From Sphingopyxis granuli NBRC 100800 (GTDB lineage Bacteria > Pseudomonadota > Alphaproteobacteria > Sphingomonadales > Sphingomonadaceae): DNA of 64,000 bases. Location: NCBI RefSeq assembly GCF_001591045.1, contig NZ_BCUA01000002.1, positions 62,001 through 126,000 of the forward strand, read 5' to 3'. Shown one piece after another: positions 1 to 64,000 of the stretch (positions are counted from its first letter, which is position 1; each line of letters starts with the position of its first letter). The notes beneath the pieces are model-generated. The model worked only from the letters and a program-made list of their open reading frames with translations, was not told where the DNA came from and did no database searches. The position numbers were made by a program, and so were the translations under genes.

Positions 1-2
1 GG

Positions 3-1121
3 CTAGGCAGCCGCCAGCCGGGCGCCCATTTCGGCGAGCTGCTGGCGCGCGGCCCCGAACTGGAATTCGAGGTGCCGCTGCCTGAGCGTGAGCCATGGCA
101 GTTCGGACTCCATGACCACGCCGATCCCGCCCTGCAGCAGATGGGTCGTCGCGGCAGTCAGGCTGCCGACCTCGCTCGCCCAATATTTGGCGTTTGATGC
201 TTCATCGGCCGCCGGGATGTCCGCCGCCAGCAGGTCCGCGGCGTGCCACATGGTCAGGCGCAGCGCCTCGATGGCGATGTAGACGTCGGCGGCACGCAGC
301 GCGACCATCGGCGAACTCGCGAGCGACCGCCCGAACTGTTCGCGCTGGTTGACCCATTCGGCGGTGATGCCGAGCGCGCGCTGCGCCGCGCCGAGTTGGC
401 AGGCGGCGACGGCGACGCGGGCGCGCTGCACGATCCAGTCGAGCACCGAGGCGCGCTCCGCCTCGTCCCCCAGCACCATGTCGCCCGCGACCGGAACCGC
501 GTCGAGCGTCATCAGCGCCTCCGGCGAGCCGTCGGCCGAAACCTGCAATTCGCACGCGACGCCGGACGACATCACATCGACCAGGAACAGGCCGCTTTCC
601 CCGTCCTCCATCCGCGCGGGAACGAGGACGAAGTCGGCCATCATGCCGGCCGCGACCGAGGTCTTGATCCCCGAGAGCAGGAAGCCGTCGCCCGATCGCA
701 CCGCCGTCGTGGCGAGCCCGAACGGCGTTTCCATCGCCGGTTCGTCGAGCGTCGCCGTCGCACAGAGCGATCCCGATGCGATGCGGCGGGCGACATCGCT
801 TTGCCTCGCCGACCGGCCGAAGCGGGCGAGCGGCATCGCGGCGAGCACGACATTGGACAGAAAGGGGACCCGCCCCCCGTGCGCGCCGATCCGTTCGAGC
901 ACCGAACAGGCCTCCCGCATACCGAGGCCGCTGCCTCCGAGCGCTTCGGGTACGCCGATCCCGTAAAGCCCACTGTCGGCGAATTGCCGATGCAGCGCCG
1001 CGTCATACCATTGCGCCGAATCCAGCGCCGCGATCGACCGGCCTTCGCCGGCGGCATCGCGGAGAAGGCGATCGGCCAGATCGGCGACCGATCGTTGCAG
1101 GTCGGTAGGCTGAAAGTCCAT
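3..1121 (-). CDS. acyl-CoA dehydrogenase, probable partner subunit
   Basis: Protein of 372 residues with the ACAD fold: an N-terminal helical part, a middle beta domain (about 120-225) and a C-terminal helical domain containing REQFGRSL. ACADs oxidise acyl-CoA to 2-enoyl-CoA using FAD and pass electrons to ETF in the cytoplasm. The C-terminal end lacks the usual catalytic-Glu/Gly-Gly stretch seen in homotetrameric enzymes. It lies 19 nt downstream of a second ACAD on the same strand. Adjacent unlike ACAD genes are typical of alpha2beta2 enzymes that act on bulky substrates such as steroid side chains, so I infer that the two products form one enzyme. The ATG at 1121 is the only reasonable start. 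Substrate unknown. Confidence 0.85.
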   Translation of the reverse strand: MDFQPTDLQRSVADLADRLLRDAAGEGRSIAALDSAQWYDAALHRQFADSGLYGIGVPEALGGSGLGMREACSVLERIGAHGGRVPFLSNVVLAAMPLARFGRSARQSDVARRIASGSLCATATLDEPAMETPFGLATTAVRSGDGFLLSGIKTSVAAGMMADFVLVPARMEDGESGLFLVDVMSSGVACELQVSADGSPEALMTLDAVPVAGDMVLGDEAERASVLDWIVQRARVAVAACQLGAAQRALGITAEWVNQREQFGRSLASSPMVALRAADVYIAIEALRLTMWHAADLLAADIPAADEASNAKYWASEVGSLTAATTHLLQGGIGVVMESELPWLTLRQRHLEFQFGAARQQLAEMGARLAAA

Positions 1122-1140
1122 TGGGTTGCTCCCTCGAAAT

Positions 1141-2304
1141 CTAGCGAATGCGCGGAAAGGCGAGCGCGTCGGTCGCGATCAGGCCGCGCAATATATCGTT
1201 TGCCCCGCCGCCGAACTGCTTCACCAGATAGCCGTTATAGGCCTTGATGAGCCTGCCCTCGAGGACCGCCATCGGCGAGGTGCCGCGCAGCGGCGCCTGC
1301 GCCCCCAATATTTCGAGGAGCAGGCGCTGGCACAGGATCAGCGTTTCGCTCGCGAAGACCTTGTAGCTGGACGATTGGGCGAAGCCGATCTCGCCCTGAT
1401 CGAGCGCCGCGGCGAGTTCGGCGGCGTGAAGGCGCGACACCTCCAGATGCGCGCGCATCCGGGCGAGGTTCGTCTGCACCCACGGCCGGTCGATGATGCG
1501 GCGGCCGTCGATACCGACCGTCCGGCACGCCCATTGTGTCACCTGCTCGACCATATGCGCGGTGCCGGCGACCGTGAAGCACAGGACCCGCTCGCGGCTC
1601 AACTGCCCCATGATCAGCTTCCAGCCGTTCCCCTCGCCGCCGACCAGATTGTCCGACGGCACGACGACATCCTGATACCGCGTCACCGACACCGGATAGT
1701 GATCGAGGATGTCCAGCGGGGTCCACGAGTAGCCGGGCGCATCGGTGGGGACGAGCAGGACTGAAATGCCGCGATGGGGCGGTGCTTGCGGATCGGTGCG
1801 CGCCGCGAGCCACACATAGTCGGCGACGTTGGAGAAGCTGGTGAACAGCTTCTCGCCATTCACCACATAGCCCGACGCGTGCGGAACCGCCGAGGTGGAG
1901 AGGCTGGCGAGGTCCGTGCCCGCCTGGGATTCGGTGTAGCCGATCGAAAACAATATCTCCCCCCGGACGATCGCGGGGAGAAACCGCTGCTTCTGCTCGG
2001 CGCTGCCGAAACGCTGGATCAGCGGTCCGACCGTATGGGTGGTCAGAAAGGGCAGCGAGACCCCGGCGCGTTCGGCCTCTTCGGAAACGATGAGCTGCTC
2101 GACCGCAGACCGGTTGCCGCCGCCCCATTCCTCGGCGAGCGAAATCCCGAGCCACCCGTCGGCGCCGAGCTGTCGAACCAGCGCCCGGTAATGCGTGCGG
2201 TTCTCGGTCGAGCCGTCGCCGCCGAAGCGGCGCACAAGATCCTCGAAATAGGATCTGACCTCCTTGCGGAAATCTTCGATCCGGGCCGGGTAGCGGGTGT
2301 CCAT
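1141..2304 (-). CDS. acyl-CoA dehydrogenase
   Basis: ACAD of 387 residues starting MDTRYPARIEDFRKEV. The frame stays open further upstream, but that part is the AT-rich promoter region and ATG 2304 gives a normal ACAD N-terminus. It has the FAD/substrate motif YTESQAGTDLASL and ends with FGGGANDILRGLIA, the ACAD C-terminal signature region. First gene of a minus-strand operon with the ACAD at 3-1121 (19 nt gap), probably forming a heteromeric enzyme. It is transcribed divergently from the amidohydrolase/monooxygenase operon across a shared operator region at 2351-2379. A possible promoter on this strand is TTGAAT, a 17-nt spacer, then TATTGT. The role in beta-oxidation is secure; the substrate is not. 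Confidence 0.88.
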   Translation of the reverse strand: MDTRYPARIEDFRKEVRSYFEDLVRRFGGDGSTENRTHYRALVRQLGADGWLGISLAEEWGGGNRSAVEQLIVSEEAERAGVSLPFLTTHTVGPLIQRFGSAEQKQRFLPAIVRGEILFSIGYTESQAGTDLASLSTSAVPHASGYVVNGEKLFTSFSNVADYVWLAARTDPQAPPHRGISVLLVPTDAPGYSWTPLDILDHYPVSVTRYQDVVVPSDNLVGGEGNGWKLIMGQLSRERVLCFTVAGTAHMVEQVTQWACRTVGIDGRRIIDRPWVQTNLARMRAHLEVSRLHAAELAAALDQGEIGFAQSSSYKVFASETLILCQRLLLEILGAQAPLRGTSPMAVLEGRLIKAYNGYLVKQFGGGANDILRGLIATDALAFPRIR

Positions 2305-2350
2305 GCCAATCGCCTTTCTTGACGCGTTCCGGACGCGCGCCCGCACAATA

Positions 2351-2379
2351 GTATGGACTAATATAGTATTCAAGCATAC
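2351..2379. promoter_or_regulatory. divergent promoter region with tandem GTAT-N6-ATAC operator-like sites
   Basis: GTATTCAAGCATAC at 2366-2379 is a GTAT-N6-ATAC inverted repeat, and its reverse complement is identical to the site at 21940-21953 before the MarR gene. A degenerate copy, GTATGGACTAATAT, lies exactly 15 bp earlier (2351-2364). The sites sit between the ACAD operon (start 2304) and the amidohydrolase operon (start 2405), so one regulator could control both. The repeat is directly visible; binding is inferred. Confidence 0.6.
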
Positions 2380-2404
2380 ATAATGGAGCCGGGAGGATGT
2401 GACG

Positions 2405-4165
2405 ATGCTCGATCTGGCCATCAGGGGCGCGCTGATCGTCGACGGGACGGGCGGCGAACCCTATTCCGGCGACGTCGGGATCGCGTCGGGGCGAATCGCG
2501 ACGGTCGGCCGGGCCGGACCGGCGCGAGAGGAGATCGATGCGCGCGGCCGCATCCTGACGCCGGGCTTCATCGACATCCACACGCATTTCGACGGACAGG
2601 CGACATGGGAGAACCGGCTTGCCCCTTCGTCGGAGCATGGCGTGACGACGGTCGTCACGGGCAATTGCGGCGTCGGCTTCGCGCCGTGCCGGCCGGGCGA
2701 CCGCGACGCGCTGCTGGCGTTGATGGAAGGCGTGGAAGACGTCCCCGACGTCGTCATGGCCGCCGGCCTTCCGTGGACATGGACCAGCTTTCCGGAGTTC
2801 CTCGATTTCCTCGATCAGCGGCAATTCGACATCGATGTCGCGGTGCAGATACCCCACTCCCCCATTCGGGTCTTCGTCATGGGCCAGCGCGGCGTCGACC
2901 GGGCGCCGGCGACGCCCGGGGAAATCGAACGCATGGCGGCGCTGGTCGAAGAGGCGATCGGGGCGGGCGCGATCGGCGTATCCACCTCGCGTTTCCTGCT
3001 GCACCGCACGAAAGCCGGCAAATTGTCGCCGAGCGTCGACGCCGCGGAACAGGAACTGCTCGGCCTTGCGGAAGGGCTGCGGCGCGCCGGGGACGGCGTC
3101 TTCCAGCTCATCGCCGCCGTCGATTCGACCGCTGCGGACGAATATGCGCTCATGCGGCGCCTGGTCGAAAAGTCCGGCCGTCCGTTGTCGTTCACGCTCG
3201 TCGCCGAACAACTGCCGAACTATCCGGGCGAAAAGGATGCATGGCGCGTCTTCCGGCACAGGCTGGCCACCGACCAGCCCGCCGGCGCCCCCATTCGCGG
3301 GCAGATATTCCCGCGCCCGATCGGCACGCTGCTGGGCCTCGACCTTTCCTATCATCCCTTTTCGCTGAACCCCTCTTACGCCCCGCTGCGCGATCTGCCG
3401 CTGCCCGAGCGCGTCGCCCGAATGCGCGATCCGACGATCCGTGCACGCCTGCTCGCCGAAACGCCGCAATCCGACAATCTTCCGGCGCTTCGCATGGTCT
3501 CGCTCGACCGCGAACATTATCGGCTCGGCGATCCGCCCCGATACGATCCGACGCCCGACGAGGAGATCGGCCGGCTGGCGGCGCGCGCGGGGCGCAGCAA
3601 GGCGGATCTGCTGTACGACTGCCTGCTGGAGGACGACGGCAAAGCCATCCTCTATTGCCCCAGCGGAAATTTCATCGACCACAGGCTCGACGCCGCCGGA
3701 GAATTGCTGCGCGATCCCAACACGATCGTCGCGCTGGGAGATGCCGGGGCGCATTATGGGATGATCTGCGACGCCAGCTATCCCACCTTCCTGCTGACAT
3801 ACTGGGTCCGCGATGCCGCACCCGGCGCCGGGCTCACGCTGCCCGACGCGGTGCGCAAGCTGTCCGCGATACCCGCGGACGCCGTCGGTCTGTCCGATCG
3901 CGGAACGATCGCGGTCGGAAAGAAAGCCGATCTCAACATCATCGATCTCGAGCGGCTCCGCCTCCACGGCCCCGCCGTCTTTCACGACCTGCCGGCGGGC
4001 GGGAGGCGGTTGCGGCAAAGGGCCGACGGAATCGCCGCGACCATCGTCAGCGGAGAAGTGACCTATCGCGACGGCCTCCCCACCGGCCGGCTTCCCGGAC
4101 GCCTCGTGCGCCGCGGCCGAACCGCGGCTTTCGCATCGCGCACCAATGGAGACAGCCGATCATGA
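2405..4165 (+). CDS. amidohydrolase, N-acyl-D-amino-acid deacylase-like family
   Basis: Protein of 586 residues of the metal-dependent amidohydrolase superfamily (COG3653-like). The N-terminal beta part leads to the metal motif GFIDIHTHFD (His59, His61) and GNCGVGFAP (Cys88), a cysteine typical of D-aminoacylase relatives. A late ALGDAGAHYG holds the likely catalytic Asp, and the end forms the small beta domain (TIAVGKKADLNIIDL). I chose ATG 2405 because GGGAGG lies 8 nt before it; the in-frame GTG at 2399 is too close. The stop overlaps the next ATG (ATGA), so it is translationally coupled to a Baeyer-Villiger monooxygenase. True deacylases act on N-acyl amino acids, but here a lactone or another ring made by the partner is an inferred alternative substrate. 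Confidence 0.85.
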   Translation: MLDLAIRGALIVDGTGGEPYSGDVGIASGRIATVGRAGPAREEIDARGRILTPGFIDIHTHFDGQATWENRLAPSSEHGVTTVVTGNCGVGFAPCRPGDRDALLALMEGVEDVPDVVMAAGLPWTWTSFPEFLDFLDQRQFDIDVAVQIPHSPIRVFVMGQRGVDRAPATPGEIERMAALVEEAIGAGAIGVSTSRFLLHRTKAGKLSPSVDAAEQELLGLAEGLRRAGDGVFQLIAAVDSTAADEYALMRRLVEKSGRPLSFTLVAEQLPNYPGEKDAWRVFRHRLATDQPAGAPIRGQIFPRPIGTLLGLDLSYHPFSLNPSYAPLRDLPLPERVARMRDPTIRARLLAETPQSDNLPALRMVSLDREHYRLGDPPRYDPTPDEEIGRLAARAGRSKADLLYDCLLEDDGKAILYCPSGNFIDHRLDAAGELLRDPNTIVALGDAGAHYGMICDASYPTFLLTYWVRDAAPGAGLTLPDAVRKLSAIPADAVGLSDRGTIAVGKKADLNIIDLERLRLHGPAVFHDLPAGGRRLRQRADGIAATIVSGEVTYRDGLPTGRLPGRLVRRGRTAAFASRTNGDSRS

Positions 4166-5772
4166 CCGACAACGACGCCATGCGCCACGACGTCATCGTC
4201 ATCGGCGCCGGACTGGCGGGGCTCTACATGCTCCACAAGCTGCGGCAGACCGGCCGACGGGCGATCGTCATCGAAGCCGGGTCGGACGTCGGGGGAACCT
4301 GGTACTGGAATCGATACCCGGGCGCGCGTTGCGACGTCGAAAGCCTCGACTATCAATATACATTCTCCGACGCGCTTCAGCGCGAATGGACGTGGAGCGA
4401 GCGCTTCGCCCGGCAGGACGAAATCCTGGCCTATATCAACCATGTCGCCGATCGCTTCGACCTGCGCCGCGACATTGTCTTCGATACCCGCGTCACGCGC
4501 GCACGCTTCGTCGAAGCGGCGGCCGAGTGGGAGGTCGAAGCCGATGACGGGTCGCGCCACGTCGCGCCGTTCCTGATCGCGGCGACCGGCGCGCTGTCGC
4601 TGCCGCAAACGCCGCCATTGCCGGGAATCGAGGATTTCAAAGGCGACGTCTATCATACGGGGCGCTGGCCGCACGACGGCGTCGACTTCACCGCGCGCAG
4701 GGTGGCGGTCGTCGGGACCGGCTCGTCCGGAATCCAGGCGATCCCGAACATCGCCGCGCAAGCCGAGCGCCTCTACGTCTTTCAGCGCACGCCGAATTTC
4801 AGCCTTCCCGCCCGGAATGCCCCCCTGACGGAGCAACAGGTGGAAGAACGCCGACGCAATTTCGCGGATATCGCGAGATCGAACAAGGCGTCCCCCAGCG
4901 GGCTTTACAGGCCGCCGTCCGACGTCGCGACCCGATCGGCCCTCGACGTGCCGGCGGAGCAGCGGGCCGCGGACTATGAGAAATGGTGGGACAGGGGTGG
5001 TACGCTGCTCATGCGGACGTACACCGACCTCCTGATCAACGCCGATTCGAACCGGACGGCGACCGAATTTGCCCAGCGCAAGATCCGCGACATGGTGGAG
5101 CGGCCCGACGTCGCCGACAAGCTGACCCCGCATTATCACATCGGGACGAAACGCATCTGCCTCGACAGCGGCTATTACGAGACGTTCAACCGTCCGAACG
5201 TCACGCTGGTCGACGTGAACGAGGACCCGATATCGACCATCACCGGCGACGCCATCGTCACCGCGGGACGGACCTGCCAAGTCGATGCCATCGTCTTCGC
5301 GACCGGCTATGACGCGATGACCGGCCCGCTGCTGGCGATGGACATCACGGGACGCGGAGGCCGGACGATGCGCGAGGCCTGGTCCGATGGTCCGCGGACC
5401 TATCTCGGTCTGTCGATCGCCGGTTTTCCGAACCTGTTCGTGGTCGCCGGCCCGGGCAGCCCCTCCGTGCTCGCCAATGTCATCCTGTCGATCGAGCAGC
5501 ATGTCGACTGGATCGCGGACTGCCTCGACCATATGCGCGACCGGGGGTTCGAGACGATCGAGGCGTCGCCCGACGCGCAAGACGCCTGGGTCGAGCATGT
5601 CAACGAGGTGGCGCAGGCGACGCTCTATCCCCGGACGAAATCCTGGTATTCGGGCTCCAACATCGCCGGAAAGCCGGAGATATTCATGCCCTATGTCGGT
5701 GGGCTCGGCCGGTACACCGCCCATTGCGCCGACGTCGCGCGCGACGGTTATGCCGGCTTCGTCCTTTCCTGA
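4162..5772 (+). CDS. Baeyer-Villiger-type flavin monooxygenase
   Basis: FAD- and NADPH-dependent monooxygenase of 536 residues. Two Rossmann motifs are present: GAGLAG at 15-20 (FAD) and GTGSSG near 190 (NADPH). Between them lies FKGDVYHTGRWP, a match to the Baeyer-Villiger fingerprint F-x-G-x3-H-T-x2-W-P. The GGTWYWNRYPGARCD stretch near 44-58 is typical of cyclohexanone and phenylacetone monooxygenases. Such enzymes insert oxygen next to a ketone, giving esters or lactones. ATG 4162 overlaps the preceding stop by 4 nt, so the two proteins are co-translated. It closes the plus-strand operon and is followed by a hairpin at 5812-5833. The ketone substrate is unknown. Confidence 0.92.
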   Translation: MTDNDAMRHDVIVIGAGLAGLYMLHKLRQTGRRAIVIEAGSDVGGTWYWNRYPGARCDVESLDYQYTFSDALQREWTWSERFARQDEILAYINHVADRFDLRRDIVFDTRVTRARFVEAAAEWEVEADDGSRHVAPFLIAATGALSLPQTPPLPGIEDFKGDVYHTGRWPHDGVDFTARRVAVVGTGSSGIQAIPNIAAQAERLYVFQRTPNFSLPARNAPLTEQQVEERRRNFADIARSNKASPSGLYRPPSDVATRSALDVPAEQRAADYEKWWDRGGTLLMRTYTDLLINADSNRTATEFAQRKIRDMVERPDVADKLTPHYHIGTKRICLDSGYYETFNRPNVTLVDVNEDPISTITGDAIVTAGRTCQVDAIVFATGYDAMTGPLLAMDITGRGGRTMREAWSDGPRTYLGLSIAGFPNLFVVAGPGSPSVLANVILSIEQHVDWIADCLDHMRDRGFETIEASPDAQDAWVEHVNEVAQATLYPRTKSWYSGSNIAGKPEIFMPYVGGLGRYTAHCADVARDGYAGFVLS

Positions 5773-5811
5773 CGGGACGGCTCGCCGCGTCGCCGTCCAC
5801 GCCGGGTCGCC

Positions 5812-5833
5812 CGCCCGGGTTCTGTCCCGGGCG
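5812..5833. terminator. hairpin between convergent operons
   Basis: CGCCCGGG, loop TTCTGT, CCCGGGCG: a perfect 8-bp stem in the 72-nt gap between the convergent monooxygenase and MaoC genes. No T-tract follows on either strand, so function as a terminator is inferred from position. Confidence 0.45.
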
Positions 5834-5844
5834 AGCGAACGCCG

Positions 5845-6294
5845 TCACGACAGGGATCGCGGGGCGACGTCGAGCATCACCGTCACCTTGGCGGGGCAGC
5901 AGACGCCTTCCGCATTGCCGACATCGACGTCGATGTCGGCCAGCGCCCGCCCCCGATCGTCGCGATAGCGGCGGGTCACCACGCCTTCGCCATACATGCG
6001 ATCGCCGCCATAGACGGGACGCTGCATCGTCATCTTTCGCTTGATGATGAAGGCGCCCGGCCCGGCCCAGTCGGTCACCACGCGGTCGATGAACGCCTGA
6101 TAGACCATCGTGTTCACATAGATGGTCTTCTGCCCCTGGCTTTGGGCATAGGCCGCTTCATGATGTCCCGGGAACATGTCCATCGACGCGACCGCACCCC
6201 AGACGACGCGCGTGTAGGGAAAATCCAGCTCGATCCGCGGCACGACGGTGCCTTCCGCCGCATCGTCCCATGTCCTGTTCGGCCGTATCGCCAT
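5845..6294 (-). CDS. MaoC-like hot-dog enoyl-CoA hydratase
   Basis: Protein of 149 residues with a single hot-dog domain. The hydratase-2 signature spacing is kept: Asp39 and His44 in DMFPGHH stand where D and H of the GDxNPLH motif stand, so the catalytic pair is present. R-specific hydratases add water to 2-enoyl-CoA. The ATG at 6294 overlaps the stop of the upstream MaoC gene by one base (TGATG), so it is translationally coupled. Together they look like a heteromeric hydratase of the ChsH1/ChsH2 kind used on bulky substrates. It is the last gene of the operon headed by the crotonase at 7686. Confidence 0.85.
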   Translation of the reverse strand: MAIRPNRTWDDAAEGTVVPRIELDFPYTRVVWGAVASMDMFPGHHEAAYAQSQGQKTIYVNTMVYQAFIDRVVTDWAGPGAFIIKRKMTMQRPVYGGDRMYGEGVVTRRYRDDRGRALADIDVDVGNAEGVCCPAKVTVMLDVAPRSLS

Positions 6295-6860
6295 CACGCG
6301 TCTCCCTTTTCGTGCGGAATGAAGCGGAACACATTGTTGGTGTTCCGGGCGACGATCTCGCCATTCTGATTCAGATAGGTGGTGACGACGGTGACGAAGT
6401 GGCCGGTGCCGAGGCGCGTCGTCTTTTCCGGGCTGATGCCCGACACTTCGTCGTAGGAACTGATCCGGTCGCCGAGCAGGATCGGGCGAAAGAATTCGGT
6501 TTCGGCCGACGCATTGATCACGGTCGCACCCGGAAGCGGGACGCTGAACACGATGTTGCGGCGGGTTTCGACGCCGCCCGGCCGCCATGGAAGCGCCTTC
6601 GACAGGGTCGCCAGCAGCCCCATCGGCGCGACGATCCCGCCCCACTGCGCCTCGGCATATTCGGCGTCCCAATAGCTTGGATTGGCGTCTTCGATGCTGC
6701 CGGCGAAAAACTGGGTGATCGCCTCGGTCGCCGAGAAATCGGCCGTGTGCACGTCGCTTTTCCTGCCGACGATCTTCAGCCCTTCCTCATAGGTGCCGAT
6801 GACCGCCTTCGAGAGCGCGCCGCCGTCGGGCTGGCCTTTCGCCTGTGATGTTCCTGTCAT
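6294..6860 (-). CDS. MaoC N-terminal-type (FAS1-like) dehydratase subunit
   Basis: Protein of 188 residues. The stretch AGSIEDANPSYWDAEYA followed by GGIVAP is characteristic of the MaoC N-terminal dehydratase family. A ribosome site AGGG lies 6 nt before ATG 6860; ATG 6866 is in frame but has no spacing. The stop overlaps the next gene (TGATG). Members of this family usually pair with a catalytic hot-dog subunit, which here is the coupled downstream gene. Its own catalytic Asp/His motif is not evident, so I infer a structural or acyl-binding role in a two-subunit hydratase. Confidence 0.82.
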   Translation of the reverse strand: MTGTSQAKGQPDGGALSKAVIGTYEEGLKIVGRKSDVHTADFSATEAITQFFAGSIEDANPSYWDAEYAEAQWGGIVAPMGLLATLSKALPWRPGGVETRRNIVFSVPLPGATVINASAETEFFRPILLGDRISSYDEVSGISPEKTTRLGTGHFVTVVTTYLNQNGEIVARNTNNVFRFIPHEKGDA

Positions 6861-6903
6861 GCTCATCCCTCGATCTGTTGGTGAATCCCTGCCGACGCCG
6901 GGC

Positions 6904-7686
6904 TCAACGGCCGACCCATATGGGTTGGCGCTTGCCGGCGAAGGCGCGTGGTCCCTCGATGAAATCCTCACTCGCGCGCATGGCCTTGAGCGCCGGATAT
7001 TCGGCCGCGAGCGCCGCATGGACGCCGCCATGCTCGAGCCCCGCATAGGCGCATTGCTTGGTCGCCCGCACCGCGAGCGGCGAACATTTCAGGATTCGGT
7101 CCGCCCAGTCGCGCGCGCTCGCCATCAGTTGGTCGTGCGGAACGACCTCGTTGACGAAACCGAGCTCGCGTCCTTCGGCCGCATCGACGCGCCGCCCGGT
7201 GAGCAGCATGCCCATCGCCTGCTTCATCGGAATCATGCGCGCGAGCCGGTGGATTCCGCCGGCGACGGCGGCCAGCCCGACCAGCGGTTCGGGCAGGGCG
7301 AATACCGCCCTGTCCGACGCGACGATGATGTCGCTTGCAAGCGCGATCTCGAAGCCGCCGCCGAAGGCGATGCCGTTGACCGCCGCGATCACCGGCTTGG
7401 TGAGATCGCTGCGATGGGTGATGCCTCCGAAACCCGAGGGAGGAAAGGGCTTGCGGTCCTTGAGCGGCGTCGCGGCGGTGGCCTTCAGGTCGTTGCCCGC
7501 GCAGAAGGCCCGGTCGCCCGCTCCGGTCACGATCGCGACCCACAGATCGGCGTCGGCCGCGAACGCATCGAAGGTGGCGGCGAGCTCCTCGTGCGCGGCG
7601 TGATGAAGCGCGTTCATCACGTCGGGCCGGTTGATCGTGACCGTCAGGACACGCCCGTCGGTTTGCGTAGTGACAAATTCCCTCAC
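6904..7686 (-). CDS. enoyl-CoA hydratase/isomerase (crotonase)
   Basis: Crotonase of 260 residues. The oxyanion-hole motif AFCAGNDLK (about 60-68) and both catalytic glutamates are present: Glu113 in GGGFEIALASD and Glu133 in LPEPLVGL. It should hydrate 2-enoyl-CoA, or isomerise or dehydrate a related ester. The start is GTG 7686 with GGAGGT 5 nt before it. It is the first gene of an operon with two MaoC genes (5845-6860). The operator at 7776-7794 is almost identical to the one in front of the other crotonase of the region. Carnitinyl-CoA dehydratase-like annotation is common for such proteins, but the substrate cannot be named. Confidence 0.88.
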   Translation of the reverse strand: MREFVTTQTDGRVLTVTINRPDVMNALHHAAHEELAATFDAFAADADLWVAIVTGAGDRAFCAGNDLKATAATPLKDRKPFPPSGFGGITHRSDLTKPVIAAVNGIAFGGGFEIALASDIIVASDRAVFALPEPLVGLAAVAGGIHRLARMIPMKQAMGMLLTGRRVDAAEGRELGFVNEVVPHDQLMASARDWADRILKCSPLAVRATKQCAYAGLEHGGVHAALAAEYPALKAMRASEDFIEGPRAFAGKRQPIWVGR

Positions 7687-7760
7687 CCGTGACCTCCGCT
7701 GTCGAAGCGTCTCAAACCGTGCGCGACCGCACGGACATCGAACGCCCGAGCCGACCGATC

Positions 7761-7794
7761 ATAGTCGACTATTCCGTATGGTTCTATACCATAT
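7761..7794. promoter_or_regulatory. operator-like palindromes before the crotonase/MaoC operon
   Basis: GTATGGTTCTATACCATAT at 7776-7794 matches the site at 21856-21874 at 18 of 19 positions and includes GTAT-N6-ATAC. Just upstream is ATAGTCGACTAT (7761-7772), a perfect 12-bp palindrome. On the minus strand the repeat contains TGGTATAGA, an extended -10-like element, so a bound protein would block the promoter of the gene starting at 7686. Confidence 0.6.
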
Positions 7795-7846
7795 TGAACA
7801 GGATCATGATGGCAAGCGCTTTTTGCGATCCTGTCCGGTGGCCGCC

Positions 7847-10165
7847 TCAGGACGGAAGCCCGAGGATCGACTTGGCGATGATGTTCTTCTGGATCTCCGT
7901 GGTGCCGCCCAGGATGGTGAAGACGCGCTGGTAGATATAGTTGGCGGTCGCCGTCCGGGTGAAATCCTCCGCCGGACCGAACCGGCGTTCGGGTGCGCGG
8001 CTGTCGGCGAACGAAAAGGGCAGCGCGTCCTCGCCGAGCATCTCCATGTTGAACTCGGCGATATCCTGGCCGAGCAATGTCGCGGCGATCATCGCCATCG
8101 ACACATCCTGCCCCACCGAGCCGGTTTCCCGGATGTCGGCGAGCAGGCGCGCGATCCACGCGTCGAGGGCGCGCATCCGTATCTTCAGCATCGTCAGCCG
8201 GGCCTTCAGGGCGGGGTGGTCGCCGAAGGGGCGACCGGCGGCGTCGAGCCGCCCGGCCGAACGGACCGCGCGGCCCATGGCCTGACGCAGGGCGAGCGAT
8301 CCGAGCACCCCCAATCGTTCGTGCGACAGCAGATATTTGGCGATCGACCAGCCGCGCCCCTCTTCGCCGACGCGATTCTCGACGGGCACTTCGACGTCCC
8401 GGAAGAAGACCTCGTTGAAGCCGTGATGTCCGTCGGCCGAGATGATGGGCCGCACCGTGATGCCGAACGAGCGCATGTCGGCGAGCAGGAAGGTGATGCC
8501 GTCCTGTCGCCTTTCCTCGCGGCTCGTCCGGACGAGCATGAATATCCAGTCGGCGTGCTGCGCCGCGGTGGTCCAGATCTTCTGGCCGTTCACGACATAA
8601 TGATCGCCGTGCCGGTCCGCGCGCGTCTGGAGCGAGGCAAGGTCGCTGCCGGCACCCGGCTCCGAATAGCCCTGACACCAGGAGGTCGTGCCCGCCATGA
8701 TCCCCGGCAGATGGCGCGCCTTCTGCTCGGCGGTGCCGAACGCATTGAGGATCGGCCCGGCCATCTTGATCCCGAACAGCGGCAGCCGCGGCGCGTTCAT
8801 CTCTGCGGTGATGGTCTCGAACAGGAACTGCTCGACCACCGAAAAGCCCGGACCGCCCTCCGCCTCGGGCCAACTGTACGCGAACCAGCCCTTGCGGCCC
8901 AGAGCCTGCTCCCATTCGAGGCGAAGGGCCTGCGGCGGCGTGCCTCCAGCCGCCGTGATGGCCCGCGTCTCTGGCGACAATTCGGCCTCGACGAAGGCCC
9001 GGATTTCTTCGCAGAACGTCGCCTCGGCCTCCGAGAGCGGCCCCGCCGTCCCGCCTGGTTCGCCATCGTCGAGCGCCGCGAACCGGTCGCAATGATGCCC
9101 GGCATCGCCGAAGATCGTCGACAGGAAGATGAGCTTTCGGAAATAATGGCTGACGATGCTTTCGTCGGTCGTGCCGATCGCGCCGTGAAACTGCACCGCG
9201 TCCTGACCGACCTTGCGCGCCGCCCGGCATCCCAGCACGCGGGCGGTCGCGACCGCGAGGCTTCGGTCCGCCGTGCCCGCCGCAAGCGCTGCGAAAGCCG
9301 CCCCGGTGGCGACCCGCGTTTCGGCGATCATGCGCAGCAGGTCCACGAGCCGATGCTGGACGACCTGGTTGGCGCCGATCGGACGCCCGAACTGCACCCG
9401 CTGTTTCACATGGTCCAGCGTCAGGTCGAAAAGGGCCTGCATGGCACCAAGCGCCTGGCTCGTCGCGGCGAGCGCCGCGAAGTCGAGCCCATCGTCGAGA
9501 ATCGCCTGCGCCTCCGCCCCCTCCGCGATCAGGCAATCGAGCGGCAGGCCGACGTCGTCGAAGCGGATATCGGCGCCACCTTGATTGTCGATCAGCGCAT
9601 AGCCGTCGCACTCGACGCCGGCGGTCGCGGCGGGAACGAGCAGCAAGGCCGGCGACCCCTCGGCCGACCGCGACGCGACGATCAGCGTGTCGGCATCGCC
9701 GCCGCCGATCACCACCGTCTTGCATCCGGACAGGCGAATGCGATCGCCGTCGACATGGTGGACCGTGGTGCCCGTCCGGCCGAAACGAGCCCCCGGTTCG
9801 GACCAGCCGAACGCCAGCCGCTCGCTGCCCTCGATCACTGACGCCAGACAGGCGGCCGCGCGGGCGGATCGATCGGCCGCGCGCTGGAGAAGCTGGAGGC
9901 CGATCATGTTCGCCAGAACGGGGGCGTCGAAAAGCCCGCGCCCCGTTTCTTCGAGCACGACCGCCGCCGCGGCCAGGCCCCGGTCGAAGCCTCCATGCGC
10001 GGGGTCGAGCCCGGCGAGCAGCAGGCCGCTGTCGCGAACGGCGGCCCAGACGTCGGGATCGCAGCGCCCGGTCGCACCGGCCGAATTCCAGATCGCCGGC
10101 CGCTTCCGTTCGACGAGCCGCCGGACGCTTTCGCGCAGCAGTTCCAGTTCGCTGTCCTCAGCCAC
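7847..10165 (-). CDS. double-domain acyl-CoA dehydrogenase (FadE34-like fusion)
   Basis: Protein of 772 residues made of two complete ACAD units. Unit 1 (about 1-370) has a QFGRPIGANQ motif and QFHGAIGTTDE. Unit 2 (about 385-772) has the flavin motif GYSEPGAGSDLASL and the C-terminal ILGGTTEIQKNIIAK. Ordinary ACADs are about 380-400 residues, so this is a tandem fusion of an alpha- and a beta-type subunit, as in mycobacterial FadE34, which acts on steroid side chains. GTG 10165 is the start, with AAGGGG 6 nt before it. Last gene of the 11-gene operon, 30 nt after the thiolase. Confidence 0.88.
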   Translation of the reverse strand: MAEDSELELLRESVRRLVERKRPAIWNSAGATGRCDPDVWAAVRDSGLLLAGLDPAHGGFDRGLAAAAVVLEETGRGLFDAPVLANMIGLQLLQRAADRSARAAACLASVIEGSERLAFGWSEPGARFGRTGTTVHHVDGDRIRLSGCKTVVIGGGDADTLIVASRSAEGSPALLLVPAATAGVECDGYALIDNQGGADIRFDDVGLPLDCLIAEGAEAQAILDDGLDFAALAATSQALGAMQALFDLTLDHVKQRVQFGRPIGANQVVQHRLVDLLRMIAETRVATGAAFAALAAGTADRSLAVATARVLGCRAARKVGQDAVQFHGAIGTTDESIVSHYFRKLIFLSTIFGDAGHHCDRFAALDDGEPGGTAGPLSEAEATFCEEIRAFVEAELSPETRAITAAGGTPPQALRLEWEQALGRKGWFAYSWPEAEGGPGFSVVEQFLFETITAEMNAPRLPLFGIKMAGPILNAFGTAEQKARHLPGIMAGTTSWCQGYSEPGAGSDLASLQTRADRHGDHYVVNGQKIWTTAAQHADWIFMLVRTSREERRQDGITFLLADMRSFGITVRPIISADGHHGFNEVFFRDVEVPVENRVGEEGRGWSIAKYLLSHERLGVLGSLALRQAMGRAVRSAGRLDAAGRPFGDHPALKARLTMLKIRMRALDAWIARLLADIRETGSVGQDVSMAMIAATLLGQDIAEFNMEMLGEDALPFSFADSRAPERRFGPAEDFTRTATANYIYQRVFTILGGTTEIQKNIIAKSILGLPS

Positions 10166-10195
10166 TCGAAACCCCTTCCTTCTCGGCGATCGGGA

Positions 10196-11434
10196 TCAGC
10201 CGATCCGTTCGATGATGATCGCGGGCGCCATGCCGCCGGCCGCGCACATGGTGACCAGCCCGCGTTCGATGTCGCGCCGTTCGAGTTCGTCGAGGATCGT
10301 GCCGATCAGGATCGCACCGGTGGCGCCGATCGGATGGCCGAGCGCCATGGCCCCGCCGTTCACATTGACCTTCTCGCGGTCGAGATCGAGATCACGGATG
10401 AACTTCTCAGCCACCACGGCGAACGCCTCGTTCACTTCGAAGAGGTCGATGTCCGCGAGTTCCATTCCGGTCTTGCGCAGGATTTTTCGGGCCGCCGGAA
10501 CGGGGGCGTTGAGCATCAGCGTCGGCGAATCCCCGGCGTTGGCCATCGCAACCACGCGGGCGCGCGGTTTCAGGCCATGCGCGCGCGCATAGTCGGGCGA
10601 TGCAAGGAGTAGGGCGGCCGACCCGTCGACGACGCCGGAGGAATTGCCCGCGTGATGGACATGGTCGATCTCGAGCCCGGGGAACGCCCGGGTCACGAGG
10701 TCGCGATAGGTGGTGCCGTCCGCGTCGACCACGATGTCGGCGAGCGCGGCGAAGGAGGGCTTGAGCGCCGCCAGGCTTTCCAGCGTCGTGTTCGGCCGGG
10801 GAAATTCCTCGCGGTCGAGCGCGACGGAGCCACCCTCGCGCACGACGCGGACAAGGCTGCGATCGAAGTGGCCGCCCCGGATCGCATGATCGGCGCGCTG
10901 CTGGCTGAGCAGCGCGAGCGCATCGAGATCGGCGCGGGAAATCCCTTCGATCGTCGCGATCGCGTCGGCGGCGACGCCCTGATGCGACTGGGGATGAGCG
11001 GCGCGCAGGTGCAGATTGCCGCAATCCATGACCGACGGTTTGTCGCTGCCGCGCCGTCCCGGCATCGACATCATCTCCGTGCCGCCGGCGACGACGAGGT
11101 CCTCCTGCCCCGCCATGATCGTGGCGGCCGCGAAGTTCACGGCGCTGATGCCCGAGCCGCAAAAGCGATCGAGCGTGATGCCGCTGCTCTCGACCGCGAA
11201 ACCGGCATCGAGCGCGGTCATCCGGCCGAGGTCGCCGCCCTGCGTATGAACCTGCGCGCTCGTTCCCCAGATCACGTCGTCGACGTCGCGCGTGTCGATC
11301 CCCGTTCGCTCCACCAGCGCGCGCAGCACCGTGGCGCCGAGTTGCTGCGGGTGGATGTCGGCGAGCGCACCCTTGCCCTGCTTGCCGATGCCACGCGGCG
11401 TTCGGCACGCGTCGATGATCCATGCTTCCGGCAT
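10196..11434 (-). CDS. acetyl-CoA acyltransferase (thiolase)
   Basis: Classical thiolase of 412 residues. All catalytic positions are present: nucleophile Cys92 in DRFCGSG, NEAFA, His367 in GGAMALGHPIGATG and Cys397 in CAAGGMAP. It cleaves 3-oxoacyl-CoA with CoA to release acetyl- or propionyl-CoA, the last step of a beta-oxidation turn. It lies 49 nt downstream of a HSD10-like dehydrogenase, which would supply the 3-oxoacyl-CoA. ATG 11434 has GGAAACGGGAA before it. Unlike the Ltp-type thiolase at 15955-17133, it is a true thiolase. Confidence 0.93.
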   Translation of the reverse strand: MPEAWIIDACRTPRGIGKQGKGALADIHPQQLGATVLRALVERTGIDTRDVDDVIWGTSAQVHTQGGDLGRMTALDAGFAVESSGITLDRFCGSGISAVNFAAATIMAGQEDLVVAGGTEMMSMPGRRGSDKPSVMDCGNLHLRAAHPQSHQGVAADAIATIEGISRADLDALALLSQQRADHAIRGGHFDRSLVRVVREGGSVALDREEFPRPNTTLESLAALKPSFAALADIVVDADGTTYRDLVTRAFPGLEIDHVHHAGNSSGVVDGSAALLLASPDYARAHGLKPRARVVAMANAGDSPTLMLNAPVPAARKILRKTGMELADIDLFEVNEAFAVVAEKFIRDLDLDREKVNVNGGAMALGHPIGATGAILIGTILDELERRDIERGLVTMCAAGGMAPAIIIERIG

Positions 11435-11483
11435 TTCCCGTTTCCCTTTCCTGATGTTTCGATCCCTGCCCTGTCGGGCCGGC

Positions 11484-12266
11484 CTATCGCGGCTGCATCC
11501 GGATCGCTCCGTCGAGCCGGACGTGCTCGCCGTTGAAATATCCGCAGGTGATCATCGTCTCCGCGAGCTGCGCGAATTCGTCGACCCGGCCCAGCCGCTT
11601 CGGAAAGGGGACCTGTGAGGCCAGGCTTTGGCGCACCGCCTCGGGCGTGCGGCCAAGGAGGGGCGTGTCGAACAGCCCTGGCAGGATCGTGTTGACCCTG
11701 ATCCCTTCCGACGCAAGATCGCGCGCAACATTGAGCGTCAGCCCGACGATGCCAGCCTTCGAGGCGGCATAGGCGACTTGGCCGATCTGGCCTTCTTTTG
11801 CGGCGATCGAGGCGGTGTTGACGATCACCCCGCGCTCGCCTTCCGCGTCGGGTTCGAGCGCGAGCATCCCGGCCGCGCTGCTGGTGATGCAGCGGAACGT
11901 CCCCAGCAGGTTGATATCGATGATCCGCTCGAAATTCGCCATCGGATAGAGGCGCGCCTCGCCCGTCTCGCGGTCGCGGCCGGCGGTCCTGGCGCCGCCG
12001 CCCACCCCGGCGCAATTGACCAGGATACGCTCCTGCCCATGCGCGGCGCGGGCCTGCGCCAGCCCGGCGGCGACGCTCTCCATGTCCGAAACATCGACCG
12101 GACAGAACAGGCCGCCGATGTCCGCCGCGATCCGTTCGCCGCGTTCACGATCGATGTCGAACAGCGCCACCCGGACGCCGTGCGAGGCGAGACGCCGCGC
12201 CGTCGCCTCGCCGAGACCCGACGCGCCGCCGGTCACGACGGCCGAAACATGCGGACCCAATTCCAT
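11484..12266 (-). CDS. SDR, 3-hydroxyacyl-CoA dehydrogenase type 2-like
   Basis: Short-chain dehydrogenase of 260 residues. NAD-binding motif GGASGLG at 13-19, catalytic Ser153, Tyr166 and Lys170 (YAASK). The overall pattern (SIAAKEGQIGQVAYAASKAG, ARDLASEGIRVNTILPG) is that of the HSD17B10/HADH2 family, which oxidises 3-hydroxyacyl-CoA, including 2-methyl-branched ones, with NAD. Placed between the minimal ACAD (12 nt) and the thiolase, it fits the third beta-oxidation step of the operon. GAAGGAG lies 7 nt before ATG 12266. Confidence 0.88.
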   Translation of the reverse strand: MELGPHVSAVVTGGASGLGEATARRLASHGVRVALFDIDRERGERIAADIGGLFCPVDVSDMESVAAGLAQARAAHGQERILVNCAGVGGGARTAGRDRETGEARLYPMANFERIIDINLLGTFRCITSSAAGMLALEPDAEGERGVIVNTASIAAKEGQIGQVAYAASKAGIVGLTLNVARDLASEGIRVNTILPGLFDTPLLGRTPEAVRQSLASQVPFPKRLGRVDEFAQLAETMITCGYFNGEHVRLDGAIRMQPR

Positions 12267-12278
12267 TTCGATTCTCCT

Positions 12279-13046
12279 TCACGTCGAACGCTGCAGGCCG
12301 ACGACGATCTCGATCGCCGGTGCGTCGTCGTCGAGCACCGCGGCCCCCAGCCGTTCGTCCCAATAGGTGGCGCCGCCGTGCGCCATGCCGAGCGCCCGCA
12401 ACCGCGCGGCAAGACCGCCCAGCGCATGCTCCCCGCTGATGCCGATCGCGCCATGGACCGCATGGGCGGTCGCCGTGACGACGCGGGCCGCGCGCGTGGC
12501 GCGGGACTTGGCGATGGCCACCAGCGCATCCCGGGGCGGACGCCGCCACCCGGCAAAGGCCGCTTCGGTGGCGATGCGCGCAGCGAAGACATGCTCCGCC
12601 ATCACCGCGATCTGGTGCTGCACCGCCTGAAAACGCGCGATGGGCCCGCCGAACTGCTCGCGGACACGCGCATAGTCGACGGTCATGTCGAGCAGCGCCT
12701 CCATGAGGCCGACCATCGAGCCCGCGGCGAGCAGGGCGGCGAGCGGCCGGGCAACGTCGGCGCAGCCGCGATCGACGAGAAACCGTTCGATATCCGCGAC
12801 CGCGAGCGCGTCCGGCTCGTGGCGGCGCGCCACGATGGTCTGCACGACCGGCAGCGCGGGGCGCAGCCGGGCCGCGGCGACCGCGAGGCCGAAGAGGCCG
12901 TCGATCCCGACCCCGGCACCGCCTTCGGATTCGGGCCGGCACAGGTCAAGGAAACCCGCGGCGAGAAGTTCGCCCCACGGGTCGGCGGCGTCCGCCGCGC
13001 GCAGGCAGCGGTCGAACTGTTCGAGCAGAAGCGGATCGATCGTCAT
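12279..13046 (-). CDS. minimal acyl-CoA dehydrogenase-like subunit lacking the middle domain
   Basis: Only 255 residues, against 350-400 for the family. Residues 1-75 resemble part of the N-terminal ACAD helical domain, and residues from about 105 the C-terminal domain (REQFGGPIARFQAVQHQIA, HAVHGAIGISGEHALGG). The beta-barrel middle domain, about 120 residues that normally contact FAD and acyl-CoA, is reduced to a short linker. The ATG overlaps the stop of the full-length ACAD upstream (TGATG), so they are made together. I infer a structural partner in a heteromeric dehydrogenase similar to ChsE1-ChsE2. Codon usage looks like the neighbours and the frame is intact, so it is not a pseudogene. 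Confidence 0.8.
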   Translation of the reverse strand: MTIDPLLLEQFDRCLRAADAADPWGELLAAGFLDLCRPESEGGAGVGIDGLFGLAVAAARLRPALPVVQTIVARRHEPDALAVADIERFLVDRGCADVARPLAALLAAGSMVGLMEALLDMTVDYARVREQFGGPIARFQAVQHQIAVMAEHVFAARIATEAAFAGWRRPPRDALVAIAKSRATRAARVVTATAHAVHGAIGISGEHALGGLAARLRALGMAHGGATYWDERLGAAVLDDDAPAIEIVVGLQRST

Positions 13047-14194
13047 CAGCGAAGCCCCAATCCGCGCGCGATGATCCCGCGCAGCACTTCGCGCGTTCCG
13101 CCGCGCAGCGAGAAGGAGGGCGCCATCGCGGCGGTATAGTCCAGCGCCGCGGCGAGGTCGGCCGGGATCGGCGTGCCGAGCGAGGCGAGATGCTCGGCGA
13201 TCCGTTCGGGAACATCCTGTTCGAAACGGGTCCCCAGATCCTTGACGATCGACGCCTCGGTGACCGGGCTTTCGGGGTCGTCGAGCCGCGCGGTGACGGC
13301 GAGGGACATCTGCCGCAGCGCGCCGAGCTCCGCGATCAGCCGGCCGGCGAGCGCGCGGTCGGTCGCGGTCGTTTCGCGGCGGCCGCGCACGAAGACCAGC
13401 CACTGGTCCAGCAGCACCATGCTCGAATAGAGGCGTTCGGGGCCGCTGCGTTCGAAGGCCAGTTCCTTCATCACCTGCGCCCAGCCTTCGCCCTCGCGCC
13501 CGACGAGCGCATCCTCGCCCAGTTCGACGTCGTCGAAATGTACTTCGGCAAAATGCGCATCCCCCGCCAGATCGAGGATCGGCCGGCGCGTCACGCCGGG
13601 CAGCGAAAGGTCGACGATGAACTGCGACAGCCCCTTTTGCCGATCGCCGGGCTTTCCCGACGTGCGGACGAGCGCGATCATGAAGTGGGCGAGATGGCCG
13701 TTCGTCGTCCAGATCTTCGACCCGTTGAGCCGCCAGCCGCCGCCCGACGGGGTGGCGCTGGTGCGGACGCCGGCCAGGTCGGACCCCGCCCCCGGCTCGC
13801 TCATGCCGATGCAGAAATGCGCCTCGCCGCGGCATATCCGCGGAATATAATGCGCCTGCTGAGCCTCGGTGCCGAAGTTCAGCAGCAGCGGCGCGCTCTG
13901 CCGTTCGGCGATCCAATGCGCGGCGACCGGCGCACCGGCGGCGAGCAGTTCCTCGTTGAGAACGAAGCGCGCGAAATGGCTTCGCCCGCCGCCGCCAAGG
14001 CGGCGCGGCAGCGTCAGCCCCACCCAGCCGCGTTCGGCGAGGCGGGCGCTGAAGGCGGCGTCATAGCCGAGCCACGATCGCGCGCGGCGGCCGGCGGGCA
14101 GTTCGCGAAGCTCCCGGTCCAGAAAGGCCCGGACCTCGCCGCGAAGCGCCTCGTCCCCGGCGGGGATGGCGGTCAGTTCGAGCGGGCGGATCAT
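13046..14194 (-). CDS. acyl-CoA dehydrogenase, catalytic partner
   Basis: ACAD of 382 residues beginning MIRPLELTAIPAGDE. The frame is open to 14251, but the family N-terminus fits ATG 14194. The middle domain carries GMSEPGAGSDLAGVRT (FAD and acyl-CoA contacts) and the end SLRGGTREVLRGIIARGLG. Its stop overlaps the start of the minimal ACAD-like gene by one base. Full-length plus truncated subunits encoded side by side point to an alpha2beta2 enzyme. It sits 70 nt downstream of an acyl-CoA synthetase gene in the 11-gene operon. Confidence 0.87.
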   Translation of the reverse strand: MIRPLELTAIPAGDEALRGEVRAFLDRELRELPAGRRARSWLGYDAAFSARLAERGWVGLTLPRRLGGGGRSHFARFVLNEELLAAGAPVAAHWIAERQSAPLLLNFGTEAQQAHYIPRICRGEAHFCIGMSEPGAGSDLAGVRTSATPSGGGWRLNGSKIWTTNGHLAHFMIALVRTSGKPGDRQKGLSQFIVDLSLPGVTRRPILDLAGDAHFAEVHFDDVELGEDALVGREGEGWAQVMKELAFERSGPERLYSSMVLLDQWLVFVRGRRETTATDRALAGRLIAELGALRQMSLAVTARLDDPESPVTEASIVKDLGTRFEQDVPERIAEHLASLGTPIPADLAAALDYTAAMAPSFSLRGGTREVLRGIIARGLGLR

Positions 14195-14264
14195 GCGCGC
14201 GCTCCGCCGGGCACAGCGGCGCCCGCAGCGGCGCGGCGGCCGCCCTGCCATCGAGGAAGCCGAG

Positions 14265-15962
14265 TCATCTTTTTTCGATCACGATCGACGACGCCGCGCG
14301 GTCCCAGGTCGCGGCGGTGATGCCCTCGGCCCGCAGTCGGTGCTTCATCACGCGCCCAGTGGGCGTGCGCGGCAGTTCGGTGCGGAACTCGATGAAGCGG
14401 GGAACGGCGTAATAGGGAACGCGCTCGATCGACCACCGGCACAATTCCTCCGCGTCGACCGTCATGCCGTCGCGCGGAATCGCCACCACCTTCAGCTCGT
14501 CCTCCGACACCTCGGACGGAACGGCGTGGACCGCCACATCCTCGATCGCGGGATGGGCGCGAAAGACCGCCTCGATCTCGAAACTCGAAATATTCTCGCC
14601 GCCGCGGCGCAGATAATCCTTCTTGCGATCGACGAAGGTCAGATAGCCGTCGGCGTCGATCGACACGATGTCGCCCGAGTGGAACCAGAGGTCGCCGAAC
14701 ACCGCCATCGTCTCGACCGGGCGCCCCCAGTAGCCGGTGAACATGACGTTGGGGCGCACCGGACGCAGCAGCAGTTCGCCTGGCACGCCGGGCGGGCATT
14801 CCTCGCCCCGGTCGTCGACGACGCGTGCATCGAAGTCGGGCGACAAGATGCCCGACGTCCCCGGCCTTTCCCGGCCGATGCGGCGATAGGCGACCGGCGC
14901 CGCCTCGGTCATGCCGAACGCATGGTTCCCGACGATCGCCGTTCCGAAGCGTTCGCGCCAGATCGTCTCGATCGGGGGCGGAAAGGGAACCCCCAGCGCA
15001 CAGCGCACCTGGCCGAAGCAGCGCGCCGCGACATCGCTGTCGGGGGCGTGGGCGATCAGCGCGATCATCGACCCCATCAGATTGACCTGCGTCGCCCCGC
15101 TCGCCTCCACCTCGCACCAGAAGCGGCCGAGCGAAAAGCGTTCGAGCAGGACGGACCGGGCACCGACCATCATTGAGGCGAGGATCAGGTTCGTGGTCGC
15201 GGCGATGTGGAAAAGCGGCAGCGGGCTGAGCACGACATCGTCCTGGCGGCGGTCGGTCGCCTCGCGGACCCGGCCGCTCATCGTCAGGACATAGCCGTGC
15301 GGGAGCGCGCAGCCCTTCGACGGCCCGGTGGTGCCGGAGGTGTAGATGATCAGCGCGATGTCGCCGGGCTCGACCCGCGACGCGACGGGCTCGTCGCCGC
15401 ATGCGCGCAGGAGCGAGAAGTCGGGAAATTCATCGCCCTGCCCCCCGCGCGCGATGATGGTGCGCAGCGCCGTCAGTTCGGACCGGATCGCCGTCACGCG
15501 CGGGATGTAATGCGCCTCCGCGATCAGCAGCGCCGATCCCGCGTCGTTGATCTGGTGGCTGAGGAAGCCGCCCTTCAGGGCGGTGTTGAGCGGCACCGCG
15601 ATCGCGCCCAGCTTGTTAATCGCAAACCAGATGAGGACGGCGTCGTCGCTGTTGTCGAGCATCGTCGTGACCGTCGCGCCCTTGACCACCCCCTGCGCCT
15701 CCAGCCCGCGGGCGAGCCGGTCCGCCTCGCGGTCGAACGCGGCGAAGCTGTAGGAAACGTCGCCGAACTCCAGAAAGGTCCGATCGGGCCATTGGCGCAC
15801 CGCCTCGGCGAGCAGGCCGGGGATCGTCATCTGGCCCGCCTGGCTCCAGAGCGGCCCCGCGTCCGCCGGGCGGTAGGGGCGCGCCGCCGATGTCGGGGCG
15901 GATTCTGCGGATTCGGAAGGGACAGGCATCGGCTCCAACTCTCTCGCCATCATGTCATGCAT
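14265..15962 (-). CDS. AMP-dependent acyl-CoA synthetase
   Basis: ANL-superfamily ligase of 565 residues: P-loop YTSGTTGPSKG, FGMTEAAP (A5), HSGDIVSIDADGYLTFVDRKKD (A7/A8 region) and RRGGENISSFEIE. It activates a carboxylic acid as acyl-AMP and transfers it to CoA. The A10 lysine that contacts the adenylate is replaced: LPRTPTGRVMK has Arg537 where GK is expected. The start overlaps the end of the Ltp-like gene by 8 nt; internal ATGs at 15953 and 15950 are possible. Probably activates the substrate or an intermediate of the operon's pathway. Confidence 0.88.
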   Translation of the reverse strand: MHDMMARELEPMPVPSESAESAPTSAARPYRPADAGPLWSQAGQMTIPGLLAEAVRQWPDRTFLEFGDVSYSFAAFDREADRLARGLEAQGVVKGATVTTMLDNSDDAVLIWFAINKLGAIAVPLNTALKGGFLSHQINDAGSALLIAEAHYIPRVTAIRSELTALRTIIARGGQGDEFPDFSLLRACGDEPVASRVEPGDIALIIYTSGTTGPSKGCALPHGYVLTMSGRVREATDRRQDDVVLSPLPLFHIAATTNLILASMMVGARSVLLERFSLGRFWCEVEASGATQVNLMGSMIALIAHAPDSDVAARCFGQVRCALGVPFPPPIETIWRERFGTAIVGNHAFGMTEAAPVAYRRIGRERPGTSGILSPDFDARVVDDRGEECPPGVPGELLLRPVRPNVMFTGYWGRPVETMAVFGDLWFHSGDIVSIDADGYLTFVDRKKDYLRRGGENISSFEIEAVFRAHPAIEDVAVHAVPSEVSEDELKVVAIPRDGMTVDAEELCRWSIERVPYYAVPRFIEFRTELPRTPTGRVMKHRLRAEGITAATWDRAASSIVIEKR

Positions 15963-17133
15963 CGGCGCGCAGCACGACCCCGCTGGTCGGCACCCCGGTT
16001 CCCGCGGTCACCAGCACGTTGCGGCAATCCTCGACCTGGTTGACGGCGGTGCCGCGGATCTGGCGCACCGCTTCGTTCAGGCCGTTCATGCCATGGATAT
16101 ACGCCTCTCCGAGCTGGCCGCCGTGCAGGTTGATCGGCAGTTTCCCGCCATGTTCGATATTGCCGCCGGCGATGAAGTGCCGCGCCTCCCCCCGCGCGCA
16201 AAAACCCAGTTCCTCGAGCTGGAGCAGGACGAAGGGGGTGAAATGGTCGTAGAGGATCGCGCAGTCGATGTCGGAGGGCGCCATGCCGCTCTGCGCCCAG
16301 AGCTGCCGCCCGACCATCGCCATTTCCGGAAGGCAGGCGATGTCGTCGCGCGCATAGCTCGTCATCGCCTCCTGCCCCGCCGCCGCGCCCTGCGCGGCGC
16401 CTGCGATATGGACGGGGCGATGCGGAAGGTCGCGCGCGCGCTCCGCGCTCGTCACGACCACCGCGACGCCGCCGTCGCTTTCCTGGCAGCAATCGAGAAG
16501 GTGAAGCGGATCGACGATCCAGCGCGAGGCCTGATGTTCCTCGATCGTGATCGGCTTTTCGTAGAACCAGGCATTGGGATTGGTGGCCGCATGCTTGCGG
16601 CACGCAACGGCGACGCGCCCGAAATCCTCGCTCGTCGCGCCATATTCATGCATGTAGCGCCGCGCGACCATCGCGATGAACGAGGCGGGCGTGGCCAGGC
16701 CGAACGTGGTGTACCAGCCCATGTTGATGCCCTGCGAGGTCGCCACCGGGACGGCGGGAGCGCCGAAGCGGTTCCCCGACCGTTCGTTGAACGCGCGATA
16801 GCAGACGACATAATCGGCGAGCCCGGCATTGACGGCCAGCGACGCGAGCATGATCGTCGCGCAGGTGCCGCCGCCGCCGTATGGCGTGCGGGTGAAGAAG
16901 CGCAGCCCCTGCATGCCGAGGCTGCGCGCCACGTCGATTTCGGAACTGGTGTCCGACATGAAGGTCACCAGGCCGTCGATGTCGGAGGGCTTGAGACCGG
17001 CGTCGCGCAGCGCGTGCTGCGTGGCCTCGATCGCCAGTTGCAGTTCGGACCGGCCCGACTGCTTGGAAAATTCGGTGGCGCCGATGCCGACGATCGCGGT
17101 CTTTCCGGTCGGAAAGCTGGTTGAACTGGTCAT
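15955..17133 (-). CDS. Ltp2-like thiolase-fold aldolase
   Basis: Protein of 392 residues with the SCP-x/lipid-transfer thiolase fold. The thiolase signature GHPLGATG is replaced by LGEAYIHGMNG, and the active site shows Tyr295 (LYDHFTPF) and Tyr345 (EAYIHG). These match the two tyrosines described for Ltp2, the retro-aldolase that ends cholesterol side-chain removal by releasing propionyl-CoA. Ltp2 works only with the DUF35 domain of ChsH2, and here the gene overlaps by 4 nt (ATGA) the gene for a DUF35-containing fusion protein. I infer a retro-aldol C-C cleaving enzyme. A simple thiolase role is unlikely because the GHP motif is missing. Confidence 0.85.
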   Translation of the reverse strand: MTSSTSFPTGKTAIVGIGATEFSKQSGRSELQLAIEATQHALRDAGLKPSDIDGLVTFMSDTSSEIDVARSLGMQGLRFFTRTPYGGGGTCATIMLASLAVNAGLADYVVCYRAFNERSGNRFGAPAVPVATSQGINMGWYTTFGLATPASFIAMVARRYMHEYGATSEDFGRVAVACRKHAATNPNAWFYEKPITIEEHQASRWIVDPLHLLDCCQESDGGVAVVVTSAERARDLPHRPVHIAGAAQGAAAGQEAMTSYARDDIACLPEMAMVGRQLWAQSGMAPSDIDCAILYDHFTPFVLLQLEELGFCARGEARHFIAGGNIEHGGKLPINLHGGQLGEAYIHGMNGLNEAVRQIRGTAVNQVEDCRNVLVTAGTGVPTSGVVLRADA

Positions 17134-18422
17134 TTGCTTGTCTCGCTATCCCGAATGCTGAACTGCGCCTCGAACCCGCCGCCGAGCGGTGTCGATGCGG
17201 TAATCGCGAAGTCGTGCGCGCCGGACCGACTCCCCCGGATCGTGAGGACGGTGTCCGCCAGCACGGGCCGGCCCGCCGCGACCTCGAACATTTCGATGCG
17301 CCCCGGATCGTGACGGCGCAGATAATCGTGCGCGAAGGCGGCCGCGCTCGCGAGGTCGAGGACGGTCGCCGCATAGCCCGCGGCGCGCGCGGCGGCGGGG
17401 TCGCGATGCAGCGGCGACAGGTTGTTGCCGGCGACCGCGGCGCCCGCGACGCGCGCCGCCGGAAGCTCGATATCGACCGGCTCCAGCCCGGTCTCGGCAC
17501 CGAGGCACGCGGGAAGGATCCCGTCTCCGTCCGCGGGGACGAACAGCGGCATCGCACGTTCGAGGCTGTTCGCGGGCCGGAACCGGACCTCTACCTCCAT
17601 ACCGATCCGGACGTCCGCGGGATCGATTCCGACGATGTTGCTGACGATGCGAACGCCTTCGTCGAGCGCGATCAGGCCAACGACATAAGGCGACGGCAGA
17701 TCGCCCAGCCGCGAATGGTTGATCGTGAAGCTGTGGACCGTGCCGCGGCCCGATGCGGTGACCGTATCCCACGACAGCGACCCGCAGGCGGGGCAGCTCG
17801 GCCCGGGCGGATGGCGAAGCGTCCCGCATTCCTTGCAGCGCTGGATGAGCAGAAGCCCGCGATCGACCCCGTCCCACCAGAAGCGATTGTCGTTGGCCAC
17901 GAGCGGCTGCGGCCATCGCGAGCGGCCCGTTGGCGCAGGCCCGGCGTTTCGCTGCAGGATGGTGAGTTCGACGATAGAAGACGAGGCGCCGCCATCGCCC
18001 GATATTCCGGCGGCGATCCGGACCGCTCGCCCCGCGCCGACCGCGCTTTCCTCGTAATCCTCGACCGGTCCCGCCGACAGCGACACGCGCACCGGCTGGC
18101 CGACGGCGATCTCGCCCGACAGGTGCGTGCGGATCCGGATGACCTGCGGCGGCGCCACGCCCTCTCCGCCGGCGCCGAACAGCCGCGGCAGGAGGCCGCC
18201 TTGCTCGCATGCGGCGCACGCGAGCGCGGGGAGGAAGGCCGCCGGAACCGCCATCCCGTCGCGGGGCGGGTCGAGGTCCAGGCCGAGCGCGGCCGACCAG
18301 CGCGCAATGTCGAATGCGGTCACCGGCCCCATATCGACAACCACGGACCCGGTCACGGGTGCTGCCCCGTCTCCGCCGGAATCCGGGCGGCTCGAATCGT
18401 TCAGTGTCAGCTCTTCAGCCAT
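17130..18422 (-). CDS. MaoC-DUF35-MaoC tripartite fusion, aldolase/hydratase scaffold
   Basis: Protein of 430 residues in three parts. Residues about 25-158 form a MaoC N-terminal-like hot-dog. About 175-305 are a DUF35 unit: a zinc ribbon with Cys196, Cys199, Cys210 and Cys213, then an OB-fold (GTVHSFTINHS, YVVGLIALDEGVRI). About 315-425 are a C-terminal MaoC hot-dog with NNLSPLHRD, where Asn334 stands in place of the hydratase Asp and His339 is kept. In Mycobacterium, ChsH2 is MaoC-DUF35 and ChsH1 a separate MaoC; here both appear joined. ATG 18422 has GGGAG 7 nt upstream. The stop overlaps the aldolase gene start. Confidence 0.85.
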   Translation of the reverse strand: MAEELTLNDSSRPDSGGDGAAPVTGSVVVDMGPVTAFDIARWSAALGLDLDPPRDGMAVPAAFLPALACAACEQGGLLPRLFGAGGEGVAPPQVIRIRTHLSGEIAVGQPVRVSLSAGPVEDYEESAVGAGRAVRIAAGISGDGGASSSIVELTILQRNAGPAPTGRSRWPQPLVANDNRFWWDGVDRGLLLIQRCKECGTLRHPPGPSCPACGSLSWDTVTASGRGTVHSFTINHSRLGDLPSPYVVGLIALDEGVRIVSNIVGIDPADVRIGMEVEVRFRPANSLERAMPLFVPADGDGILPACLGAETGLEPVDIELPAARVAGAAVAGNNLSPLHRDPAAARAAGYAATVLDLASAAAFAHDYLRRHDPGRIEMFEVAAGRPVLADTVLTIRGSRSGAHDFAITASTPLGGGFEAQFSIRDSETSK

Positions 18423-18502
18423 GAATATTCTCCCTGCGGCCTGACCGGGCACGCGCGTTATCGACTCTGGAATGCCGCCTATTCGGCGCAATGCGGGATC
18501 CA

Positions 18503-19303
18503 TCATGCGAGACTGATGAACATGCCGCCATTCGCGAAAAGATGCTGGCCGGTGATGTAGGAGGCGGCATCGGACAGCAGGAAGCAGACGGGATGCGCCG
18601 CCTCCTCGACCTGCCCCCAGCGCCCCAGCGGAATGCGGGCGAGCGTCGCGGCCCCGAATCGCTCGCCGCGTATCGTCTCGGTCATCGCGGTTTCGATCAC
18701 GCCGAAGCCGACGCTGTTGCACCGGACGCCGAAACGCCCCCATTCGCGCGCGGTCGCCATCGTCATGCCGAGGAGTCCGCTTTTCGCGGCGGCATAGTTG
18801 AGCTGTCCGACCGTTCCCGTTCGACCGGCGTCCGACGAGATGTTGACGATCGCCCCGCCGGAGTGCCCCGCCTCGGCGCGCGCAAGCATGTGCTCGCCGA
18901 CGAGCTGCGTCCAGATGAAGGTGCCGGTCAGGTGGACGTCGATGACCTCGCGCCACTGCTGCATCGTCATCTTCTCGATCAGCGCCGGGCGCAGGATTCC
19001 CGCGTTGTTGACGAGGCCGTCGATGCGTCCGAAGCGCTCCAGCGTGGCGTCGACGCATCGTGCGGCGGCCGCCTCGTCCACCACGTCGGCGACCGCGCCC
19101 ATCAGCCGGGCGCCATGCTGCGCCTCCAGTTCCTCCAGCCCCGCGGGGTCGCGGTCGACGACCGTCACGCTCGCCCCCAGCGCCAGAACGCCTTCGGCGA
19201 TCGCCCGGCCGACGCCGCGCCCGCCGCCGGTGACGACGACATGGCGTCCGGCAAGCGAAATCGCGTCCGCGCCGACGGCGGCGGTGATGCCCGCGCCGCT
19301 CAT
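18503..19303 (-). CDS. SDR family oxidoreductase
   Basis: Short-chain dehydrogenase of 266 residues: TGGGRGVG (25-32), NNAG (99-102), Ser156/Ser157, Tyr170 and Lys174. It ends with SYITGQHLFANGG, usual for the FabG-like classical SDRs. It probably oxidises or reduces a hydroxyl or keto group of a CoA ester or ring. ATG 19303 overlaps the stop of the acyl-CoA synthetase upstream (ATGA). It is followed after 80 nt by the DUF35 fusion gene. Cofactor preference and substrate are not clear. Confidence 0.85.
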   Translation of the reverse strand: MSGAGITAAVGADAISLAGRHVVVTGGGRGVGRAIAEGVLALGASVTVVDRDPAGLEELEAQHGARLMGAVADVVDEAAAARCVDATLERFGRIDGLVNNAGILRPALIEKMTMQQWREVIDVHLTGTFIWTQLVGEHMLARAEAGHSGGAIVNISSDAGRTGTVGQLNYAAAKSGLLGMTMATAREWGRFGVRCNSVGFGVIETAMTETIRGERFGAATLARIPLGRWGQVEEAAHPVCFLLSDAASYITGQHLFANGGMFISLA

Positions 19304-20919
19304 GCGCCCAGATACCCGGCCGCCGGAACGTCCCACGTTCCGGGGCTGTTCCAGGCCTCGCGCAGCTTGAACCGCTGCACCCGCTCGCTGCCGAACGTGC
19401 GCGGCAGTTCATCGACGATCTCGATATATTTCGGCATCATGTAGGTCGGCAGCGTCTCCGCCGAATAGGCGGCGATGTCGGCCGGCGCGATGGCCGATGC
19501 GCTGTCTTTCACGATCACAAGCTTCACCTCGTCTTCCCCCAGGTCCGAAGGCACCGCGATCGCGCTGCACTCCGCGACACCCGGCATCTGGCGGATCACC
19601 GTCTCGATCTCGCTGGGCGCGATGCCCATCGCGCGCCGCCGGATCAGGTCGCGCTTGCGTTCGACGAACCAGTAATGGCCTTCGGCGTCGCGGCGGAAAT
19701 AGTCGCCGAAATGCACCCATCCGCCGCGCACCTTCTCCGCCGACGCCTCGGGGTCGTTGAAGTAGGTGACGACCGGCGCGAAATCGCGCGCGCGCATGAT
19801 GAGTTCGCCGATCTCCCCGTCCGGAACGTCCCGGTCGTCGTCATCGACGATACGCGCCTCATATTCCTTCCACGGCCTGCCGACCGATCCCGGCGGCGCG
19901 CTTCCGTCGTTGGTCATCCAGCACCCGCCCGAATCCACCGAGGAATAGCATTCGAAGATCTGCGCATTGAACCGCTCCTCGAACGGCACCCAGGCATCGG
20001 CCGGCATCGCCGCCGACGTGACGACGATCCTGCCGTGGGCGCCGTCTTCCGGCTTTTTCGGCTGGTTCAGCAACATGCGCGGCATGGTGCCCATCAGGTG
20101 GATATGATCGCATTTCCGGTCATGGAAATCCTGCCAGAGCCGGCTGGCGCTGAAGCGCGGAGGGATGACCACCGAGCCGCCGAGCGCGAAGGCGATGCAC
20201 GTCTGCCACACCGCCGCCGTATAGCCCCAGGACAGGGCGATATAGACTTTCGGCGGATGGTCGAAACAGCCCCATTTGCGCGCCGCGATCAGGCCGCCGC
20301 CCGCCCATGACTGGCCAAGGACGACCCCCTTCGCCTCGCCCGTGGTTCCCGACGTGCCCATGATCAGGGCGGGGTCGGTGATCGCCGGATAATCGCGCGC
20401 CAGAAAGGGCGTCACGCTGTGCCCCGTCTCGACCGCGCCGCAGAATTCGGGGCCATGGCCATCGAGGACAGCCGGCGGCGACGCGGCCGCCGCGGCGGCT
20501 TCGCACGCCGCTTCGAAACAGGCTTCGTCGGCGATCACCAGCGAGAGGCGATAGCGTTCGAACAGCCGGGTCAGCAGCGCGCCGCTCATCTGATAGTTGA
20601 TCGGGCACAGCACCGCGCCGATGAGCGTGGTCGCGAGAAGCGTGTACAGGGCGTGCGGGTGCCCCCGGAACATGTAGCCGACATGATCGCCGCGTCCGAT
20701 CCCCCGGCTTTCGAGCAGGCGGGCGATGCCGCCGATCGCCTTCGTCGCCTCGCCATAGCTGATCCGCCGGTCTTCATATTCGACCGCCAGCCGGTCGGCC
20801 GGCGCCGCCGCGATCTTCGCGACGATGTCGGCAAAGCGGATTCCGGCCGGATATCCGGCGGCGGTAAGAATGTCGGCTATCGAGGGCTCGCTTTCGCGAG
20901 CCGGGGCGTCATCGTGCAT
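19300..20919 (-). CDS. AMP-dependent acyl-CoA synthetase
   Basis: ANL ligase of 539 residues with P-loop MGTSGTTGEAKG, YSSVDSGG in the A5 position and HFGDYFRRDAEGHYWFVERKRD (A7/A8). The hinge region reads RRRAMGIAPSEIE, a departure from the common RGGENI form. The A10 lysine is again replaced by arginine: GSERVQRFKLRE, Arg513. I chose ATG 20919 (GAGG 8 nt upstream) over GTG 20958. It overlaps the SDR gene by 4 nt and lies 48 nt after the crotonase gene. It should convert a carboxylic acid to its CoA ester, perhaps a different intermediate from that of the 14265-15962 enzyme. Confidence 0.87.
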   Translation of the reverse strand: MHDDAPARESEPSIADILTAAGYPAGIRFADIVAKIAAAPADRLAVEYEDRRISYGEATKAIGGIARLLESRGIGRGDHVGYMFRGHPHALYTLLATTLIGAVLCPINYQMSGALLTRLFERYRLSLVIADEACFEAACEAAAAAASPPAVLDGHGPEFCGAVETGHSVTPFLARDYPAITDPALIMGTSGTTGEAKGVVLGQSWAGGGLIAARKWGCFDHPPKVYIALSWGYTAAVWQTCIAFALGGSVVIPPRFSASRLWQDFHDRKCDHIHLMGTMPRMLLNQPKKPEDGAHGRIVVTSAAMPADAWVPFEERFNAQIFECYSSVDSGGCWMTNDGSAPPGSVGRPWKEYEARIVDDDDRDVPDGEIGELIMRARDFAPVVTYFNDPEASAEKVRGGWVHFGDYFRRDAEGHYWFVERKRDLIRRRAMGIAPSEIETVIRQMPGVAECSAIAVPSDLGEDEVKLVIVKDSASAIAPADIAAYSAETLPTYMMPKYIEIVDELPRTFGSERVQRFKLREAWNSPGTWDVPAAGYLGA

Positions 20920-20967
20920 GTTCGATACCTCGGCCAGGATTGACGGAAGCGGCGTCACGGGCCGCGT

Positions 20968-21831
20968 TCAGGATTCGGCTTGCTTGAACGGCGCATCGCG
21001 CCAGGCGATCGCCGCGTTCACGCCGTCCTTCGCCGCGATCTCGATGAAGCGGTCGAAAGCGGGCGTCGTGTGGTACATCGCGTTATAGTCCGCGCCGGCA
21101 TAGACCGCGGTCCGCAGCCCGCCGATCTCGTCCCAGCGGTTCACGAGATGCTTGACCGTCGTCAGCGCATCGAGCGGAACGTTCGCGATCTTGCGGCACG
21201 TCGCCATGACGTGCGCATCGAGCGCATCGTCCGACACCGCCGCGTTGATCATCCCGAGCCGTTCGGCCTCGGCGGCGCCGATCATGTCGCCGGTGAACAG
21301 CAGCTCCTTCGCCTTGATCGAACCGATCTTGAGCGGCCACTGGCCGATCGTGACGGGGATGCCGTGCGCGCGCGAGGGCGGGTGCCCGAACCGCGCGCTT
21401 TCGGCGGAGAAGATGAGGTCGCAGGAACCGATGAGTTCGATGCCGGCGCCGAGGCAATAGCCGTGCACCTGCGCGACCACGGGCTTGCGATAGCTCCACA
21501 GATGAAGATGCCGGTCGGCCAGCGTCCGCAGCCAGACCCGGTCGCGCCACAGCTGCGCCTCGCCGAGATCGGCCGCATTCGCGCCCTTCGGGGGCGATTC
21601 CTCGAGATATTTGTCATAGATCTGGCCCATGTCGCCGCCGGCGCAGAAGGACCGGCCCTCGCCCTTCAGCCGGATCACCCGCACGGCATCGCCCGGGTCC
21701 AGCTCGGCCAGCGCGTCGAGCAGTTCGACGTGCATGGTTTCGTTGAGCGCGTTCAGCCGCTCCGGGCGATTGAAGGAGATCGTGGCGACCGGACCGTCGA
21801 TTTCGACCTTGATCTCTTTAAATTCGGGCAT
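20968..21831 (-). CDS. crotonase-family enoyl-CoA hydratase or hydrolase, one catalytic Glu missing
   Basis: Crotonase of 287 residues with oxyanion-hole motif SFCAGGDMGQ and Glu132 in GAGIELIGSCD. The second glutamate position is Ser153 (FGHPPSRAHG), so classical hydration using two Glu residues is doubtful. Crotonases with one acid often act as CoA-ester hydrolases, ring-opening enzymes or isomerases, but which applies here is unknown. First gene of the 11-gene minus-strand operon. Its promoter carries the perfect GTATGGT-N5-ACCATAC palindrome at 21856-21874, shared with the divergent MarR gene. Confidence 0.82.
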   Translation of the reverse strand: MPEFKEIKVEIDGPVATISFNRPERLNALNETMHVELLDALAELDPGDAVRVIRLKGEGRSFCAGGDMGQIYDKYLEESPPKGANAADLGEAQLWRDRVWLRTLADRHLHLWSYRKPVVAQVHGYCLGAGIELIGSCDLIFSAESARFGHPPSRAHGIPVTIGQWPLKIGSIKAKELLFTGDMIGAAEAERLGMINAAVSDDALDAHVMATCRKIANVPLDALTTVKHLVNRWDEIGGLRTAVYAGADYNAMYHTTPAFDRFIEIAAKDGVNAAIAWRDAPFKQAES

Positions 21832-21855
21832 GATTTCCTCTCCACCGTCGAACTA

Positions 21856-21874
21856 GTATGGTTCTATACCATAC
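21856..21874. promoter_or_regulatory. operator-like palindrome before the 11-gene operon
   Basis: GTATGGTTCTATACCATAC is a perfect inverted repeat with 7-bp arms and a 5-bp centre, and contains GTAT-N6-ATAC. It overlaps a minus-strand TGGTATAGA extended -10 element and lies 25 bp from the crotonase start. The divergent MarR gene begins about 100 bp away. Near-identical copy at 7776-7794. Confidence 0.65.
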
Positions 21875-21939
21875 GAAATCGGGTGGCAAGGCCGATTTTG
21901 CGGGAGACGCCCCTTGACCAAATGGGATTGCGCGATGAA

Positions 21940-21953
21940 GTATGCTTGAATAC
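21940..21953. promoter_or_regulatory. operator-like site before the MarR gene
   Basis: GTATGCTTGAATAC (GTAT-N6-ATAC) ends 22 bp before the MarR start and is the exact reverse complement of the site at 2366-2379. A plus-strand TTGACC with AAGTAT 18 nt later would place the site over the -10, as expected for self-repression. Confidence 0.6.
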
Positions 21954-21975
21954 GAAACAGATGGCCGGAGAACAA

Positions 21976-22443
21976 ATGACACGCCATTCCGAAAAATATG
22001 ACCAGTGGGACGTCGAACTGGGGGTTCTGATGCACGACGTCGCGCGTCTGCGACGGGTCGTGTTCGACAAGGATATGAAACCCCTGGGCGTCACCCGGTC
22101 GCATGCATGGGTGCTCGCGCGCCTGGGGGCGGAGGACGGGCTGAGCCAGGTCGAACTCGCCGCGGTGCTGAGCGTCGGCAAGGCGGCGCTGGGCGGGATT
22201 CTCGACGGGCTCGAGGCCTCCGACCTGATCAGCCGGAGCGACGATCCCGTCGACCGGCGCGTCCGGCGCGTCTATGTGACCGACAAGGGCCGGCAGGCGA
22301 TCCGGGCGATGCGTCAGCGGCTGCGTCCGCTGAGCGAGCGTATCCTGCGAAACGTGAAGGCCGAGGATCGGGACAATCTGCTGCGGTCGCTGCAGACCGT
22401 GAAATCGAACCTGCTCGAACTGGCGAACGAAGACCCCGAATAA
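21976..22443 (+). CDS. MarR-family transcriptional regulator
   Basis: Winged-helix protein of 155 residues. The core LSQVELAAVLSVGKAALGGI (recognition helix) and RSDDPVDRRVRRVYVTDKG (wing with the DxR signature) are typical of MarR. ATG 21976 has GGAG 6 nt upstream; ATG 21961 is in frame but without a ribosome site. MarR proteins are usually dimeric repressors released by an aromatic or acyl-CoA ligand. The gene is divergent from the 11-gene operon, and GTAT-N6-ATAC sites flank its promoter and recur at other promoters of the block, so it is the best candidate regulator of the whole set. Confidence 0.88.
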   Translation: MTRHSEKYDQWDVELGVLMHDVARLRRVVFDKDMKPLGVTRSHAWVLARLGAEDGLSQVELAAVLSVGKAALGGILDGLEASDLISRSDDPVDRRVRRVYVTDKGRQAIRAMRQRLRPLSERILRNVKAEDRDNLLRSLQTVKSNLLELANEDPE

Positions 22444-22449
22444 GCGGCG

Positions 22450-23901
22450 CTACGCCGCGGCCGGACGGGGCGCGGCCGCTTCCTTCTTCAGTGCGGCGGC
22501 CATCGCGATCGCCGCCACCCCCGCCGCCGCCATGATGATCAGCGCCAGGGCATAGGCGCGGCCGTCGGGATAGGCGGGGCTTCCGCCCGCTTCGAGCGCG
22601 ATCGTCGACGATGCGAGGGTAAGCAGCACGACCTGCGAGCCGATCGCCTGGAAGATCGCGCGGAGAACGCTCGACAGGCCGGCCGCCTCGCTCGTCCGGT
22701 CGGTGGGCGCGGCGAGGACGATGATGTTGCCGACGGTCGCATAGAGCATCGATATCCCGATCTGGATCACGATACCGAACGCCAGCAGTATCGCGATCGA
22801 GGAGTGGTCGGCCAGAAGGGCGAGCAATCCGCCGGTCATGATCGACGCCGACCATATCGCCGCGCCCCGGCCGCCGATCCGGCTCGTCAGCAATCCCCCG
22901 AAGGGCGAGCCGACGGTGCCCACGGCATAGGCCGGGAATTTGACGAGCGCGGCGGCCGTCGCGGTCGCGCCCAGCCCGACGAGGGTCCATGTCGGCTGCT
23001 GCACGAGCATCGTCACGATGATCGTGGTCTGCATCGCGCCGAAGGCGCACATCGAAAAGACGCCGTTGGCCAGCAGAATCTCCCGGCGCGCCAGAAGGCG
23101 GATGTCGATCAGCGGCGCCGGATGCCGGAGTTCGTAGCGCGCCCAGAGCGCGAGCACGCCCAGCGCCGCGATGCCGAGGGCCAGGCTGCGCGGATCGAGC
23201 ACGCCCCAGCGGAACGCATCGGTCGCCGCCAGCAATATCCCCACCACGCCGGGAACGAAGAGGATGCCGCCGAGCACGTCGAGGTCGCCCTGCAGCCGTG
23301 CCCCCGCGCCGCGCAGCGGAAAGAAGCACGCCGCGATGGCCGCACCGGCGAGAGCGAGGCCGAAGCTGAGGGTGAACATCCAGCGCCATGAGATATGGTC
23401 GACGATGATCGCGCCGGCCAGAAACCCCAGGCCGGCGCCCAGCGACGCCGTCCCCGCGAGCACGCCGATCCCGATCGGCAGCATCGGCGCCGGAAGATGC
23501 AGGCGCGCCAGTCCGAAGCAGAGCGGCAGCACGGCGCCCGCCGAGCCCTGCAACGCCCGGCCGGCGATCAGCCATGCCAGCGTCGGCGCCCATGCGGCCA
23601 TCGCGGAGCCGATGGCGGAGAGCAAGAGCATGATGACGAGGATGCGCGCCCTTCCATACAGGTCGCCGAGGCGCGCGCAGACCGCCGCGAAGGCGGCCGA
23701 GCCGACGAGATAGCCGGTGACGAGCCAGCTCACCCCGATCGGATCGGGAAATTCGCGCAGCAGGGTCGGCAAGGCGGCGAACACCATGCTCGTTTCGTAG
23801 GATGCCGACAATTCGGCCAGCACGAGTGCGGTCAGTGCCAGATAGGGAAACCACTTGCTTGACCTGTCCACGCGCGATTCCTTGTCAGCTTGCCACGCCA
23901 T
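22450..23901 (-). CDS. MFS transporter, DHA2/EmrB-QacA type
   Basis: Membrane protein of 483 residues with about 14 hydrophobic segments. The MFS motif A is seen as GDLYGRARIL after the second segment, and PLCFGLARLHLP and GFLAGAIIVDHISWRWMF match the drug/proton antiporter pattern. Likely exports a toxic substrate or intermediate through the inner membrane. It converges with the MarR gene (6 nt between stops). An upstream terminator at 23931-23964 separates it from the TonB receptor, so its promoter must lie in that short gap or transcription reads through. Confidence 0.85.
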   Translation of the reverse strand: MAWQADKESRVDRSSKWFPYLALTALVLAELSASYETSMVFAALPTLLREFPDPIGVSWLVTGYLVGSAAFAAVCARLGDLYGRARILVIMLLLSAIGSAMAAWAPTLAWLIAGRALQGSAGAVLPLCFGLARLHLPAPMLPIGIGVLAGTASLGAGLGFLAGAIIVDHISWRWMFTLSFGLALAGAAIAACFFPLRGAGARLQGDLDVLGGILFVPGVVGILLAATDAFRWGVLDPRSLALGIAALGVLALWARYELRHPAPLIDIRLLARREILLANGVFSMCAFGAMQTTIIVTMLVQQPTWTLVGLGATATAAALVKFPAYAVGTVGSPFGGLLTSRIGGRGAAIWSASIMTGGLLALLADHSSIAILLAFGIVIQIGISMLYATVGNIIVLAAPTDRTSEAAGLSSVLRAIFQAIGSQVVLLTLASSTIALEAGGSPAYPDGRAYALALIIMAAAGVAAIAMAAALKKEAAAPRPAAA

Positions 23902-23930
23902 CCTGCCGCCCGGGCCGCGCCGGGCAACCG

Positions 23931-23964
23931 AAAAAGGGCGGCCGCCGGAAATCGGGGGCCGCCC
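23931..23964 (-). terminator. rho-independent terminator of the TonB receptor gene
   Basis: On the minus strand, GGGCGGCC (23964-23957) pairs perfectly with GGCCGCCC (23943-23936) and TTTTT (23935-23931) follows. It begins 23 nt after the receptor stop codon. Confidence 0.8.
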
Positions 23965-23986
23965 GGTCGAGCCGCATCCGGTCGGC

Positions 23987-26401
23987 CTATTCCCCGCCGA
24001 ACGACTTGCGGAACGAGATCCCGAACATGCGCGGTTCCCGCGTCACGGCCAGCTGAGGCCCGCCACCGCCGGCGCGGGTCGAGCCCAGTATCTGATATTT
24101 CTTGTTGAGCGCGTTCGTCGCGAACAGGGCGATCGTGACGTCGGCCGATTCGATCGTGTAATCGAGGCGCAGGTTGAGCAGCCCGACGTCGCTGCGGACC
24201 AGTTCGTCGACGAGCGCGACGGGAAGGGCCTGATCGACGAGGCGGGGGGTCGGCCGGGCGCCGGCGGCCCATGACCAGTCGGCCTGCATCGCGATGCGCG
24301 CATTGGGCGCAAAGAACTGATAGCGAGCGTTCAACGTATAGGTCCAGGGCGGATTCGGGAAATGCTCGCCGCTGGCGTCGACGACCTGATTGAGCCGGTT
24401 CAGCGCGGTCGGATAGGAGTTATACTTGCCGTCCAGATAGGCCACCGTGCCGCCGAGCGACAGGCCCTGCGCGGGCTGCAGCGTCACATCGGCCTCGAAG
24501 CCGCGTATCCGCGCACGCGCGGCGTTGGTCGTCAGCACGGTGTTGACGTTGCCGACCGGAACGATCGCGGTTTCCTGCTTGTTCGAATAGCGCGTCGTAT
24601 AGGCGGCGATATTGGTGCGCAGCAGGCCGTCCAGCAGCCGTCCCTTCATCCCTACTTCGATCTCGCGTGCCTTTTCCGGCTGGAACGGCGGAGCGATCGG
24701 CCGGGTGTCGAAGCCGCCGCCCTTGAAGCCCTGCGAAATCTTCGCATAGAGCAGCACGTCGTCGGTGATCTGGTTGCTGATGCTGGCGAGCCACGACCAG
24801 CCTTCGAAGGTCGCCCGGCGCGTGACGGCGCATTGCATCGGATCGGTAACGACGGCGGTCGAGGTCGTGTTGCACTGATAGAGGCCCGTCGAGGGCGCGA
24901 AACGATTGTTGAGCTGGGTCAGCCCCTTCGTCTCGCGGTTGTAGCGGAGCCCGCCGGTCAGCGTGATCCGGTCGGACAGCCGCACGTCGTTCTGGGTGAA
25001 GATCGACCAGCTGCGGTTGATGATGTCGATCACATGGGTCTGGTTGATCGTATAGGGGTTCCCCTGCACGACGCGGATCTGGTCCGCCCACAGATTGTTC
25101 GTCGACGAATCGTCGCCCTTCTCGTCGCTGACGAACCCGCCGACCAGCCAGGTCAGCGGCCCCGCCTCGCCGGTGATGTTCAGTTCCTGCGTGAACAGCC
25201 GGTCCTTGACCAGCGCGTACGGCGGGAAATAGTTCGGCCCCGGGCTGTCGGCGCCATAGAGCAGCAGATTGAAGCGGGTGCCGTCGAGGTCCATCTGACG
25301 ATCGTTCTTGAACCGGCGGAAACCCGAGATCGATTTGATGCTGACCGCGTCGCTGATGTCGTAGGCGATGGTCAGCCCGACCGACACCGCATCGAGATCG
25401 TCGAATTGCTTGTCGTTGATGTCGGACGTGAAGAAGTCCGCGGTTCCGCGATTCACCGCGTCCTGCAGAGCGGCGCGTGCCGCCGTGATGCTCGCCGGCA
25501 ATGTCGGGTCGAGCCCCAGGTCGATCGCGACCTGCTGGTCGGTGTTCGTCATCGGGAGGTAGAAGCGCGGGGTGAGCAGCGGGCCGTTTTCCCGAATGCG
25601 CAGGACGTCGGCCTTCAGGCCGATCGACAGATTGCTCGTCGGGTCGAATTGCAGCGACCCCCGAATGTAGGTCTGGTTCTTGTTGCCGCCGACATCCTGA
25701 CCGGTGATGCGCGATGTCCCGTAGCCGTCGCGGGTCCAGTTCTGAAAGGCGATGCGCGCCGCGAGCTTGTCGTCGACGAGTTCGACATTCATCGCGCCGT
25801 TGACCCGGCGGCTGGCATGGTTGCCCAACTCGGCGAAGATATAGCCGTGCTCGCCGTCGTAATCGGCGTTCTTCGAAACGAGGTTGATCGCGCCGCCCGT
25901 CGTGTTGCGGCCATAGAGGGTTCCCTGCGGCCCTTTCAGCACCTCGATGCGGTCGAGGTCGAAAAAGGCTGCCGACAGGCCATAGACGCGCGGATAGTTG
26001 ACGCCGTCGACATAGACGCCGACCGGCTGGTCGAAGGTGAGCTGGATTTCGCTCGCCGCCTGGCCGCGGAGGGTGAAGACCGCGCTGCTGTCCGCCTGAA
26101 GGCTCTGCGCCACACGAAGGCCGGGGGTGAAATTGCCGATGTCGAGCGCCGACTTGATCCCGGTTTCCTCGAGCTTCGCGCCCGAAAATGCGGAAACCGC
26201 CACCGGCACCTTGCTCAGCGATTCCTCGCGCTTGCGGGCGGTGACGACGATGTCCTGCGAGTCATAGCCATATTGGTCGGCGCGCGCGCCGGCGTCGGTC
26301 GGCGCGCTGTCCGCCGGCGATGCAGCCTGGGCCCAGGCCTGCCCACCGGCGAGGCCGAATATCGAGCAGCCCGCAACGAGCGCAACTATCTTGGAACCCA
26401 T
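23987..26401 (-). CDS. TonB-dependent outer-membrane receptor
   Basis: Protein of 804 residues. Signal peptide cleaved near AQAASP (about 25), TonB-box-like region DIVVTARKREESL (about 50-62), plug domain with the GPQGTLYGRNTTGGAIN motif (about 160), then a 22-strand beta-barrel-type sequence. The plug motif and length are usual for sphingomonad receptors that take up hydrophobic or large substrates rather than only siderophores. A terminator follows at 23931-23964. Upstream are operator-like sites at 26456-26488, so it should be induced with the catabolic operons. Probably imports the pathway substrate. Confidence 0.92.
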   Translation of the reverse strand: MGSKIVALVAGCSIFGLAGGQAWAQAASPADSAPTDAGARADQYGYDSQDIVVTARKREESLSKVPVAVSAFSGAKLEETGIKSALDIGNFTPGLRVAQSLQADSSAVFTLRGQAASEIQLTFDQPVGVYVDGVNYPRVYGLSAAFFDLDRIEVLKGPQGTLYGRNTTGGAINLVSKNADYDGEHGYIFAELGNHASRRVNGAMNVELVDDKLAARIAFQNWTRDGYGTSRITGQDVGGNKNQTYIRGSLQFDPTSNLSIGLKADVLRIRENGPLLTPRFYLPMTNTDQQVAIDLGLDPTLPASITAARAALQDAVNRGTADFFTSDINDKQFDDLDAVSVGLTIAYDISDAVSIKSISGFRRFKNDRQMDLDGTRFNLLLYGADSPGPNYFPPYALVKDRLFTQELNITGEAGPLTWLVGGFVSDEKGDDSSTNNLWADQIRVVQGNPYTINQTHVIDIINRSWSIFTQNDVRLSDRITLTGGLRYNRETKGLTQLNNRFAPSTGLYQCNTTSTAVVTDPMQCAVTRRATFEGWSWLASISNQITDDVLLYAKISQGFKGGGFDTRPIAPPFQPEKAREIEVGMKGRLLDGLLRTNIAAYTTRYSNKQETAIVPVGNVNTVLTTNAARARIRGFEADVTLQPAQGLSLGGTVAYLDGKYNSYPTALNRLNQVVDASGEHFPNPPWTYTLNARYQFFAPNARIAMQADWSWAAGARPTPRLVDQALPVALVDELVRSDVGLLNLRLDYTIESADVTIALFATNALNKKYQILGSTRAGGGGPQLAVTREPRMFGISFRKSFGGE

Positions 26402-26455
26402 CTTCCGTCCCTCCCATTCGGTGCGGGACTCCCCGCTTCCTTATTTGTTCGACGG

Positions 26456-26488
26456 ATATGTATCGTTACATATGGTATGTGTCAATAC
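26456..26488. promoter_or_regulatory. tandem operator-like sites before the TonB receptor
   Basis: ATATGTATCGTTACATAT (26456-26473) is a perfect inverted repeat (7-bp arms, 4-bp centre) and includes GTATCGTTACATAT, one base off GTAT-N6-ATAC. Exactly 15 bp after that begins GTATGTGTCAATAC (26475-26488), a full match. The same 15-bp phasing is seen at 2351/2366 and 29576/29591. Confidence 0.6.
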
Positions 26489-26524
26489 TTTATTGAAGCA
26501 TTCTTAATTCGGCCGAGCGCCCGT

Positions 26525-27988
26525 TCAGGGCGCCAGAACGACCGTCTTCGTTTCGAGGAACGACCGCAGGCCCTCCGCGCCGCCTTCGCGACCGATTCCC
26601 GATCGCTTGAAGCCGCCGAATGCGATGCCGAAATCGGGCCGCGAACCGTTATGCCCGACGCTGCCGGCGCGAATCTGCCGGGCCACGTCGAGGGCGCGGT
26701 CGGCGGAAGCGGTGAACACGGCGGCGTTCAGCCCGTACAGGCTGTCGTTCGCGAGCGCGACGGCCTCGCGTTCGTCGGCGCAGGGAATGACCGAAAGCAC
26801 CGGCCCGAACACCTCCTCGCGCGCGATCGTCATGGCGTTCGATACATGGCCGAACACCGTCGGCGCCACGAAAAAGCCGTCCAGGCCGTTGGAGGGACGC
26901 GCGCCGCCGCACGCCAGCGTGGCGCCCTCCGCAACCGCCCCTTCGACATATTGCTCGATCCGCGCGCGCTGCCGCTCGCTCGCCACCGGCCCCATGCCCG
27001 TCGCAGGATCGAAGGGATCGGCGACCCGGACGGTTTCGAAAGCCGAACGGAGCGCCTCCACCATGGCATCGTGCCGGTCGCGGCGGACGACCACCCGCGT
27101 CAGCGCAGCGCACACCTGGCCGGAGAGGAAGGTGGCGCCGCCGGCGATCGTGGCGGCCGCCTGCCCTATGTCGAAATCGTCGAGAACGATCGCGGCGGAC
27201 TTCCCCCCCAGCTCGAGCGTGCAGCGCGCGACGCGGGAACCGCACACCGCGCCGATATGCTGGCCTACCTCGGTCGATCCGGTGAACGATATCTTGTCGA
27301 CCAGCGGGTCGCGCACCAGGGCATCGGACGCGTGCCGGTCAGCGGTGACCATGTTGACCACGCCGCGGGGCAACCCCACCTCGTCGCAGATTTCGGCAAA
27401 GATATAGGCGGCGCCCGGCGCTTCCGGCGACGCCTTCAGGACGATCGTGCAGCCGGCGAGAAGCGCCGGCGCGCATTTGTGCATGATCATCGAAACGGGC
27501 GCGTTCCAGGGAATGATCGCGGCGACGACGCCGACGGGCTCGCGCAGGAGCAAGGCACGGCCGCCCACGGAGGAGGCGTGCTCCTCGCTGAAGGGAAAGC
27601 TGTCGGCGAGGCCGGCATAGGAGCGAAAGCCGTCGGGGATCGAAGGCATGACCCGGTCGGCATGCGTGGTCGTGATGCCCGTCTCCGCGATCCAGAGCGA
27701 CTTGAGGTCGGCGAGCCGCCCCTCCAGCCGGTCCGCGATCGCGCGAAGATAAGCGGCCCGCTCGTCGTGAGTCATCTGCGTCCAGGGGCCCGCGTCGAAT
27801 GCCTCCCGCGCCGCCCGCACAGCCAGCGCGATGTCGTCGGTTCCGGCCTCGGCCACCTCCATGAAGACTGTTGCGGTGGCCGCATCCGCGACCGCGATCC
27901 GCCGGCCCGTCAAGGCGCGCGTCCACGCCCCGTCGATATAGAGCGCGTCGGGCCGCGCCACGGGGGCGATCCGCCGGTGATCGTTCAA
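26525..27988 (-). CDS. aldehyde dehydrogenase
   Basis: NAD(P)-dependent ALDH of about 487 residues. PWNAPVSMIMHK (cofactor/oxyanion region), FTGSTEVGQ, catalytic Glu in LELGGKS, nucleophilic Cys in GQVCAALTRV and EEVFGPVLSV are all present. It oxidises an aldehyde to an acid, which the acyl-CoA synthetases could then activate. Start is uncertain: TTG 27988 has GGAG 8 nt upstream, and TTG 28033 is also in frame; no ATG fits. Last gene of the ferredoxin/P450/ALDH operon, which suggests that P450 hydroxylation yields an alcohol later oxidised by the GMC enzyme and this ALDH. Confidence 0.88.
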   Translation of the reverse strand: MNDHRRIAPVARPDALYIDGAWTRALTGRRIAVADAATATVFMEVAEAGTDDIALAVRAAREAFDAGPWTQMTHDERAAYLRAIADRLEGRLADLKSLWIAETGITTTHADRVMPSIPDGFRSYAGLADSFPFSEEHASSVGGRALLLREPVGVVAAIIPWNAPVSMIMHKCAPALLAGCTIVLKASPEAPGAAYIFAEICDEVGLPRGVVNMVTADRHASDALVRDPLVDKISFTGSTEVGQHIGAVCGSRVARCTLELGGKSAAIVLDDFDIGQAAATIAGGATFLSGQVCAALTRVVVRRDRHDAMVEALRSAFETVRVADPFDPATGMGPVASERQRARIEQYVEGAVAEGATLACGGARPSNGLDGFFVAPTVFGHVSNAMTIAREEVFGPVLSVIPCADEREAVALANDSLYGLNAAVFTASADRALDVARQIRAGSVGHNGSRPDFGIAFGGFKRSGIGREGGAEGLRSFLETKTVVLAP

Positions 27989-28070
27989 AGGTCGTACTCC
28001 GGCCGTTCGGGGGCTCCCGGCAACCCGCGGCAAGCGATCCGGCCGCGCCGGCGCATGGACCGGTCCGGGC

Positions 28071-29285
28071 TCACCATTCGAGCTGCAGCGTGTCGTGGCC
28101 CCAGACGGTGACGACGTTGGGAACGGGCTTGCCGTTCGGCGCCAGCCGGAACTCGGGGATACGCGCGAGCCATTCCTCGAGCGTGAGCGTGATCTCGCGC
28201 CGCGCCAGATGCGATCCGATGCAGCGATGCGGCCCCGCCCCGAAGGAGATGTTCCGCGTGCTCAGCCGGTCGATGTTCAGCGTGTTGGCGTCCTCATATT
28301 CGGCGGGGTCGCGCGATGCGACGCCGAGCGGCGTGATCACCCTGTCCCCCTTGCGCATGGCGACGCCGTGGAACACCGTGTCCTCGGTCAGATAGCGGCT
28401 GGTCACCACCGTGCCGAAGGCGCGGATCAGTTCCTCCACCGCCTCGGGAATTTCGGCCGGCGTCGATCGCAGGCGATTCTGGAGGTCGGGCTGCTCCGCC
28501 AATGTCGCGAAGATGAAGCTCAGCGTGGCCGCCACCGTGTCGAGCCCCGCGATATAGAGGAAGAAGCACAGGCCGAGGACAGCATCGTCGTCGAGCGGCC
28601 GATCGTCGAGCGTCGCGGTGACCAGATGGCTGATCAGATCGTCGGTCGGCTCGGCGCGGCGGCGGCCGATGATGTCGAGCAGATAGGCCTTGAGCGCATG
28701 CGCGGCGCCGGCGCGAACCGCGACATCGTCGCTGTGCATCATCTCGTCCTCCCATTTCCGGAAGGTATCGACCTCTGCCAGCGGCAGCCCCATCAGCCGG
28801 AGGAAGACGTTGACGGGCAGTTCGCGGGCATAGGCGGTCATGAATTCGCATCCGCCGCGATGCCGGACCGCCTCGATCAGTTCGATCGCGGATTCGCGCA
28901 CGCCGGCCTCGATCTCGTCCATGCGCCGCGGCGAAAAGAGCGGGTTGATCAGCTTGCGGTACCGCATGTGATCGGGCGCATCGAGCTCGACGGGCATCAG
29001 CGGCCAGCTTTCGCCCAATATGGCCGAGAATCCCGAAATGCCGCGGCTGGAGAAGAGTTCGGATTTCTGGAGGACCTCGCGTTGCAGGTCGGCGCGCGTG
29101 ACGATCCAGCTTCCGCCGTCGACGTTCCTCAGGTCGTCCGAAAGGTTGAAGAAGATGTCGGGGCCGTCGTGCAGCTTGCTGGCGGCAACGAAGGGGCAGC
29201 CGACCGCTTCGGTTTCGCGCGCCAGATCCCAGCGCCGCACCATGTCCGGCGCGATGTCGGGCCGCGACGGGCATCCGCCACTCAC
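28071..29285 (-). CDS. cytochrome P450
   Basis: Soluble bacterial P450 of 404 residues. I-helix AGLDT (246-250), ExxR at 285-288 (EELIR), heme loop FGAGPHRCIG with the heme-ligand Cys355. GTG 29285 overlaps the stop of the ferredoxin gene (GTGA), so P450 and its electron donor are translated together. Likely hydroxylates an unactivated carbon of a terpenoid- or steroid-like molecule; in the mycobacterial igr locus a P450 (Cyp125) starts side-chain oxidation. No ferredoxin reductase gene is nearby, so electrons must come from a reductase encoded elsewhere. CYP family cannot be assigned by eye. Confidence 0.93.
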   Translation of the reverse strand: MSGGCPSRPDIAPDMVRRWDLARETEAVGCPFVAASKLHDGPDIFFNLSDDLRNVDGGSWIVTRADLQREVLQKSELFSSRGISGFSAILGESWPLMPVELDAPDHMRYRKLINPLFSPRRMDEIEAGVRESAIELIEAVRHRGGCEFMTAYARELPVNVFLRLMGLPLAEVDTFRKWEDEMMHSDDVAVRAGAAHALKAYLLDIIGRRRAEPTDDLISHLVTATLDDRPLDDDAVLGLCFFLYIAGLDTVAATLSFIFATLAEQPDLQNRLRSTPAEIPEAVEELIRAFGTVVTSRYLTEDTVFHGVAMRKGDRVITPLGVASRDPAEYEDANTLNIDRLSTRNISFGAGPHRCIGSHLARREITLTLEEWLARIPEFRLAPNGKPVPNVVTVWGHDTLQLEW

Positions 29286-29500
29286 CGGCCCGCCTCCGCC
29301 TCTTCGCCGTCTTCGACGATGCGGATCGCCCGTTCCGGACAGGCGCGGGCGCCGCGGCGCCCCTCTACCTCATGTCCGGCGGGCACAGGGTTGATCGCCC
29401 GTTCGTTGTAACCGTCCGAATTGAGCACGAAGACATGCGGCGCGACCGCGACGCAGCGCGCATGTCCGCTACATTTCCCGACATCGACAATGGCCTTCAT
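29282..29500 (-). CDS. [3Fe-4S]-type ferredoxin, P450 redox partner
   Basis: 72-residue ferredoxin starting MKAIVDVGKC. Cluster ligands are Cys10, Cys16 and Cys54 in a C-x2-H-x2-C ... CP pattern; His13 replaces the fourth cysteine, as in ferredoxins that serve bacterial P450s. ATG 29500 has a GAGAGGAG ribosome site just before it; GTG 29515 is in frame but lies within that site. The stop overlaps the P450 start. First gene of the operon and next to operator-like sites at 29576-29604. Confidence 0.92.
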   Translation of the reverse strand: MKAIVDVGKCSGHARCVAVAPHVFVLNSDGYNERAINPVPAGHEVEGRRGARACPERAIRIVEDGEEAEAGR

Positions 29501-29575
29501 GGCTCTCCTCTCCACCAGGCTCCGCCGGCGTTTTCGCCGTTTCGGAAACGGGATTTATCGTAGCATCCCGATTTA

Positions 29576-29604
29576 GTCTAGAACAATATCGTATTGTGTC
29601 ATAC
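29576..29604. promoter_or_regulatory. divergent promoter region with tandem operator-like sites
   Basis: GTATTGTGTCATAC (29591-29604) is a GTAT-N6-ATAC site. A degenerate copy, GTCTAGAACAATAT (29576-29589), lies 15 bp before it. The overlapping ACAATATCGTATTGT (29583-29597) is a perfect 6-bp-arm palindrome. The region separates the ferredoxin/P450/ALDH operon from the GMC/kinase operon. Confidence 0.58.
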
Positions 29605-29673
29605 CTTTTTTTCGGCCAAGGTGATGTGTGAAACGGTCGCGACGGGCGGCCGGGTTGGAACGGGTGCCCGCCG

Positions 29674-31356
29674 ATGGAGCCTGCGGTTGCGGATTATGTG
29701 ATTGTCGGCGCGGGATCGGCCGGGTGCGTGCTCGCCAACCGGCTGTCCGCCCGCCCCGACGACCGCGTCGTCCTTCTCGAGGCGGGGGGAGACGACCGGC
29801 CGCATCGCAACGCCGGGCAGTGGCTGTCGAACCTGATGATCCACGTTCCGGCCGGCTATGCCCAGACGCTCGCGGACCCGAAGGTCAACTGGAACTTCCG
29901 CACCGAGCCCGACCCGTCCACCGGAAACCGCGTCTATTCCTGGCCGCGCGGAAAGGTGCTCGGCGGCACATCCTCCATCAACGGCATGATCTATGTCCGT
30001 GGCCAGCCGCAGGACTATGACCATTGGCGTCAGCTCGGATGCACCGGCTGGTCGTGGGAGGATGTGCTCCCCTATTTCCGGCGCGCCGAAGACCAGGAGA
30101 ATGGCGAGGATGAATGGCACGGCGTCGGCGGGCCGCTGCATGTCGGCGACCAGCGCGAAAGATTCGCGGTCGGCGAAGCCTTGCTCGATGCCTGCCGGCA
30201 GGCTGGAATACCGCGGCGGGACGACATCAACGGCGCCGAACAGGAAGGCGCGACCTGGTATCAGCAGACCACGCGCAACGGCCGGCGATGCTCCGCCGCG
30301 GTCGCCTACCTCCATCCGGTGATGACGCGCCCCAATCTCGACGTGCGGACCAATGCGCTTGCCTTGCGGATACTCTTCGAGGGCGGGCGAGCGGTCGGCG
30401 TGGAATATTCGGCGCATGGCGCGATCCACAGGATTCTGGCGCGCCGCGAAATCATCCTCGCCGGGGGCGCGATCAACTCGCCGCAGTTGCTTCAGCTTTC
30501 CGGCATCGGCGACGCCAGCCTGCTGAGCGCCCTCGGGATCCGACCCGTTTTCCACAGTCCGCAGGTCGGCCGGAATCTGCAGGATCATTTCGGCGTGGCC
30601 ACCGCCTTCCGGCTGCGTCCCGGCGTGAAGTCGGTCAACGAGCTGACGCAAGGGATACGGCTTGCGGGCCAGATCGCCCGCTATGCGCTCCGGCGCCGCG
30701 GCCTTCTGACCTTCGCGGCGGCGGCGGTCGGCGCCTTCTGCAAGTCACGGCCGGAGCTGGAGACGCCCGATATCCAGTTCCACATCCTGCCCGCGACCGC
30801 CGACCTGGCGGCGACGGGGCGCAAGCGGTTCATCGCGATGACGCTCGAACGCCAGCCCGGCATGACCTTTTCCGCCTATTACATGCGGCCGCAATCGCGG
30901 GGTTCGGTGACGATCCGGTCGTCCGATCCGCGGGATCATCCCGCCATCGCGCCCAACTATCTGGCCGAGGCCGAGGATCGGTCCGTCACCGTCCAGGGCC
31001 TGCGCTGGGCGCGCGCCATCGCGTCGCAACCCGCCCTGCGGCCCTATATCGAGAGCGAATTGCGGCCCGGCGCCGGAATCGAGACCGACGCCGAGCTTCT
31101 CGACTATGCCAGATCCAGCGGGACGTCGCTCTATCACCCGGTCGGAACATGCCGGATGGGCGACGACGCCCTCGCCGTGCTCGACCCGCGGCTGCGCGTC
31201 CGGGGCGTCGAGGGTCTCCGCGTCGCCGACGCGTCGATCATGCCCCGGCTCATCTCGGGCAACACGAACGCCCCCGCCATCATGATCGGCGAAAAGGCGG
31301 CCGACATGATTCTCGCCGACCGCGACGGCCCGGGAAGACCCGGCACGGCGGCATGA
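29674..31356 (+). CDS. GMC family FAD oxidoreductase (alcohol dehydrogenase-like)
   Basis: Flavoprotein of 560 residues. ADP-binding motif GAGSAG (12-17), the GMC signature region [16 protein letters not shown], and catalytic His near 487 ([11 protein letters not shown]) with [15 protein letters not shown] near 530. GMC enzymes oxidise alcohols to aldehydes or ketones; it resembles choline/polyethylene-glycol dehydrogenases, which feed electrons to the respiratory chain. Its stop overlaps the next ATG (ATGA). It could act on the alcohol made by the divergent P450, with the ALDH finishing the oxidation. ATG 29674 is the natural start. Confidence 0.9.
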
Positions 31357-32438
31357 TTTTCAAGGACGGACAGATGGCAGCATTCGCACTTCCCAAGACG
31401 CTCGACGATTTCACCGCCGACTGGATGCAGCAGGCGCTGCGGACCCACGCGCCCGCGGCCAGGGTGCATGCGGCGAAACCCACCCTCGTCATCCAGGGCA
31501 CCGGGACCAAGATGCTCATGGAAATCGTCGCCGAGGGCGGCACCCCCGACCGCCCCCTGCCCGCATCGGTCTGCGTCAAGGGCGCCTATTCGCCGAACAG
31601 CGAATATCTGATGCCGCGGGGCCGCTACATCAACGAGGCGGTCTTTTACAAATCGCTCCAGCCCGAACTCGGCATGCGCTGTCCGCAGGCTTTTTTCGCC
31701 GAATTCGACGCGTCCGGCCAGTCGGTCATCGTCATGGAAGACCTTACGCTGCGGGACATCCATTTCAACCTCGCCACCGAAACAGTGGCGGTCGACGCGG
31801 TGCGCAGCGGGTTGCGGCAACTGGCGAAAATCCACGCCAGATGGTGGAACGGGGCGTTCCTCAACACCATCACCAGCCTCGGCCCCGCCCTGCCGGGCGG
31901 CGGGCACGAAGCGCGGCAGCGCGAGCCGGTGACCTGGGCGAAAATCATGACGCTGCCGCGCGCGGCCCAGCTTCCCGCCTTTGCGCGCGACGTCGCGCGA
32001 ATGGGCGCGGCGCTCGACAGGCTGCGGCAATCGCATCTGACGGAACCATTCTGCCTGCTCCACGGCGATCCGCATATCGGGAACACCTATATCGACGAGG
32101 AGGGAGCGCTGGGCTTCTACGACTGGCAGACGCTGGCGCGCGGGTCGTGGGCGCATGACGTGAACTATCTCGTCGGCTCGACCCTGAGCATCGACGACAG
32201 ACGGCATTGCGAGCGCGATCTCCTGCAGGACTATCTGACCGAACTGCACGCACTCGGCGGCCCCGCGATCGCGCTGCGGACGGCATGGGAAGACTATATC
32301 CTGCACGATGCCTACGGCCTGTTCTTCTGGACCGTGAACCCGGTCGAGATGCAGTCCGAGGAAAACAACATCGCGGTCGCCGGACGATTTGCCGCCGCGG
32401 CGGCGGACCACGACTGCCTTGGCGCCCTCGGCGTGTAG
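31353..32438 (+). CDS. EcKL/CHK-type phosphotransferase
   Basis: Protein-kinase-like phosphotransferase of 361 residues. Brenner loop [12 protein letters not shown] (catalytic Asp) and metal-binding FYDWQ are clear, and the arrangement [19 protein letters not shown] is that of the ecdysteroid-kinase-like/CHK family. These enzymes phosphorylate a hydroxyl of a small molecule, classically a steroid. ATG 31353 overlaps the GMC stop by 4 nt; ATG 31374, with AAGGA 7 nt before it, may be the true start. Coupling to an alcohol oxidase suggests that a hydroxylated intermediate is phosphorylated, possibly to allow later elimination. Confidence 0.8.
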
Positions 32439-32480
32439 CGCGCATGCAGCCTTGCGCCATTACAGGTCGGCCATACCCCG

Positions 32481-33881
32481 CTAGCGCTCGTCGCGACTGG
32501 CCGGGCACCCCATTTTCTCGAACTCCTCGATGCTCATATACTCCCCCCGGGGGAGGTAATCGCCCAGCACCGCCGCCTCATCGCCCGGCAGCTTCGTATT
32601 CTGGTTCGCATGGGAGAAACTGGACGAAGGAAGCAAGTTGCGCACATATATATAGGCGTCGTCGAGATGACCTGCCCCGTCGCCGACGGCAGACCATGAC
32701 AGGAAGCCAACGCCGCATTTCGCGGTCGCGTTCTTGGGACGGTCGCTGTCGAGGCTGCTGACGATCACATAGTTGCGATCGCTATCGATGGGAACCTGCT
32801 CGTCGTAAAGGCAGGACGTGGTCCGGGTTGTTGCGATGCTTTCGGTCTGGCAGATCGACCAGTAGCGCAGCTGCCCCTCCGACGACCGCGGGTTGCGGTT
32901 GTAGGTTGTCGGCACCGTCGGCAATTTCCCCCGGAACACGAGCACCTTTCCGTAGCGGCGGCTCAAATAGGCAGCGATATAATTGTTGTCGATGTTCGGG
33001 TAGAGGCCGCCAGCGCGCGCCGGGGCCGTGGCGGGACGACAGTCGACCCCCGGATTCAGGCTGTACAGGCACGCGGTTCGAAACTTCGGATTATAGAAGG
33101 CATGGAATACCGGCGGATTCTGGGCCGGGAAACCATCCGGTGCCCCCGGCCGGTCGCGAAGCGCCGCGTACTGCGCCTTGGTGGGTATCGGGATCGGTAC
33201 GATCTCCGCCGCGACGTTGAGCGCGGCGCAAGCGGCCTTGCCGGTCATACGGCGTCCATCGGCGAGCACGAGCTCTGGCGTCGGCAGTCCCACGCCGCCG
33301 GTCAGGTCTCGGTTCTGGTCGGGAACATACAGACGGAAGATCAGGATTTGCCGATCGCTCGCTGATGCCTTCGCATATAATGTGTTGGATGCCCGATCTG
33401 AGGCAGGGACAGCTTCGTTCCGGATTTCCACGGTGAATGATCGATTTTTCTCACCCGTTCGCCGTTCGCCGGGAAGGAAAGGGTTACGCGAGCCCCGGTC
33501 GGGGGCAATCTGGTAGTCGGTCAGCGAATCAAGCGCCGCGCCATTTGCTTCATAGGCGCTGACCGATTGGTAGCGGGCATGTGCGTACTGCCCCCTAAGC
33601 ACGATCTTCGACCCGACCGGCATGGCGATGTTCGCCGACCAATATGCCGCTCCGGTATCGGGGAAACCGACATTGAATCCCGGATTGTCTTTGACATACG
33701 GCCCAAACCAGAAACACGCACTGGCGCCCTGTCCGCGCTGCGAATGGAAAGCGGCCATAGCCGATGGGGTGAAGCTGGCGACCGCCAGACCCCCCAGCAA
33801 TATGGTCAACCCCAGGCGCGACTGCCTGAGTTCGAACCGGCAGCCCGCATGAATGGCTGCGGCTATCGATCTGATCATCAT
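32481..33881 (-). CDS. secreted protein of unknown function
   Basis: Protein of 466 residues. An extended N-terminal region (about 20 residues) precedes a hydrophobic signal segment ending near SAMA-AFHS (about 44). The mature part has motifs reminiscent of the DUF1254/DUF1214 group: HARYQSVSAYEANG, IAPDRGSRNPF, RSFTVEIRNE, SNTLYAKAS and IFRLYVPDQNRD. Eight or more cysteines suggest disulfides in the periplasm. No catalytic motif is recognised. It lies 78 nt downstream of the SDR at 33960 on the same strand, so it may be the last gene of the receptor/synthetase operon. Base composition looks somewhat less GC-rich than the neighbours. Confidence 0.7.
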   Translation of the reverse strand: MMIRSIAAAIHAGCRFELRQSRLGLTILLGGLAVASFTPSAMAAFHSQRGQGASACFWFGPYVKDNPGFNVGFPDTGAAYWSANIAMPVGSKIVLRGQYAHARYQSVSAYEANGAALDSLTDYQIAPDRGSRNPFLPGERRTGEKNRSFTVEIRNEAVPASDRASNTLYAKASASDRQILIFRLYVPDQNRDLTGGVGLPTPELVLADGRRMTGKAACAALNVAAEIVPIPIPTKAQYAALRDRPGAPDGFPAQNPPVFHAFYNPKFRTACLYSLNPGVDCRPATAPARAGGLYPNIDNNYIAAYLSRRYGKVLVFRGKLPTVPTTYNRNPRSSEGQLRYWSICQTESIATTRTTSCLYDEQVPIDSDRNYVIVSSLDSDRPKNATAKCGVGFLSWSAVGDGAGHLDDAYIYVRNLLPSSSFSHANQNTKLPGDEAAVLGDYLPRGEYMSIEEFEKMGCPASRDER

Positions 33882-33959
33882 ACTGTCCTTTCGAGGTTTG
33901 GCAGCGCCACGCGGAATCGATCCTTCACCCTCTTTCTCCCAATGCCCGACCCAGGATGG

Positions 33960-34790
33960 CTAGAGGCTGACGCCTCCGCCGACCAACAGGATTTCACCGC
34001 TGACATAATCGCTCTCCGGCGCGCACATCAGATAGACGCCGCCGGCCGCTTCCTCGGGCAGACCAGCTCGGCCCAGCGGAACCGCGGTCTTCAGCATCTC
34101 CAGCATCTGGCGAGGGACGCCCGCCTGGATTTCCTGTCCTTCGATGCCGATGCGCGAATCCGGATCGTCATTGGGTTTGGTCAGCCGCGTCTCGATGAAG
34201 CCGAAGGCGACGCAATTCACGCAGACCTTATAGCGCCCCCACTCCTTCGACATCGTCTTGGTCATGCCGATCAGCGCCGATTTGGCGGCCGAATAATTGA
34301 CCTGTCCGGCATTGCCGTTCGTGCCGGCGATCGACGAGATATTGACGACCTTGCGGATGACCTCGCGGCCTTCTGCCGCCTCCTGCTTAGCGAACAGGCG
34401 GATCGGCTCGGCGGCGGCGCGCAGGATGCGGAACGGCGCGACGGTGTGCACGTCCAGCATCGCCTGGAACTGCTCGTCGCTCTGCCGCTGGATCACGGCA
34501 TCGCGCGTGTAGCCCGCATTGTTGACGATGATATGCAGGCCGCCGAACCGGTCGAGCGCCGTCTGGACGAAGCGCTCACCGAAATCGGGCGCGGTCACAT
34601 TGCCGATGCACGCCGCCGCGCGGCCGCCCGCGGCCTCGATCGCCGCGATGGTTTCGAGCGCCGGCGCCTCGTCGAGATCGTTGACGACGACGGCCGCGCC
34701 TTCCGAAGCCAGCTTCAGCGCGACCGCGCGGCCGATGCCGCGTCCCGATCCCGATACGAGCGCAACCTTGCCTTCCAGTTTCAATGCCAT
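33960..34790 (-). CDS. SDR family oxidoreductase
   Basis: Short-chain dehydrogenase of 276 residues: GSGRGIG (14-20), NNAG (90-93), Ser153, Tyr166 and Lys170 (YSAAK). It resembles FabG-like and bifunctional-enzyme dehydrogenase domains with a C-terminal extension (PNDDPDSRIGIEGQEIQAGV). Likely a 3-hydroxyacyl-CoA dehydrogenase, since it follows two MaoC hydratase genes (22 nt gap) and a thiolase. ATG 34790 begins MALKLEGKVALVSG, the normal SDR N-terminus. Confidence 0.88.
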   Translation of the reverse strand: MALKLEGKVALVSGSGRGIGRAVALKLASEGAAVVVNDLDEAPALETIAAIEAAGGRAAACIGNVTAPDFGERFVQTALDRFGGLHIIVNNAGYTRDAVIQRQSDEQFQAMLDVHTVAPFRILRAAAEPIRLFAKQEAAEGREVIRKVVNISSIAGTNGNAGQVNYSAAKSALIGMTKTMSKEWGRYKVCVNCVAFGFIETRLTKPNDDPDSRIGIEGQEIQAGVPRQMLEMLKTAVPLGRAGLPEEAAGGVYLMCAPESDYVSGEILLVGGGVSL

Positions 34791-34812
34791 GATATCCGTC
34801 TTCCTTGTTGTT

Positions 34813-35220
34813 TCAAGCGACCGCGACCAGCGCTTCGCCCGCGAGCGTCTGCGTACCGTCGTCGATGAAGGCGGCGATCGCGATGCGCAGGGCGCGCTCG
34901 CCGTCCATCTCGATTTCCTCCAGCACCTCGCCGGTGCAGCGGACCGTCGCGTAGAGCGGGGTGATCGCGGTGAACCGCACGTTCCAGCGCCGGATGCGAT
35001 CCTGCGGCGCCCAGCTGCGCAGCGCCTGCGCAAGATAGGCCATCGACAACATGCCGTGCGCGAAGACGTCGCCCATCCCGGCGTCGTGGGCATAGTCGCT
35101 GTCGATATGGAGCCGGACATGATCGTGGCTGGCGCCCGCGAACAATGCGAGGGTGGTGCGATCGATCGGACCGCGAACGAGTTCGGGCAATATGGTGCCC
35201 ACTGCGAGAGACTCAGCCAT
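34813..35220 (-). CDS. MaoC-like hot-dog dehydratase
   Basis: Protein of 135 residues, one hot-dog domain. Asp33 and His38 in HDHVRLH keep the hydratase-2 catalytic spacing, followed by DVFAHGML. The first 8 nt overlap the end of the preceding MaoC gene, so both are produced together. Likely the catalytic half of a two-subunit (R)-specific enoyl-CoA hydratase in this operon's beta-oxidation cycle. Confidence 0.85.
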   Translation of the reverse strand: MAESLAVGTILPELVRGPIDRTTLALFAGASHDHVRLHIDSDYAHDAGMGDVFAHGMLSMAYLAQALRSWAPQDRIRRWNVRFTAITPLYATVRCTGEVLEEIEMDGERALRIAIAAFIDDGTQTLAGEALVAVA

Positions 35221-35671
35221 TGCGCACCACCGTCACACTTTCCATTTCCGCCACGAGCACGCCGTTCTCGTCGTGCGCCGTGGTGTCCTGAACGACGAAT
35301 TCCAGTGCCCCGCCCTTCTTGGCGTAGATGTCCCGGGTCGTCGTCACCAAGGTCAGGCGATCGCCCGCGCAGATCGGGCGGTGATAGGTGAAGCTCTGTT
35401 CGCCATGCAGAATGCGGCTCATATCGACGCCCATCCCGTTCACCGGATCGAGGACCGCGCCGATTTTCGCGGGGACGGCCATGTTGAGCGAGAAGAGGTA
35501 GGTCGGCGGTGCCGGGAGGGCCCGGAACCCGGCGGCCAGCGCGGCCGCATCGTCGAAATAGACGGGGTCGGTTTCCCCGGTCGCCTCCGCGAAGAAGCGC
35601 AGGAAGCCGCGCTCGACCTCCACCGTGCGGGGTTCGGACGCCTGCCCGATATGCTTTTCGCGATCGATCAT
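35213..35671 (-). CDS. MaoC N-terminal-type dehydratase subunit
   Basis: Protein of 152 residues with FFAEATGETDPVYFDDAAA, the MaoC N-terminal dehydratase signature, and a RPICAGDRLTL loop. Its ATG overlaps the thiolase stop (ATGA) and its end overlaps the next MaoC gene by 8 nt. Paired with it, it should form a heteromeric hydratase; the same arrangement of two small MaoC genes is found in region 1 at 5845-6860. Confidence 0.85.
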   Translation of the reverse strand: MIDREKHIGQASEPRTVEVERGFLRFFAEATGETDPVYFDDAAALAAGFRALPAPPTYLFSLNMAVPAKIGAVLDPVNGMGVDMSRILHGEQSFTYHRPICAGDRLTLVTTTRDIYAKKGGALEFVVQDTTAHDENGVLVAEMESVTVVRNG

Positions 35672-36858
35672 GCCGCGCCGGCCTTTCGGTACAGGGTGAC
35701 GACGCAGGCGCCGCCCAGCCCGATATTGTGCTGGAGCGCGACGCGCGCGCCTTCGACCTGCCGCCGGTCGGCCGTGCCGCGAAGCTGATGCGTCAGTTCA
35801 TAGCATTGGGCGAGGCCGGTCGCGCCGAGCGGGTGTCCCTTGGACAACAGGCCGCCCGACGGATTGACGACATGCTTGCCACCATAGCTGTTCTGACCGT
35901 CGCGGATGTAGCGCTCGGCGGTCCCTTCCGCGGTCAGGCCGAGCGCCTCATAGGTGATGAGCTCGTTGGGCGTGAAACAGTCGTGCAGTTCCACCACGTC
36001 GACGTCGTCGGGCCCGATCGACGCCGCCGCATAGACCTGATCGGCGGCGGCCTTCGACATGTCGTAGCCGACGACGCTCATCATCGATCGGTTTTCGAAG
36101 GCGGCGGCAGTGTCGGTCGTCAATGCCTGCGCGACGATTTCCACCGACGCATCGAGACCGTGCCGCGCCGCGAAAGCCGGCGAAACGAGAATCGCCGCGG
36201 CCGCGCCGCAGGTCGGCGGGCAGGCCTGGAGCCGCGTGACCGGGCCGTAGAGCGGCTTGGCGGCCATGACTTCTTCCAGCGTCAGCGGATCGCGGAACAG
36301 CGCCAGCGGATTGCCCGCCGCGTGCCGCCGCGCCTTCACCGCGATCATCCCGAAAACCTCGTCGCCGATGCCGTAACGCTGCTGATAATCGATGCCGGCG
36401 CCGCCGAACTGCTGGGCGGCGAAGGGCACGCCTTCGGCCACGCCCTGAATCTCCTCCTGCACCGACTGGTGCAGGTCCATCACCCGTTTCCGGTCGTTGA
36501 AGATCATGCCGATGGCGCCCGGACTCATCTGTTCGAACCCGACGGCGAGGACGCATTCGGCGGCCCCCGACGCCACCATCTGCCGCGCGAGATACAGCGC
36601 GGTCGACCCGGTCGAGCAATTGTTGTTGACGTTGACGATCGGGATGCCGGTGATGCCGACGCGGTACAGCGCGGACTGGCCCGCGGTCGAATCAGCATAG
36701 ACGTAACCGGCATAGGCCTGCTCGACCTGGTCATAGCCGATCCCGGCATCGGCCAGCGCGAGCCGAACCGCCTTTTCGGCCATCACGTCCCAGTCCTCGG
36801 CCTGGCTCGGCTTGGTGAAGGGGATCATGCCGACACCGGCAACATGCACATTCTTCAT
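35668..36858 (-). CDS. SCP-x-type thiolase
   Basis: Thiolase of 396 residues of the lipid-transfer (SCP-x) group. Unlike the Ltp2-like protein at 15955-17133, it keeps the thiolase residues: Cys81 in NNNCSTGS, HDCFTPNE and His342 in GHPLGATG. It should split 3-oxoacyl-CoA, often with branched side chains for this family. ATG 36858; the stop overlaps the MaoC gene by 4 nt. It lies 34 nt downstream of an acyl-CoA synthetase in the operon headed by the TonB receptor. Confidence 0.9.
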   Translation of the reverse strand: MKNVHVAGVGMIPFTKPSQAEDWDVMAEKAVRLALADAGIGYDQVEQAYAGYVYADSTAGQSALYRVGITGIPIVNVNNNCSTGSTALYLARQMVASGAAECVLAVGFEQMSPGAIGMIFNDRKRVMDLHQSVQEEIQGVAEGVPFAAQQFGGAGIDYQQRYGIGDEVFGMIAVKARRHAAGNPLALFRDPLTLEEVMAAKPLYGPVTRLQACPPTCGAAAAILVSPAFAARHGLDASVEIVAQALTTDTAAAFENRSMMSVVGYDMSKAAADQVYAAASIGPDDVDVVELHDCFTPNELITYEALGLTAEGTAERYIRDGQNSYGGKHVVNPSGGLLSKGHPLGATGLAQCYELTHQLRGTADRRQVEGARVALQHNIGLGGACVVTLYRKAGAA

Positions 36859-36892
36859 CGGTTCACTTCCTTGGAAAAATGATGGAACTCGG

Positions 36893-38464
36893 TCAGGAGA
36901 CGTTGGACGACCGCCCCGCCCAGTGCCGCGCCCGCAACTCGGCCTTCAGCACCTTGCCCGCGGCGGACAGCGGCAGAGCCGGGACGAACTCGAACGATTT
37001 CGGGCATTTATAGGCGGCTATGCTGTCCCGGCAGTATGCCCCCAGCTCATCTTCGCCGGCGTCCGTGTCGGGATGGAAGACGACGACGGCATGGACGCGC
37101 TCGCCCCAGCGGGCGTCCGGCACCGCGATCACGGCGCACTGCGCGACGGCCGAGTGACTGTCGAGCACGGCTTCGACCTCGGCGGAGTAGACGTTCTCGC
37201 CGCCCGAAACGATCATGTCCTTCATCCGGTCGACGACGAACAGCAATCCGCCTTCGTCCAGATATCCGCCGTCGCCGGTGTGCATCCAGCCGTCGGCCAG
37301 CGCAGCGGCCGTCGTCTCGGGCTGCTCCCAATAGCCGAGCATGACGCCCGGTCCGCGCACTAGTATCTCGCCGACATCGCCCGCCGCGACGGGGCGGCCG
37401 GCCGGGTCGACGATGCGTACCTCGGTGCCGGGGATCGCCCGGCCGGCGCTGCGGTGCTTGCCCGCCCGGCGATTCACGCCCCGGTGCATGTCCGGGGTGA
37501 GCAGCGTCGCCGCCGCGGAGGTTTCCGTCATTCCATAGGCCTGGTAGAACTGGGCGTGCGGAGCCGCGGCCGCGATGCGGTCGAGCAACGCCTCCGACAT
37601 TGGCGAGGCGCCATAGAGAATCCGCTGCACGCCCGACAGCAGGCCCGGATCGAAACCCGGATCGTCGAGGACCATCCGGATCATCGCCGGAACCAGAAAG
37701 GCGTCGGTGACGCCCTTGTCGGCGATCAGTCGCGGCGTTTCGGCGGGATGGAAGCCCGGCGCCACGACCGCGGCGCCCCCGGCCAGCATCGTCGACATGA
37801 GCGCCGATGCGCCGGCGAGGTGAAAGAGCGGCGCCGCGATGAGCGCGCGACAGCCATCGGGAAACACGCCAAGCGTGCGCACGGTTTGCGAGTTGCCGGC
37901 GACGTTCGCTCCGCTGAGCATAACCCCCTTGGCGCGGCCGGTGGTCCCGCCCGTATAGAAAATGCCCCACAGTGCATCGCCGTCCACCTGTTCGGGGGGG
38001 ACGGGCGCGTGTCCCGAAAACTCGCTGGCCGGTACCCATTCGGGGCGCAGCGCGCCGGACGAAACGACTGGAAGCGAAAGCCCGCTTCGCGCGATCGCGT
38101 CCTGCGCCGCCTGTTCGAACCCTTCGCCCACGATCATCAGCGCGGGTCGGCAATCGGCCAGGGCAAAGGCATTTTCCGCCACGCTCCACCGGCAGTTCAA
38201 CGGCGTCAGCACGGCCCCGATCCAGGGGATCGCCAGATAAAGCTGTACATAGAGGCCGTCGTTCGCCGCCAGGATCGCCACCCGGTCGCCGCGCCCGACA
38301 CCCAGCGACCGCAACGCGCCGGCGATGCGGGCCGCGCTCTCCAGCGTGCCGCCCCAGTCGAGTTCGGCATGCCGGGTTATGATCGCGGGGCGGTCGGCGC
38401 AGCCTGTGACCGCGGCGCGAACCGCGGCCACGCTGCCGCCCCCGTTTTCAACCGACCCGGTCAC
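36893..38464 (-). CDS. AMP-dependent acyl-CoA synthetase
   Basis: ANL ligase of 523 residues: P-loop FYTGGTTGRAKG, YGMTETSAA (A5), HTGDGGYLDEGGLLFVVDRMKD (A7/A8) and an intact A10 lysine, Lys504 in AAGKVLKAELR. It makes the CoA ester of a carboxylic acid. The frame extends into the receptor gene, but GTG 38464 has GAGGA about 8 nt before it and starts 11 nt after the receptor stop. Together with the receptor it suggests uptake followed by immediate activation of the same compound. Confidence 0.88.
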   Translation of the reverse strand: MTGSVENGGGSVAAVRAAVTGCADRPAIITRHAELDWGGTLESAARIAGALRSLGVGRGDRVAILAANDGLYVQLYLAIPWIGAVLTPLNCRWSVAENAFALADCRPALMIVGEGFEQAAQDAIARSGLSLPVVSSGALRPEWVPASEFSGHAPVPPEQVDGDALWGIFYTGGTTGRAKGVMLSGANVAGNSQTVRTLGVFPDGCRALIAAPLFHLAGASALMSTMLAGGAAVVAPGFHPAETPRLIADKGVTDAFLVPAMIRMVLDDPGFDPGLLSGVQRILYGASPMSEALLDRIAAAAPHAQFYQAYGMTETSAAATLLTPDMHRGVNRRAGKHRSAGRAIPGTEVRIVDPAGRPVAAGDVGEILVRGPGVMLGYWEQPETTAAALADGWMHTGDGGYLDEGGLLFVVDRMKDMIVSGGENVYSAEVEAVLDSHSAVAQCAVIAVPDARWGERVHAVVVFHPDTDAGEDELGAYCRDSIAAYKCPKSFEFVPALPLSAAGKVLKAELRARHWAGRSSNVS

Positions 38465-38475
38465 GCTGCCGATCC

Positions 38476-40782
38476 TCAAAAGCGGACCGTGGCGGATGCG
38501 CCATAGGTTCGCGGCTCGCCGTGGATGCAGCGGATCGCCGTGCTTCCGGGGAAGACCCCGTTCCGCAGTCCCAGGGGACCGTCGAGAAGCTGATAGGCGG
38601 TGGACGAGCAAAAGGACTGGTTGGTCAGGTTGTTGCCGAACAGGGCGAGGGTCCAGCGCTCGTCCATGCTTCCGATCGAGAATCGGGCACCGATCTGCGC
38701 GAAGCCGTCCATGATGGTTTGCGGGTTCCCGTCATTGACCGAACTGAAATAGTCGGAGAGGAACGAGATATTGCCGTTCATCCTCCATTCGAGGTTCGAC
38801 CCGATGTCGCCGCGCCATTCCGCCGCGACATTGCCGGTGAACTCCGGCGCGAAGGCCACACGTTGCCCTTTCAGGTCCTGCGTTCCCGAAAGGCCGGGCA
38901 GGTTGGGCCCGAATTCATAGCTGGTGAACTTCGAGTCCAGATAGGCAAGCGACGCAGTGACCGAGAAATCGCGGACCGGCCGCATGACGACGTCGAATTC
39001 CATGCCTTGCTGCCGCAGGCTGCCGGCATTGCGGACGACGAAGCTGGTGCCGTCGAAGCCGCGGTCCTGATAACCGCCGATGTCCATGCGATAGAGCGTC
39101 AGATTGGCCTGCAAGCTGTCGTCCAGCCAGCTCGATTTCACACCGAGCTCGTAATTGTCGACTTCTTCGCGGGCGAACAGGCGCCGCTGACCAAGCGCCG
39201 GCGTGCCGCCGCCCGAATTGAATCCACCCGACTTGTATCCCGTCGAATAGGTGGCGAAGAGCATCAGGTCGTCGGTCGGCTTGTAGGACAGATTGGCCCG
39301 CCACGTCACCTTGCTGTCGTTCAGGGACAGCGGCGTAAGCTCGGTGGCCCGCAGCGCCGCGCCGAAGGGATTGTTGACCTTCTGATCGAACAGGCCGCGC
39401 TTTTCATCGCGCGTCCAGCGGACGCCAAGCGTGGCGTCGAGCCGGTCCGTCAGATGAACGGTGGACTGGCCGTAGACGGCATAGCTCTTGACGTTCTGCG
39501 AGAATTGAAGGTCCGTGGCCCCGTCGCCGCCGGGAGAAACCAGGGAGGCGTTGCAAGCCGGCCTCTGCGCGGCACTGGCGGCGAGGCCGCAGAAGCCGCT
39601 TTGAAGGTTGAAGCCTTCCCCGATCCGATAATCCTCTTCGAAATAATAAAGCCCCGCCACGAAATCCAGCTTCCCGCCGAGAAGCTCGTCGCTGGGCGAA
39701 ATGATCTGAAGCTCGTGACTCTGGCTCTCGCTGTCGTAATCGCCGGTGCGCGTCACCAGCGGCACCGGCAGATAGCCGAGGTCGCCGTCGATCTGCGAGG
39801 AGGTCCAGTCCCGGTAGCTGTTGATCAGCCGGAAGGTGAACCCGCCGCTATCCAGCGAAAGGTCGCTGCTGACACCCCATTGCCGGTCGCGCAAGTCGCC
39901 GACGCGGACGAAATTCGCGTTGCGGTCCCCGATTTCGGTGTCGGGGAGAAGCCCCCCGAGCCGCGCCTGCAAGGCATCGAGTTGAGCGGGGCTGATCGAC
40001 GAAGCGATGAAGTCGGCATTATATCCGCCGTCTCCCCTGGTCTCGGCATAGTCGCCGCGCACCAGCCAGGTGATGTTTCCAAACTCCGCCTTGATCGATC
40101 CGCGCGTGACGAAATCGTCCGCGCCCCCGAACTGCTTGCCGTCGAGGCGGTTGTGCCAATATCCGCCGAACCACTGTCGCAGCGCCGCCACGCGAACCGC
40201 GACATTGCCCGACAGCGGGACGTTGATGTAACCGTCGATCTTGTAGCGGTCGGCGTTGCCGATCTCTCCGGTCAGGCGGCCGGAAAAGCTCTGCTCGGGC
40301 TCCGCCGTGCGAAGGCTGAGGGCGCCGACGCTGGCATTGCGCCCGAACAGCGTTCCCTGCGGCCCGCGCAGGATTTCGACCGCCGATATGTCCAGAAAGC
40401 TGGTGATGACGGCACCGGGGCGCGGGATATAGATGCCGTCGACGAACGACGCGACGCTCGGTTCGGTCGCCGTGTTGCTGGAGGAGGCAATGCCGCGGAC
40501 GGAAATCCGGACGTTCGCGGCCTGTCCCGGCTTGGTGACCGAAAAGTTCGACGCCACGCGACCCAGGTCGGCAATATCGGCGATATTGGCCTGCTCCATC
40601 TGCGCGCTGGAAAAGGCCGCGATCGAGATGGGGACGTCCTGGATATTCTCGGAGCGCTTTTGCGCCGTCACGATGATCTCGTTTTCGCCTTGCGCGGGCT
40701 GCGCCTCCTGCGCCGAAGCGGCGCCGGCCGAAATCGCAACGAAAACCGCGCCCGACAGCATGAACATGCGTTTTCTATCCAT
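38476..40782 (-). CDS. TonB-dependent outer-membrane receptor
   Basis: Protein of 768 residues. Signal peptide (cleavage about ASA-QEAQ, 24), TonB-box region EIIVTAQKRSENIQDVP, plug with GPQGTLFGRNASVGALS, then barrel strands ending in YGASATVRF with the terminal aromatic required by the BAM machinery. ATG 40782 has GAGAGGA 7 nt upstream. First gene of an operon with synthetase, thiolase, MaoC pair and SDR. Its promoter (40851-40887) carries a CTAA-N7-TTAG repeat. Likely substrate importer for the second pathway. Confidence 0.92.
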   Translation of the reverse strand: MDRKRMFMLSGAVFVAISAGAASAQEAQPAQGENEIIVTAQKRSENIQDVPISIAAFSSAQMEQANIADIADLGRVASNFSVTKPGQAANVRISVRGIASSSNTATEPSVASFVDGIYIPRPGAVITSFLDISAVEILRGPQGTLFGRNASVGALSLRTAEPEQSFSGRLTGEIGNADRYKIDGYINVPLSGNVAVRVAALRQWFGGYWHNRLDGKQFGGADDFVTRGSIKAEFGNITWLVRGDYAETRGDGGYNADFIASSISPAQLDALQARLGGLLPDTEIGDRNANFVRVGDLRDRQWGVSSDLSLDSGGFTFRLINSYRDWTSSQIDGDLGYLPVPLVTRTGDYDSESQSHELQIISPSDELLGGKLDFVAGLYYFEEDYRIGEGFNLQSGFCGLAASAAQRPACNASLVSPGGDGATDLQFSQNVKSYAVYGQSTVHLTDRLDATLGVRWTRDEKRGLFDQKVNNPFGAALRATELTPLSLNDSKVTWRANLSYKPTDDLMLFATYSTGYKSGGFNSGGGTPALGQRRLFAREEVDNYELGVKSSWLDDSLQANLTLYRMDIGGYQDRGFDGTSFVVRNAGSLRQQGMEFDVVMRPVRDFSVTASLAYLDSKFTSYEFGPNLPGLSGTQDLKGQRVAFAPEFTGNVAAEWRGDIGSNLEWRMNGNISFLSDYFSSVNDGNPQTIMDGFAQIGARFSIGSMDERWTLALFGNNLTNQSFCSSTAYQLLDGPLGLRNGVFPGSTAIRCIHGEPRTYGASATVRF

Positions 40783-40850
40783 CCCAGCATCCTCTCCATT
40801 TGCGATCCGGGAGAGCCTTGGCCCGCCAACCCGAATCCTCTATTTTTTTC

Positions 40851-40887
40851 CTAAACGATCATTAGAATAATTTGAGCGGGCTGTCAA
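40851..40887 (-). promoter_or_regulatory. promoter of the TonB receptor operon with inverted-repeat operator
   Basis: On the minus strand, TTGACA (40887-40882) is followed after 17 nt by a weak -10 (TAATGA). The -10 region lies inside CTAA-N7-TTAG (40851-40865). The same arrangement is found at 45077-45113 and 47311-47346. A TetR repressor is the expected ligand. Confidence 0.6.
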
Positions 40888-41260
40888 TGATGGTACAAAA
40901 TCACGGCGATTTTTCTCGGAATATTGTGAATAACCCCATACGATGTCCATTTGTGGAACCTGGAAGCCTGCATATTAATTTGACTCATTGGACAGCAATT
41001 ACGATAGCGCCCCGCAACGGCAGGAACACCCCCGTGTCCCGTCTCTCGCGAGCGATTCATACCGGCCTTTGGGGTCGGCATGCCGCTGTGCTACGGTCTT
41101 CTGAAAAAGGGGGTGGACAAGGCCGGGGGACGGCCGGGGGGATGATCCCACATCAAGGATACCAAGGGCTCACCCGCGACATGCAGGTCGTCGCGCGGAG
41201 GGCGGAACATGATCCGGCCCGGCCGACCCGCCGGCCGCTCGCCATCATTTAGGAATCGCC
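40888..41260. other. intergenic region without a recognised gene
   Basis: About 370 bp between the receptor promoter and the TetR gene. A plus-strand TTGACT (40980-40985) with GATAGC 17 nt later is a weak promoter candidate for the TetR gene. A 126-codon open frame here has no protein-like features. Nothing else is seen. Confidence 0.5.
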
Positions 41261-41893
41261 ATGCAGTCACCCACCGTCGGTCCCAAAAGAAATCGTCGCT
41301 ACGCCACGAGGAAGCTCGACGTGATCCAGGGGGCTGCGCGGGTGTTTGCACGGCTGGGTTATCACGGGTCGTCGCTGAACGACGTCGCGAACGAACTGGG
41401 TATGACGCCCGCAGCGCTCTATTATTATGTGCGGTCGAAGGACGAGCTTCTTCTCGAAGCGAACATCTATGCCGCCGGGAAGATCAAAAAGGCTTTTCTG
41501 GAGATTTGCGAAGATACGGACAGCTCCGCGCTCCGGAAGATCATCACATATTTCCGGTTCTACGCCGAATGCATGACCGACGACTTCGGTCGCTGCCTCG
41601 CCCTCACCACGCCCAACGACCTGCCGTCGCCGTTGCGCGAAAAGAGCCTGGAGCAGCGGCGCGAGCTCACGGACATGGTGCGGCGGCTGATCCGGGAGGG
41701 CATCGCCGAAGGGTCGATCCAGAGCTGCGACGACCGGCTTCTGGCGTTCACCCTCTATGCGGCGGCGAACACGCTGGCCCGCTGGTATGCGAGCGACGGC
41801 CCGCAAACCGCGGGCGAACTGATGGACGCCATGCTGATGATGCTGGTCAACGGGCTGATCCACCCGCCCCTTCCGGACGGCTTTCCCCGCTAG
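41261..41893 (+). CDS. TetR-family transcriptional regulator
   Basis: Protein of 210 residues. N-terminal helix-turn-helix: GAARVFARLGYHGSSLNDVA, then GMTPAALYYYVRSKDELL, a classical TetR recognition helix. The C-terminal helical part (about 70-210) would bind a ligand, probably an acyl-CoA. Start ATG 41261 has TAGGA 6 nt upstream. It is divergent from the receptor operon and convergent with the ACAD operon, separated from it by a 13-bp-stem hairpin. One of two TetR candidates for the CTAA-N7-TTAG promoters. Confidence 0.9.
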   Translation: MQSPTVGPKRNRRYATRKLDVIQGAARVFARLGYHGSSLNDVANELGMTPAALYYYVRSKDELLLEANIYAAGKIKKAFLEICEDTDSSALRKIITYFRFYAECMTDDFGRCLALTTPNDLPSPLREKSLEQRRELTDMVRRLIREGIAEGSIQSCDDRLLAFTLYAAANTLARWYASDGPQTAGELMDAMLMMLVNGLIHPPLPDGFPR

Positions 41894-41909
41894 CGCGGTT
41901 CACGGAAAG

Positions 41910-41940
41910 GCGATGCCGGGCGTCCACCGCCCGGCATCGC
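41910..41940. terminator. strong hairpin between convergent genes
   Basis: GCGATGCCGGGCG (41910-41922), loop TCCAC, CGCCCGGCATCGC (41928-41940): a perfect 13-bp stem between the TetR gene and the end of the ACAD operon. No long T-tract; position suggests a bidirectional terminator. Confidence 0.65.
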
Positions 41941-41959
41941 CGGAATCCGGATGCGCCGC

Positions 41960-43186
41960 CTATCGCGCGTTCATCGCGACATATTCGGCGATCTTCTGCT
42001 TGCCGAGCTGCGACATATGCACCTCTTCGGGTCCGTCGGTGATGCGGACATAGCGGTTGAGCGTAAAGAAGCCGGCGACCGGCGTATCGTCGCTCACCCC
42101 CATGCCGCCGTGCACCTGGATCGCGCGGTCGGCGACGGTCTGCGCCATCGTCGGGGCGATCACCTTGATCGCGGCGATCAGGTCCTTCGCCTTCTTGTTG
42201 CCGTACCGGTCCATCGCATCGGCCGCCTTCAGCGTCAGCAGCCGCGCCATCTCCACTTCGCAGAAGCTGCGCGCGACATCCTGCCGGATGCTGCTCTGGT
42301 CGGCCAGCTTCCTGCCGAAGGCGACGCGACTGTCGGCGCGGCGCGCCATATGTTCGAGCGCGCGCTGCGCCTGCCCGATCGAGCGCATGCAGTGATGGAT
42401 GCGCCCCGGCCCGAGCCGCCCCTGCGCGATCTCGAACCCGCGCCCTTCGCCCAGGATCAGATTTTCCTTCGGCACGCGCACATTGTCGAACTTCAGCTCG
42501 ACCTCGCCGCCCGGCGAATTGTGCGAGCCGAACACGGTCAGATGGCGCACCACCTCGACCCCCGGCGTGTCGCGCGGGACGAGGATCTGCGAATGCTGGA
42601 TATGGCGCGGCGCGTCGAAATGCGTCTTGCCCATCACGATGAAGATGTCGCAGCGCGGATGCATCGCGTTCGATATCCACCATTTGCGGCCATTGATCAC
42701 ATATTCGTCGCCGTCGGGCAGGATCGACAGTTCGAGGTTGGTCGCATCGGACGAAGCGACCTGCGGCTCGGTCATCACATAGGCCGAGCGGATTTTGCCG
42801 GCGAGCAGCGGCTTCAGCCAGCGTTCCTGCTGGTCCGGCGAACCGAATTTGGCCAGCACCTCCATATTGCCGGTGTCAGGCGCCGAGCAGTTGAAGATCT
42901 GGCTCGCCCAGGGCACGCGCCCCATCGCTTCGGCCAGCGGCGCGTATTCGAGGTTGGAAAGCCCCGGAGAGAATTCGCCATATTCGTGCGGCAGGAACAG
43001 GTTCCACAGCCCGGCGGCGCGCGCCTTGTCCTTCAGCGCGTCCATCTGCGGCCATTCCTGCCACAGATTGTTCTGGTCGTGGACGAAGTCGTAATAGGCC
43101 CGCTCGTTCGGATAGACATGCTCGTCCATGAAGGCTTCGAGCGTCTTGAGCAGGGCCGCGACCCTGGCGCTATATTCGAAATCCAT
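41960..43186 (-). CDS. acyl-CoA dehydrogenase, ACAD10/11-like
   Basis: ACAD of 408 residues. Flavin motif YVMTEPQVASSDATN and C-terminal IQVHGGMGVSDDTPVAGFF ... DGPEEVHMSQLG are typical of the ACAD10/ACAD11 branch rather than short-chain ACADs. Third gene of an operon with a phosphotransferase and an SDR. In ACAD10/11 and bacterial LvaA/LvaC systems, a kinase phosphorylates a 4-hydroxyacyl-CoA and this type of ACAD removes the phosphate to form an enoyl-CoA. I infer the same here. ATG 43186, 14 nt after the SDR stop. Confidence 0.88.
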   Translation of the reverse strand: MDFEYSARVAALLKTLEAFMDEHVYPNERAYYDFVHDQNNLWQEWPQMDALKDKARAAGLWNLFLPHEYGEFSPGLSNLEYAPLAEAMGRVPWASQIFNCSAPDTGNMEVLAKFGSPDQQERWLKPLLAGKIRSAYVMTEPQVASSDATNLELSILPDGDEYVINGRKWWISNAMHPRCDIFIVMGKTHFDAPRHIQHSQILVPRDTPGVEVVRHLTVFGSHNSPGGEVELKFDNVRVPKENLILGEGRGFEIAQGRLGPGRIHHCMRSIGQAQRALEHMARRADSRVAFGRKLADQSSIRQDVARSFCEVEMARLLTLKAADAMDRYGNKKAKDLIAAIKVIAPTMAQTVADRAIQVHGGMGVSDDTPVAGFFTLNRYVRITDGPEEVHMSQLGKQKIAEYVAMNAR

Positions 43187-43200
43187 GTTTCTGCCTTTCG

Positions 43201-43947
43201 TTACAGCATCAGCCCGCCGTCGACCACGATGGTCTGGCCTGTGACATAGGAAGCGAGCGGCGAGGCGAGGAAAATGGCGGTGCCCGCCATGTCGGCGGGT
43301 GTCCCCAGCCGCTGCTGCGGAATATTCGCGAGCGCGCCTTCGAGCCGGGCGGGATTCTGCGTCGTGACCTTCGTCAGCTTGGTATCGACGAGACCGGGCG
43401 CGAGGCCGTTGACGCGGATGCCGTCGGCGGCGAACGCCTGCCCCAGCGTCTTGGTCAGGCTGATCGCCCCGGCCTTCGACGCCGCATAGGCGGGGTTGCC
43501 GATATTCGCCTTCAGCCCCGAAACCGAGCTGACGATGACGATCGATCCGCTGCCGTCCGACAGCGCCGCGCGGAACTTGCGCGCGCAGTGCATCAGGCTG
43601 TCGAGATTGACCGCCATCACCCGGTCCCAACCCGCGCGCTCGAATTCGCCGCGGCGATAGACGACGGTCCCCTGGCACAGGATCAGCACGTCGAGGCCCC
43701 CGTCAAACGAAGCCGGCGCGGGCGCGGCCTCGATCGCGTCGGGGTCGCCGACATCGACGCAATCATAGCCGAGGCCCGACAGGTCGGACCCGTCGGCGGG
43801 GTCGTAATCCGCGGCATCGGCGCGCGTGCCCCAGACATGGACCCGCGCGCCGCGTTCGCGGAACCCGTGCGCGATGCCGTTGCCGATTCCGCTCGACCCG
43901 CCGACGACAAGCACGCGCTTGCCGGAAAAGTCGGTATCGTCCTTCAT
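43201..43947 (-). CDS. SDR family oxidoreductase
   Basis: Short-chain dehydrogenase of 248 residues: GGSSGIG (16-22), Ser141, Tyr154 and Lys158 (YAASK), C-terminal SYVTGQTIVVDGG. The glycine loop and an Arg after the second strand (WGTRAD) suggest NADP or NAD use; not decisive. ATG 43947 has AGGA 5 nt upstream. Middle gene of the kinase/SDR/ACAD operon, 10 nt after the kinase stop. Probably interconverts hydroxy- and oxo-acyl-CoA. Confidence 0.87.
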   Translation of the reverse strand: MKDDTDFSGKRVLVVGGSSGIGNGIAHGFRERGARVHVWGTRADAADYDPADGSDLSGLGYDCVDVGDPDAIEAAPAPASFDGGLDVLILCQGTVVYRRGEFERAGWDRVMAVNLDSLMHCARKFRAALSDGSGSIVIVSSVSGLKANIGNPAYAASKAGAISLTKTLGQAFAADGIRVNGLAPGLVDTKLTKVTTQNPARLEGALANIPQQRLGTPADMAGTAIFLASPLASYVTGQTIVVDGGLML

Positions 43948-43957
43948 CTTCTTCCTT

Positions 43958-45004
43958 TCAGCCAATGCGGCGCAATGCGCGCGCGAACAGGTCGACACTA
44001 TGGGCATGGAGCCGATCGCCCGTCTCGCGCGGCGCCTTTCCGGCGCAGGCGCGGACGTAAGTGCCTTCGAGGATGATGCCGAGCTTGAAGCAGGCGAGCA
44101 CGACATACCAGTCGAGCGCGGCGAGGTCGCGTCCGCTGACGGTGCCATAATGCGCGACCAGTTCCGCCGGCGTCGCAAAGCCTTGCCACGGCGTCGCCGC
44201 GACGTCGGTCGCGCGCGGAACGTCGCCCTCGGGCCAGGTCGCGAGCAACCAGCCAAGATCGAGCAGCGGATCGCCGATCGTGCTGAGTTCCCAGTCGACG
44301 ACGGCGGCCAGGTCGCCGCCGTCGGGGCGGACCATGACGTTGGCGAGATGGAAATCGCCGTGGATGATCCCGGGGCGGAAATCCGCCGGCCGGTGCCTGT
44401 CGAGCCAGCGCCCGACGGTATCGACGCCCGGGATCGCATCGGGGCCGGGCCAGCCCGGCAGATCGGCGTAGGAGGCAAGCTGCGCCCGCCAGCGGCCGAC
44501 CTGCCGCTCCAGATAATCGTCGGTCTTGCCGAACCCTTCGAGCCTGGCGGCGCGATAGTCGATCGCCCCCAGCGCCGCGATCGCTTCCACCATCGACAGG
44601 CCGATGCGATGGCGGATCACCGGGTCGCCGGCATGCAACGGCGGCAATCCCGCCACCGGATTGAAGCCGTCCACGGGCTCCATCAAATAGAAGGCCGCGC
44701 CGATCACCGCCTCGTCGGGACATGCGGCAATCAACCGCGGATGCGGAACGCCCTTTCCGGCAAGGCCCGCCAGGACGCGCGCTTCGCGCCGCATCGCTTC
44801 GTTGGAGTTGGCGCGCAGATTGAACGGAGGACGGCGCAGCACATAGACCTCTTCGCCGCGCGTGAAGCGCAGCAGGATATTCTGCGTGCCGCCCGATAGC
44901 GGATGCGCGTCGACGATCGGGCCCGTCCCGATGCCCTGTCCATCCATCCATACCCGCAGCGCGGCCAGGTCGACCCCTTCGATCATCATCGCCCCTTCAC
45001 GCAT
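43958..45004 (-). CDS. APH-like phosphotransferase (putative hydroxyacyl-CoA kinase)
   Basis: Aminoglycoside-phosphotransferase fold, about 348 residues. PLSGGTQNILLRF (glycine loop), VLRRPP (Lys/Arg region), catalytic HGDFHLANVMV and metal-binding DWELSTIGDP are present. This is the family joined to ACAD in human ACAD10/11 and found beside ACADs in bacteria, where LvaA phosphorylates 4-hydroxyacyl-CoA. Start uncertain: ATG 45004 (AGGTGA 5 nt before), 44989 or 45076. First gene of the operon; its promoter at 45077-45113 carries the repeat shared with two other transcripts. Confidence 0.82.
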   Translation of the reverse strand: MREGAMMIEGVDLAALRVWMDGQGIGTGPIVDAHPLSGGTQNILLRFTRGEEVYVLRRPPFNLRANSNEAMRREARVLAGLAGKGVPHPRLIAACPDEAVIGAAFYLMEPVDGFNPVAGLPPLHAGDPVIRHRIGLSMVEAIAALGAIDYRAARLEGFGKTDDYLERQVGRWRAQLASYADLPGWPGPDAIPGVDTVGRWLDRHRPADFRPGIIHGDFHLANVMVRPDGGDLAAVVDWELSTIGDPLLDLGWLLATWPEGDVPRATDVAATPWQGFATPAELVAHYGTVSGRDLAALDWYVVLACFKLGIILEGTYVRACAGKAPRETGDRLHAHSVDLFARALRRIG

Positions 45005-45076
45005 TCCAGTCACCTGATAGCGCATCCCGGCATGGCCGCCAGAAGCAATACCCTCATCCCGCTTCTCTATTTTCAT

Positions 45077-45113
45077 CTGAACAGTTAGTAGATTTATTGG
45101 GCTTCGTTGTCAA
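45077..45113 (-). promoter_or_regulatory. promoter of the kinase/SDR/ACAD operon
   Basis: Minus-strand TTGACA (45113-45108), 17-nt spacer, TACTAA (45090-45085). A CTGA-N7-GTAG repeat at 45077-45091 (two changes from CTAA-N7-TTAG) covers the -10 at the same distance from the -35 as in the receptor promoter. Confidence 0.6.
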
Positions 45114-45311
45114 TCGGTGGCACCTCTTTCTGCCATAAAGAGGCCTTCGTCATTGCAAATTTCAACGCGCGGTTTATTTGACGTTGAAGCTGATTAATCG
45201 TTTCGCAGGATCGGATTAAGAGGCGGCACCAACGGGCATCCCGGCGTGGCACGGGGCCCGACGTTTGTCATTGCCGCCCACGACACCTGCAACCGTAACG
45301 AAGGACGAAAG

Positions 45312-45917
45312 ATGGACGCAGTCTCTGCAAAACGGTCGCCGCGCCCGCGGAAGCAGAAATTCTTCGACCGGCACGACGAGGTTATCCGCGCCGCCGCGCG
45401 CGTCTTCGCCGAGAAGGGATTTCGGCATGCGACGCTGGAGGATATCGCGGATGCGCTCGATATCACCCGCGCCGCCCTTTACTATTACGCGCGCAGCAAG
45501 GACGAACTGGCAACCCAATGTTCGGACAAGGCGGCCGAGCAATTCAACGAGGCGGTCGAAAGCGCGCAGCGGCACCAGACCGGCCGCGAACAGATCGTCG
45601 CCTTCTTCCGCCGATATGCGGAGATCATCTGCGACGATTTCGGACGGTTCTTCGTCCGGCTCAACATCAGGGAACTGGCCGAGCCCGCCCAGATACGAAC
45701 CAGGGTCGGTCAGCGCGAACTGCACGAGGCGGTGCAAGCCATGATCGCGGCCGGCATCGCGGACGGAACGCTCCGCGATGCGGACCAGAAGGATATAAGC
45801 CGCATCCTGTTCGGCGCGTTCAACGGCATCGTCCGATGGTATCGCCCGGGATCGCGCGCACCCAGTCAGGTCGCGGACGATTTCCTTGCCATCTTTCTGC
45901 GCGGTCTTACGGCCTGA
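45312..45917 (+). CDS. TetR-family transcriptional regulator
   Basis: Protein of 201 residues starting MDAVSAKRSPRPRKQ. Helix-turn-helix AARVFAEKGFRHATLEDIADALDI followed by RAALYYYARSKDEL. AGGA lies 6 nt before ATG 45312; an ATG at 45246 is in frame but gives an unlikely tail. It is divergent from the kinase operon and convergent with the ACAD at 46108, so it is a good candidate for control of both. The C-terminal ligand domain differs clearly from the TetR at 41261. Confidence 0.9.
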   Translation: MDAVSAKRSPRPRKQKFFDRHDEVIRAAARVFAEKGFRHATLEDIADALDITRAALYYYARSKDELATQCSDKAAEQFNEAVESAQRHQTGREQIVAFFRRYAEIICDDFGRFFVRLNIRELAEPAQIRTRVGQRELHEAVQAMIAAGIADGTLRDADQKDISRILFGAFNGIVRWYRPGSRAPSQVADDFLAIFLRGLTA

Positions 45918-45973
45918 GGTCTTGGCCAGTCCAAGGGGATGCGCCTTGCGGCAGCTCAGGCAGGTAAGGGTTT

Positions 45974-46044
45974 GTTCCCCAGCGAAAGCCGGGGTCCAGA
46001 TGGCGTAGCGCAGCCCCGCGTGGGCCCGGCTTTCGCCGGGGAAC
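45974..46044. repeat. long imperfect palindrome in convergent gap
   Basis: TTCCCCAGCGAAAGCCGGG (45975-45993) pairs at 18 of 19 positions with CCCGGCTTTCGCCGGGGAA (46025-46043); one further G-C pair flanks them. It looks like a dispersed intergenic REP-type element and may end transcription of the TetR and ACAD genes on either side. Confidence 0.6.
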
Positions 46045-46107
46045 GATTCCTTGCCGAAAAAGGGATCGTCACCGATCCTGCCGGAGTCCCTCGGCCGGCC
46101 TTGGACG

Positions 46108-47256
46108 CTACAGCGACCGCCCCACCAGCTCGCGCTGGATCTCGTTGGCGCCGCCATAGATGCGTTGCACGCGGGCATCGGTGTACATGCGGGCGATTGG
46201 ATATTCGCGCATATAGCCATAGCCGCCGAAAAACTGCAGGCAGCGGTCGATGACTTCGACCTGCCGGTCGGTGAGCCAGAATTTCGCCATCGAGGCGAGC
46301 GTGGGATCGAGCGTCCCGTCGACCCATTTCTCGATCACATGATCGCAGAAGGTCCGGCACGCCAGCACGGTGGCCTTGATGTCGGCGAGTTCGAAGCGCG
46401 TGTTCTGGAAATCGACGATCGCCTTGCCGAACGCCTTGCGCTCCTTCACATAATCCAGCGTCAGCGCCAGTGCCCGCTCCATCGCGCCCTGCGCGGAGAT
46501 CGCGATCGCCGCCCGCTCATAGGGAAGCTGCCCCATCAGCTGGTAAAAGCCCTGCCCCTCGACGCCTCCCAGCACATTGTCCGCCGGCACGCTACAATCG
46601 TCGAAATACATTTCCGACGTATCCGCGCCTTCGATGCCGATCTTGTCGAGGCATTTCCCGCGCCGGAATCCGGGCGTGGCGGTCTCGACGAGGATCAGGG
46701 AAATCCCCTTCGCCCCCTCGGCGCCCGTCCGCGCGACGACCAGGACGAGATCGCTCTGCTGGCCGTTCGTGATAAAGGTCTTTGCGCCATTGACGACATA
46801 GGCGTCTCCGACCCGGTCGGCACGGCAGCGGATGGCCTGCAAATCCGACCCGGTGCCGGGCTCGGTCATCGCGATCGAGCAGATGACCTCGCCGCTCGCG
46901 ATACCGGGCAACCAGCGGAGCTTCTGCGCTTCGGTGCCGAAAGCGAGGATATAGTGTCCTACGATGTGGCTGAGCATCACCCCGAACGCGGCATCGCCGA
47001 CGCGCGCCTGCTCGCGGATGACAACCGCCATATGCGCCGGCGTGCCACCCGATCCCCCATATTGTTCGGGCACGTCGGGCAGGATGATCCCCAGTTCGCC
47101 TGCCTTGCGCCACACGTCCCGCCCCGTTCGCTTCGCTTCGCGCCATTTCAGGTCGTTCGGCTCGACCTGTTCGCGAAAGAAGCGCGCGACCACCGCCTCG
47201 AACTGTTCGAGGTCGCCATCCATCCAGTGGGACGAATAATTTTCGAACATTTGCAT
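46108..47256 (-). CDS. acyl-CoA dehydrogenase
   Basis: Homotetrameric-type ACAD of 382 residues. Middle domain IAMTEPGTGSDLQAIRC, ERKAFGKAIVDFQNTRFELA, and the canonical C-terminal RIYGGANEIQRELVGRSL. It oxidises an acyl-CoA to the 2-enoyl-CoA. ATG 47256 has AGGG 5 nt upstream; ATGs at 47268 and 47250 are alternatives. Monocistronic; its promoter (47311-47346) shares the CTAA-N7-TTAG repeat with two other transcripts of the block, so it belongs to the same pathway. Confidence 0.92.
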   Translation of the reverse strand: MQMFENYSSHWMDGDLEQFEAVVARFFREQVEPNDLKWREAKRTGRDVWRKAGELGIILPDVPEQYGGSGGTPAHMAVVIREQARVGDAAFGVMLSHIVGHYILAFGTEAQKLRWLPGIASGEVICSIAMTEPGTGSDLQAIRCRADRVGDAYVVNGAKTFITNGQQSDLVLVVARTGAEGAKGISLILVETATPGFRRGKCLDKIGIEGADTSEMYFDDCSVPADNVLGGVEGQGFYQLMGQLPYERAAIAISAQGAMERALALTLDYVKERKAFGKAIVDFQNTRFELADIKATVLACRTFCDHVIEKWVDGTLDPTLASMAKFWLTDRQVEVIDRCLQFFGGYGYMREYPIARMYTDARVQRIYGGANEIQRELVGRSL

Positions 47257-47310
47257 TTCTTCCCTCATCCCTGCGGCCGATGTTCAAGCTGGCCCGTGTC
47301 GCTATTAATT

Positions 47311-47346
47311 CTAATGACTATTTAGAAGAATTTTTTTGCGCGTCAA
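47311..47346 (-). promoter_or_regulatory. promoter of the ACAD gene with inverted-repeat operator
   Basis: Minus-strand TTGACG (47346-47341), 16-nt spacer, TAAATA (47324-47319). CTAA-N7-TTAG at 47311-47325, extended to TTCTAA...TTAGAA, covers the -10. Same layout as at 40851 and 45077. Confidence 0.62.
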
Positions 47347-47578
47347 TCCATTGGGAATCGAACGACGACACCGGCCGGCCGATCGAACACGGCCGGCACG
47401 GACCGGGCGGAGTCGGCATCCGGAGGCGGAGCGGGATGATGATCGCGCCCCCATGGGGCACGAAGCTTGAGGCGTGCAGCGCCGGTGGCGCCCGGCGCAT
47501 TTGTCGCCATGACGGCGAGATCAGCGCCGGCGATGCGTTAGCGCACCCGCCGGCACCGATCATCGCGAGCCGATACCG

Positions 47579-47704
47579 TCAATATTTGAACGAGACGGTG
47601 ACGCCGTAGGTCGCCGGGCGGCCGGCGTAACGCGCAACTGCCAGTTCGTCATCGGCGAGGACGACATGACGACCCCGGCCGATTACGTTCTCCAGGCCTC
47701 CAAA
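47579..47704 (-). pseudogene. C-terminal remnant of a TonB-dependent receptor
   Basis: About 41 codons reading FGGLENVIGRGRHVV ... RPATYGVTVSFKY and a stop, the usual last two barrel strands and terminal aromatic of a TonB receptor. The frame upstream of 47704 no longer resembles a receptor, and no plug or signal sequence is near. The 230 bp between this remnant and the ACAD promoter at 47346 hold no recognisable gene. It is a deletion remnant at the right-hand end of the catabolic block. Confidence 0.7.
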
Positions 47705-47934
47705 AACCGCTGTCGGTTGAAGCCGAATGATGGCGGCCGGCGCCTGCGCGATCTTGCCCGCCCTCGCTCTTGTCATCGGCCTGACGCGCCCCTATCCCGC
47801 GCAAACGCCGCCGCCACCGAAGAAGGCTTCCATTCATCCCTGTTCCGGCCACTCCCTATGCGGAACCGCTCGGCATTGGCGCCGGGCGACGGACGCTTTC
47901 CATAAGCCTGGCCCTGCTGATCACCGGCGGCCTG

Positions 47935-48609
47935 TTGCTCATGCTCCTCACCTTCGGCGTAGGGAAACCGACGGATAACAGGGAGGAGCGCGTCACGATC
48001 GTGACCCTGGAGGCCGCTGGAAATTCCGAAGAAGCGCCCGAACCGGACAACCGGGAACGCGAGCAAGCCGAAGAGAAACCTGCGCCGACACAGCCGGCTG
48101 CCGAGCCGCAACCGGAAACGCCTAAGCCTCCGCCCACGCCAATCCTCAACCCGACAGCCGCGCCGCCCCCGCCAACCCCGAGTGAGCGGCCACCCGCGCC
48201 GCAACCTCCTCAGCCCGTCCTCCGACCGTCCGACGGAAAGGTTTACGGGCCGCCCAACAGCGGCAGCCGGTCCTCTGCTTTCCGCGATACGGAACAGGTT
48301 GGAACGGCACCCAACGGCGAACCGCTTTATGCCGCCGCCTGGTATCGCGAGCCAAGTGACAACGAACTGCGCGGCTATCTATCCACCGCCAGCGGCCCCG
48401 GCTGGGGCCTGATCGCCTGCCGCACAGCACTCGATTACCGTGTAGAGGATTGCGTCGGACTCGACGAATATCCAAGCGGATCGCAGATCAATCGCGCGGT
48501 GCTTGCCGCAGCCTGGCAATTCAGGGTGCGACCTCCGCGACGCGGCGGACAGCTATTGGTCGGCGCCTGGGTCCGTATCAGAATCGATTACGGCACGGGA
48601 CGGCGTTAG
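47935..48609 (+). CDS. TonB-like periplasmic protein, start codon unclear
   Basis: The C-terminal part reads like a TonB-type energy transducer relative: a proline-rich linker (about 35-100, EEKPAPTQPAAEPQPETP and PPPPTPSERPPAPQ) and a folded end (LYAAAWYREPSDNELRGYL, WGLIACRTALDYRVEDC, WQFRVRPPRRGG). A transmembrane anchor, LSISLALLITGGLLLML, is encoded in frame just upstream of 47935. However, no ATG, GTG or TTG occurs between the in-frame stop at 47782 and TTG 47935. Either a rare start such as ATC 47836 (AGAAGG upstream) is used, or the 5' end is damaged. Possible partner of the TonB receptors. Confidence 0.65.
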   Translation: MLMLLTFGVGKPTDNREERVTIVTLEAAGNSEEAPEPDNREREQAEEKPAPTQPAAEPQPETPKPPPTPILNPTAAPPPPTPSERPPAPQPPQPVLRPSDGKVYGPPNSGSRSSAFRDTEQVGTAPNGEPLYAAAWYREPSDNELRGYLSTASGPGWGLIACRTALDYRVEDCVGLDEYPSGSQINRAVLAAAWQFRVRPPRRGGQLLVGAWVRIRIDYGTGRR

Positions 48610-48843
48610 TTTCAGCCGTGGCGGCTTCGTGCGGCAGGATTTCCCGCCCCACCCAAGCCATGATTCTCGCGCGCTTCTCCCGGTTCACGTCATTCGTCTT
48701 TTTCGCTCCCGTTCACCCCAACGATGCACGACGGAAGAATTGCCGTAAATTTTGTGCATTTTTTGCTCGAAGCCATCAACGTCCATCCCCAAGGGCCGAG
48801 CGCGATCGAATGGGCGCGCGAGTTTTTGGCGCGTCAGGTCGGG

Positions 48844-48948
48844 GGCGATCCTCAAGCCCGGCATCAAGGGATCACCGAGCGAACCTGTCTTGAGCGCGTC
48901 GATCGACGCAGGCGTAAAACTACCTTTCCTGGACATGACCGACTCCAT
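48844..48948 (-). pseudogene. N-terminal remnant of a tyrosine integrase
   Basis: In-frame MSRKGSFTPASIDALK followed by DPLMPGLRI matches the N-terminal start of P4-type phage integrases (the SAM-like arm-binding region). After about 35 codons the similarity ends and the frame continues only as unrelated sequence to 48685. It starts about 160 bp beyond the 3' end of tRNA-Gln and reads away from it, the normal place for an integrase of a tRNA-targeted island. The rest of 48610-49110 shows no other gene. Confidence 0.6.
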
Positions 48949-49110
48949 CGCCGGCTCCCCGAGGCAGGAAAACAGGTAACAAATCGAGTAACAATATCTG
49001 TCCAAACCAGTCCGAAACTGGCGGAATCTGTCTCGATCCCTCTGACCCGTCTGTTGCCTGAAAACCCACCTTTTCGGCCGAATCTTAAAGTGATTCGACC
49101 AGTATCCGGC

Positions 49111-49185
49111 TGGCTGGGGCGGCAGGATTCGAACCTGCGCATGGCGGTACCAAAAACCGCTGCCTTACCGCTTGGCTACGCCCCA
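49111..49185 (-). tRNA. tRNA-Gln (anticodon TTG)
   Basis: Minus-strand cloverleaf of 75 nt with encoded CCA. Acceptor stem TGGGGCG/CGCCCCA, anticodon arm GCGGT-TTTTGGT-ACCGC with anticodon TTG, T arm with GGTTCGAATCC. An integrase remnant lies beyond its 3' end. Confidence 0.95.
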
Positions 49186-49239
49186 ACGGCCGGTGCGAGC
49201 GCGCTCTATAGCGTTTCGCGAAGGGTTGGCAAGGCGGCC

Positions 49240-50325
49240 CTAGAGGCGCGTCACCCAGCCGTGGGGGTCCGCCGCCCGGCCGCGCTGGATGTCGACCAGC
49301 TTTTCCTTCAGCATCGCCGTCACCTGTCCGGGGCCGCCGGCGCCGATGGTGAAACTGCCCGCGCCGCGCGCCACCCTGCCCACCGGGGTCACCACCGCGG
49401 CGGTGCCGCAGGCGAAGCTTTCGGTGAGGCGTCCGCTTTCCGCATCGGCCTGCCACTGGTCGATCGCATAGAGTTCCTCGCGCACCGTCAGGCCGGCGTC
49501 GCGCGCCAGCGTCATGATCGCGTCGCGCGTGATGCCGGGCAGGATGCTGCCGGTCAGCGGCGGGGTGACGAGGCTGCCGTCCGCAAAGACGAAGAACATG
49601 TTCATCCCGCCCAGTTCCTCGATCCAGCGATGCTCGGCCGCGTCGAGGAAAACGACCTGGTCGTGCCCCTTGGCGATCGCCTGCTGCTGCGCGACGAGGC
49701 TCGCGGCATAGTTGCCGCCGCACTTGGCGGCGCCGGTGCCGCCCGGCGCGGCGCGCGTATAGTCCTCCGACACCCAGAGCGAGACCGCGGGGGCGCCCGA
49801 CTTGAAATAGTTGCCGACCGGCGAAGCGATGACGAGGAAATGATATTCGGCCGCCGGCTTGACGCCGAGGAACACCTCGCTCGCATACATGAAGGGACGC
49901 AGATAGAGCGCGCCGCCCTCCACCTGCGGGAACCAGTCGGCGTCGACGCGCACGATCTGCTTCACCGCCTCGATGAACAATTCCTCCGGCAGTTCGGCCA
50001 TCGCCATGCGGCGCGCGCTGGCGTTGAAGCGCGCAGCGTTGGCCTCGACACGGAACAGCGCCATCGCCCCGTCGTCGAGCCGATAGGCCTTGAGCCCCTC
50101 GAATATCTCCTGCGCATAATGGAGCACCGCTGTCGCGGGGTCGAGCAGCAACGGGCCGCGCGGCATCACCTGCGCATCGTGCCAGCCCTTTCCTTCCGCA
50201 TAGCGGATCGACACCATATGGTCGGTGAAGACGCGCCCGAACGCCGGGTCCGCGATCGCCGCCGCACGGGCATCCTGTGCCGTGGGATTGGGATGCGGCA
50301 GACGGGCAAAGGCGGGAGCGGACAT
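49240..50325 (-). CDS. ilvE: branched-chain amino acid aminotransferase
   Basis: Class IV PLP aminotransferase of 361 residues. The PLP lysine is in GTGAAKCGGNYAAS; FEGLKAYRLDDG and SFACGTAAVVTPVG are family motifs. It transfers amino groups between glutamate and the 2-oxo acids of Leu, Ile and Val in the cytoplasm. The length and sequence match the longer (eukaryote/alphaproteobacterial) BCAT type. ATG 50325 starts MSAPAFARLPHPNPT; the frame upstream is noncoding and overlaps the divergent MarR promoter (76 bp gap). Confidence 0.93.
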   Translation of the reverse strand: MSAPAFARLPHPNPTAQDARAAAIADPAFGRVFTDHMVSIRYAEGKGWHDAQVMPRGPLLLDPATAVLHYAQEIFEGLKAYRLDDGAMALFRVEANAARFNASARRMAMAELPEELFIEAVKQIVRVDADWFPQVEGGALYLRPFMYASEVFLGVKPAAEYHFLVIASPVGNYFKSGAPAVSLWVSEDYTRAAPGGTGAAKCGGNYAASLVAQQQAIAKGHDQVVFLDAAEHRWIEELGGMNMFFVFADGSLVTPPLTGSILPGITRDAIMTLARDAGLTVREELYAIDQWQADAESGRLTESFACGTAAVVTPVGRVARGAGSFTIGAGGPGQVTAMLKEKLVDIQRGRAADPHGWVTRL

Positions 50326-50401
50326 GGATGACCTGTTCGTTGGGGGTGGATCGGTGCGCGCCTCTTGCCAAAGCAAGGGCGCAGGCGCAACGGGAGTCGC
50401 C

Positions 50402-50911
50402 ATGGCCGAGGAAAATTTCCTGTCGCAAGTCCCCGCCGCTTCCGCTCTTTTCTTACGCGAGGAAGAAGTCCGCCGGGGCATCGAATATCTGTTTTTCGGC
50501 CACGCCGCGCTGTGGCGGACGATCGACGCACGGCTGGCGGAAAACGGCCTGGGCCGCGCGCATTACCGGGCGCTCTATTTCATCGCGCGCCAGCCGGGGC
50601 TGACGATCTCCGACCTGCTCGCGCTGCTCGGTATCACCAAGCAGTCGCTGGGACGCGTGATCAAGGAGATGGAGGCGCGCGCGCTGCTCGCGACGCGGCC
50701 GGGCAACCGCGACCGACGGCAGAAGGAATTGCGGCTGACCCCCGAGGGACGCCAGCTCGAAAGCGCGATCTTCTCGCAACTCCGCGACGCGATGAGCCGC
50801 GCCTACACCCACGCGGGGCAGTCGGCGGTCACCGGTTTCTGGCAGGTCAACGAAGCGCTGCTGCCGCCGCGCGATCGCGGCCGGATCGCGAAACTGGGGA
50901 AAGAAGCCTGA
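50402..50911 (+). CDS. MarR-family transcriptional regulator
   Basis: Winged-helix protein of 169 residues: LTISDLLALLGITKQSLGRVIKEM (recognition helix) and RPGNRDRRQKELRLTPEG (wing). ATG 50402 leaves 76 bp to the divergent ilvE; ATG 50324 is in frame but would overlap the ilvE start. It ends 22 bp from the convergent proC. Regulators of this group beside ilvE are common in sphingomonads, but the regulated genes are not known. Confidence 0.87.
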   Translation: MAEENFLSQVPAASALFLREEEVRRGIEYLFFGHAALWRTIDARLAENGLGRAHYRALYFIARQPGLTISDLLALLGITKQSLGRVIKEMEARALLATRPGNRDRRQKELRLTPEGRQLESAIFSQLRDAMSRAYTHAGQSAVTGFWQVNEALLPPRDRGRIAKLGKEA

Positions 50912-50933
50912 CTCCAGGGCGCGGCCGGAAAGC

Positions 50934-51764
50934 CTATTCCTCGCCGCGCGCCAGGTCGGCGAGCTCGCGGCCGCGGTCGCGCGCCGCGCGCAGGACGTTG
51001 GTCATCAACGCGACGAGCTGGCCATCCTCGTCGAGCACGTCGAGTCCCGCCTGCGTCGTCCCCCCTTTGCTCGCGACCTGCGCGACGAGCGTACCGGGTT
51101 TTTCGCCGCTGGCGTCGAGCAGCGCGGTCGCGCCGCCGAAGGTCGCGGCCGCCAGTGTCAGCGAATCCTCGTTCGACAGGCCGAGCCGCTCGCCGGCGGC
51201 GGCATAAGCCTCGATCAGCCGAAAGACGAAGGCGGGACCGCTGCCGGTGAAGGCCGTGATCAGGTCCATCGACGAATCGTCGGCAAGCGTGACGACCTGG
51301 CCGAGCGCCGCCAGCATCGCCGTCAGCATGGCGCCGTCGGCATCGCCGCTGGTGGCGAGCGCCGACACGCCCGCGCCGATCCGCGCCGCGAGATTGGGCA
51401 GGATGCGCGCCTGCGCCCGGGCCGCCGGAAAGCGCGCGGCGAGGTCCGCGAGCGAGACGCCCGCCAGGATCGACAGGAGATGGGTATCGCCGGTCACGAC
51501 CGGCGCCAGCGCGTCCGCGACCTCGCCAAGCTGCTGCGGCTTCATGCCGAGCATCACCCAGTCGGCAGCGCCGTCGGCCGCCTGCCAGTCGGCGAGCGTC
51601 GCATGGAGCGCGACCCCGTCGCGGAGCTTCGCGGCCGGATCGACGACCGCGACGCGCGCCGGATCGAGCCCCGCCGCCAGCCAGCGGTCGAGCATCGCCC
51701 CCGCCATGTTGCCACAGCCGACCAGCAGCATCCGGCCGGAAAAATCCCGCAAAACCTTTGTCAT
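50934..51764 (-). CDS. proC: pyrroline-5-carboxylate reductase
   Basis: Protein of 276 residues. N-terminal Rossmann motif LLVGCGNMAGAML, and the C-terminal signature LDLITAFTGSGPAFVF-like segment (MDLITAFTGSGPAF) with TQAGLDVL near the end. It reduces 1-pyrroline-5-carboxylate to proline with NAD(P)H. ATG 51764; only 19 bp follow the phosphatase gene, so both may be co-transcribed. Confidence 0.95.
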   Translation of the reverse strand: MTKVLRDFSGRMLLVGCGNMAGAMLDRWLAAGLDPARVAVVDPAAKLRDGVALHATLADWQAADGAADWVMLGMKPQQLGEVADALAPVVTGDTHLLSILAGVSLADLAARFPAARAQARILPNLAARIGAGVSALATSGDADGAMLTAMLAALGQVVTLADDSSMDLITAFTGSGPAFVFRLIEAYAAAGERLGLSNEDSLTLAAATFGGATALLDASGEKPGTLVAQVASKGGTTQAGLDVLDEDGQLVALMTNVLRAARDRGRELADLARGEE

Positions 51765-51783
51765 GATCCTTGTCTCTCGTCCC

Positions 51784-53457
51784 TCAGCGGCAACTGCTCT
51801 CGGGCCCCGACAGCAGGTCGAGGCAGCGGCCGTCGACCTTGCTCATGTCGAGCGGCAGGCCGATCAGCGCGGCGAGCGTCGGCAGGATGTCCACCGTCAT
51901 CACCGCATTGGGCTGCTCGAACCCGGCGAGCCCCTTGCGCCAGAAGAGCATCGGAACGCGCCGGTCGTAATCCCAGACCGACCCGTGCGTCGCGACATAG
52001 CCGAGCCCCGATTCGGGGATTGGCGTCACGCGGTCCCTGAGCACGACGATAAAGTCGCCCGACCGCTGTGCGTTGTAGGAGGCGCGCAGCTTGTCGAGCA
52101 GGCTCCAAGTGTCGGCGGCGCGCTTCGAAATCGGGCGCGAAGCCAATTCTTCGGCGGTCACGACCGCCTCGACCTGCGGATGCGCGCGATAACGGGCGAC
52201 GAGTTCGGCCAGCGCCGTCTTGCGCTGAGCCGGGGTCAGCGCCTTCGACAGATACATGTCGCCGAACGGACCGTCGGCGTGGAAGAGCGGCTGTGGCAGG
52301 CCCAGCTTCTCGGCCACCGCCTTGCCAATCGCCGCGGGGTCGAGCGTCCGCGCGACGCGTTCGGCGGCGGGCCAGCCGTTCTGGCGATTGCGCTCGGGCA
52401 TGTCGTGCCCACCGTGATCGGCGGTCAGCGCGACCATATAGTCGATGCCGGTCGCGTCGAGCCGGGTGAAGAAATCGCCGAGTTCGCGGTCGAGCGCGAG
52501 CATCTGGAGGCACATCTCGCTGCCTTCGGTGCCGACGCCGTGGCCGATATAGTCGGTCGCCGACAGGCCGAGGATCAGCAGGTCGGTCGCCTCGCCCTCG
52601 CCGAGCCTGCGCGCCTGCCGCAGCGCGGTCGCCGCCGCGAGCACCGCGCCGTCAGCTTCGGGCGAGGCCATGAAACGACGGAAATCGCCGCCGTCGCGCG
52701 CCAGCCGGCCGGTGCCGACGGTGCCGCCCTTGTCGATCGGGATCGCGATGTCGTGCGCGGCGCAGTCGGCGGGCAGCGTCAGGCCAGGGCGCGATTGCGC
52801 GATCGCGGCGGCGATGGCCGCACCCGCCTGCGTCGCGGTCGGCGACAGCGCCCGGCCGCGATAGCTGGTGAGTCCGGCCGGCGCGAGCCACATCAACTCG
52901 TCGGCCTGGCGTCCGCCCATCATGATCGCGGCACGATCCTTGCCCGCGACCGAGACGACCTGCGCCCGCGGGTCGTTCGCCTTCATCAGGTCGCCGAGCG
53001 TCGGGACCATCAGATGATCGACCGACGGCGCATATTGGCCGCTGCGCGAACTCGTGCCCGGCACCGTCTCGTCCTCGGCGCAATAGAGCCGCTTGTCCTC
53101 GCGCGCGGCCGACAGGTCGAAGAAATTATTGGCGACGATGCCAGTATGCGCGGGATGGTTGCCGGTCAGGATCGTCGAATGGCCGGGGCAGGTTTCGGTC
53201 GCGCCATGCGCCTGATAGCCCGACGGAAACACCACGCCCGAAGCGAGACGCGCGAGGCCGCCGGTAAAATGGCTGCGATACTGGGCGAACAGGTCGGCGG
53301 AGAACTGATCGACCGCGATCATCACGACCAGCTTGGGCGGCGGCGTCGCGGCGGTCACTTTCTGCACTGGGGGCGCCGCATCCTGAGCGAGGCCCGCACC
53401 GGCGCCGGCGACGCAGAGGGCGGCGGCAAGCGCGGTGGTCAGATGTTTCAGCGTCAC
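51784..53457 (-). CDS. phoK: PhoK-type alkaline phosphatase
   Basis: Secreted phosphatase of 557 residues with signal peptide (to about LAQ-DAAP, 25). It follows Sphingomonas PhoK closely: AVDQFSADLF (metal Asp), ATETCPGHST with nucleophile Thr89, NNFFDL, LSATDYIGH, TADHGGHDMPE (metal ligands) and VATHGSVWDYDRRVP (metal His). It hydrolyses phosphate monoesters at high pH in the periplasm or outside. GTG 53457 has GGAGAAGG upstream. Divergent from the dsbD-like gene. Confidence 0.88.
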   Translation of the reverse strand: MTLKHLTTALAAALCVAGAGAGLAQDAAPPVQKVTAATPPPKLVVMIAVDQFSADLFAQYRSHFTGGLARLASGVVFPSGYQAHGATETCPGHSTILTGNHPAHTGIVANNFFDLSAAREDKRLYCAEDETVPGTSSRSGQYAPSVDHLMVPTLGDLMKANDPRAQVVSVAGKDRAAIMMGGRQADELMWLAPAGLTSYRGRALSPTATQAGAAIAAAIAQSRPGLTLPADCAAHDIAIPIDKGGTVGTGRLARDGGDFRRFMASPEADGAVLAAATALRQARRLGEGEATDLLILGLSATDYIGHGVGTEGSEMCLQMLALDRELGDFFTRLDATGIDYMVALTADHGGHDMPERNRQNGWPAAERVARTLDPAAIGKAVAEKLGLPQPLFHADGPFGDMYLSKALTPAQRKTALAELVARYRAHPQVEAVVTAEELASRPISKRAADTWSLLDKLRASYNAQRSGDFIVVLRDRVTPIPESGLGYVATHGSVWDYDRRVPMLFWRKGLAGFEQPNAVMTVDILPTLAALIGLPLDMSKVDGRCLDLLSGPESSCR

Positions 53458-53546
53458 GGGCCTTCTCCGTTGCGGGTGTCGGTGCGGGCTGTCCTCTCGG
53501 CGAAAGCCGCCTATATGGCAAGCCTTGAAAGGCGAACGGAAGCAGC

Positions 53547-55619
53547 ATGGGCATGGAGCGTGCGCAAGACAAGCGAATGACGGCAGCGGGGCGCTGTGCG
53601 CTGGCGCTGCTCGCGCTCGCCCTGCTGGTGCTGTTCGTTCCGGGCCCGGCGCAGGCCGCGGCGCCGCATATCGCGGCAAGGCTTGTTGCCGAGTCGCCCG
53701 CGCCTTTGCCCGGCGGATCGACGACCGTCGCGCTCGTCATGACTCCCGAGCCGGGCTGGCACGGCTATTGGTCGAACGGCGGCGACGCCGGGTTCGGCAT
53801 GCAGGTCGAATGGAACCTTCCCGACGGCGTCACCGTCGCACCCTTTCGCTATCCGGTTCCCGAGGCGCTGATCCTCTTCGGGATGATGAATCATGTCTAT
53901 GAGCATCCCTACGCGCTGCTCGCCGACGTGCGGGTCGATCGCAGCGTCGCGCCGGGTTCCGACCTGACGCTGACCGGCATCGCCAACTGGCTGGCCTGCA
54001 CCGACAAGATATGCGTTCCCGAAAAGGCGGTGATCTCGGTCGCGATGCGGGCCGGCGACGGCGCGGTCGCGCCCGCCGCGCGACGCCAGTTCGATGGCTG
54101 GCGCGCGCGGCTGCCGCAACCGCTCGACCGGCCGGGAAGGTGGGAACGCCGCGGCGATACGCTGCGCTTCGCCGTCCCGCTGCCCGCGGGCACCGCGCTC
54201 GATGCTCCGCACCTTTTTCTCGCGACCCGCGACCTTGCCGACTATGCCGCGCCGCAGGCGTTCAGCCGCAACGGCGATCAGTTGATCGTCGAGACGCGCG
54301 CTCGCGGCGAGACGACCGGCGTCGCCGAGGGGCTGCTCAAGCTCTCGGACGGACGCGGCCTGTCGCTGCGGTTTGAGCCGGGCACGGTCCCGGCCGCCGG
54401 CAAGGCGGTCGCGGCGGCGAGCCGCCCCGACGCCGCGCTGTTCTGGACCGCGCTCGCGGGGGCGATCCTCGGCGGACTGATCCTGAACCTGATGCCGTGC
54501 GTCTTCCCGATCCTCAGCCTGAAGGCGCTCAGCCTCGCACGGTCGGGCGGTGCGGCGCGCGAGGCGAAGGTCGAAGCGCTGGCCTACACCGCCGGCGCGG
54601 TGGCGACCGCGCTGCTGCTCGGCGGCGCATTGCTCGCGCTGCGCGCGGCGGGCGAACAGGTCGGCTGGGCCTTTCAGCTCCAGCATCCGGCCAGCATATT
54701 GGTCCTGCTCGTCCTCGCCTGCGCGATCACCCTCAACCTGCTCGGCCTTTACGCCTTGCCGTCGTTCGGCGGCGGACAGGCGCTCGCGGCACGCGGTGGG
54801 GCGGCGGGCGGCTTCTGGACCGGGGCGCTCGCCGCCTTCGTCGCGACGCCGTGCAGCGGCCCGCTGCTCGGAGCAGCGCTCGGCGCGACGCTCGTCCTGC
54901 CCGCCTGGGCGGCGCTGCCTATCTTCGGCGGGCTCGGGTTCGGCATCGCCTTGCCCTTCCTCGCCGTCGGCTTCATCCCCGCGCTGCGGCGCCGCCTGCC
55001 CCGGCCCGGGCCGTGGATGGATCGCTTTCGCAAGTGGATGGCGCTGCCGATGGGCCTCACGGCGGTGGCACTGGCATGGCTGCTGTGGCGTCAGGCGGGC
55101 GCGACGGGCCTCGTCGCGGCGCTGGGTGCCGTGGTGCTCGCCGGCGCCCTCGCTTTCGCCGCGGGCTGCGCGCAGCGGCATGGGCGTGCCGTCGCGCCGC
55201 TGTTCGCGCTGCTGCTGCTGCTCGTCCCGCTCGCGCTGTGGACCAACCACGCCGCGCGCACGGGAGGAACCACCCCGGCCGACGCCACCGCCTTTTCTCC
55301 CGACGCGCTCGTCAGGGCCCGCGCCTCCGGCAAGCCGGTGTTCGTCTATTTCACTGCCGACTGGTGCCTGTCGTGCAAGGCGAACGAAGCGGGCGCGATC
55401 GAGCGCGAGGCGGTGCAGGCTGCGTTCGACAAAGCCGGGATCGCGACGCTCGTCGGCGACTGGACGAACGGCGACCCCATCATCACGCGCACCCTCGCCG
55501 AACATGGACGCAACAGCGTGCCGCTCTACCTCTGGTATGCGCCGGGCGCCGCACGGCCCGAAATCCTGCCGCAGATATTGACCCCCGGACTGCTGATCGG
55601 AAAGGCGCAGCGCCGGTGA
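53547..55619 (+). CDS. dsbD: DsbD-family protein-disulfide reductase
   Basis: Membrane protein of 690 residues in three parts. After a signal segment comes a periplasmic alpha domain with Cys151 and Cys156 (CTDKIC). The transmembrane domain (about 300-560) has the redox pair Cys318 (LMPCVFP) and Cys436 (ATPCSGP). The C-terminal thioredoxin domain has Cys607 and Cys610 (WCLSCK). It carries electrons from cytoplasmic thioredoxin to the periplasm for cytochrome c maturation or disulfide repair. ATG 53547; 53577 is possible. Stop overlaps tlyA (GTGA). Confidence 0.92.
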   Translation: MGMERAQDKRMTAAGRCALALLALALLVLFVPGPAQAAAPHIAARLVAESPAPLPGGSTTVALVMTPEPGWHGYWSNGGDAGFGMQVEWNLPDGVTVAPFRYPVPEALILFGMMNHVYEHPYALLADVRVDRSVAPGSDLTLTGIANWLACTDKICVPEKAVISVAMRAGDGAVAPAARRQFDGWRARLPQPLDRPGRWERRGDTLRFAVPLPAGTALDAPHLFLATRDLADYAAPQAFSRNGDQLIVETRARGETTGVAEGLLKLSDGRGLSLRFEPGTVPAAGKAVAAASRPDAALFWTALAGAILGGLILNLMPCVFPILSLKALSLARSGGAAREAKVEALAYTAGAVATALLLGGALLALRAAGEQVGWAFQLQHPASILVLLVLACAITLNLLGLYALPSFGGGQALAARGGAAGGFWTGALAAFVATPCSGPLLGAALGATLVLPAWAALPIFGGLGFGIALPFLAVGFIPALRRRLPRPGPWMDRFRKWMALPMGLTAVALAWLLWRQAGATGLVAALGAVVLAGALAFAAGCAQRHGRAVAPLFALLLLLVPLALWTNHAARTGGTTPADATAFSPDALVRARASGKPVFVYFTADWCLSCKANEAGAIEREAVQAAFDKAGIATLVGDWTNGDPIITRTLAEHGRNSVPLYLWYAPGAARPEILPQILTPGLLIGKAQRR

Positions 55620-56356
55620 GCAAGCAGCGCGCCGACCAGTTGCTCGTCGATCGCGGCCTCGCCGAAAGCCGGACGCGCGCGCAGGCGCTGATCCTCGCCG
55701 GGCTCGCCTTCGTCGGCGACCGCAAGATCGACAAGGCGGGGCAGCAGATCGCCGACGATGCCGAGATCAGCATCAAGGGGCGCGATCATCCATGGGTGTC
55801 GCGCGGCGGGATCAAGCTCGACCACGCGCTCGCGCACCTTGGCTGGGACGTGGCGGGCGCGGTCGCGATCGACGTGGGTTCGTCGACCGGCGGCTTCACC
55901 GACGTGCTGCTCTCGCGCGGCGCGGCGCGCGTCCACGCGGTGGATTCGGGCACCAACCAGCTCGCATGGAAGCTGCGGCAGGACCCGCGCGTCATCGTCC
56001 ACGAACAGACGAGCGCGCGCATCCTGACCGCCGATCATATCCCCGAGCCCATCGGCCTGGTCGTCTGCGACGCGAGCTTCATCGCCTTGTCGAAGGTTCT
56101 GCCGGTGCCGCTGTCGTTCACGGCCGAAGGTGCGCGGCTGGTCGCGCTGATCAAGCCGCAGTTCGAGGCGCAGCGGCACGAGGTCGGCAAGAAGGGCGTC
56201 GTGCGCGACCCCGCCGTCCATGCGCGCGTGTGCGCAGAGGTCCGCGCATGGATCGAGGAAAGCGGCTGGATCGTGCTCGACCTGATCCAGAGCCCGATCA
56301 CCGGGCCAGAAGGCAATGTCGAATTTCTGGTCGCGGCGCAAAAGCGGAACGCTTGA
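55616..56356 (+). CDS. tlyA: TlyA-family rRNA 2'-O-methyltransferase
   Basis: Protein of 246 residues with an N-terminal S4 RNA-binding domain (RADQLLVDRGLAESRTRAQA, about 3-65) and a FtsJ-like SAM methyltransferase domain (DVGSSTGGFTDVLLSRGA). The family methylates 16S/23S rRNA and was first described as a haemolysin. GTG 55616 overlaps the dsbD-like stop by 4 nt, so translation is coupled. Confidence 0.93.
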   Translation: MSKQRADQLLVDRGLAESRTRAQALILAGLAFVGDRKIDKAGQQIADDAEISIKGRDHPWVSRGGIKLDHALAHLGWDVAGAVAIDVGSSTGGFTDVLLSRGAARVHAVDSGTNQLAWKLRQDPRVIVHEQTSARILTADHIPEPIGLVVCDASFIALSKVLPVPLSFTAEGARLVALIKPQFEAQRHEVGKKGVVRDPAVHARVCAEVRAWIEESGWIVLDLIQSPITGPEGNVEFLVAAQKRNA

Positions 56357-56417
56357 CGCTGGGCTCGCGAGTCGCGACACCATTGGCACGCAGAATCGCG
56401 AAAGGGACCAGCCGAGC

Positions 56418-56966
56418 ATGAGCGAGATCGCCACACCGGGCCAGCTACGCCTCTCCTATTGGCGCTGGGCGATGATCACCGTCCCCGCGATCGTGCTGAT
56501 CGGCAGCCTGATGGGCCTGCTTTCGAACAGCGGCTACGGCAATCGCTGGTTCGCGGCACTCGACCTGCCGTCCATCGTGCCGCCGGGCTGGGTGTTCGCG
56601 GTCGTCTGGCCGCTGCTCTACATCTGCCTCGGGCTGGCGCTGGCGATGGTCCTTCATGCGCGCGGCGCCAAAGGACGCGGCTTTGCGCTGCTGCTCTTCT
56701 TCGCCCAGCTCCTCGCCAATTTCGCCTGGTCGCCGCTGTTCTTCGCCGCGCATCAGGTGACAAGCGCGCTGTATCTGATCATCTTCATCCTGATGGTGAC
56801 GCTTGCCACCGCCTTCGCCTTTGCATCGATCCGCAAGGCGGCGGCGTGGCTGCTCGTGCCCTATCTGCTGTGGCTCGCTTTCGCGAGCGTCCTCAATTTC
56901 CAGATCGACCAGCGCAACCCCGACGCCGAAGCCCTTGTCCCGCACGCGGCGAGCACCCAGATATAG
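56418..56966 (+). CDS. tspO: TspO/MBR family membrane protein
   Basis: Protein of 182 residues with five hydrophobic helices. WFAALDLPSIVPPGWVFAVVWPLLY and LNFAWSP-type stretch (ANFAWSPLFF) are TspO signatures; WLAFASVLNFQI ends the fifth helix. TspO binds porphyrins and tunes tetrapyrrole and stress responses. ATG 56418 starts MSEIATPG. It lies 61 bp after tlyA and 37 bp before ubiK. Confidence 0.9.
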   Translation: MSEIATPGQLRLSYWRWAMITVPAIVLIGSLMGLLSNSGYGNRWFAALDLPSIVPPGWVFAVVWPLLYICLGLALAMVLHARGAKGRGFALLLFFAQLLANFAWSPLFFAAHQVTSALYLIIFILMVTLATAFAFASIRKAAAWLLVPYLLWLAFASVLNFQIDQRNPDAEALVPHAASTQI

Positions 56967-57003
56967 GCGCGGCAAGGGGCCGACCCCGACGAAGGATAGA
57001 GTG

Positions 57004-57282
57004 ATGCAGAGCGAGAACCGCATTTTCGACGATCTGGCCAAGATGATGAACGGCATCGCCGGCACGGTCGCCGGCGCCGGCCGCGAGGCCGAAGCCGCAA
57101 TGCGCGAGCGCGCCAAGGAATGGATCGGCCGCATGGACTTCGTCAGCCGCGAGGAATTCGAGGCGGTGAAGGCGATGGCCGCGACGGCGCGCGCGGAGGC
57201 GGAGGCGCTGAAGGCGCGGCTCGATGCGCTGGAAGGTGCAGCGAAGCCGGCGGCGAAACCCAGAACCGCACCTAAAAAATAG
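57004..57282 (+). CDS. ubiK: UbiK-family accessory factor
   Basis: Small protein of 92 residues: an amphipathic N-terminal helix (RIFDDLAKMMNGIAGTVAG), FVSREEFEAVKAMA and a coiled-coil C-terminus, then a Lys/Ala/Pro tail. It matches the BMFP/UbiK family, which helps aerobic ubiquinone assembly by the Ubi complex. ATG 57004; GTG 57001 is adjacent. Confidence 0.88.
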   Translation: MQSENRIFDDLAKMMNGIAGTVAGAGREAEAAMRERAKEWIGRMDFVSREEFEAVKAMAATARAEAEALKARLDALEGAAKPAAKPRTAPKK

Positions 57283-57319
57283 GCGGCCGTCAAAGAAACT
57301 GCCGCTTCCTGTCTTCGTC

Positions 57320-57340
57320 ATGCTGAACTTGATTCAGCAT
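57320..57340. repeat. dispersed intergenic palindrome
   Basis: ATGCTGAA, CTTGA, TTCAGCAT: a perfect 8-bp inverted repeat followed by GGATCCAGTCCGGGGTGAC at 57384-57402. This resembles the short dispersed repeats in sphingomonad intergenic regions and may be a terminator for ubiK. Confidence 0.55.
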
Positions 57341-57451
57341 CCATTCTCGCGCCGCCCCCGATCGCGAGTGCCGAATGGACCTCGGATCCAGTCCGGGGTG
57401 ACAAGGTGGTGCGGACTCGCCAGGTCAGCCATCACCCGCTAAAGGCGCTCC

Positions 57452-57955
57452 ATGAGTGACGATATCTACGATGACGACGGCCAGGAAGCGGCGCCGATGG
57501 ACATGCTCGCCTCCTATTTCGCCGCGCACGACTGGGCGCACGAGATGGTCGGCGAGGACGAGATCGTCGCGACCGCGCAGGGAAGCTGGACGACCTATGA
57601 GCTGCGCGCGGTGTGGCGTCCCGACGACGGTGTCATCCAGCTTCTCGCCTTCCCCGACATCCGCGTCGTCGAGGACAAACGCGCCGCCGCGCACGAAGCG
57701 CTGGCGCTGATCAACGAACAGCTCTGGCTCGGCCATTTCGAGCTGTGGTCGAACAGCGGCACGATCCTGTTTCGCCACGGCATGCTGCTGGGAAGCGACG
57801 CCGCGCTGTCGCTCGACCTCGCCGAAACGCTGGTCGAAAGCGCGATCGACGAATGCGAGCGCTTCTATCCGGTGTTCCAGTTCGTGCTGTGGGGCGGCAA
57901 GACGCCGGCCGAGGCGCTCGCCGCCTCGCTCATCGAAACACGCGGAGAGGCGTAG
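57452..57955 (+). CDS. YbjN-domain protein
   Basis: Protein of 167 residues with a YbjN domain (about 15-150): DMLASYFAAHDWAHEMVGEDEI, ELRAVWRPDDGVIQLLAFPDIRV and LGHFELWSNSGTILFRHGML. Conserved in alphaproteobacteria; YbjN is a chaperone-like or regulatory fold of uncertain role. ATG 57452 starts MSDDIYDDDGQE. Confidence 0.85.
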   Translation: MSDDIYDDDGQEAAPMDMLASYFAAHDWAHEMVGEDEIVATAQGSWTTYELRAVWRPDDGVIQLLAFPDIRVVEDKRAAAHEALALINEQLWLGHFELWSNSGTILFRHGMLLGSDAALSLDLAETLVESAIDECERFYPVFQFVLWGGKTPAEALAASLIETRGEA

Positions 57956-57977
57956 CGCCAGCTCCGTTCGGACCGCT

Positions 57978-58937
57978 TCACCGTTTCTCGTACCGCTTGA
58001 GCCCCGGCCCGAGGTCGTTGGCGCCGATCGCGAGCGGCTCGCCGCTCCAGTCGGCGACGAACGCCACGTTGCGGCCGAGCCCTTCGGGCAGGCTGGCCCG
58101 ATTGCCCTCGATCGACAGGCCGCGCGACGGATTGTCGCGCGCCTCGGCGGCGACCGCGATGATCGCCGAATAATTTTCCTTGTCGCGCCCCTGCACGAAC
58201 AGATTGTCCGCAATGCGCCCCGTCGCGCCCGCCGGCAGGTCGATCATGTAATTGGTCGCCGTCCCCTGCGTGTCGTCGAAACTGTTGTCCCGAATGTCGA
58301 CCTGTGCCGCGCGGACCTTCAGATAATGGCCGCCGGTGCCCTTTTCGAAGCGGCTGTGGGTCACCACAACGCGACCGTAGGCGCCGGTATAGACGCTGTG
58401 CGCGCAGCTCAGCCCACGGTCGCAACGCCCGAGCCGCGAAAAGGTCGAGCGCTCGATGGTCAGCGTCGACTGCGGGTCGTCGGCGGTGAGGATGCCCTCC
58501 TCGCTGCCGCGGAACAGGCTGTTGACGATGGTCAGGTCGCCCTGTTCGAGCCGGATTCCGGCGCCGTTGCCGTCGGGCACCCGCATGTTCTGGAAAACGA
58601 TGCCGTCGATCCGCGCGCCGCCGCCGCGCAGCACCAGCGCCGCCTTACCCTCGCATGTCACGCCGTCGAATATGCTGCGCCCCGGCTCGGCAGCAACGAA
58701 GGCGATATGTCCCGCCGTCTGAACCGCGCAATCGCGATGATAGCCGGGAGCAATGCGGATCGTCCCCTGCCCCTCGCCGATCGCATCGACAGCCTGCTGC
58801 AAGCGGCCGAAGGCGCGGCCGCTTTCGGTGACGACATAGGGCGCGTCGCCCGATTGCGCGGGCAGCGGCATCGGGGCGAGGAGCAGCGGAAGGGCGAGCA
58901 GCGGCAACAGCGGCCGGCGGAGAAGCGTCTGGATCAT
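57978..58937 (-). CDS. secreted right-handed beta-helix protein
   Basis: Protein of 319 residues with signal peptide (cleavage about PAQ-SGD, 28). Repeats with the spacing of parallel beta-helix coils are visible: DGIVFQNMRV, LTIVNSLFRG, LTIERSTFSR, VVVTHSRFEK and VDIRDNSFDD. Pectate-lyase-like proteins bind or cleave polysaccharides, but no catalytic residues can be assigned. Convergent with the YbjN gene. Confidence 0.82.
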   Translation of the reverse strand: MIQTLLRRPLLPLLALPLLLAPMPLPAQSGDAPYVVTESGRAFGRLQQAVDAIGEGQGTIRIAPGYHRDCAVQTAGHIAFVAAEPGRSIFDGVTCEGKAALVLRGGGARIDGIVFQNMRVPDGNGAGIRLEQGDLTIVNSLFRGSEEGILTADDPQSTLTIERSTFSRLGRCDRGLSCAHSVYTGAYGRVVVTHSRFEKGTGGHYLKVRAAQVDIRDNSFDDTQGTATNYMIDLPAGATGRIADNLFVQGRDKENYSAIIAVAAEARDNPSRGLSIEGNRASLPEGLGRNVAFVADWSGEPLAIGANDLGPGLKRYEKR

Positions 58938-58988
58938 GGCGCCGTCATAGCGATTTCGGCGCCGCGCGTCCTTCGCGAAGCTGGTTAA

Positions 58989-59023
58989 CCCGCCACCTGT
59001 CCCTTTATCGGACAGACGGCGGG
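58989..59023 (-). terminator. possible terminator of the metH cluster
   Basis: CCCGCC (58989-58994) with GGCGGG (59018-59023) and TGTCC (58998-59002) with GGACA (59010-59014): an 11-bp stem with a 3-nt internal loop, 10 bp after the metH stop. No T-tract. Confidence 0.45.
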
Positions 59024-59032
59024 CAATCGGTT

Positions 59033-61654
<2,622 letters not shown>

Positions 61655-61678
61655 CGAAGGTCCCGAAAGGAAGAGAGG

Positions 61679-62203
61679 TCAGGCCGCGACGGGGCGGGCA
61701 AGGACGAGATCGTCGTAGAGCTTGCCCCCGACGTCGAACTGCCGGGTGCCGATGTCGGCAAAGCCCTGCTTGCGATAGAAGGCGAGCGCGCGGTGATTGC
61801 GCGCATAGACGCCAAGCAGCAGCCGGCGATGCCCCGCCGCCGCCTCGACCGCCCGCGCCATCAGTGCCGCGCCCAGCCCGGTGCCGTGAAAGCGCGACAG
61901 CGCATAGATGCGCTTGAGCTCTATATCGCCGTCCTGTGCCGCCGCGAGGCCCGGCGCGCCGACGAGGGCAAATCCGACGGGCGCGCCGCCGGGCCGCGCC
62001 TCGGCCAGCCAGGCACGGGCGCCCGACGCCAGGGCGGCCCGATAGGCCGCCTCGCCATGCTGCGCGGCGCAATGGCCGATGATCGCCGCGCCGTCGAGGA
62101 TACCGGCGAAGGTTTCGAGAAAGGTCGCCGCGCCGATCAGTGCCAGCGCCGCGGCGTCATCGGCGCCGGCCTCGCGGATCGTCCATGCTTGTCCATCCTC
62201 CAT
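61679..62203 (-). CDS. GNAT-family N-acetyltransferase
   Basis: Protein of 174 residues. GNAT core: ELKRIYALSRFHGTGLGAALM (acetyl-CoA pyrophosphate loop) and NHRALAFYRKQGFADIG. Starts 4 bp after the metH N-terminal gene and ends 24 bp before the C-terminal gene, so it is co-transcribed with both. Acceptor unknown; it may be a passenger in the methionine operon. Confidence 0.87.
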   Translation of the reverse strand: MEDGQAWTIREAGADDAAALALIGAATFLETFAGILDGAAIIGHCAAQHGEAAYRAALASGARAWLAEARPGGAPVGFALVGAPGLAAAQDGDIELKRIYALSRFHGTGLGAALMARAVEAAAGHRRLLLGVYARNHRALAFYRKQGFADIGTRQFDVGGKLYDDLVLARPVAA

Positions 62204-62207
62204 CGGA

Positions 62208-63260
62208 TCAGGCCGCCGCCATGGTGAAGGGTTCCAGCCCCGCGAGACGCGTGCGCACCGGCACTTCGGGGATATGGCGCGGCGCAAGGCCTTCGACCGC
62301 CTTTGCCATCGCGGCGATATGCGCGGGCGTCGATCCGCAGCAACCGCCGAGGATATTGACCTGCCCATGCTCGGCCCATTCGCGCACCAGTCCCGCGGTC
62401 GTCTCCGGCTGCTCGTCATATTCGCCGAGTTCGTTGGGCAGGCCCGCGTTCGGATAGACCATCACCAGCGTATCGGCGAGATCGGAGAGCACCCGAACAT
62501 GCGGGCGAAGCTGCGCCGCGCCGAAGCTGCAATTGAGCCCGACGGTCAGCGGCTTCGCATGGCGCACCGCGTACCAGAAAGCCTCGACCGTGTGGCCCGA
62601 CAGGTTGCGCCCCGACAGGTCGGTCAGCGTCATCGAGATCATCAGCGGCAGTTCGCGTCCCAGCTTCGCCTCCGCCTCAAGCGTCGCGGCGATCCCCGCC
62701 TTGGCGTTGAGCGTGTCAAAGATCGTCTCAATCAGGATGAAATCGGCACCGCCCTCGGCCAGCGCGACCACCTGGTCGCAATAGACCGCCTTGAGCTCGT
62801 CGAAATCGATCTCGCGATAGCCGGGATTGTTGACGTCGGGCGACAGCGACAGCGTCTTGTTGGTCGGCCCGACGGCGCCCGCGACGAAGCGGCGGCGGCC
62901 GTCGCGCGCGGCAAATTTGTCGGCCGCCTCGCGTCCCAGTCGGGCGCTTTCATGGTTGATGTCGGCGACCAGATGCTCGGCGCCATAGTCGGCCTGGCTG
63001 ATCCGGTTGGCGCTGAAGGTGTTGGTCGACACGATATCCGACCCCGCCGCTAGATAGGCTTCGCCAATCGCCGCGACGACGTCGGGGCGGGTCAGCGCGA
63101 GAATATCGTTATTGCCCTTCTGGTCGCGGCCGAGACCGAGCGTGCCGGCATAGTCGGCCTCTGTCAGCTTGCGGAGCTGGATCTGCGTTCCCCAGCCGCC
63201 ATCGGTGAGCAGGATGCGGCTGCGGGCCGCCTGCTGCAGGGCTTCGCGCGCGCTGGTCAT
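62208..63260 (-). CDS. metH: methionine synthase, homocysteine-binding part
   Basis: Protein of 350 residues, the zinc and homocysteine barrel of MetH. Zinc cysteines in GLNCSFG and GGCCGS; DGGWGTQIQLRKL near the start. It works with the 873-residue second part to make methionine. ATG 63260 has GGAAGGA upstream. Confidence 0.94.
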   Translation of the reverse strand: MTSAREALQQAARSRILLTDGGWGTQIQLRKLTEADYAGTLGLGRDQKGNNDILALTRPDVVAAIGEAYLAAGSDIVSTNTFSANRISQADYGAEHLVADINHESARLGREAADKFAARDGRRRFVAGAVGPTNKTLSLSPDVNNPGYREIDFDELKAVYCDQVVALAEGGADFILIETIFDTLNAKAGIAATLEAEAKLGRELPLMISMTLTDLSGRNLSGHTVEAFWYAVRHAKPLTVGLNCSFGAAQLRPHVRVLSDLADTLVMVYPNAGLPNELGEYDEQPETTAGLVREWAEHGQVNILGGCCGSTPAHIAAMAKAVEGLAPRHIPEVPVRTRLAGLEPFTMAAA

Positions 63261-63285
63261 CGACGATCCTTCCTTGATATGCGGC

Positions 63286-64000
63286 TCATGCGGCCTTCTC
63301 CGCCGCGGGCGCCGCCGGCGGGCGCAGGCCCAGCAGGTGGCAGATGGCGTAGCTGAGCTCCGCCCGGTTGAGCGTGTAGAAATGGAAGTCGCGCACGCCG
63401 CCGGCATAAAGGCGGCGGCAGAGTTCGGCGGCGATCGTCGCGGCGACGAGCTGGCGCGCCGAAGGCAGGTCGTCGAGCCCCTCGAACAGCGAGATCATCC
63501 ACGCCGGGATCGCCGCACCGCACATGTCGGCCATGCGCCGGGTCTGCGACACGTTCGACACCGGCAGGATGCCGGGGACGATCGGCGCATCGATCCCCGC
63601 CGCCGCCGCCGCGTCGCGGAAGCGCAGGAAGGCTTCGGGCGAGAAGAAGAATTGCGTGATCGCGCGCGTCGCGCCGGCATCGAGCTTGCGCTTGAGATTG
63701 TCGAGGTCGGTTTGCGCGCAATCGGCGTCGGGATGCACCTCGGGATAGGCGGCGACCGAAATGTCGAAGGGCGCGACAGCCTTCAGCCCCGCGACCAGCT
63801 CGGCGGCATTGGCATAGCCTTGCGCATGGGCGCAATAGGGCGCACCGCCCGGCACATCGCCGCGCAGCGCGACGATGTGGCGCACGCCCGCGTCCCAATA
63901 GGCGCGTGCGACCATGTCGATTTCCTCGCGCGAGGCCTCGACGCAGGTCAGGTGCGCCGCGGGCGGCACCGCGCTTTCCGCCGCGATGCGCGCGACGGTG
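63286..64000 (-). CDS. metF: methylenetetrahydrofolate reductase, partial
   Basis: C-terminal 237 codons of a TIM-barrel reductase, open at the right edge. AAHLTCVEASREEI, IVALRGDVP and FFFSPEAFLRF are MetF motifs. It makes 5-methyl-THF for the methionine synthase encoded next, 25 bp downstream. The N-terminus lies outside the window. Confidence 0.93.
   Translation of the reverse strand, partial: TVARIAAESAVPPAAHLTCVEASREEIDMVARAYWDAGVRHIVALRGDVPGGAPYCAHAQGYANAAELVAGLKAVAPFDISVAAYPEVHPDADCAQTDLDNLKRKLDAGATRAITQFFFSPEAFLRFRDAAAAAGIDAPIVPGILPVSNVSQTRRMADMCGAAIPAWMISLFEGLDDLPSARQLVAATIAAELCRRLYAGGVRDFHFYTLNRAELSYAICHLLGLRPPAAPAAEKAA

Follow-up and report, generated by a model that had tools for sequence, protein, structure and literature searches.

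The closest described systems pair ChsH1–ChsH2 with Ltp2 (the igr type of M. tuberculosis, PDB 4w78 and 4wnb, and T. curvata 6ok1), in which a MaoC–DUF35 protein and a ChsH1-type hot dog occur beside an Ltp2-type aldolase. The tight coupling of ChsH1–ChsH2–Ltp2 has been put down to cleavage drawing an unfavourable hydration forward (as set out in the available text of PMC11321319), and in C. testosteroni TA441 the DUF35 part is reported to be essential for the aldolase and to remain functional when it is expressed separately from the MaoC part (PMC12502768). ChsH2-, ChsH1- and Ltp2-type genes also lie together in TA441 (ORF40–44) and at 11 loci of the family studied here (L150–L160); in the latter, the ORFs of ChsH2 and ChsH1 are separate and lie about 1 kb from each other. 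In Shy, which is found with Sal, DUF35 likewise links a hydratase to an aldolase, and ChsH3, CasD and CasQ are described as carrying two hot dogs in one chain; as far as the descriptions in PMC11321319 extend, neither these three nor HtdX have a DUF35 between the hot dogs. The arrangements named in the available text of that paper and of PMC12502768 are separate chains for ChsH2 and ChsH1, a fusion of two MaoC domains that lacks DUF35, and DUF35–MaoC.

The window (the whole 64,000-nucleotide stretch of Sphingopyxis granuli DNA that was analysed) carries a gene of another layout. On the minus strand at 17130..18422, it encodes a 430-aa MaoC–DUF35–MaoC protein (P0002), a ChsH2::ChsH1 fusion. Compared with ChsH1–ChsH2 and Ltp2, ChsH1 is fused in-chain, Asn replaces the catalytic Asp and both MaoC halves are strongly eroded. 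Shy has DUF35 N-terminal to a single MaoC domain with an active dyad and acts on a C5 side chain (PMC11321319), whereas P0002 reads MaoC–DUF35–MaoC and lacks the Asp. The gene itself is confirmed. A preliminary description had placed it at the correct coordinates without giving the strand; a plus-strand reading of the same interval yields an unrelated antisense frame and was discarded. The frame is open over all 430 aa, with AGGGAG 7 nt before the ATG, and all three parts have the codon-position GC of coding sequence (GC3 of 0.85, 0.83 and 0.85). A frameshift or chance fusion is ruled out by the unbroken frame and codon pattern, and by the same domain order at eight other loci.

Three modules can be delimited in P0002, all encoded on the minus strand: a ChsH2-MaoC-like N-terminal hot dog (residues 25–159, 17946..18350), a DUF35 unit consisting of a zinc ribbon and an OB fold (residues 171–301, 17520..17912) and a ChsH1-like C-terminal hot dog (residues 316–424, 17151..17477). 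The middle unit is the clearest. It matches zf-ChsH2 (PF12172, residues 183–218) and OB_ChsH2_C (PF01796, residues 221–282) above the Pfam cut-off, its zinc ribbon has four Cys (C196, C199, C210 and C213, read from the sequence), and its match to 6ok1_B, the ChsH2(DUF35) chain, has an E value of 5.5e-33. The proposal that the DUF35 of P0002 is intact and of the kind that docks an aldolase is thereby borne out.

The flanking modules are more divergent. The N-terminal hot dog had no Pfam match, and the C-terminal one matched FAS1_DH (E 0.006) and MaoC (E 0.06) weakly, both below the cut-off. Searched against separate ChsH1-like ORFs near ChsH2-like ORFs in genomes of the family, the C-terminal part gave E values of 4.7e-5 to 1e-3, and the reverse search, from the ChsH1 of another genome to P0002, returned it at E 0.001; median identities were 24–31%. 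A profile match at E 2e-29 is not independent, the window sequence itself having seeded that profile. A PDB sequence search with the C-terminal domain alone gave no convincing match, MaoC-type rows appearing only at E 0.65–0.7; the glycolate oxidases that headed the list (E 0.04–0.05) were taken as chance. These weak but mutual matches, together with a structural model, identify a ChsH1-related hot dog.

In the AlphaFold2 model of P0002 (79 rows; mean pLDDT 85, pTM 0.70), both hot dogs are clear. Jointly they superpose on the double-hot-dog hydratase 5i7n (Z 25.9, 2.4 Å, 250 residues), and also on HtdX (Z 25.6, 230/233 residues), which likewise has two hot dogs in one chain. The DUF35 part superposes on 6ok1_B with Z 18.9 and 1.7 Å over 130 residues. 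The N-terminal hot dog resembles the non-catalytic one of ChsH2 in that its fold is predicted and its dyad segment remains unaligned. 4w78 and 4wnb (ChsH1–ChsH2) fell outside the 50 matches listed for the P0002 model, and 4w78_E was listed for the Actinomadura control introduced below; their absence carries no weight. The model supports, as a prediction, a single chain forming both hydratase halves with DUF35 sitting in the linker. The preliminary description had proposed the MaoC–DUF35–MaoC architecture, with the two hot dogs as a hydratase pair, and had named a predicted structure lacking two such domains as grounds for rejecting it; prediction for P0002 alone returned both domains, and the architecture holds by the Pfam matches of the DUF35 part, the ChsH1 matches and the predicted hot dogs. 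We are highly confident that P0002 is a natural fusion of ChsH2 (an inert MaoC plus DUF35) with ChsH1, in other systems the catalytic MaoC.

The fusion is not new as such, contrary to what the preliminary description implied. A genome scan with the aldolase as query found at least 80 loci with 63–70% identity, each of them actinobacterial by title; among the 80 listed, 78 have a DUF35 ORF (the exceptions are L073 and L144). At eight of these 78 (L075, L077, L082, L083, L098, L107, L123 and L147), all from Actinomadura or Actinoallomurus, the ORF continues into a ChsH1 domain with an intact Asp–His dyad, and the three examined with Pfam gave the ChsH2 zinc ribbon, OB fold, FAS1_DH and MaoC, all above the cut-off. 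These proteins share with P0002 the domain order in one chain and the position upstream of Ltp2; a control model, made for L147, likewise predicts a double hot dog (pLDDT 89.5; 5i7n Z 26.5, 2.9 Å, 255). They differ in that the dyad is in place, the MaoC halves are conserved and their aldolases form a clade of their own without the window. In a 90-row aldolase tree, the eight fused loci formed one clade (100/99), and the long branch of the window aldolase (0.84) fell outside both this clade and that of the family. An AU test did not reject a joint clade of the window with the eight fused loci (p 0.06), and gave p 0.40 for the window with the family loci. The fusion architecture is therefore common to a clade of Actinomadura relatives, and an independent origin of the window fusion is favoured.

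The gene for the aldolase (P0003, 15955..17133, minus) overlaps that of P0002 by 4 nt, so that P0002, like ChsH2, has an Ltp2 aldolase as its gene neighbour. P0003 matches PRK07855 over the cut-off, and its best PDB match is 6ok1_A (Ltp2; E 1.8e-172). It retains the YDHF base Tyr and the second Tyr of Ltp2 retro-aldolases: in the alignment, Tyr295, His297 and Tyr345 correspond to TcLtp2 Tyr294, His296 and Tyr344, to which the roles of base Tyr, His and second Tyr are assigned in PMC12329534. The same genome contains no other Ltp2 above 31% identity and no second MaoC–DUF35 protein. The one other DUF35 match in it, a frame on contig C57 with DUF35 alone (39% over 76 residues), adjoins a thiolase-like protein of 29% identity; P0002 is thus not the sole DUF35 in the genome. 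It is nonetheless very likely that P0002 is an aldolase partner.

The C-terminal hot dog departs from its relatives at the catalytic site. Asn334 (codon AAC, 17421..17423, minus) and His339 (CAT, 17406..17408, minus) stand, in a gap-free alignment, at the positions of Asp and His in ChsH1 domains, and Asp occupies the position of Asn334 in 43/43 other aligned ChsH1 domains having a residue there, a subset of the 89 loci with all four parts. A single base suffices for the change from Asp to Asn. A wider profile search that included other MaoC proteins gave Asp–His in 121 of 124 rows; two of the others are the window locus, present twice, and one is gapped. The dyad has been called highly conserved in the subfamily (PMC2698920); P0002 lacks it in complete form, and its Asn334 is abnormal. 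The family alignment that had been suggested as a check thus did not reveal Asn as an ordinary variant, and the retention of His339 was correctly noted.

To regard this one residue as the hydratase change was too narrow, as the whole hydratase half is eroded. P0002 keeps 11/35 conserved positions in the C-terminal hot dog (35 reference rows, lowest 0.91) and 13/43 in the N-terminal one (34 rows, lowest 0.84), against 20/23 in DUF35 (34 rows, lowest 0.78). An alternative count agrees (C-terminal 10/29; N-terminal 13/37, with a reference set that included a row at 0.14; DUF35 21/25). Median identities from local alignments tell the same story. Against the eight fused loci, the window reached 68% for the aldolase and 51% for DUF35, compared with 31% for the C-terminal and 30% for the N-terminal hot dog; the 11 family loci, compared with the same eight as a control, gave 65, 50, 48 and 45%, respectively. 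The corresponding values for the window were 68, 44, 24 and 38% against the other 70 actinobacterial loci (the last over 29 residues only) and 63, 50, 24 and 31% against the 11 family loci. Both MaoC halves are abnormally eroded relative to a normal DUF35 and aldolase; evolution of the aldolase side thus matches that of its relatives, unlike that of the hydratase halves. The erosion is that of one sequence, since the searches brought up no second example of the variant.

Could the altered codon, or the fusion, have arisen in assembly or sequencing? The assembly is a draft of 181 contigs and one base would be enough at the Asp codon, but 24 of the 35 conserved positions differ rather than one, the same fusion order appears in eight other assemblies, and neither frame nor codon pattern is broken. 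An artefact that joined two genes or altered the codon is therefore most improbable.

As judged from these sequence features, the P0002 hydratase is probably dead or nearly so. An experimental parallel is the D194N variant of the P. capsici MaoC hydratase, for which PMC3823801 reports 2.6 U/mg, about 4% of a wild-type activity of ~61 U/mg that follows from a stated '91.2, about 1.5 times'. Alternatively, the fused hydratase, its site altered to Asn334 and His339, may still be active, perhaps towards a substrate that is smaller or not a steroid, with hydratase and aldolase channelled in one chain. The kept His339, an Asn that could still position water, the intact frame and the high-confidence hot-dog model speak for such an enzyme. 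We nevertheless consider it unlikely, given the Asp in all 43 other aligned domains, the residual activity of D194N and the 24 changed positions. Less probable still is a switch of the C-terminal hot dog to a non-catalytic role in binding or structure (involving a ligand, CoA or a dimer interface) under new selection, as opposed to simple loss. The confidently predicted fold and a frame maintained despite low identity would fit this, and a precedent exists in ChsH2, whose inert hot dog accommodates the steroid rings (PMC11321319); with a single member found, however, selection on the changed positions is inseparable from relaxed constraint. The confident double-hot-dog model in itself suggests that the fold is maintained despite the erosion.

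Hydration could come from elsewhere in the locus. P0002 belongs to a same-strand gene run on the minus strand from 21831 to about 5845, which we infer to be one transcript. A crotonase (20968–21831), an acyl-CoA ligase (19300–20958) and an SDR (18503–19336) precede the fusion gene. After the aldolase come an AMP-forming acyl-CoA ligase (14265..15962), two acyl-CoA dehydrogenases (13046–14251 and 12279–13076), an SDR dehydrogenase (11484..12266), a thiolase (10196..11434), a double acyl-CoA dehydrogenase in one chain (7847..10165) and a crotonase-type enoyl-CoA hydratase (6904..7686). This gene content is that of a CoA-dependent side-chain removal pathway. The run ends, about 10 kb downstream of P0002, with a stand-alone pair that the preliminary description had missed: P0006 (6294..6866, minus, start inferred), a ChsH2-MaoC-like hot dog without DUF35, and P0005 (5845..6294, minus, start inferred), a ChsH1-like MaoC in which the Asp and His are present (SMDMFPGHH). 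P0006 matches 4w78_A weakly (E 0.02) and FAS1_DH_region at E 8.5e-18. P0005 matches 4w78_B at E 2.7e-11 and is only moderately ChsH1-like, with 21/35 conserved ChsH1 positions kept; its closest matches among 249 family genomes, 37–40% identical, are in two genomes (G094 and G177). At E values up to 0.01, no other ChsH1 match was found in the same genome. From these sequences it is conceivable, at somewhat less than even probability, that the pair supplies the hydration. It may instead serve another cycle or substrate, and the two crotonases of the run could hydrate too.

Among the genomes searched, no further one with the variant came up. Full-length relatives of P0002 were sought in genome sets that overlap and include that genome, with the best four to six candidates per genome considered at the order, phylum, family and class levels. 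Among 396 genomes of the order (E up to 1e-33), only the own genome had one; 398 genomes of the phylum (E up to 1e-33) gave the own genome and G978, matched over residues 166–294 only; and none was full-length among the matches listed for 298 family and 289 class genomes or found in 80 genus genomes (E up to 1e-5). G978 was rejected as a further fusion: its ChsH2/ChsH1/Ltp2 locus is of the ordinary type, retains Asp and His, and has an acyl-CoA dehydrogenase between the ChsH2 and ChsH1 ORFs. Listed matches that extend past residue 304 in other genomes contain stop codons, and none of 218 plasmid records with a match covers 80% of the protein. A selective literature search yielded no description of a MaoC–DUF35–MaoC fusion. 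The combination of an eroded hydratase half, an intact aldolase-partner module and a spare hydratase pair was found in no other genome or literature searched. Such isolation, together with erosion of both MaoC halves, would suit a decaying relic without function; yet the open frame, the ribosome-binding site, coding GC3 in all parts, and a DUF35 and overlapping aldolase gene that are normally conserved make this very unlikely.

The substrate may also be unusual. The KshA_C family (PF19298) is absent from the genome (completeness 100), so that the KshA oxygenase of the 9,10-seco steroid route has no match there, whereas PF19298 was matched in 11/11 family genomes with separate chsH2, chsH1 and ltp2 genes. 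These 11 were picked for carrying that locus, KshA is one marker only, and PF19298 covers other oxygenases too, with up to 11 matches a genome. Because KshA_C is missing, the cluster likely acts on a non-classical substrate or removes a side chain alone. The same absence would allow an active, altered hydratase a substrate different from the usual steroid. By description, the gene mix of the C. tardaugens bile-salt cluster bsd I is similar (PMC12882949), with an amidohydrolase, a monooxygenase, a pair of acyl-CoA dehydrogenases, a ligase and a MaoC protein.

Taken as a whole, the reading that we hold to be somewhat better supported than not is that of a ChsH2::ChsH1 fusion serving as aldolase partner and scaffold, its hydratase activity lost or nearly so, with hydration coming from elsewhere. 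In the predicted structure, the chain folds back and brings its two hot dogs together as one double hot dog; DUF35 sits in the loop that connects them. DUF35 would dock on the neighbouring Ltp2-type aldolase, which would need it, and the aldolase would cut a propionyl-CoA-type unit from a ring-bound side chain. If little or no catalysis is left in the hydratase half, P0002 works mainly as aldolase partner and scaffold, and hydration would fall to another enzyme, most plausibly the intact-dyad ChsH1/ChsH2-MaoC-like pair. More tentatively, a dead double-hot-dog scaffold might present DUF35 to the aldolase and perhaps bind the ring, while the separate pair hydrates and a ring compound other than a classical steroid loses a branched side chain.

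The missing KshA_C family raises the question of what P0002 and its neighbours degrade. As modelled, P0002 shows a double hot dog tolerating a whole zinc-ribbon/OB module in its linker, and the Actinomadura fusions, with their intact dyad, offer ready single-chain proteins for work on structure and steroid biocatalysis. A protein that keeps the aldolase-partner part while eroding the hydratase would test the need for coupling between hydration and cleavage.

Among the actinobacterial loci listed, natural single-chain MaoC-DUF35-MaoC proteins with an Asp-His dyad were found at eight Ltp2 loci (L075, L077, L082, L083, L098, L107, L123 and L147), whose hosts are Actinomadura/Actinoallomurus. A further Ltp2 locus, L146, came from the aldolase-based genome scan and lies on a contig labelled as a Bifidobacterium breve MAG; uncultured actinobacterial MAGs adjoin it in the aldolase tree, and the contig is probably mis-binned. 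When the family ChsH2 rows were aligned with the window protein, zinc-ribbon Cys were seen to be lost in 8 of the 11 rows (L006, L007, L009, L010, L011, L013, L018 and L020) and retained in L003, L004, L005 and the window protein.

Besides ChsH2::ChsH1, the run holds another fusion, a dehydrogenase pair joined in a single 772-aa chain (7847-10165, minus strand) with two acyl-CoA dehydrogenase domains, the halves of which are PimD/PimC-like. Elsewhere in the window, a minus-strand stretch at 34816-38611 encodes a second SCP2-thiolase (35668-36858). Genes for FAS1_DH (35213-35671) and MaoC (34816-35220; inferred start, Asp/His present) accompany it as a pair of its own, together with one for an acyl-CoA ligase (36893-38611). 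Adjoining the run on the opposite, plus strand are amidohydrolase and FMO-like monooxygenase genes (2399-5772), of the kinds described for the C. tardaugens bsd I cluster (PMC12882949).
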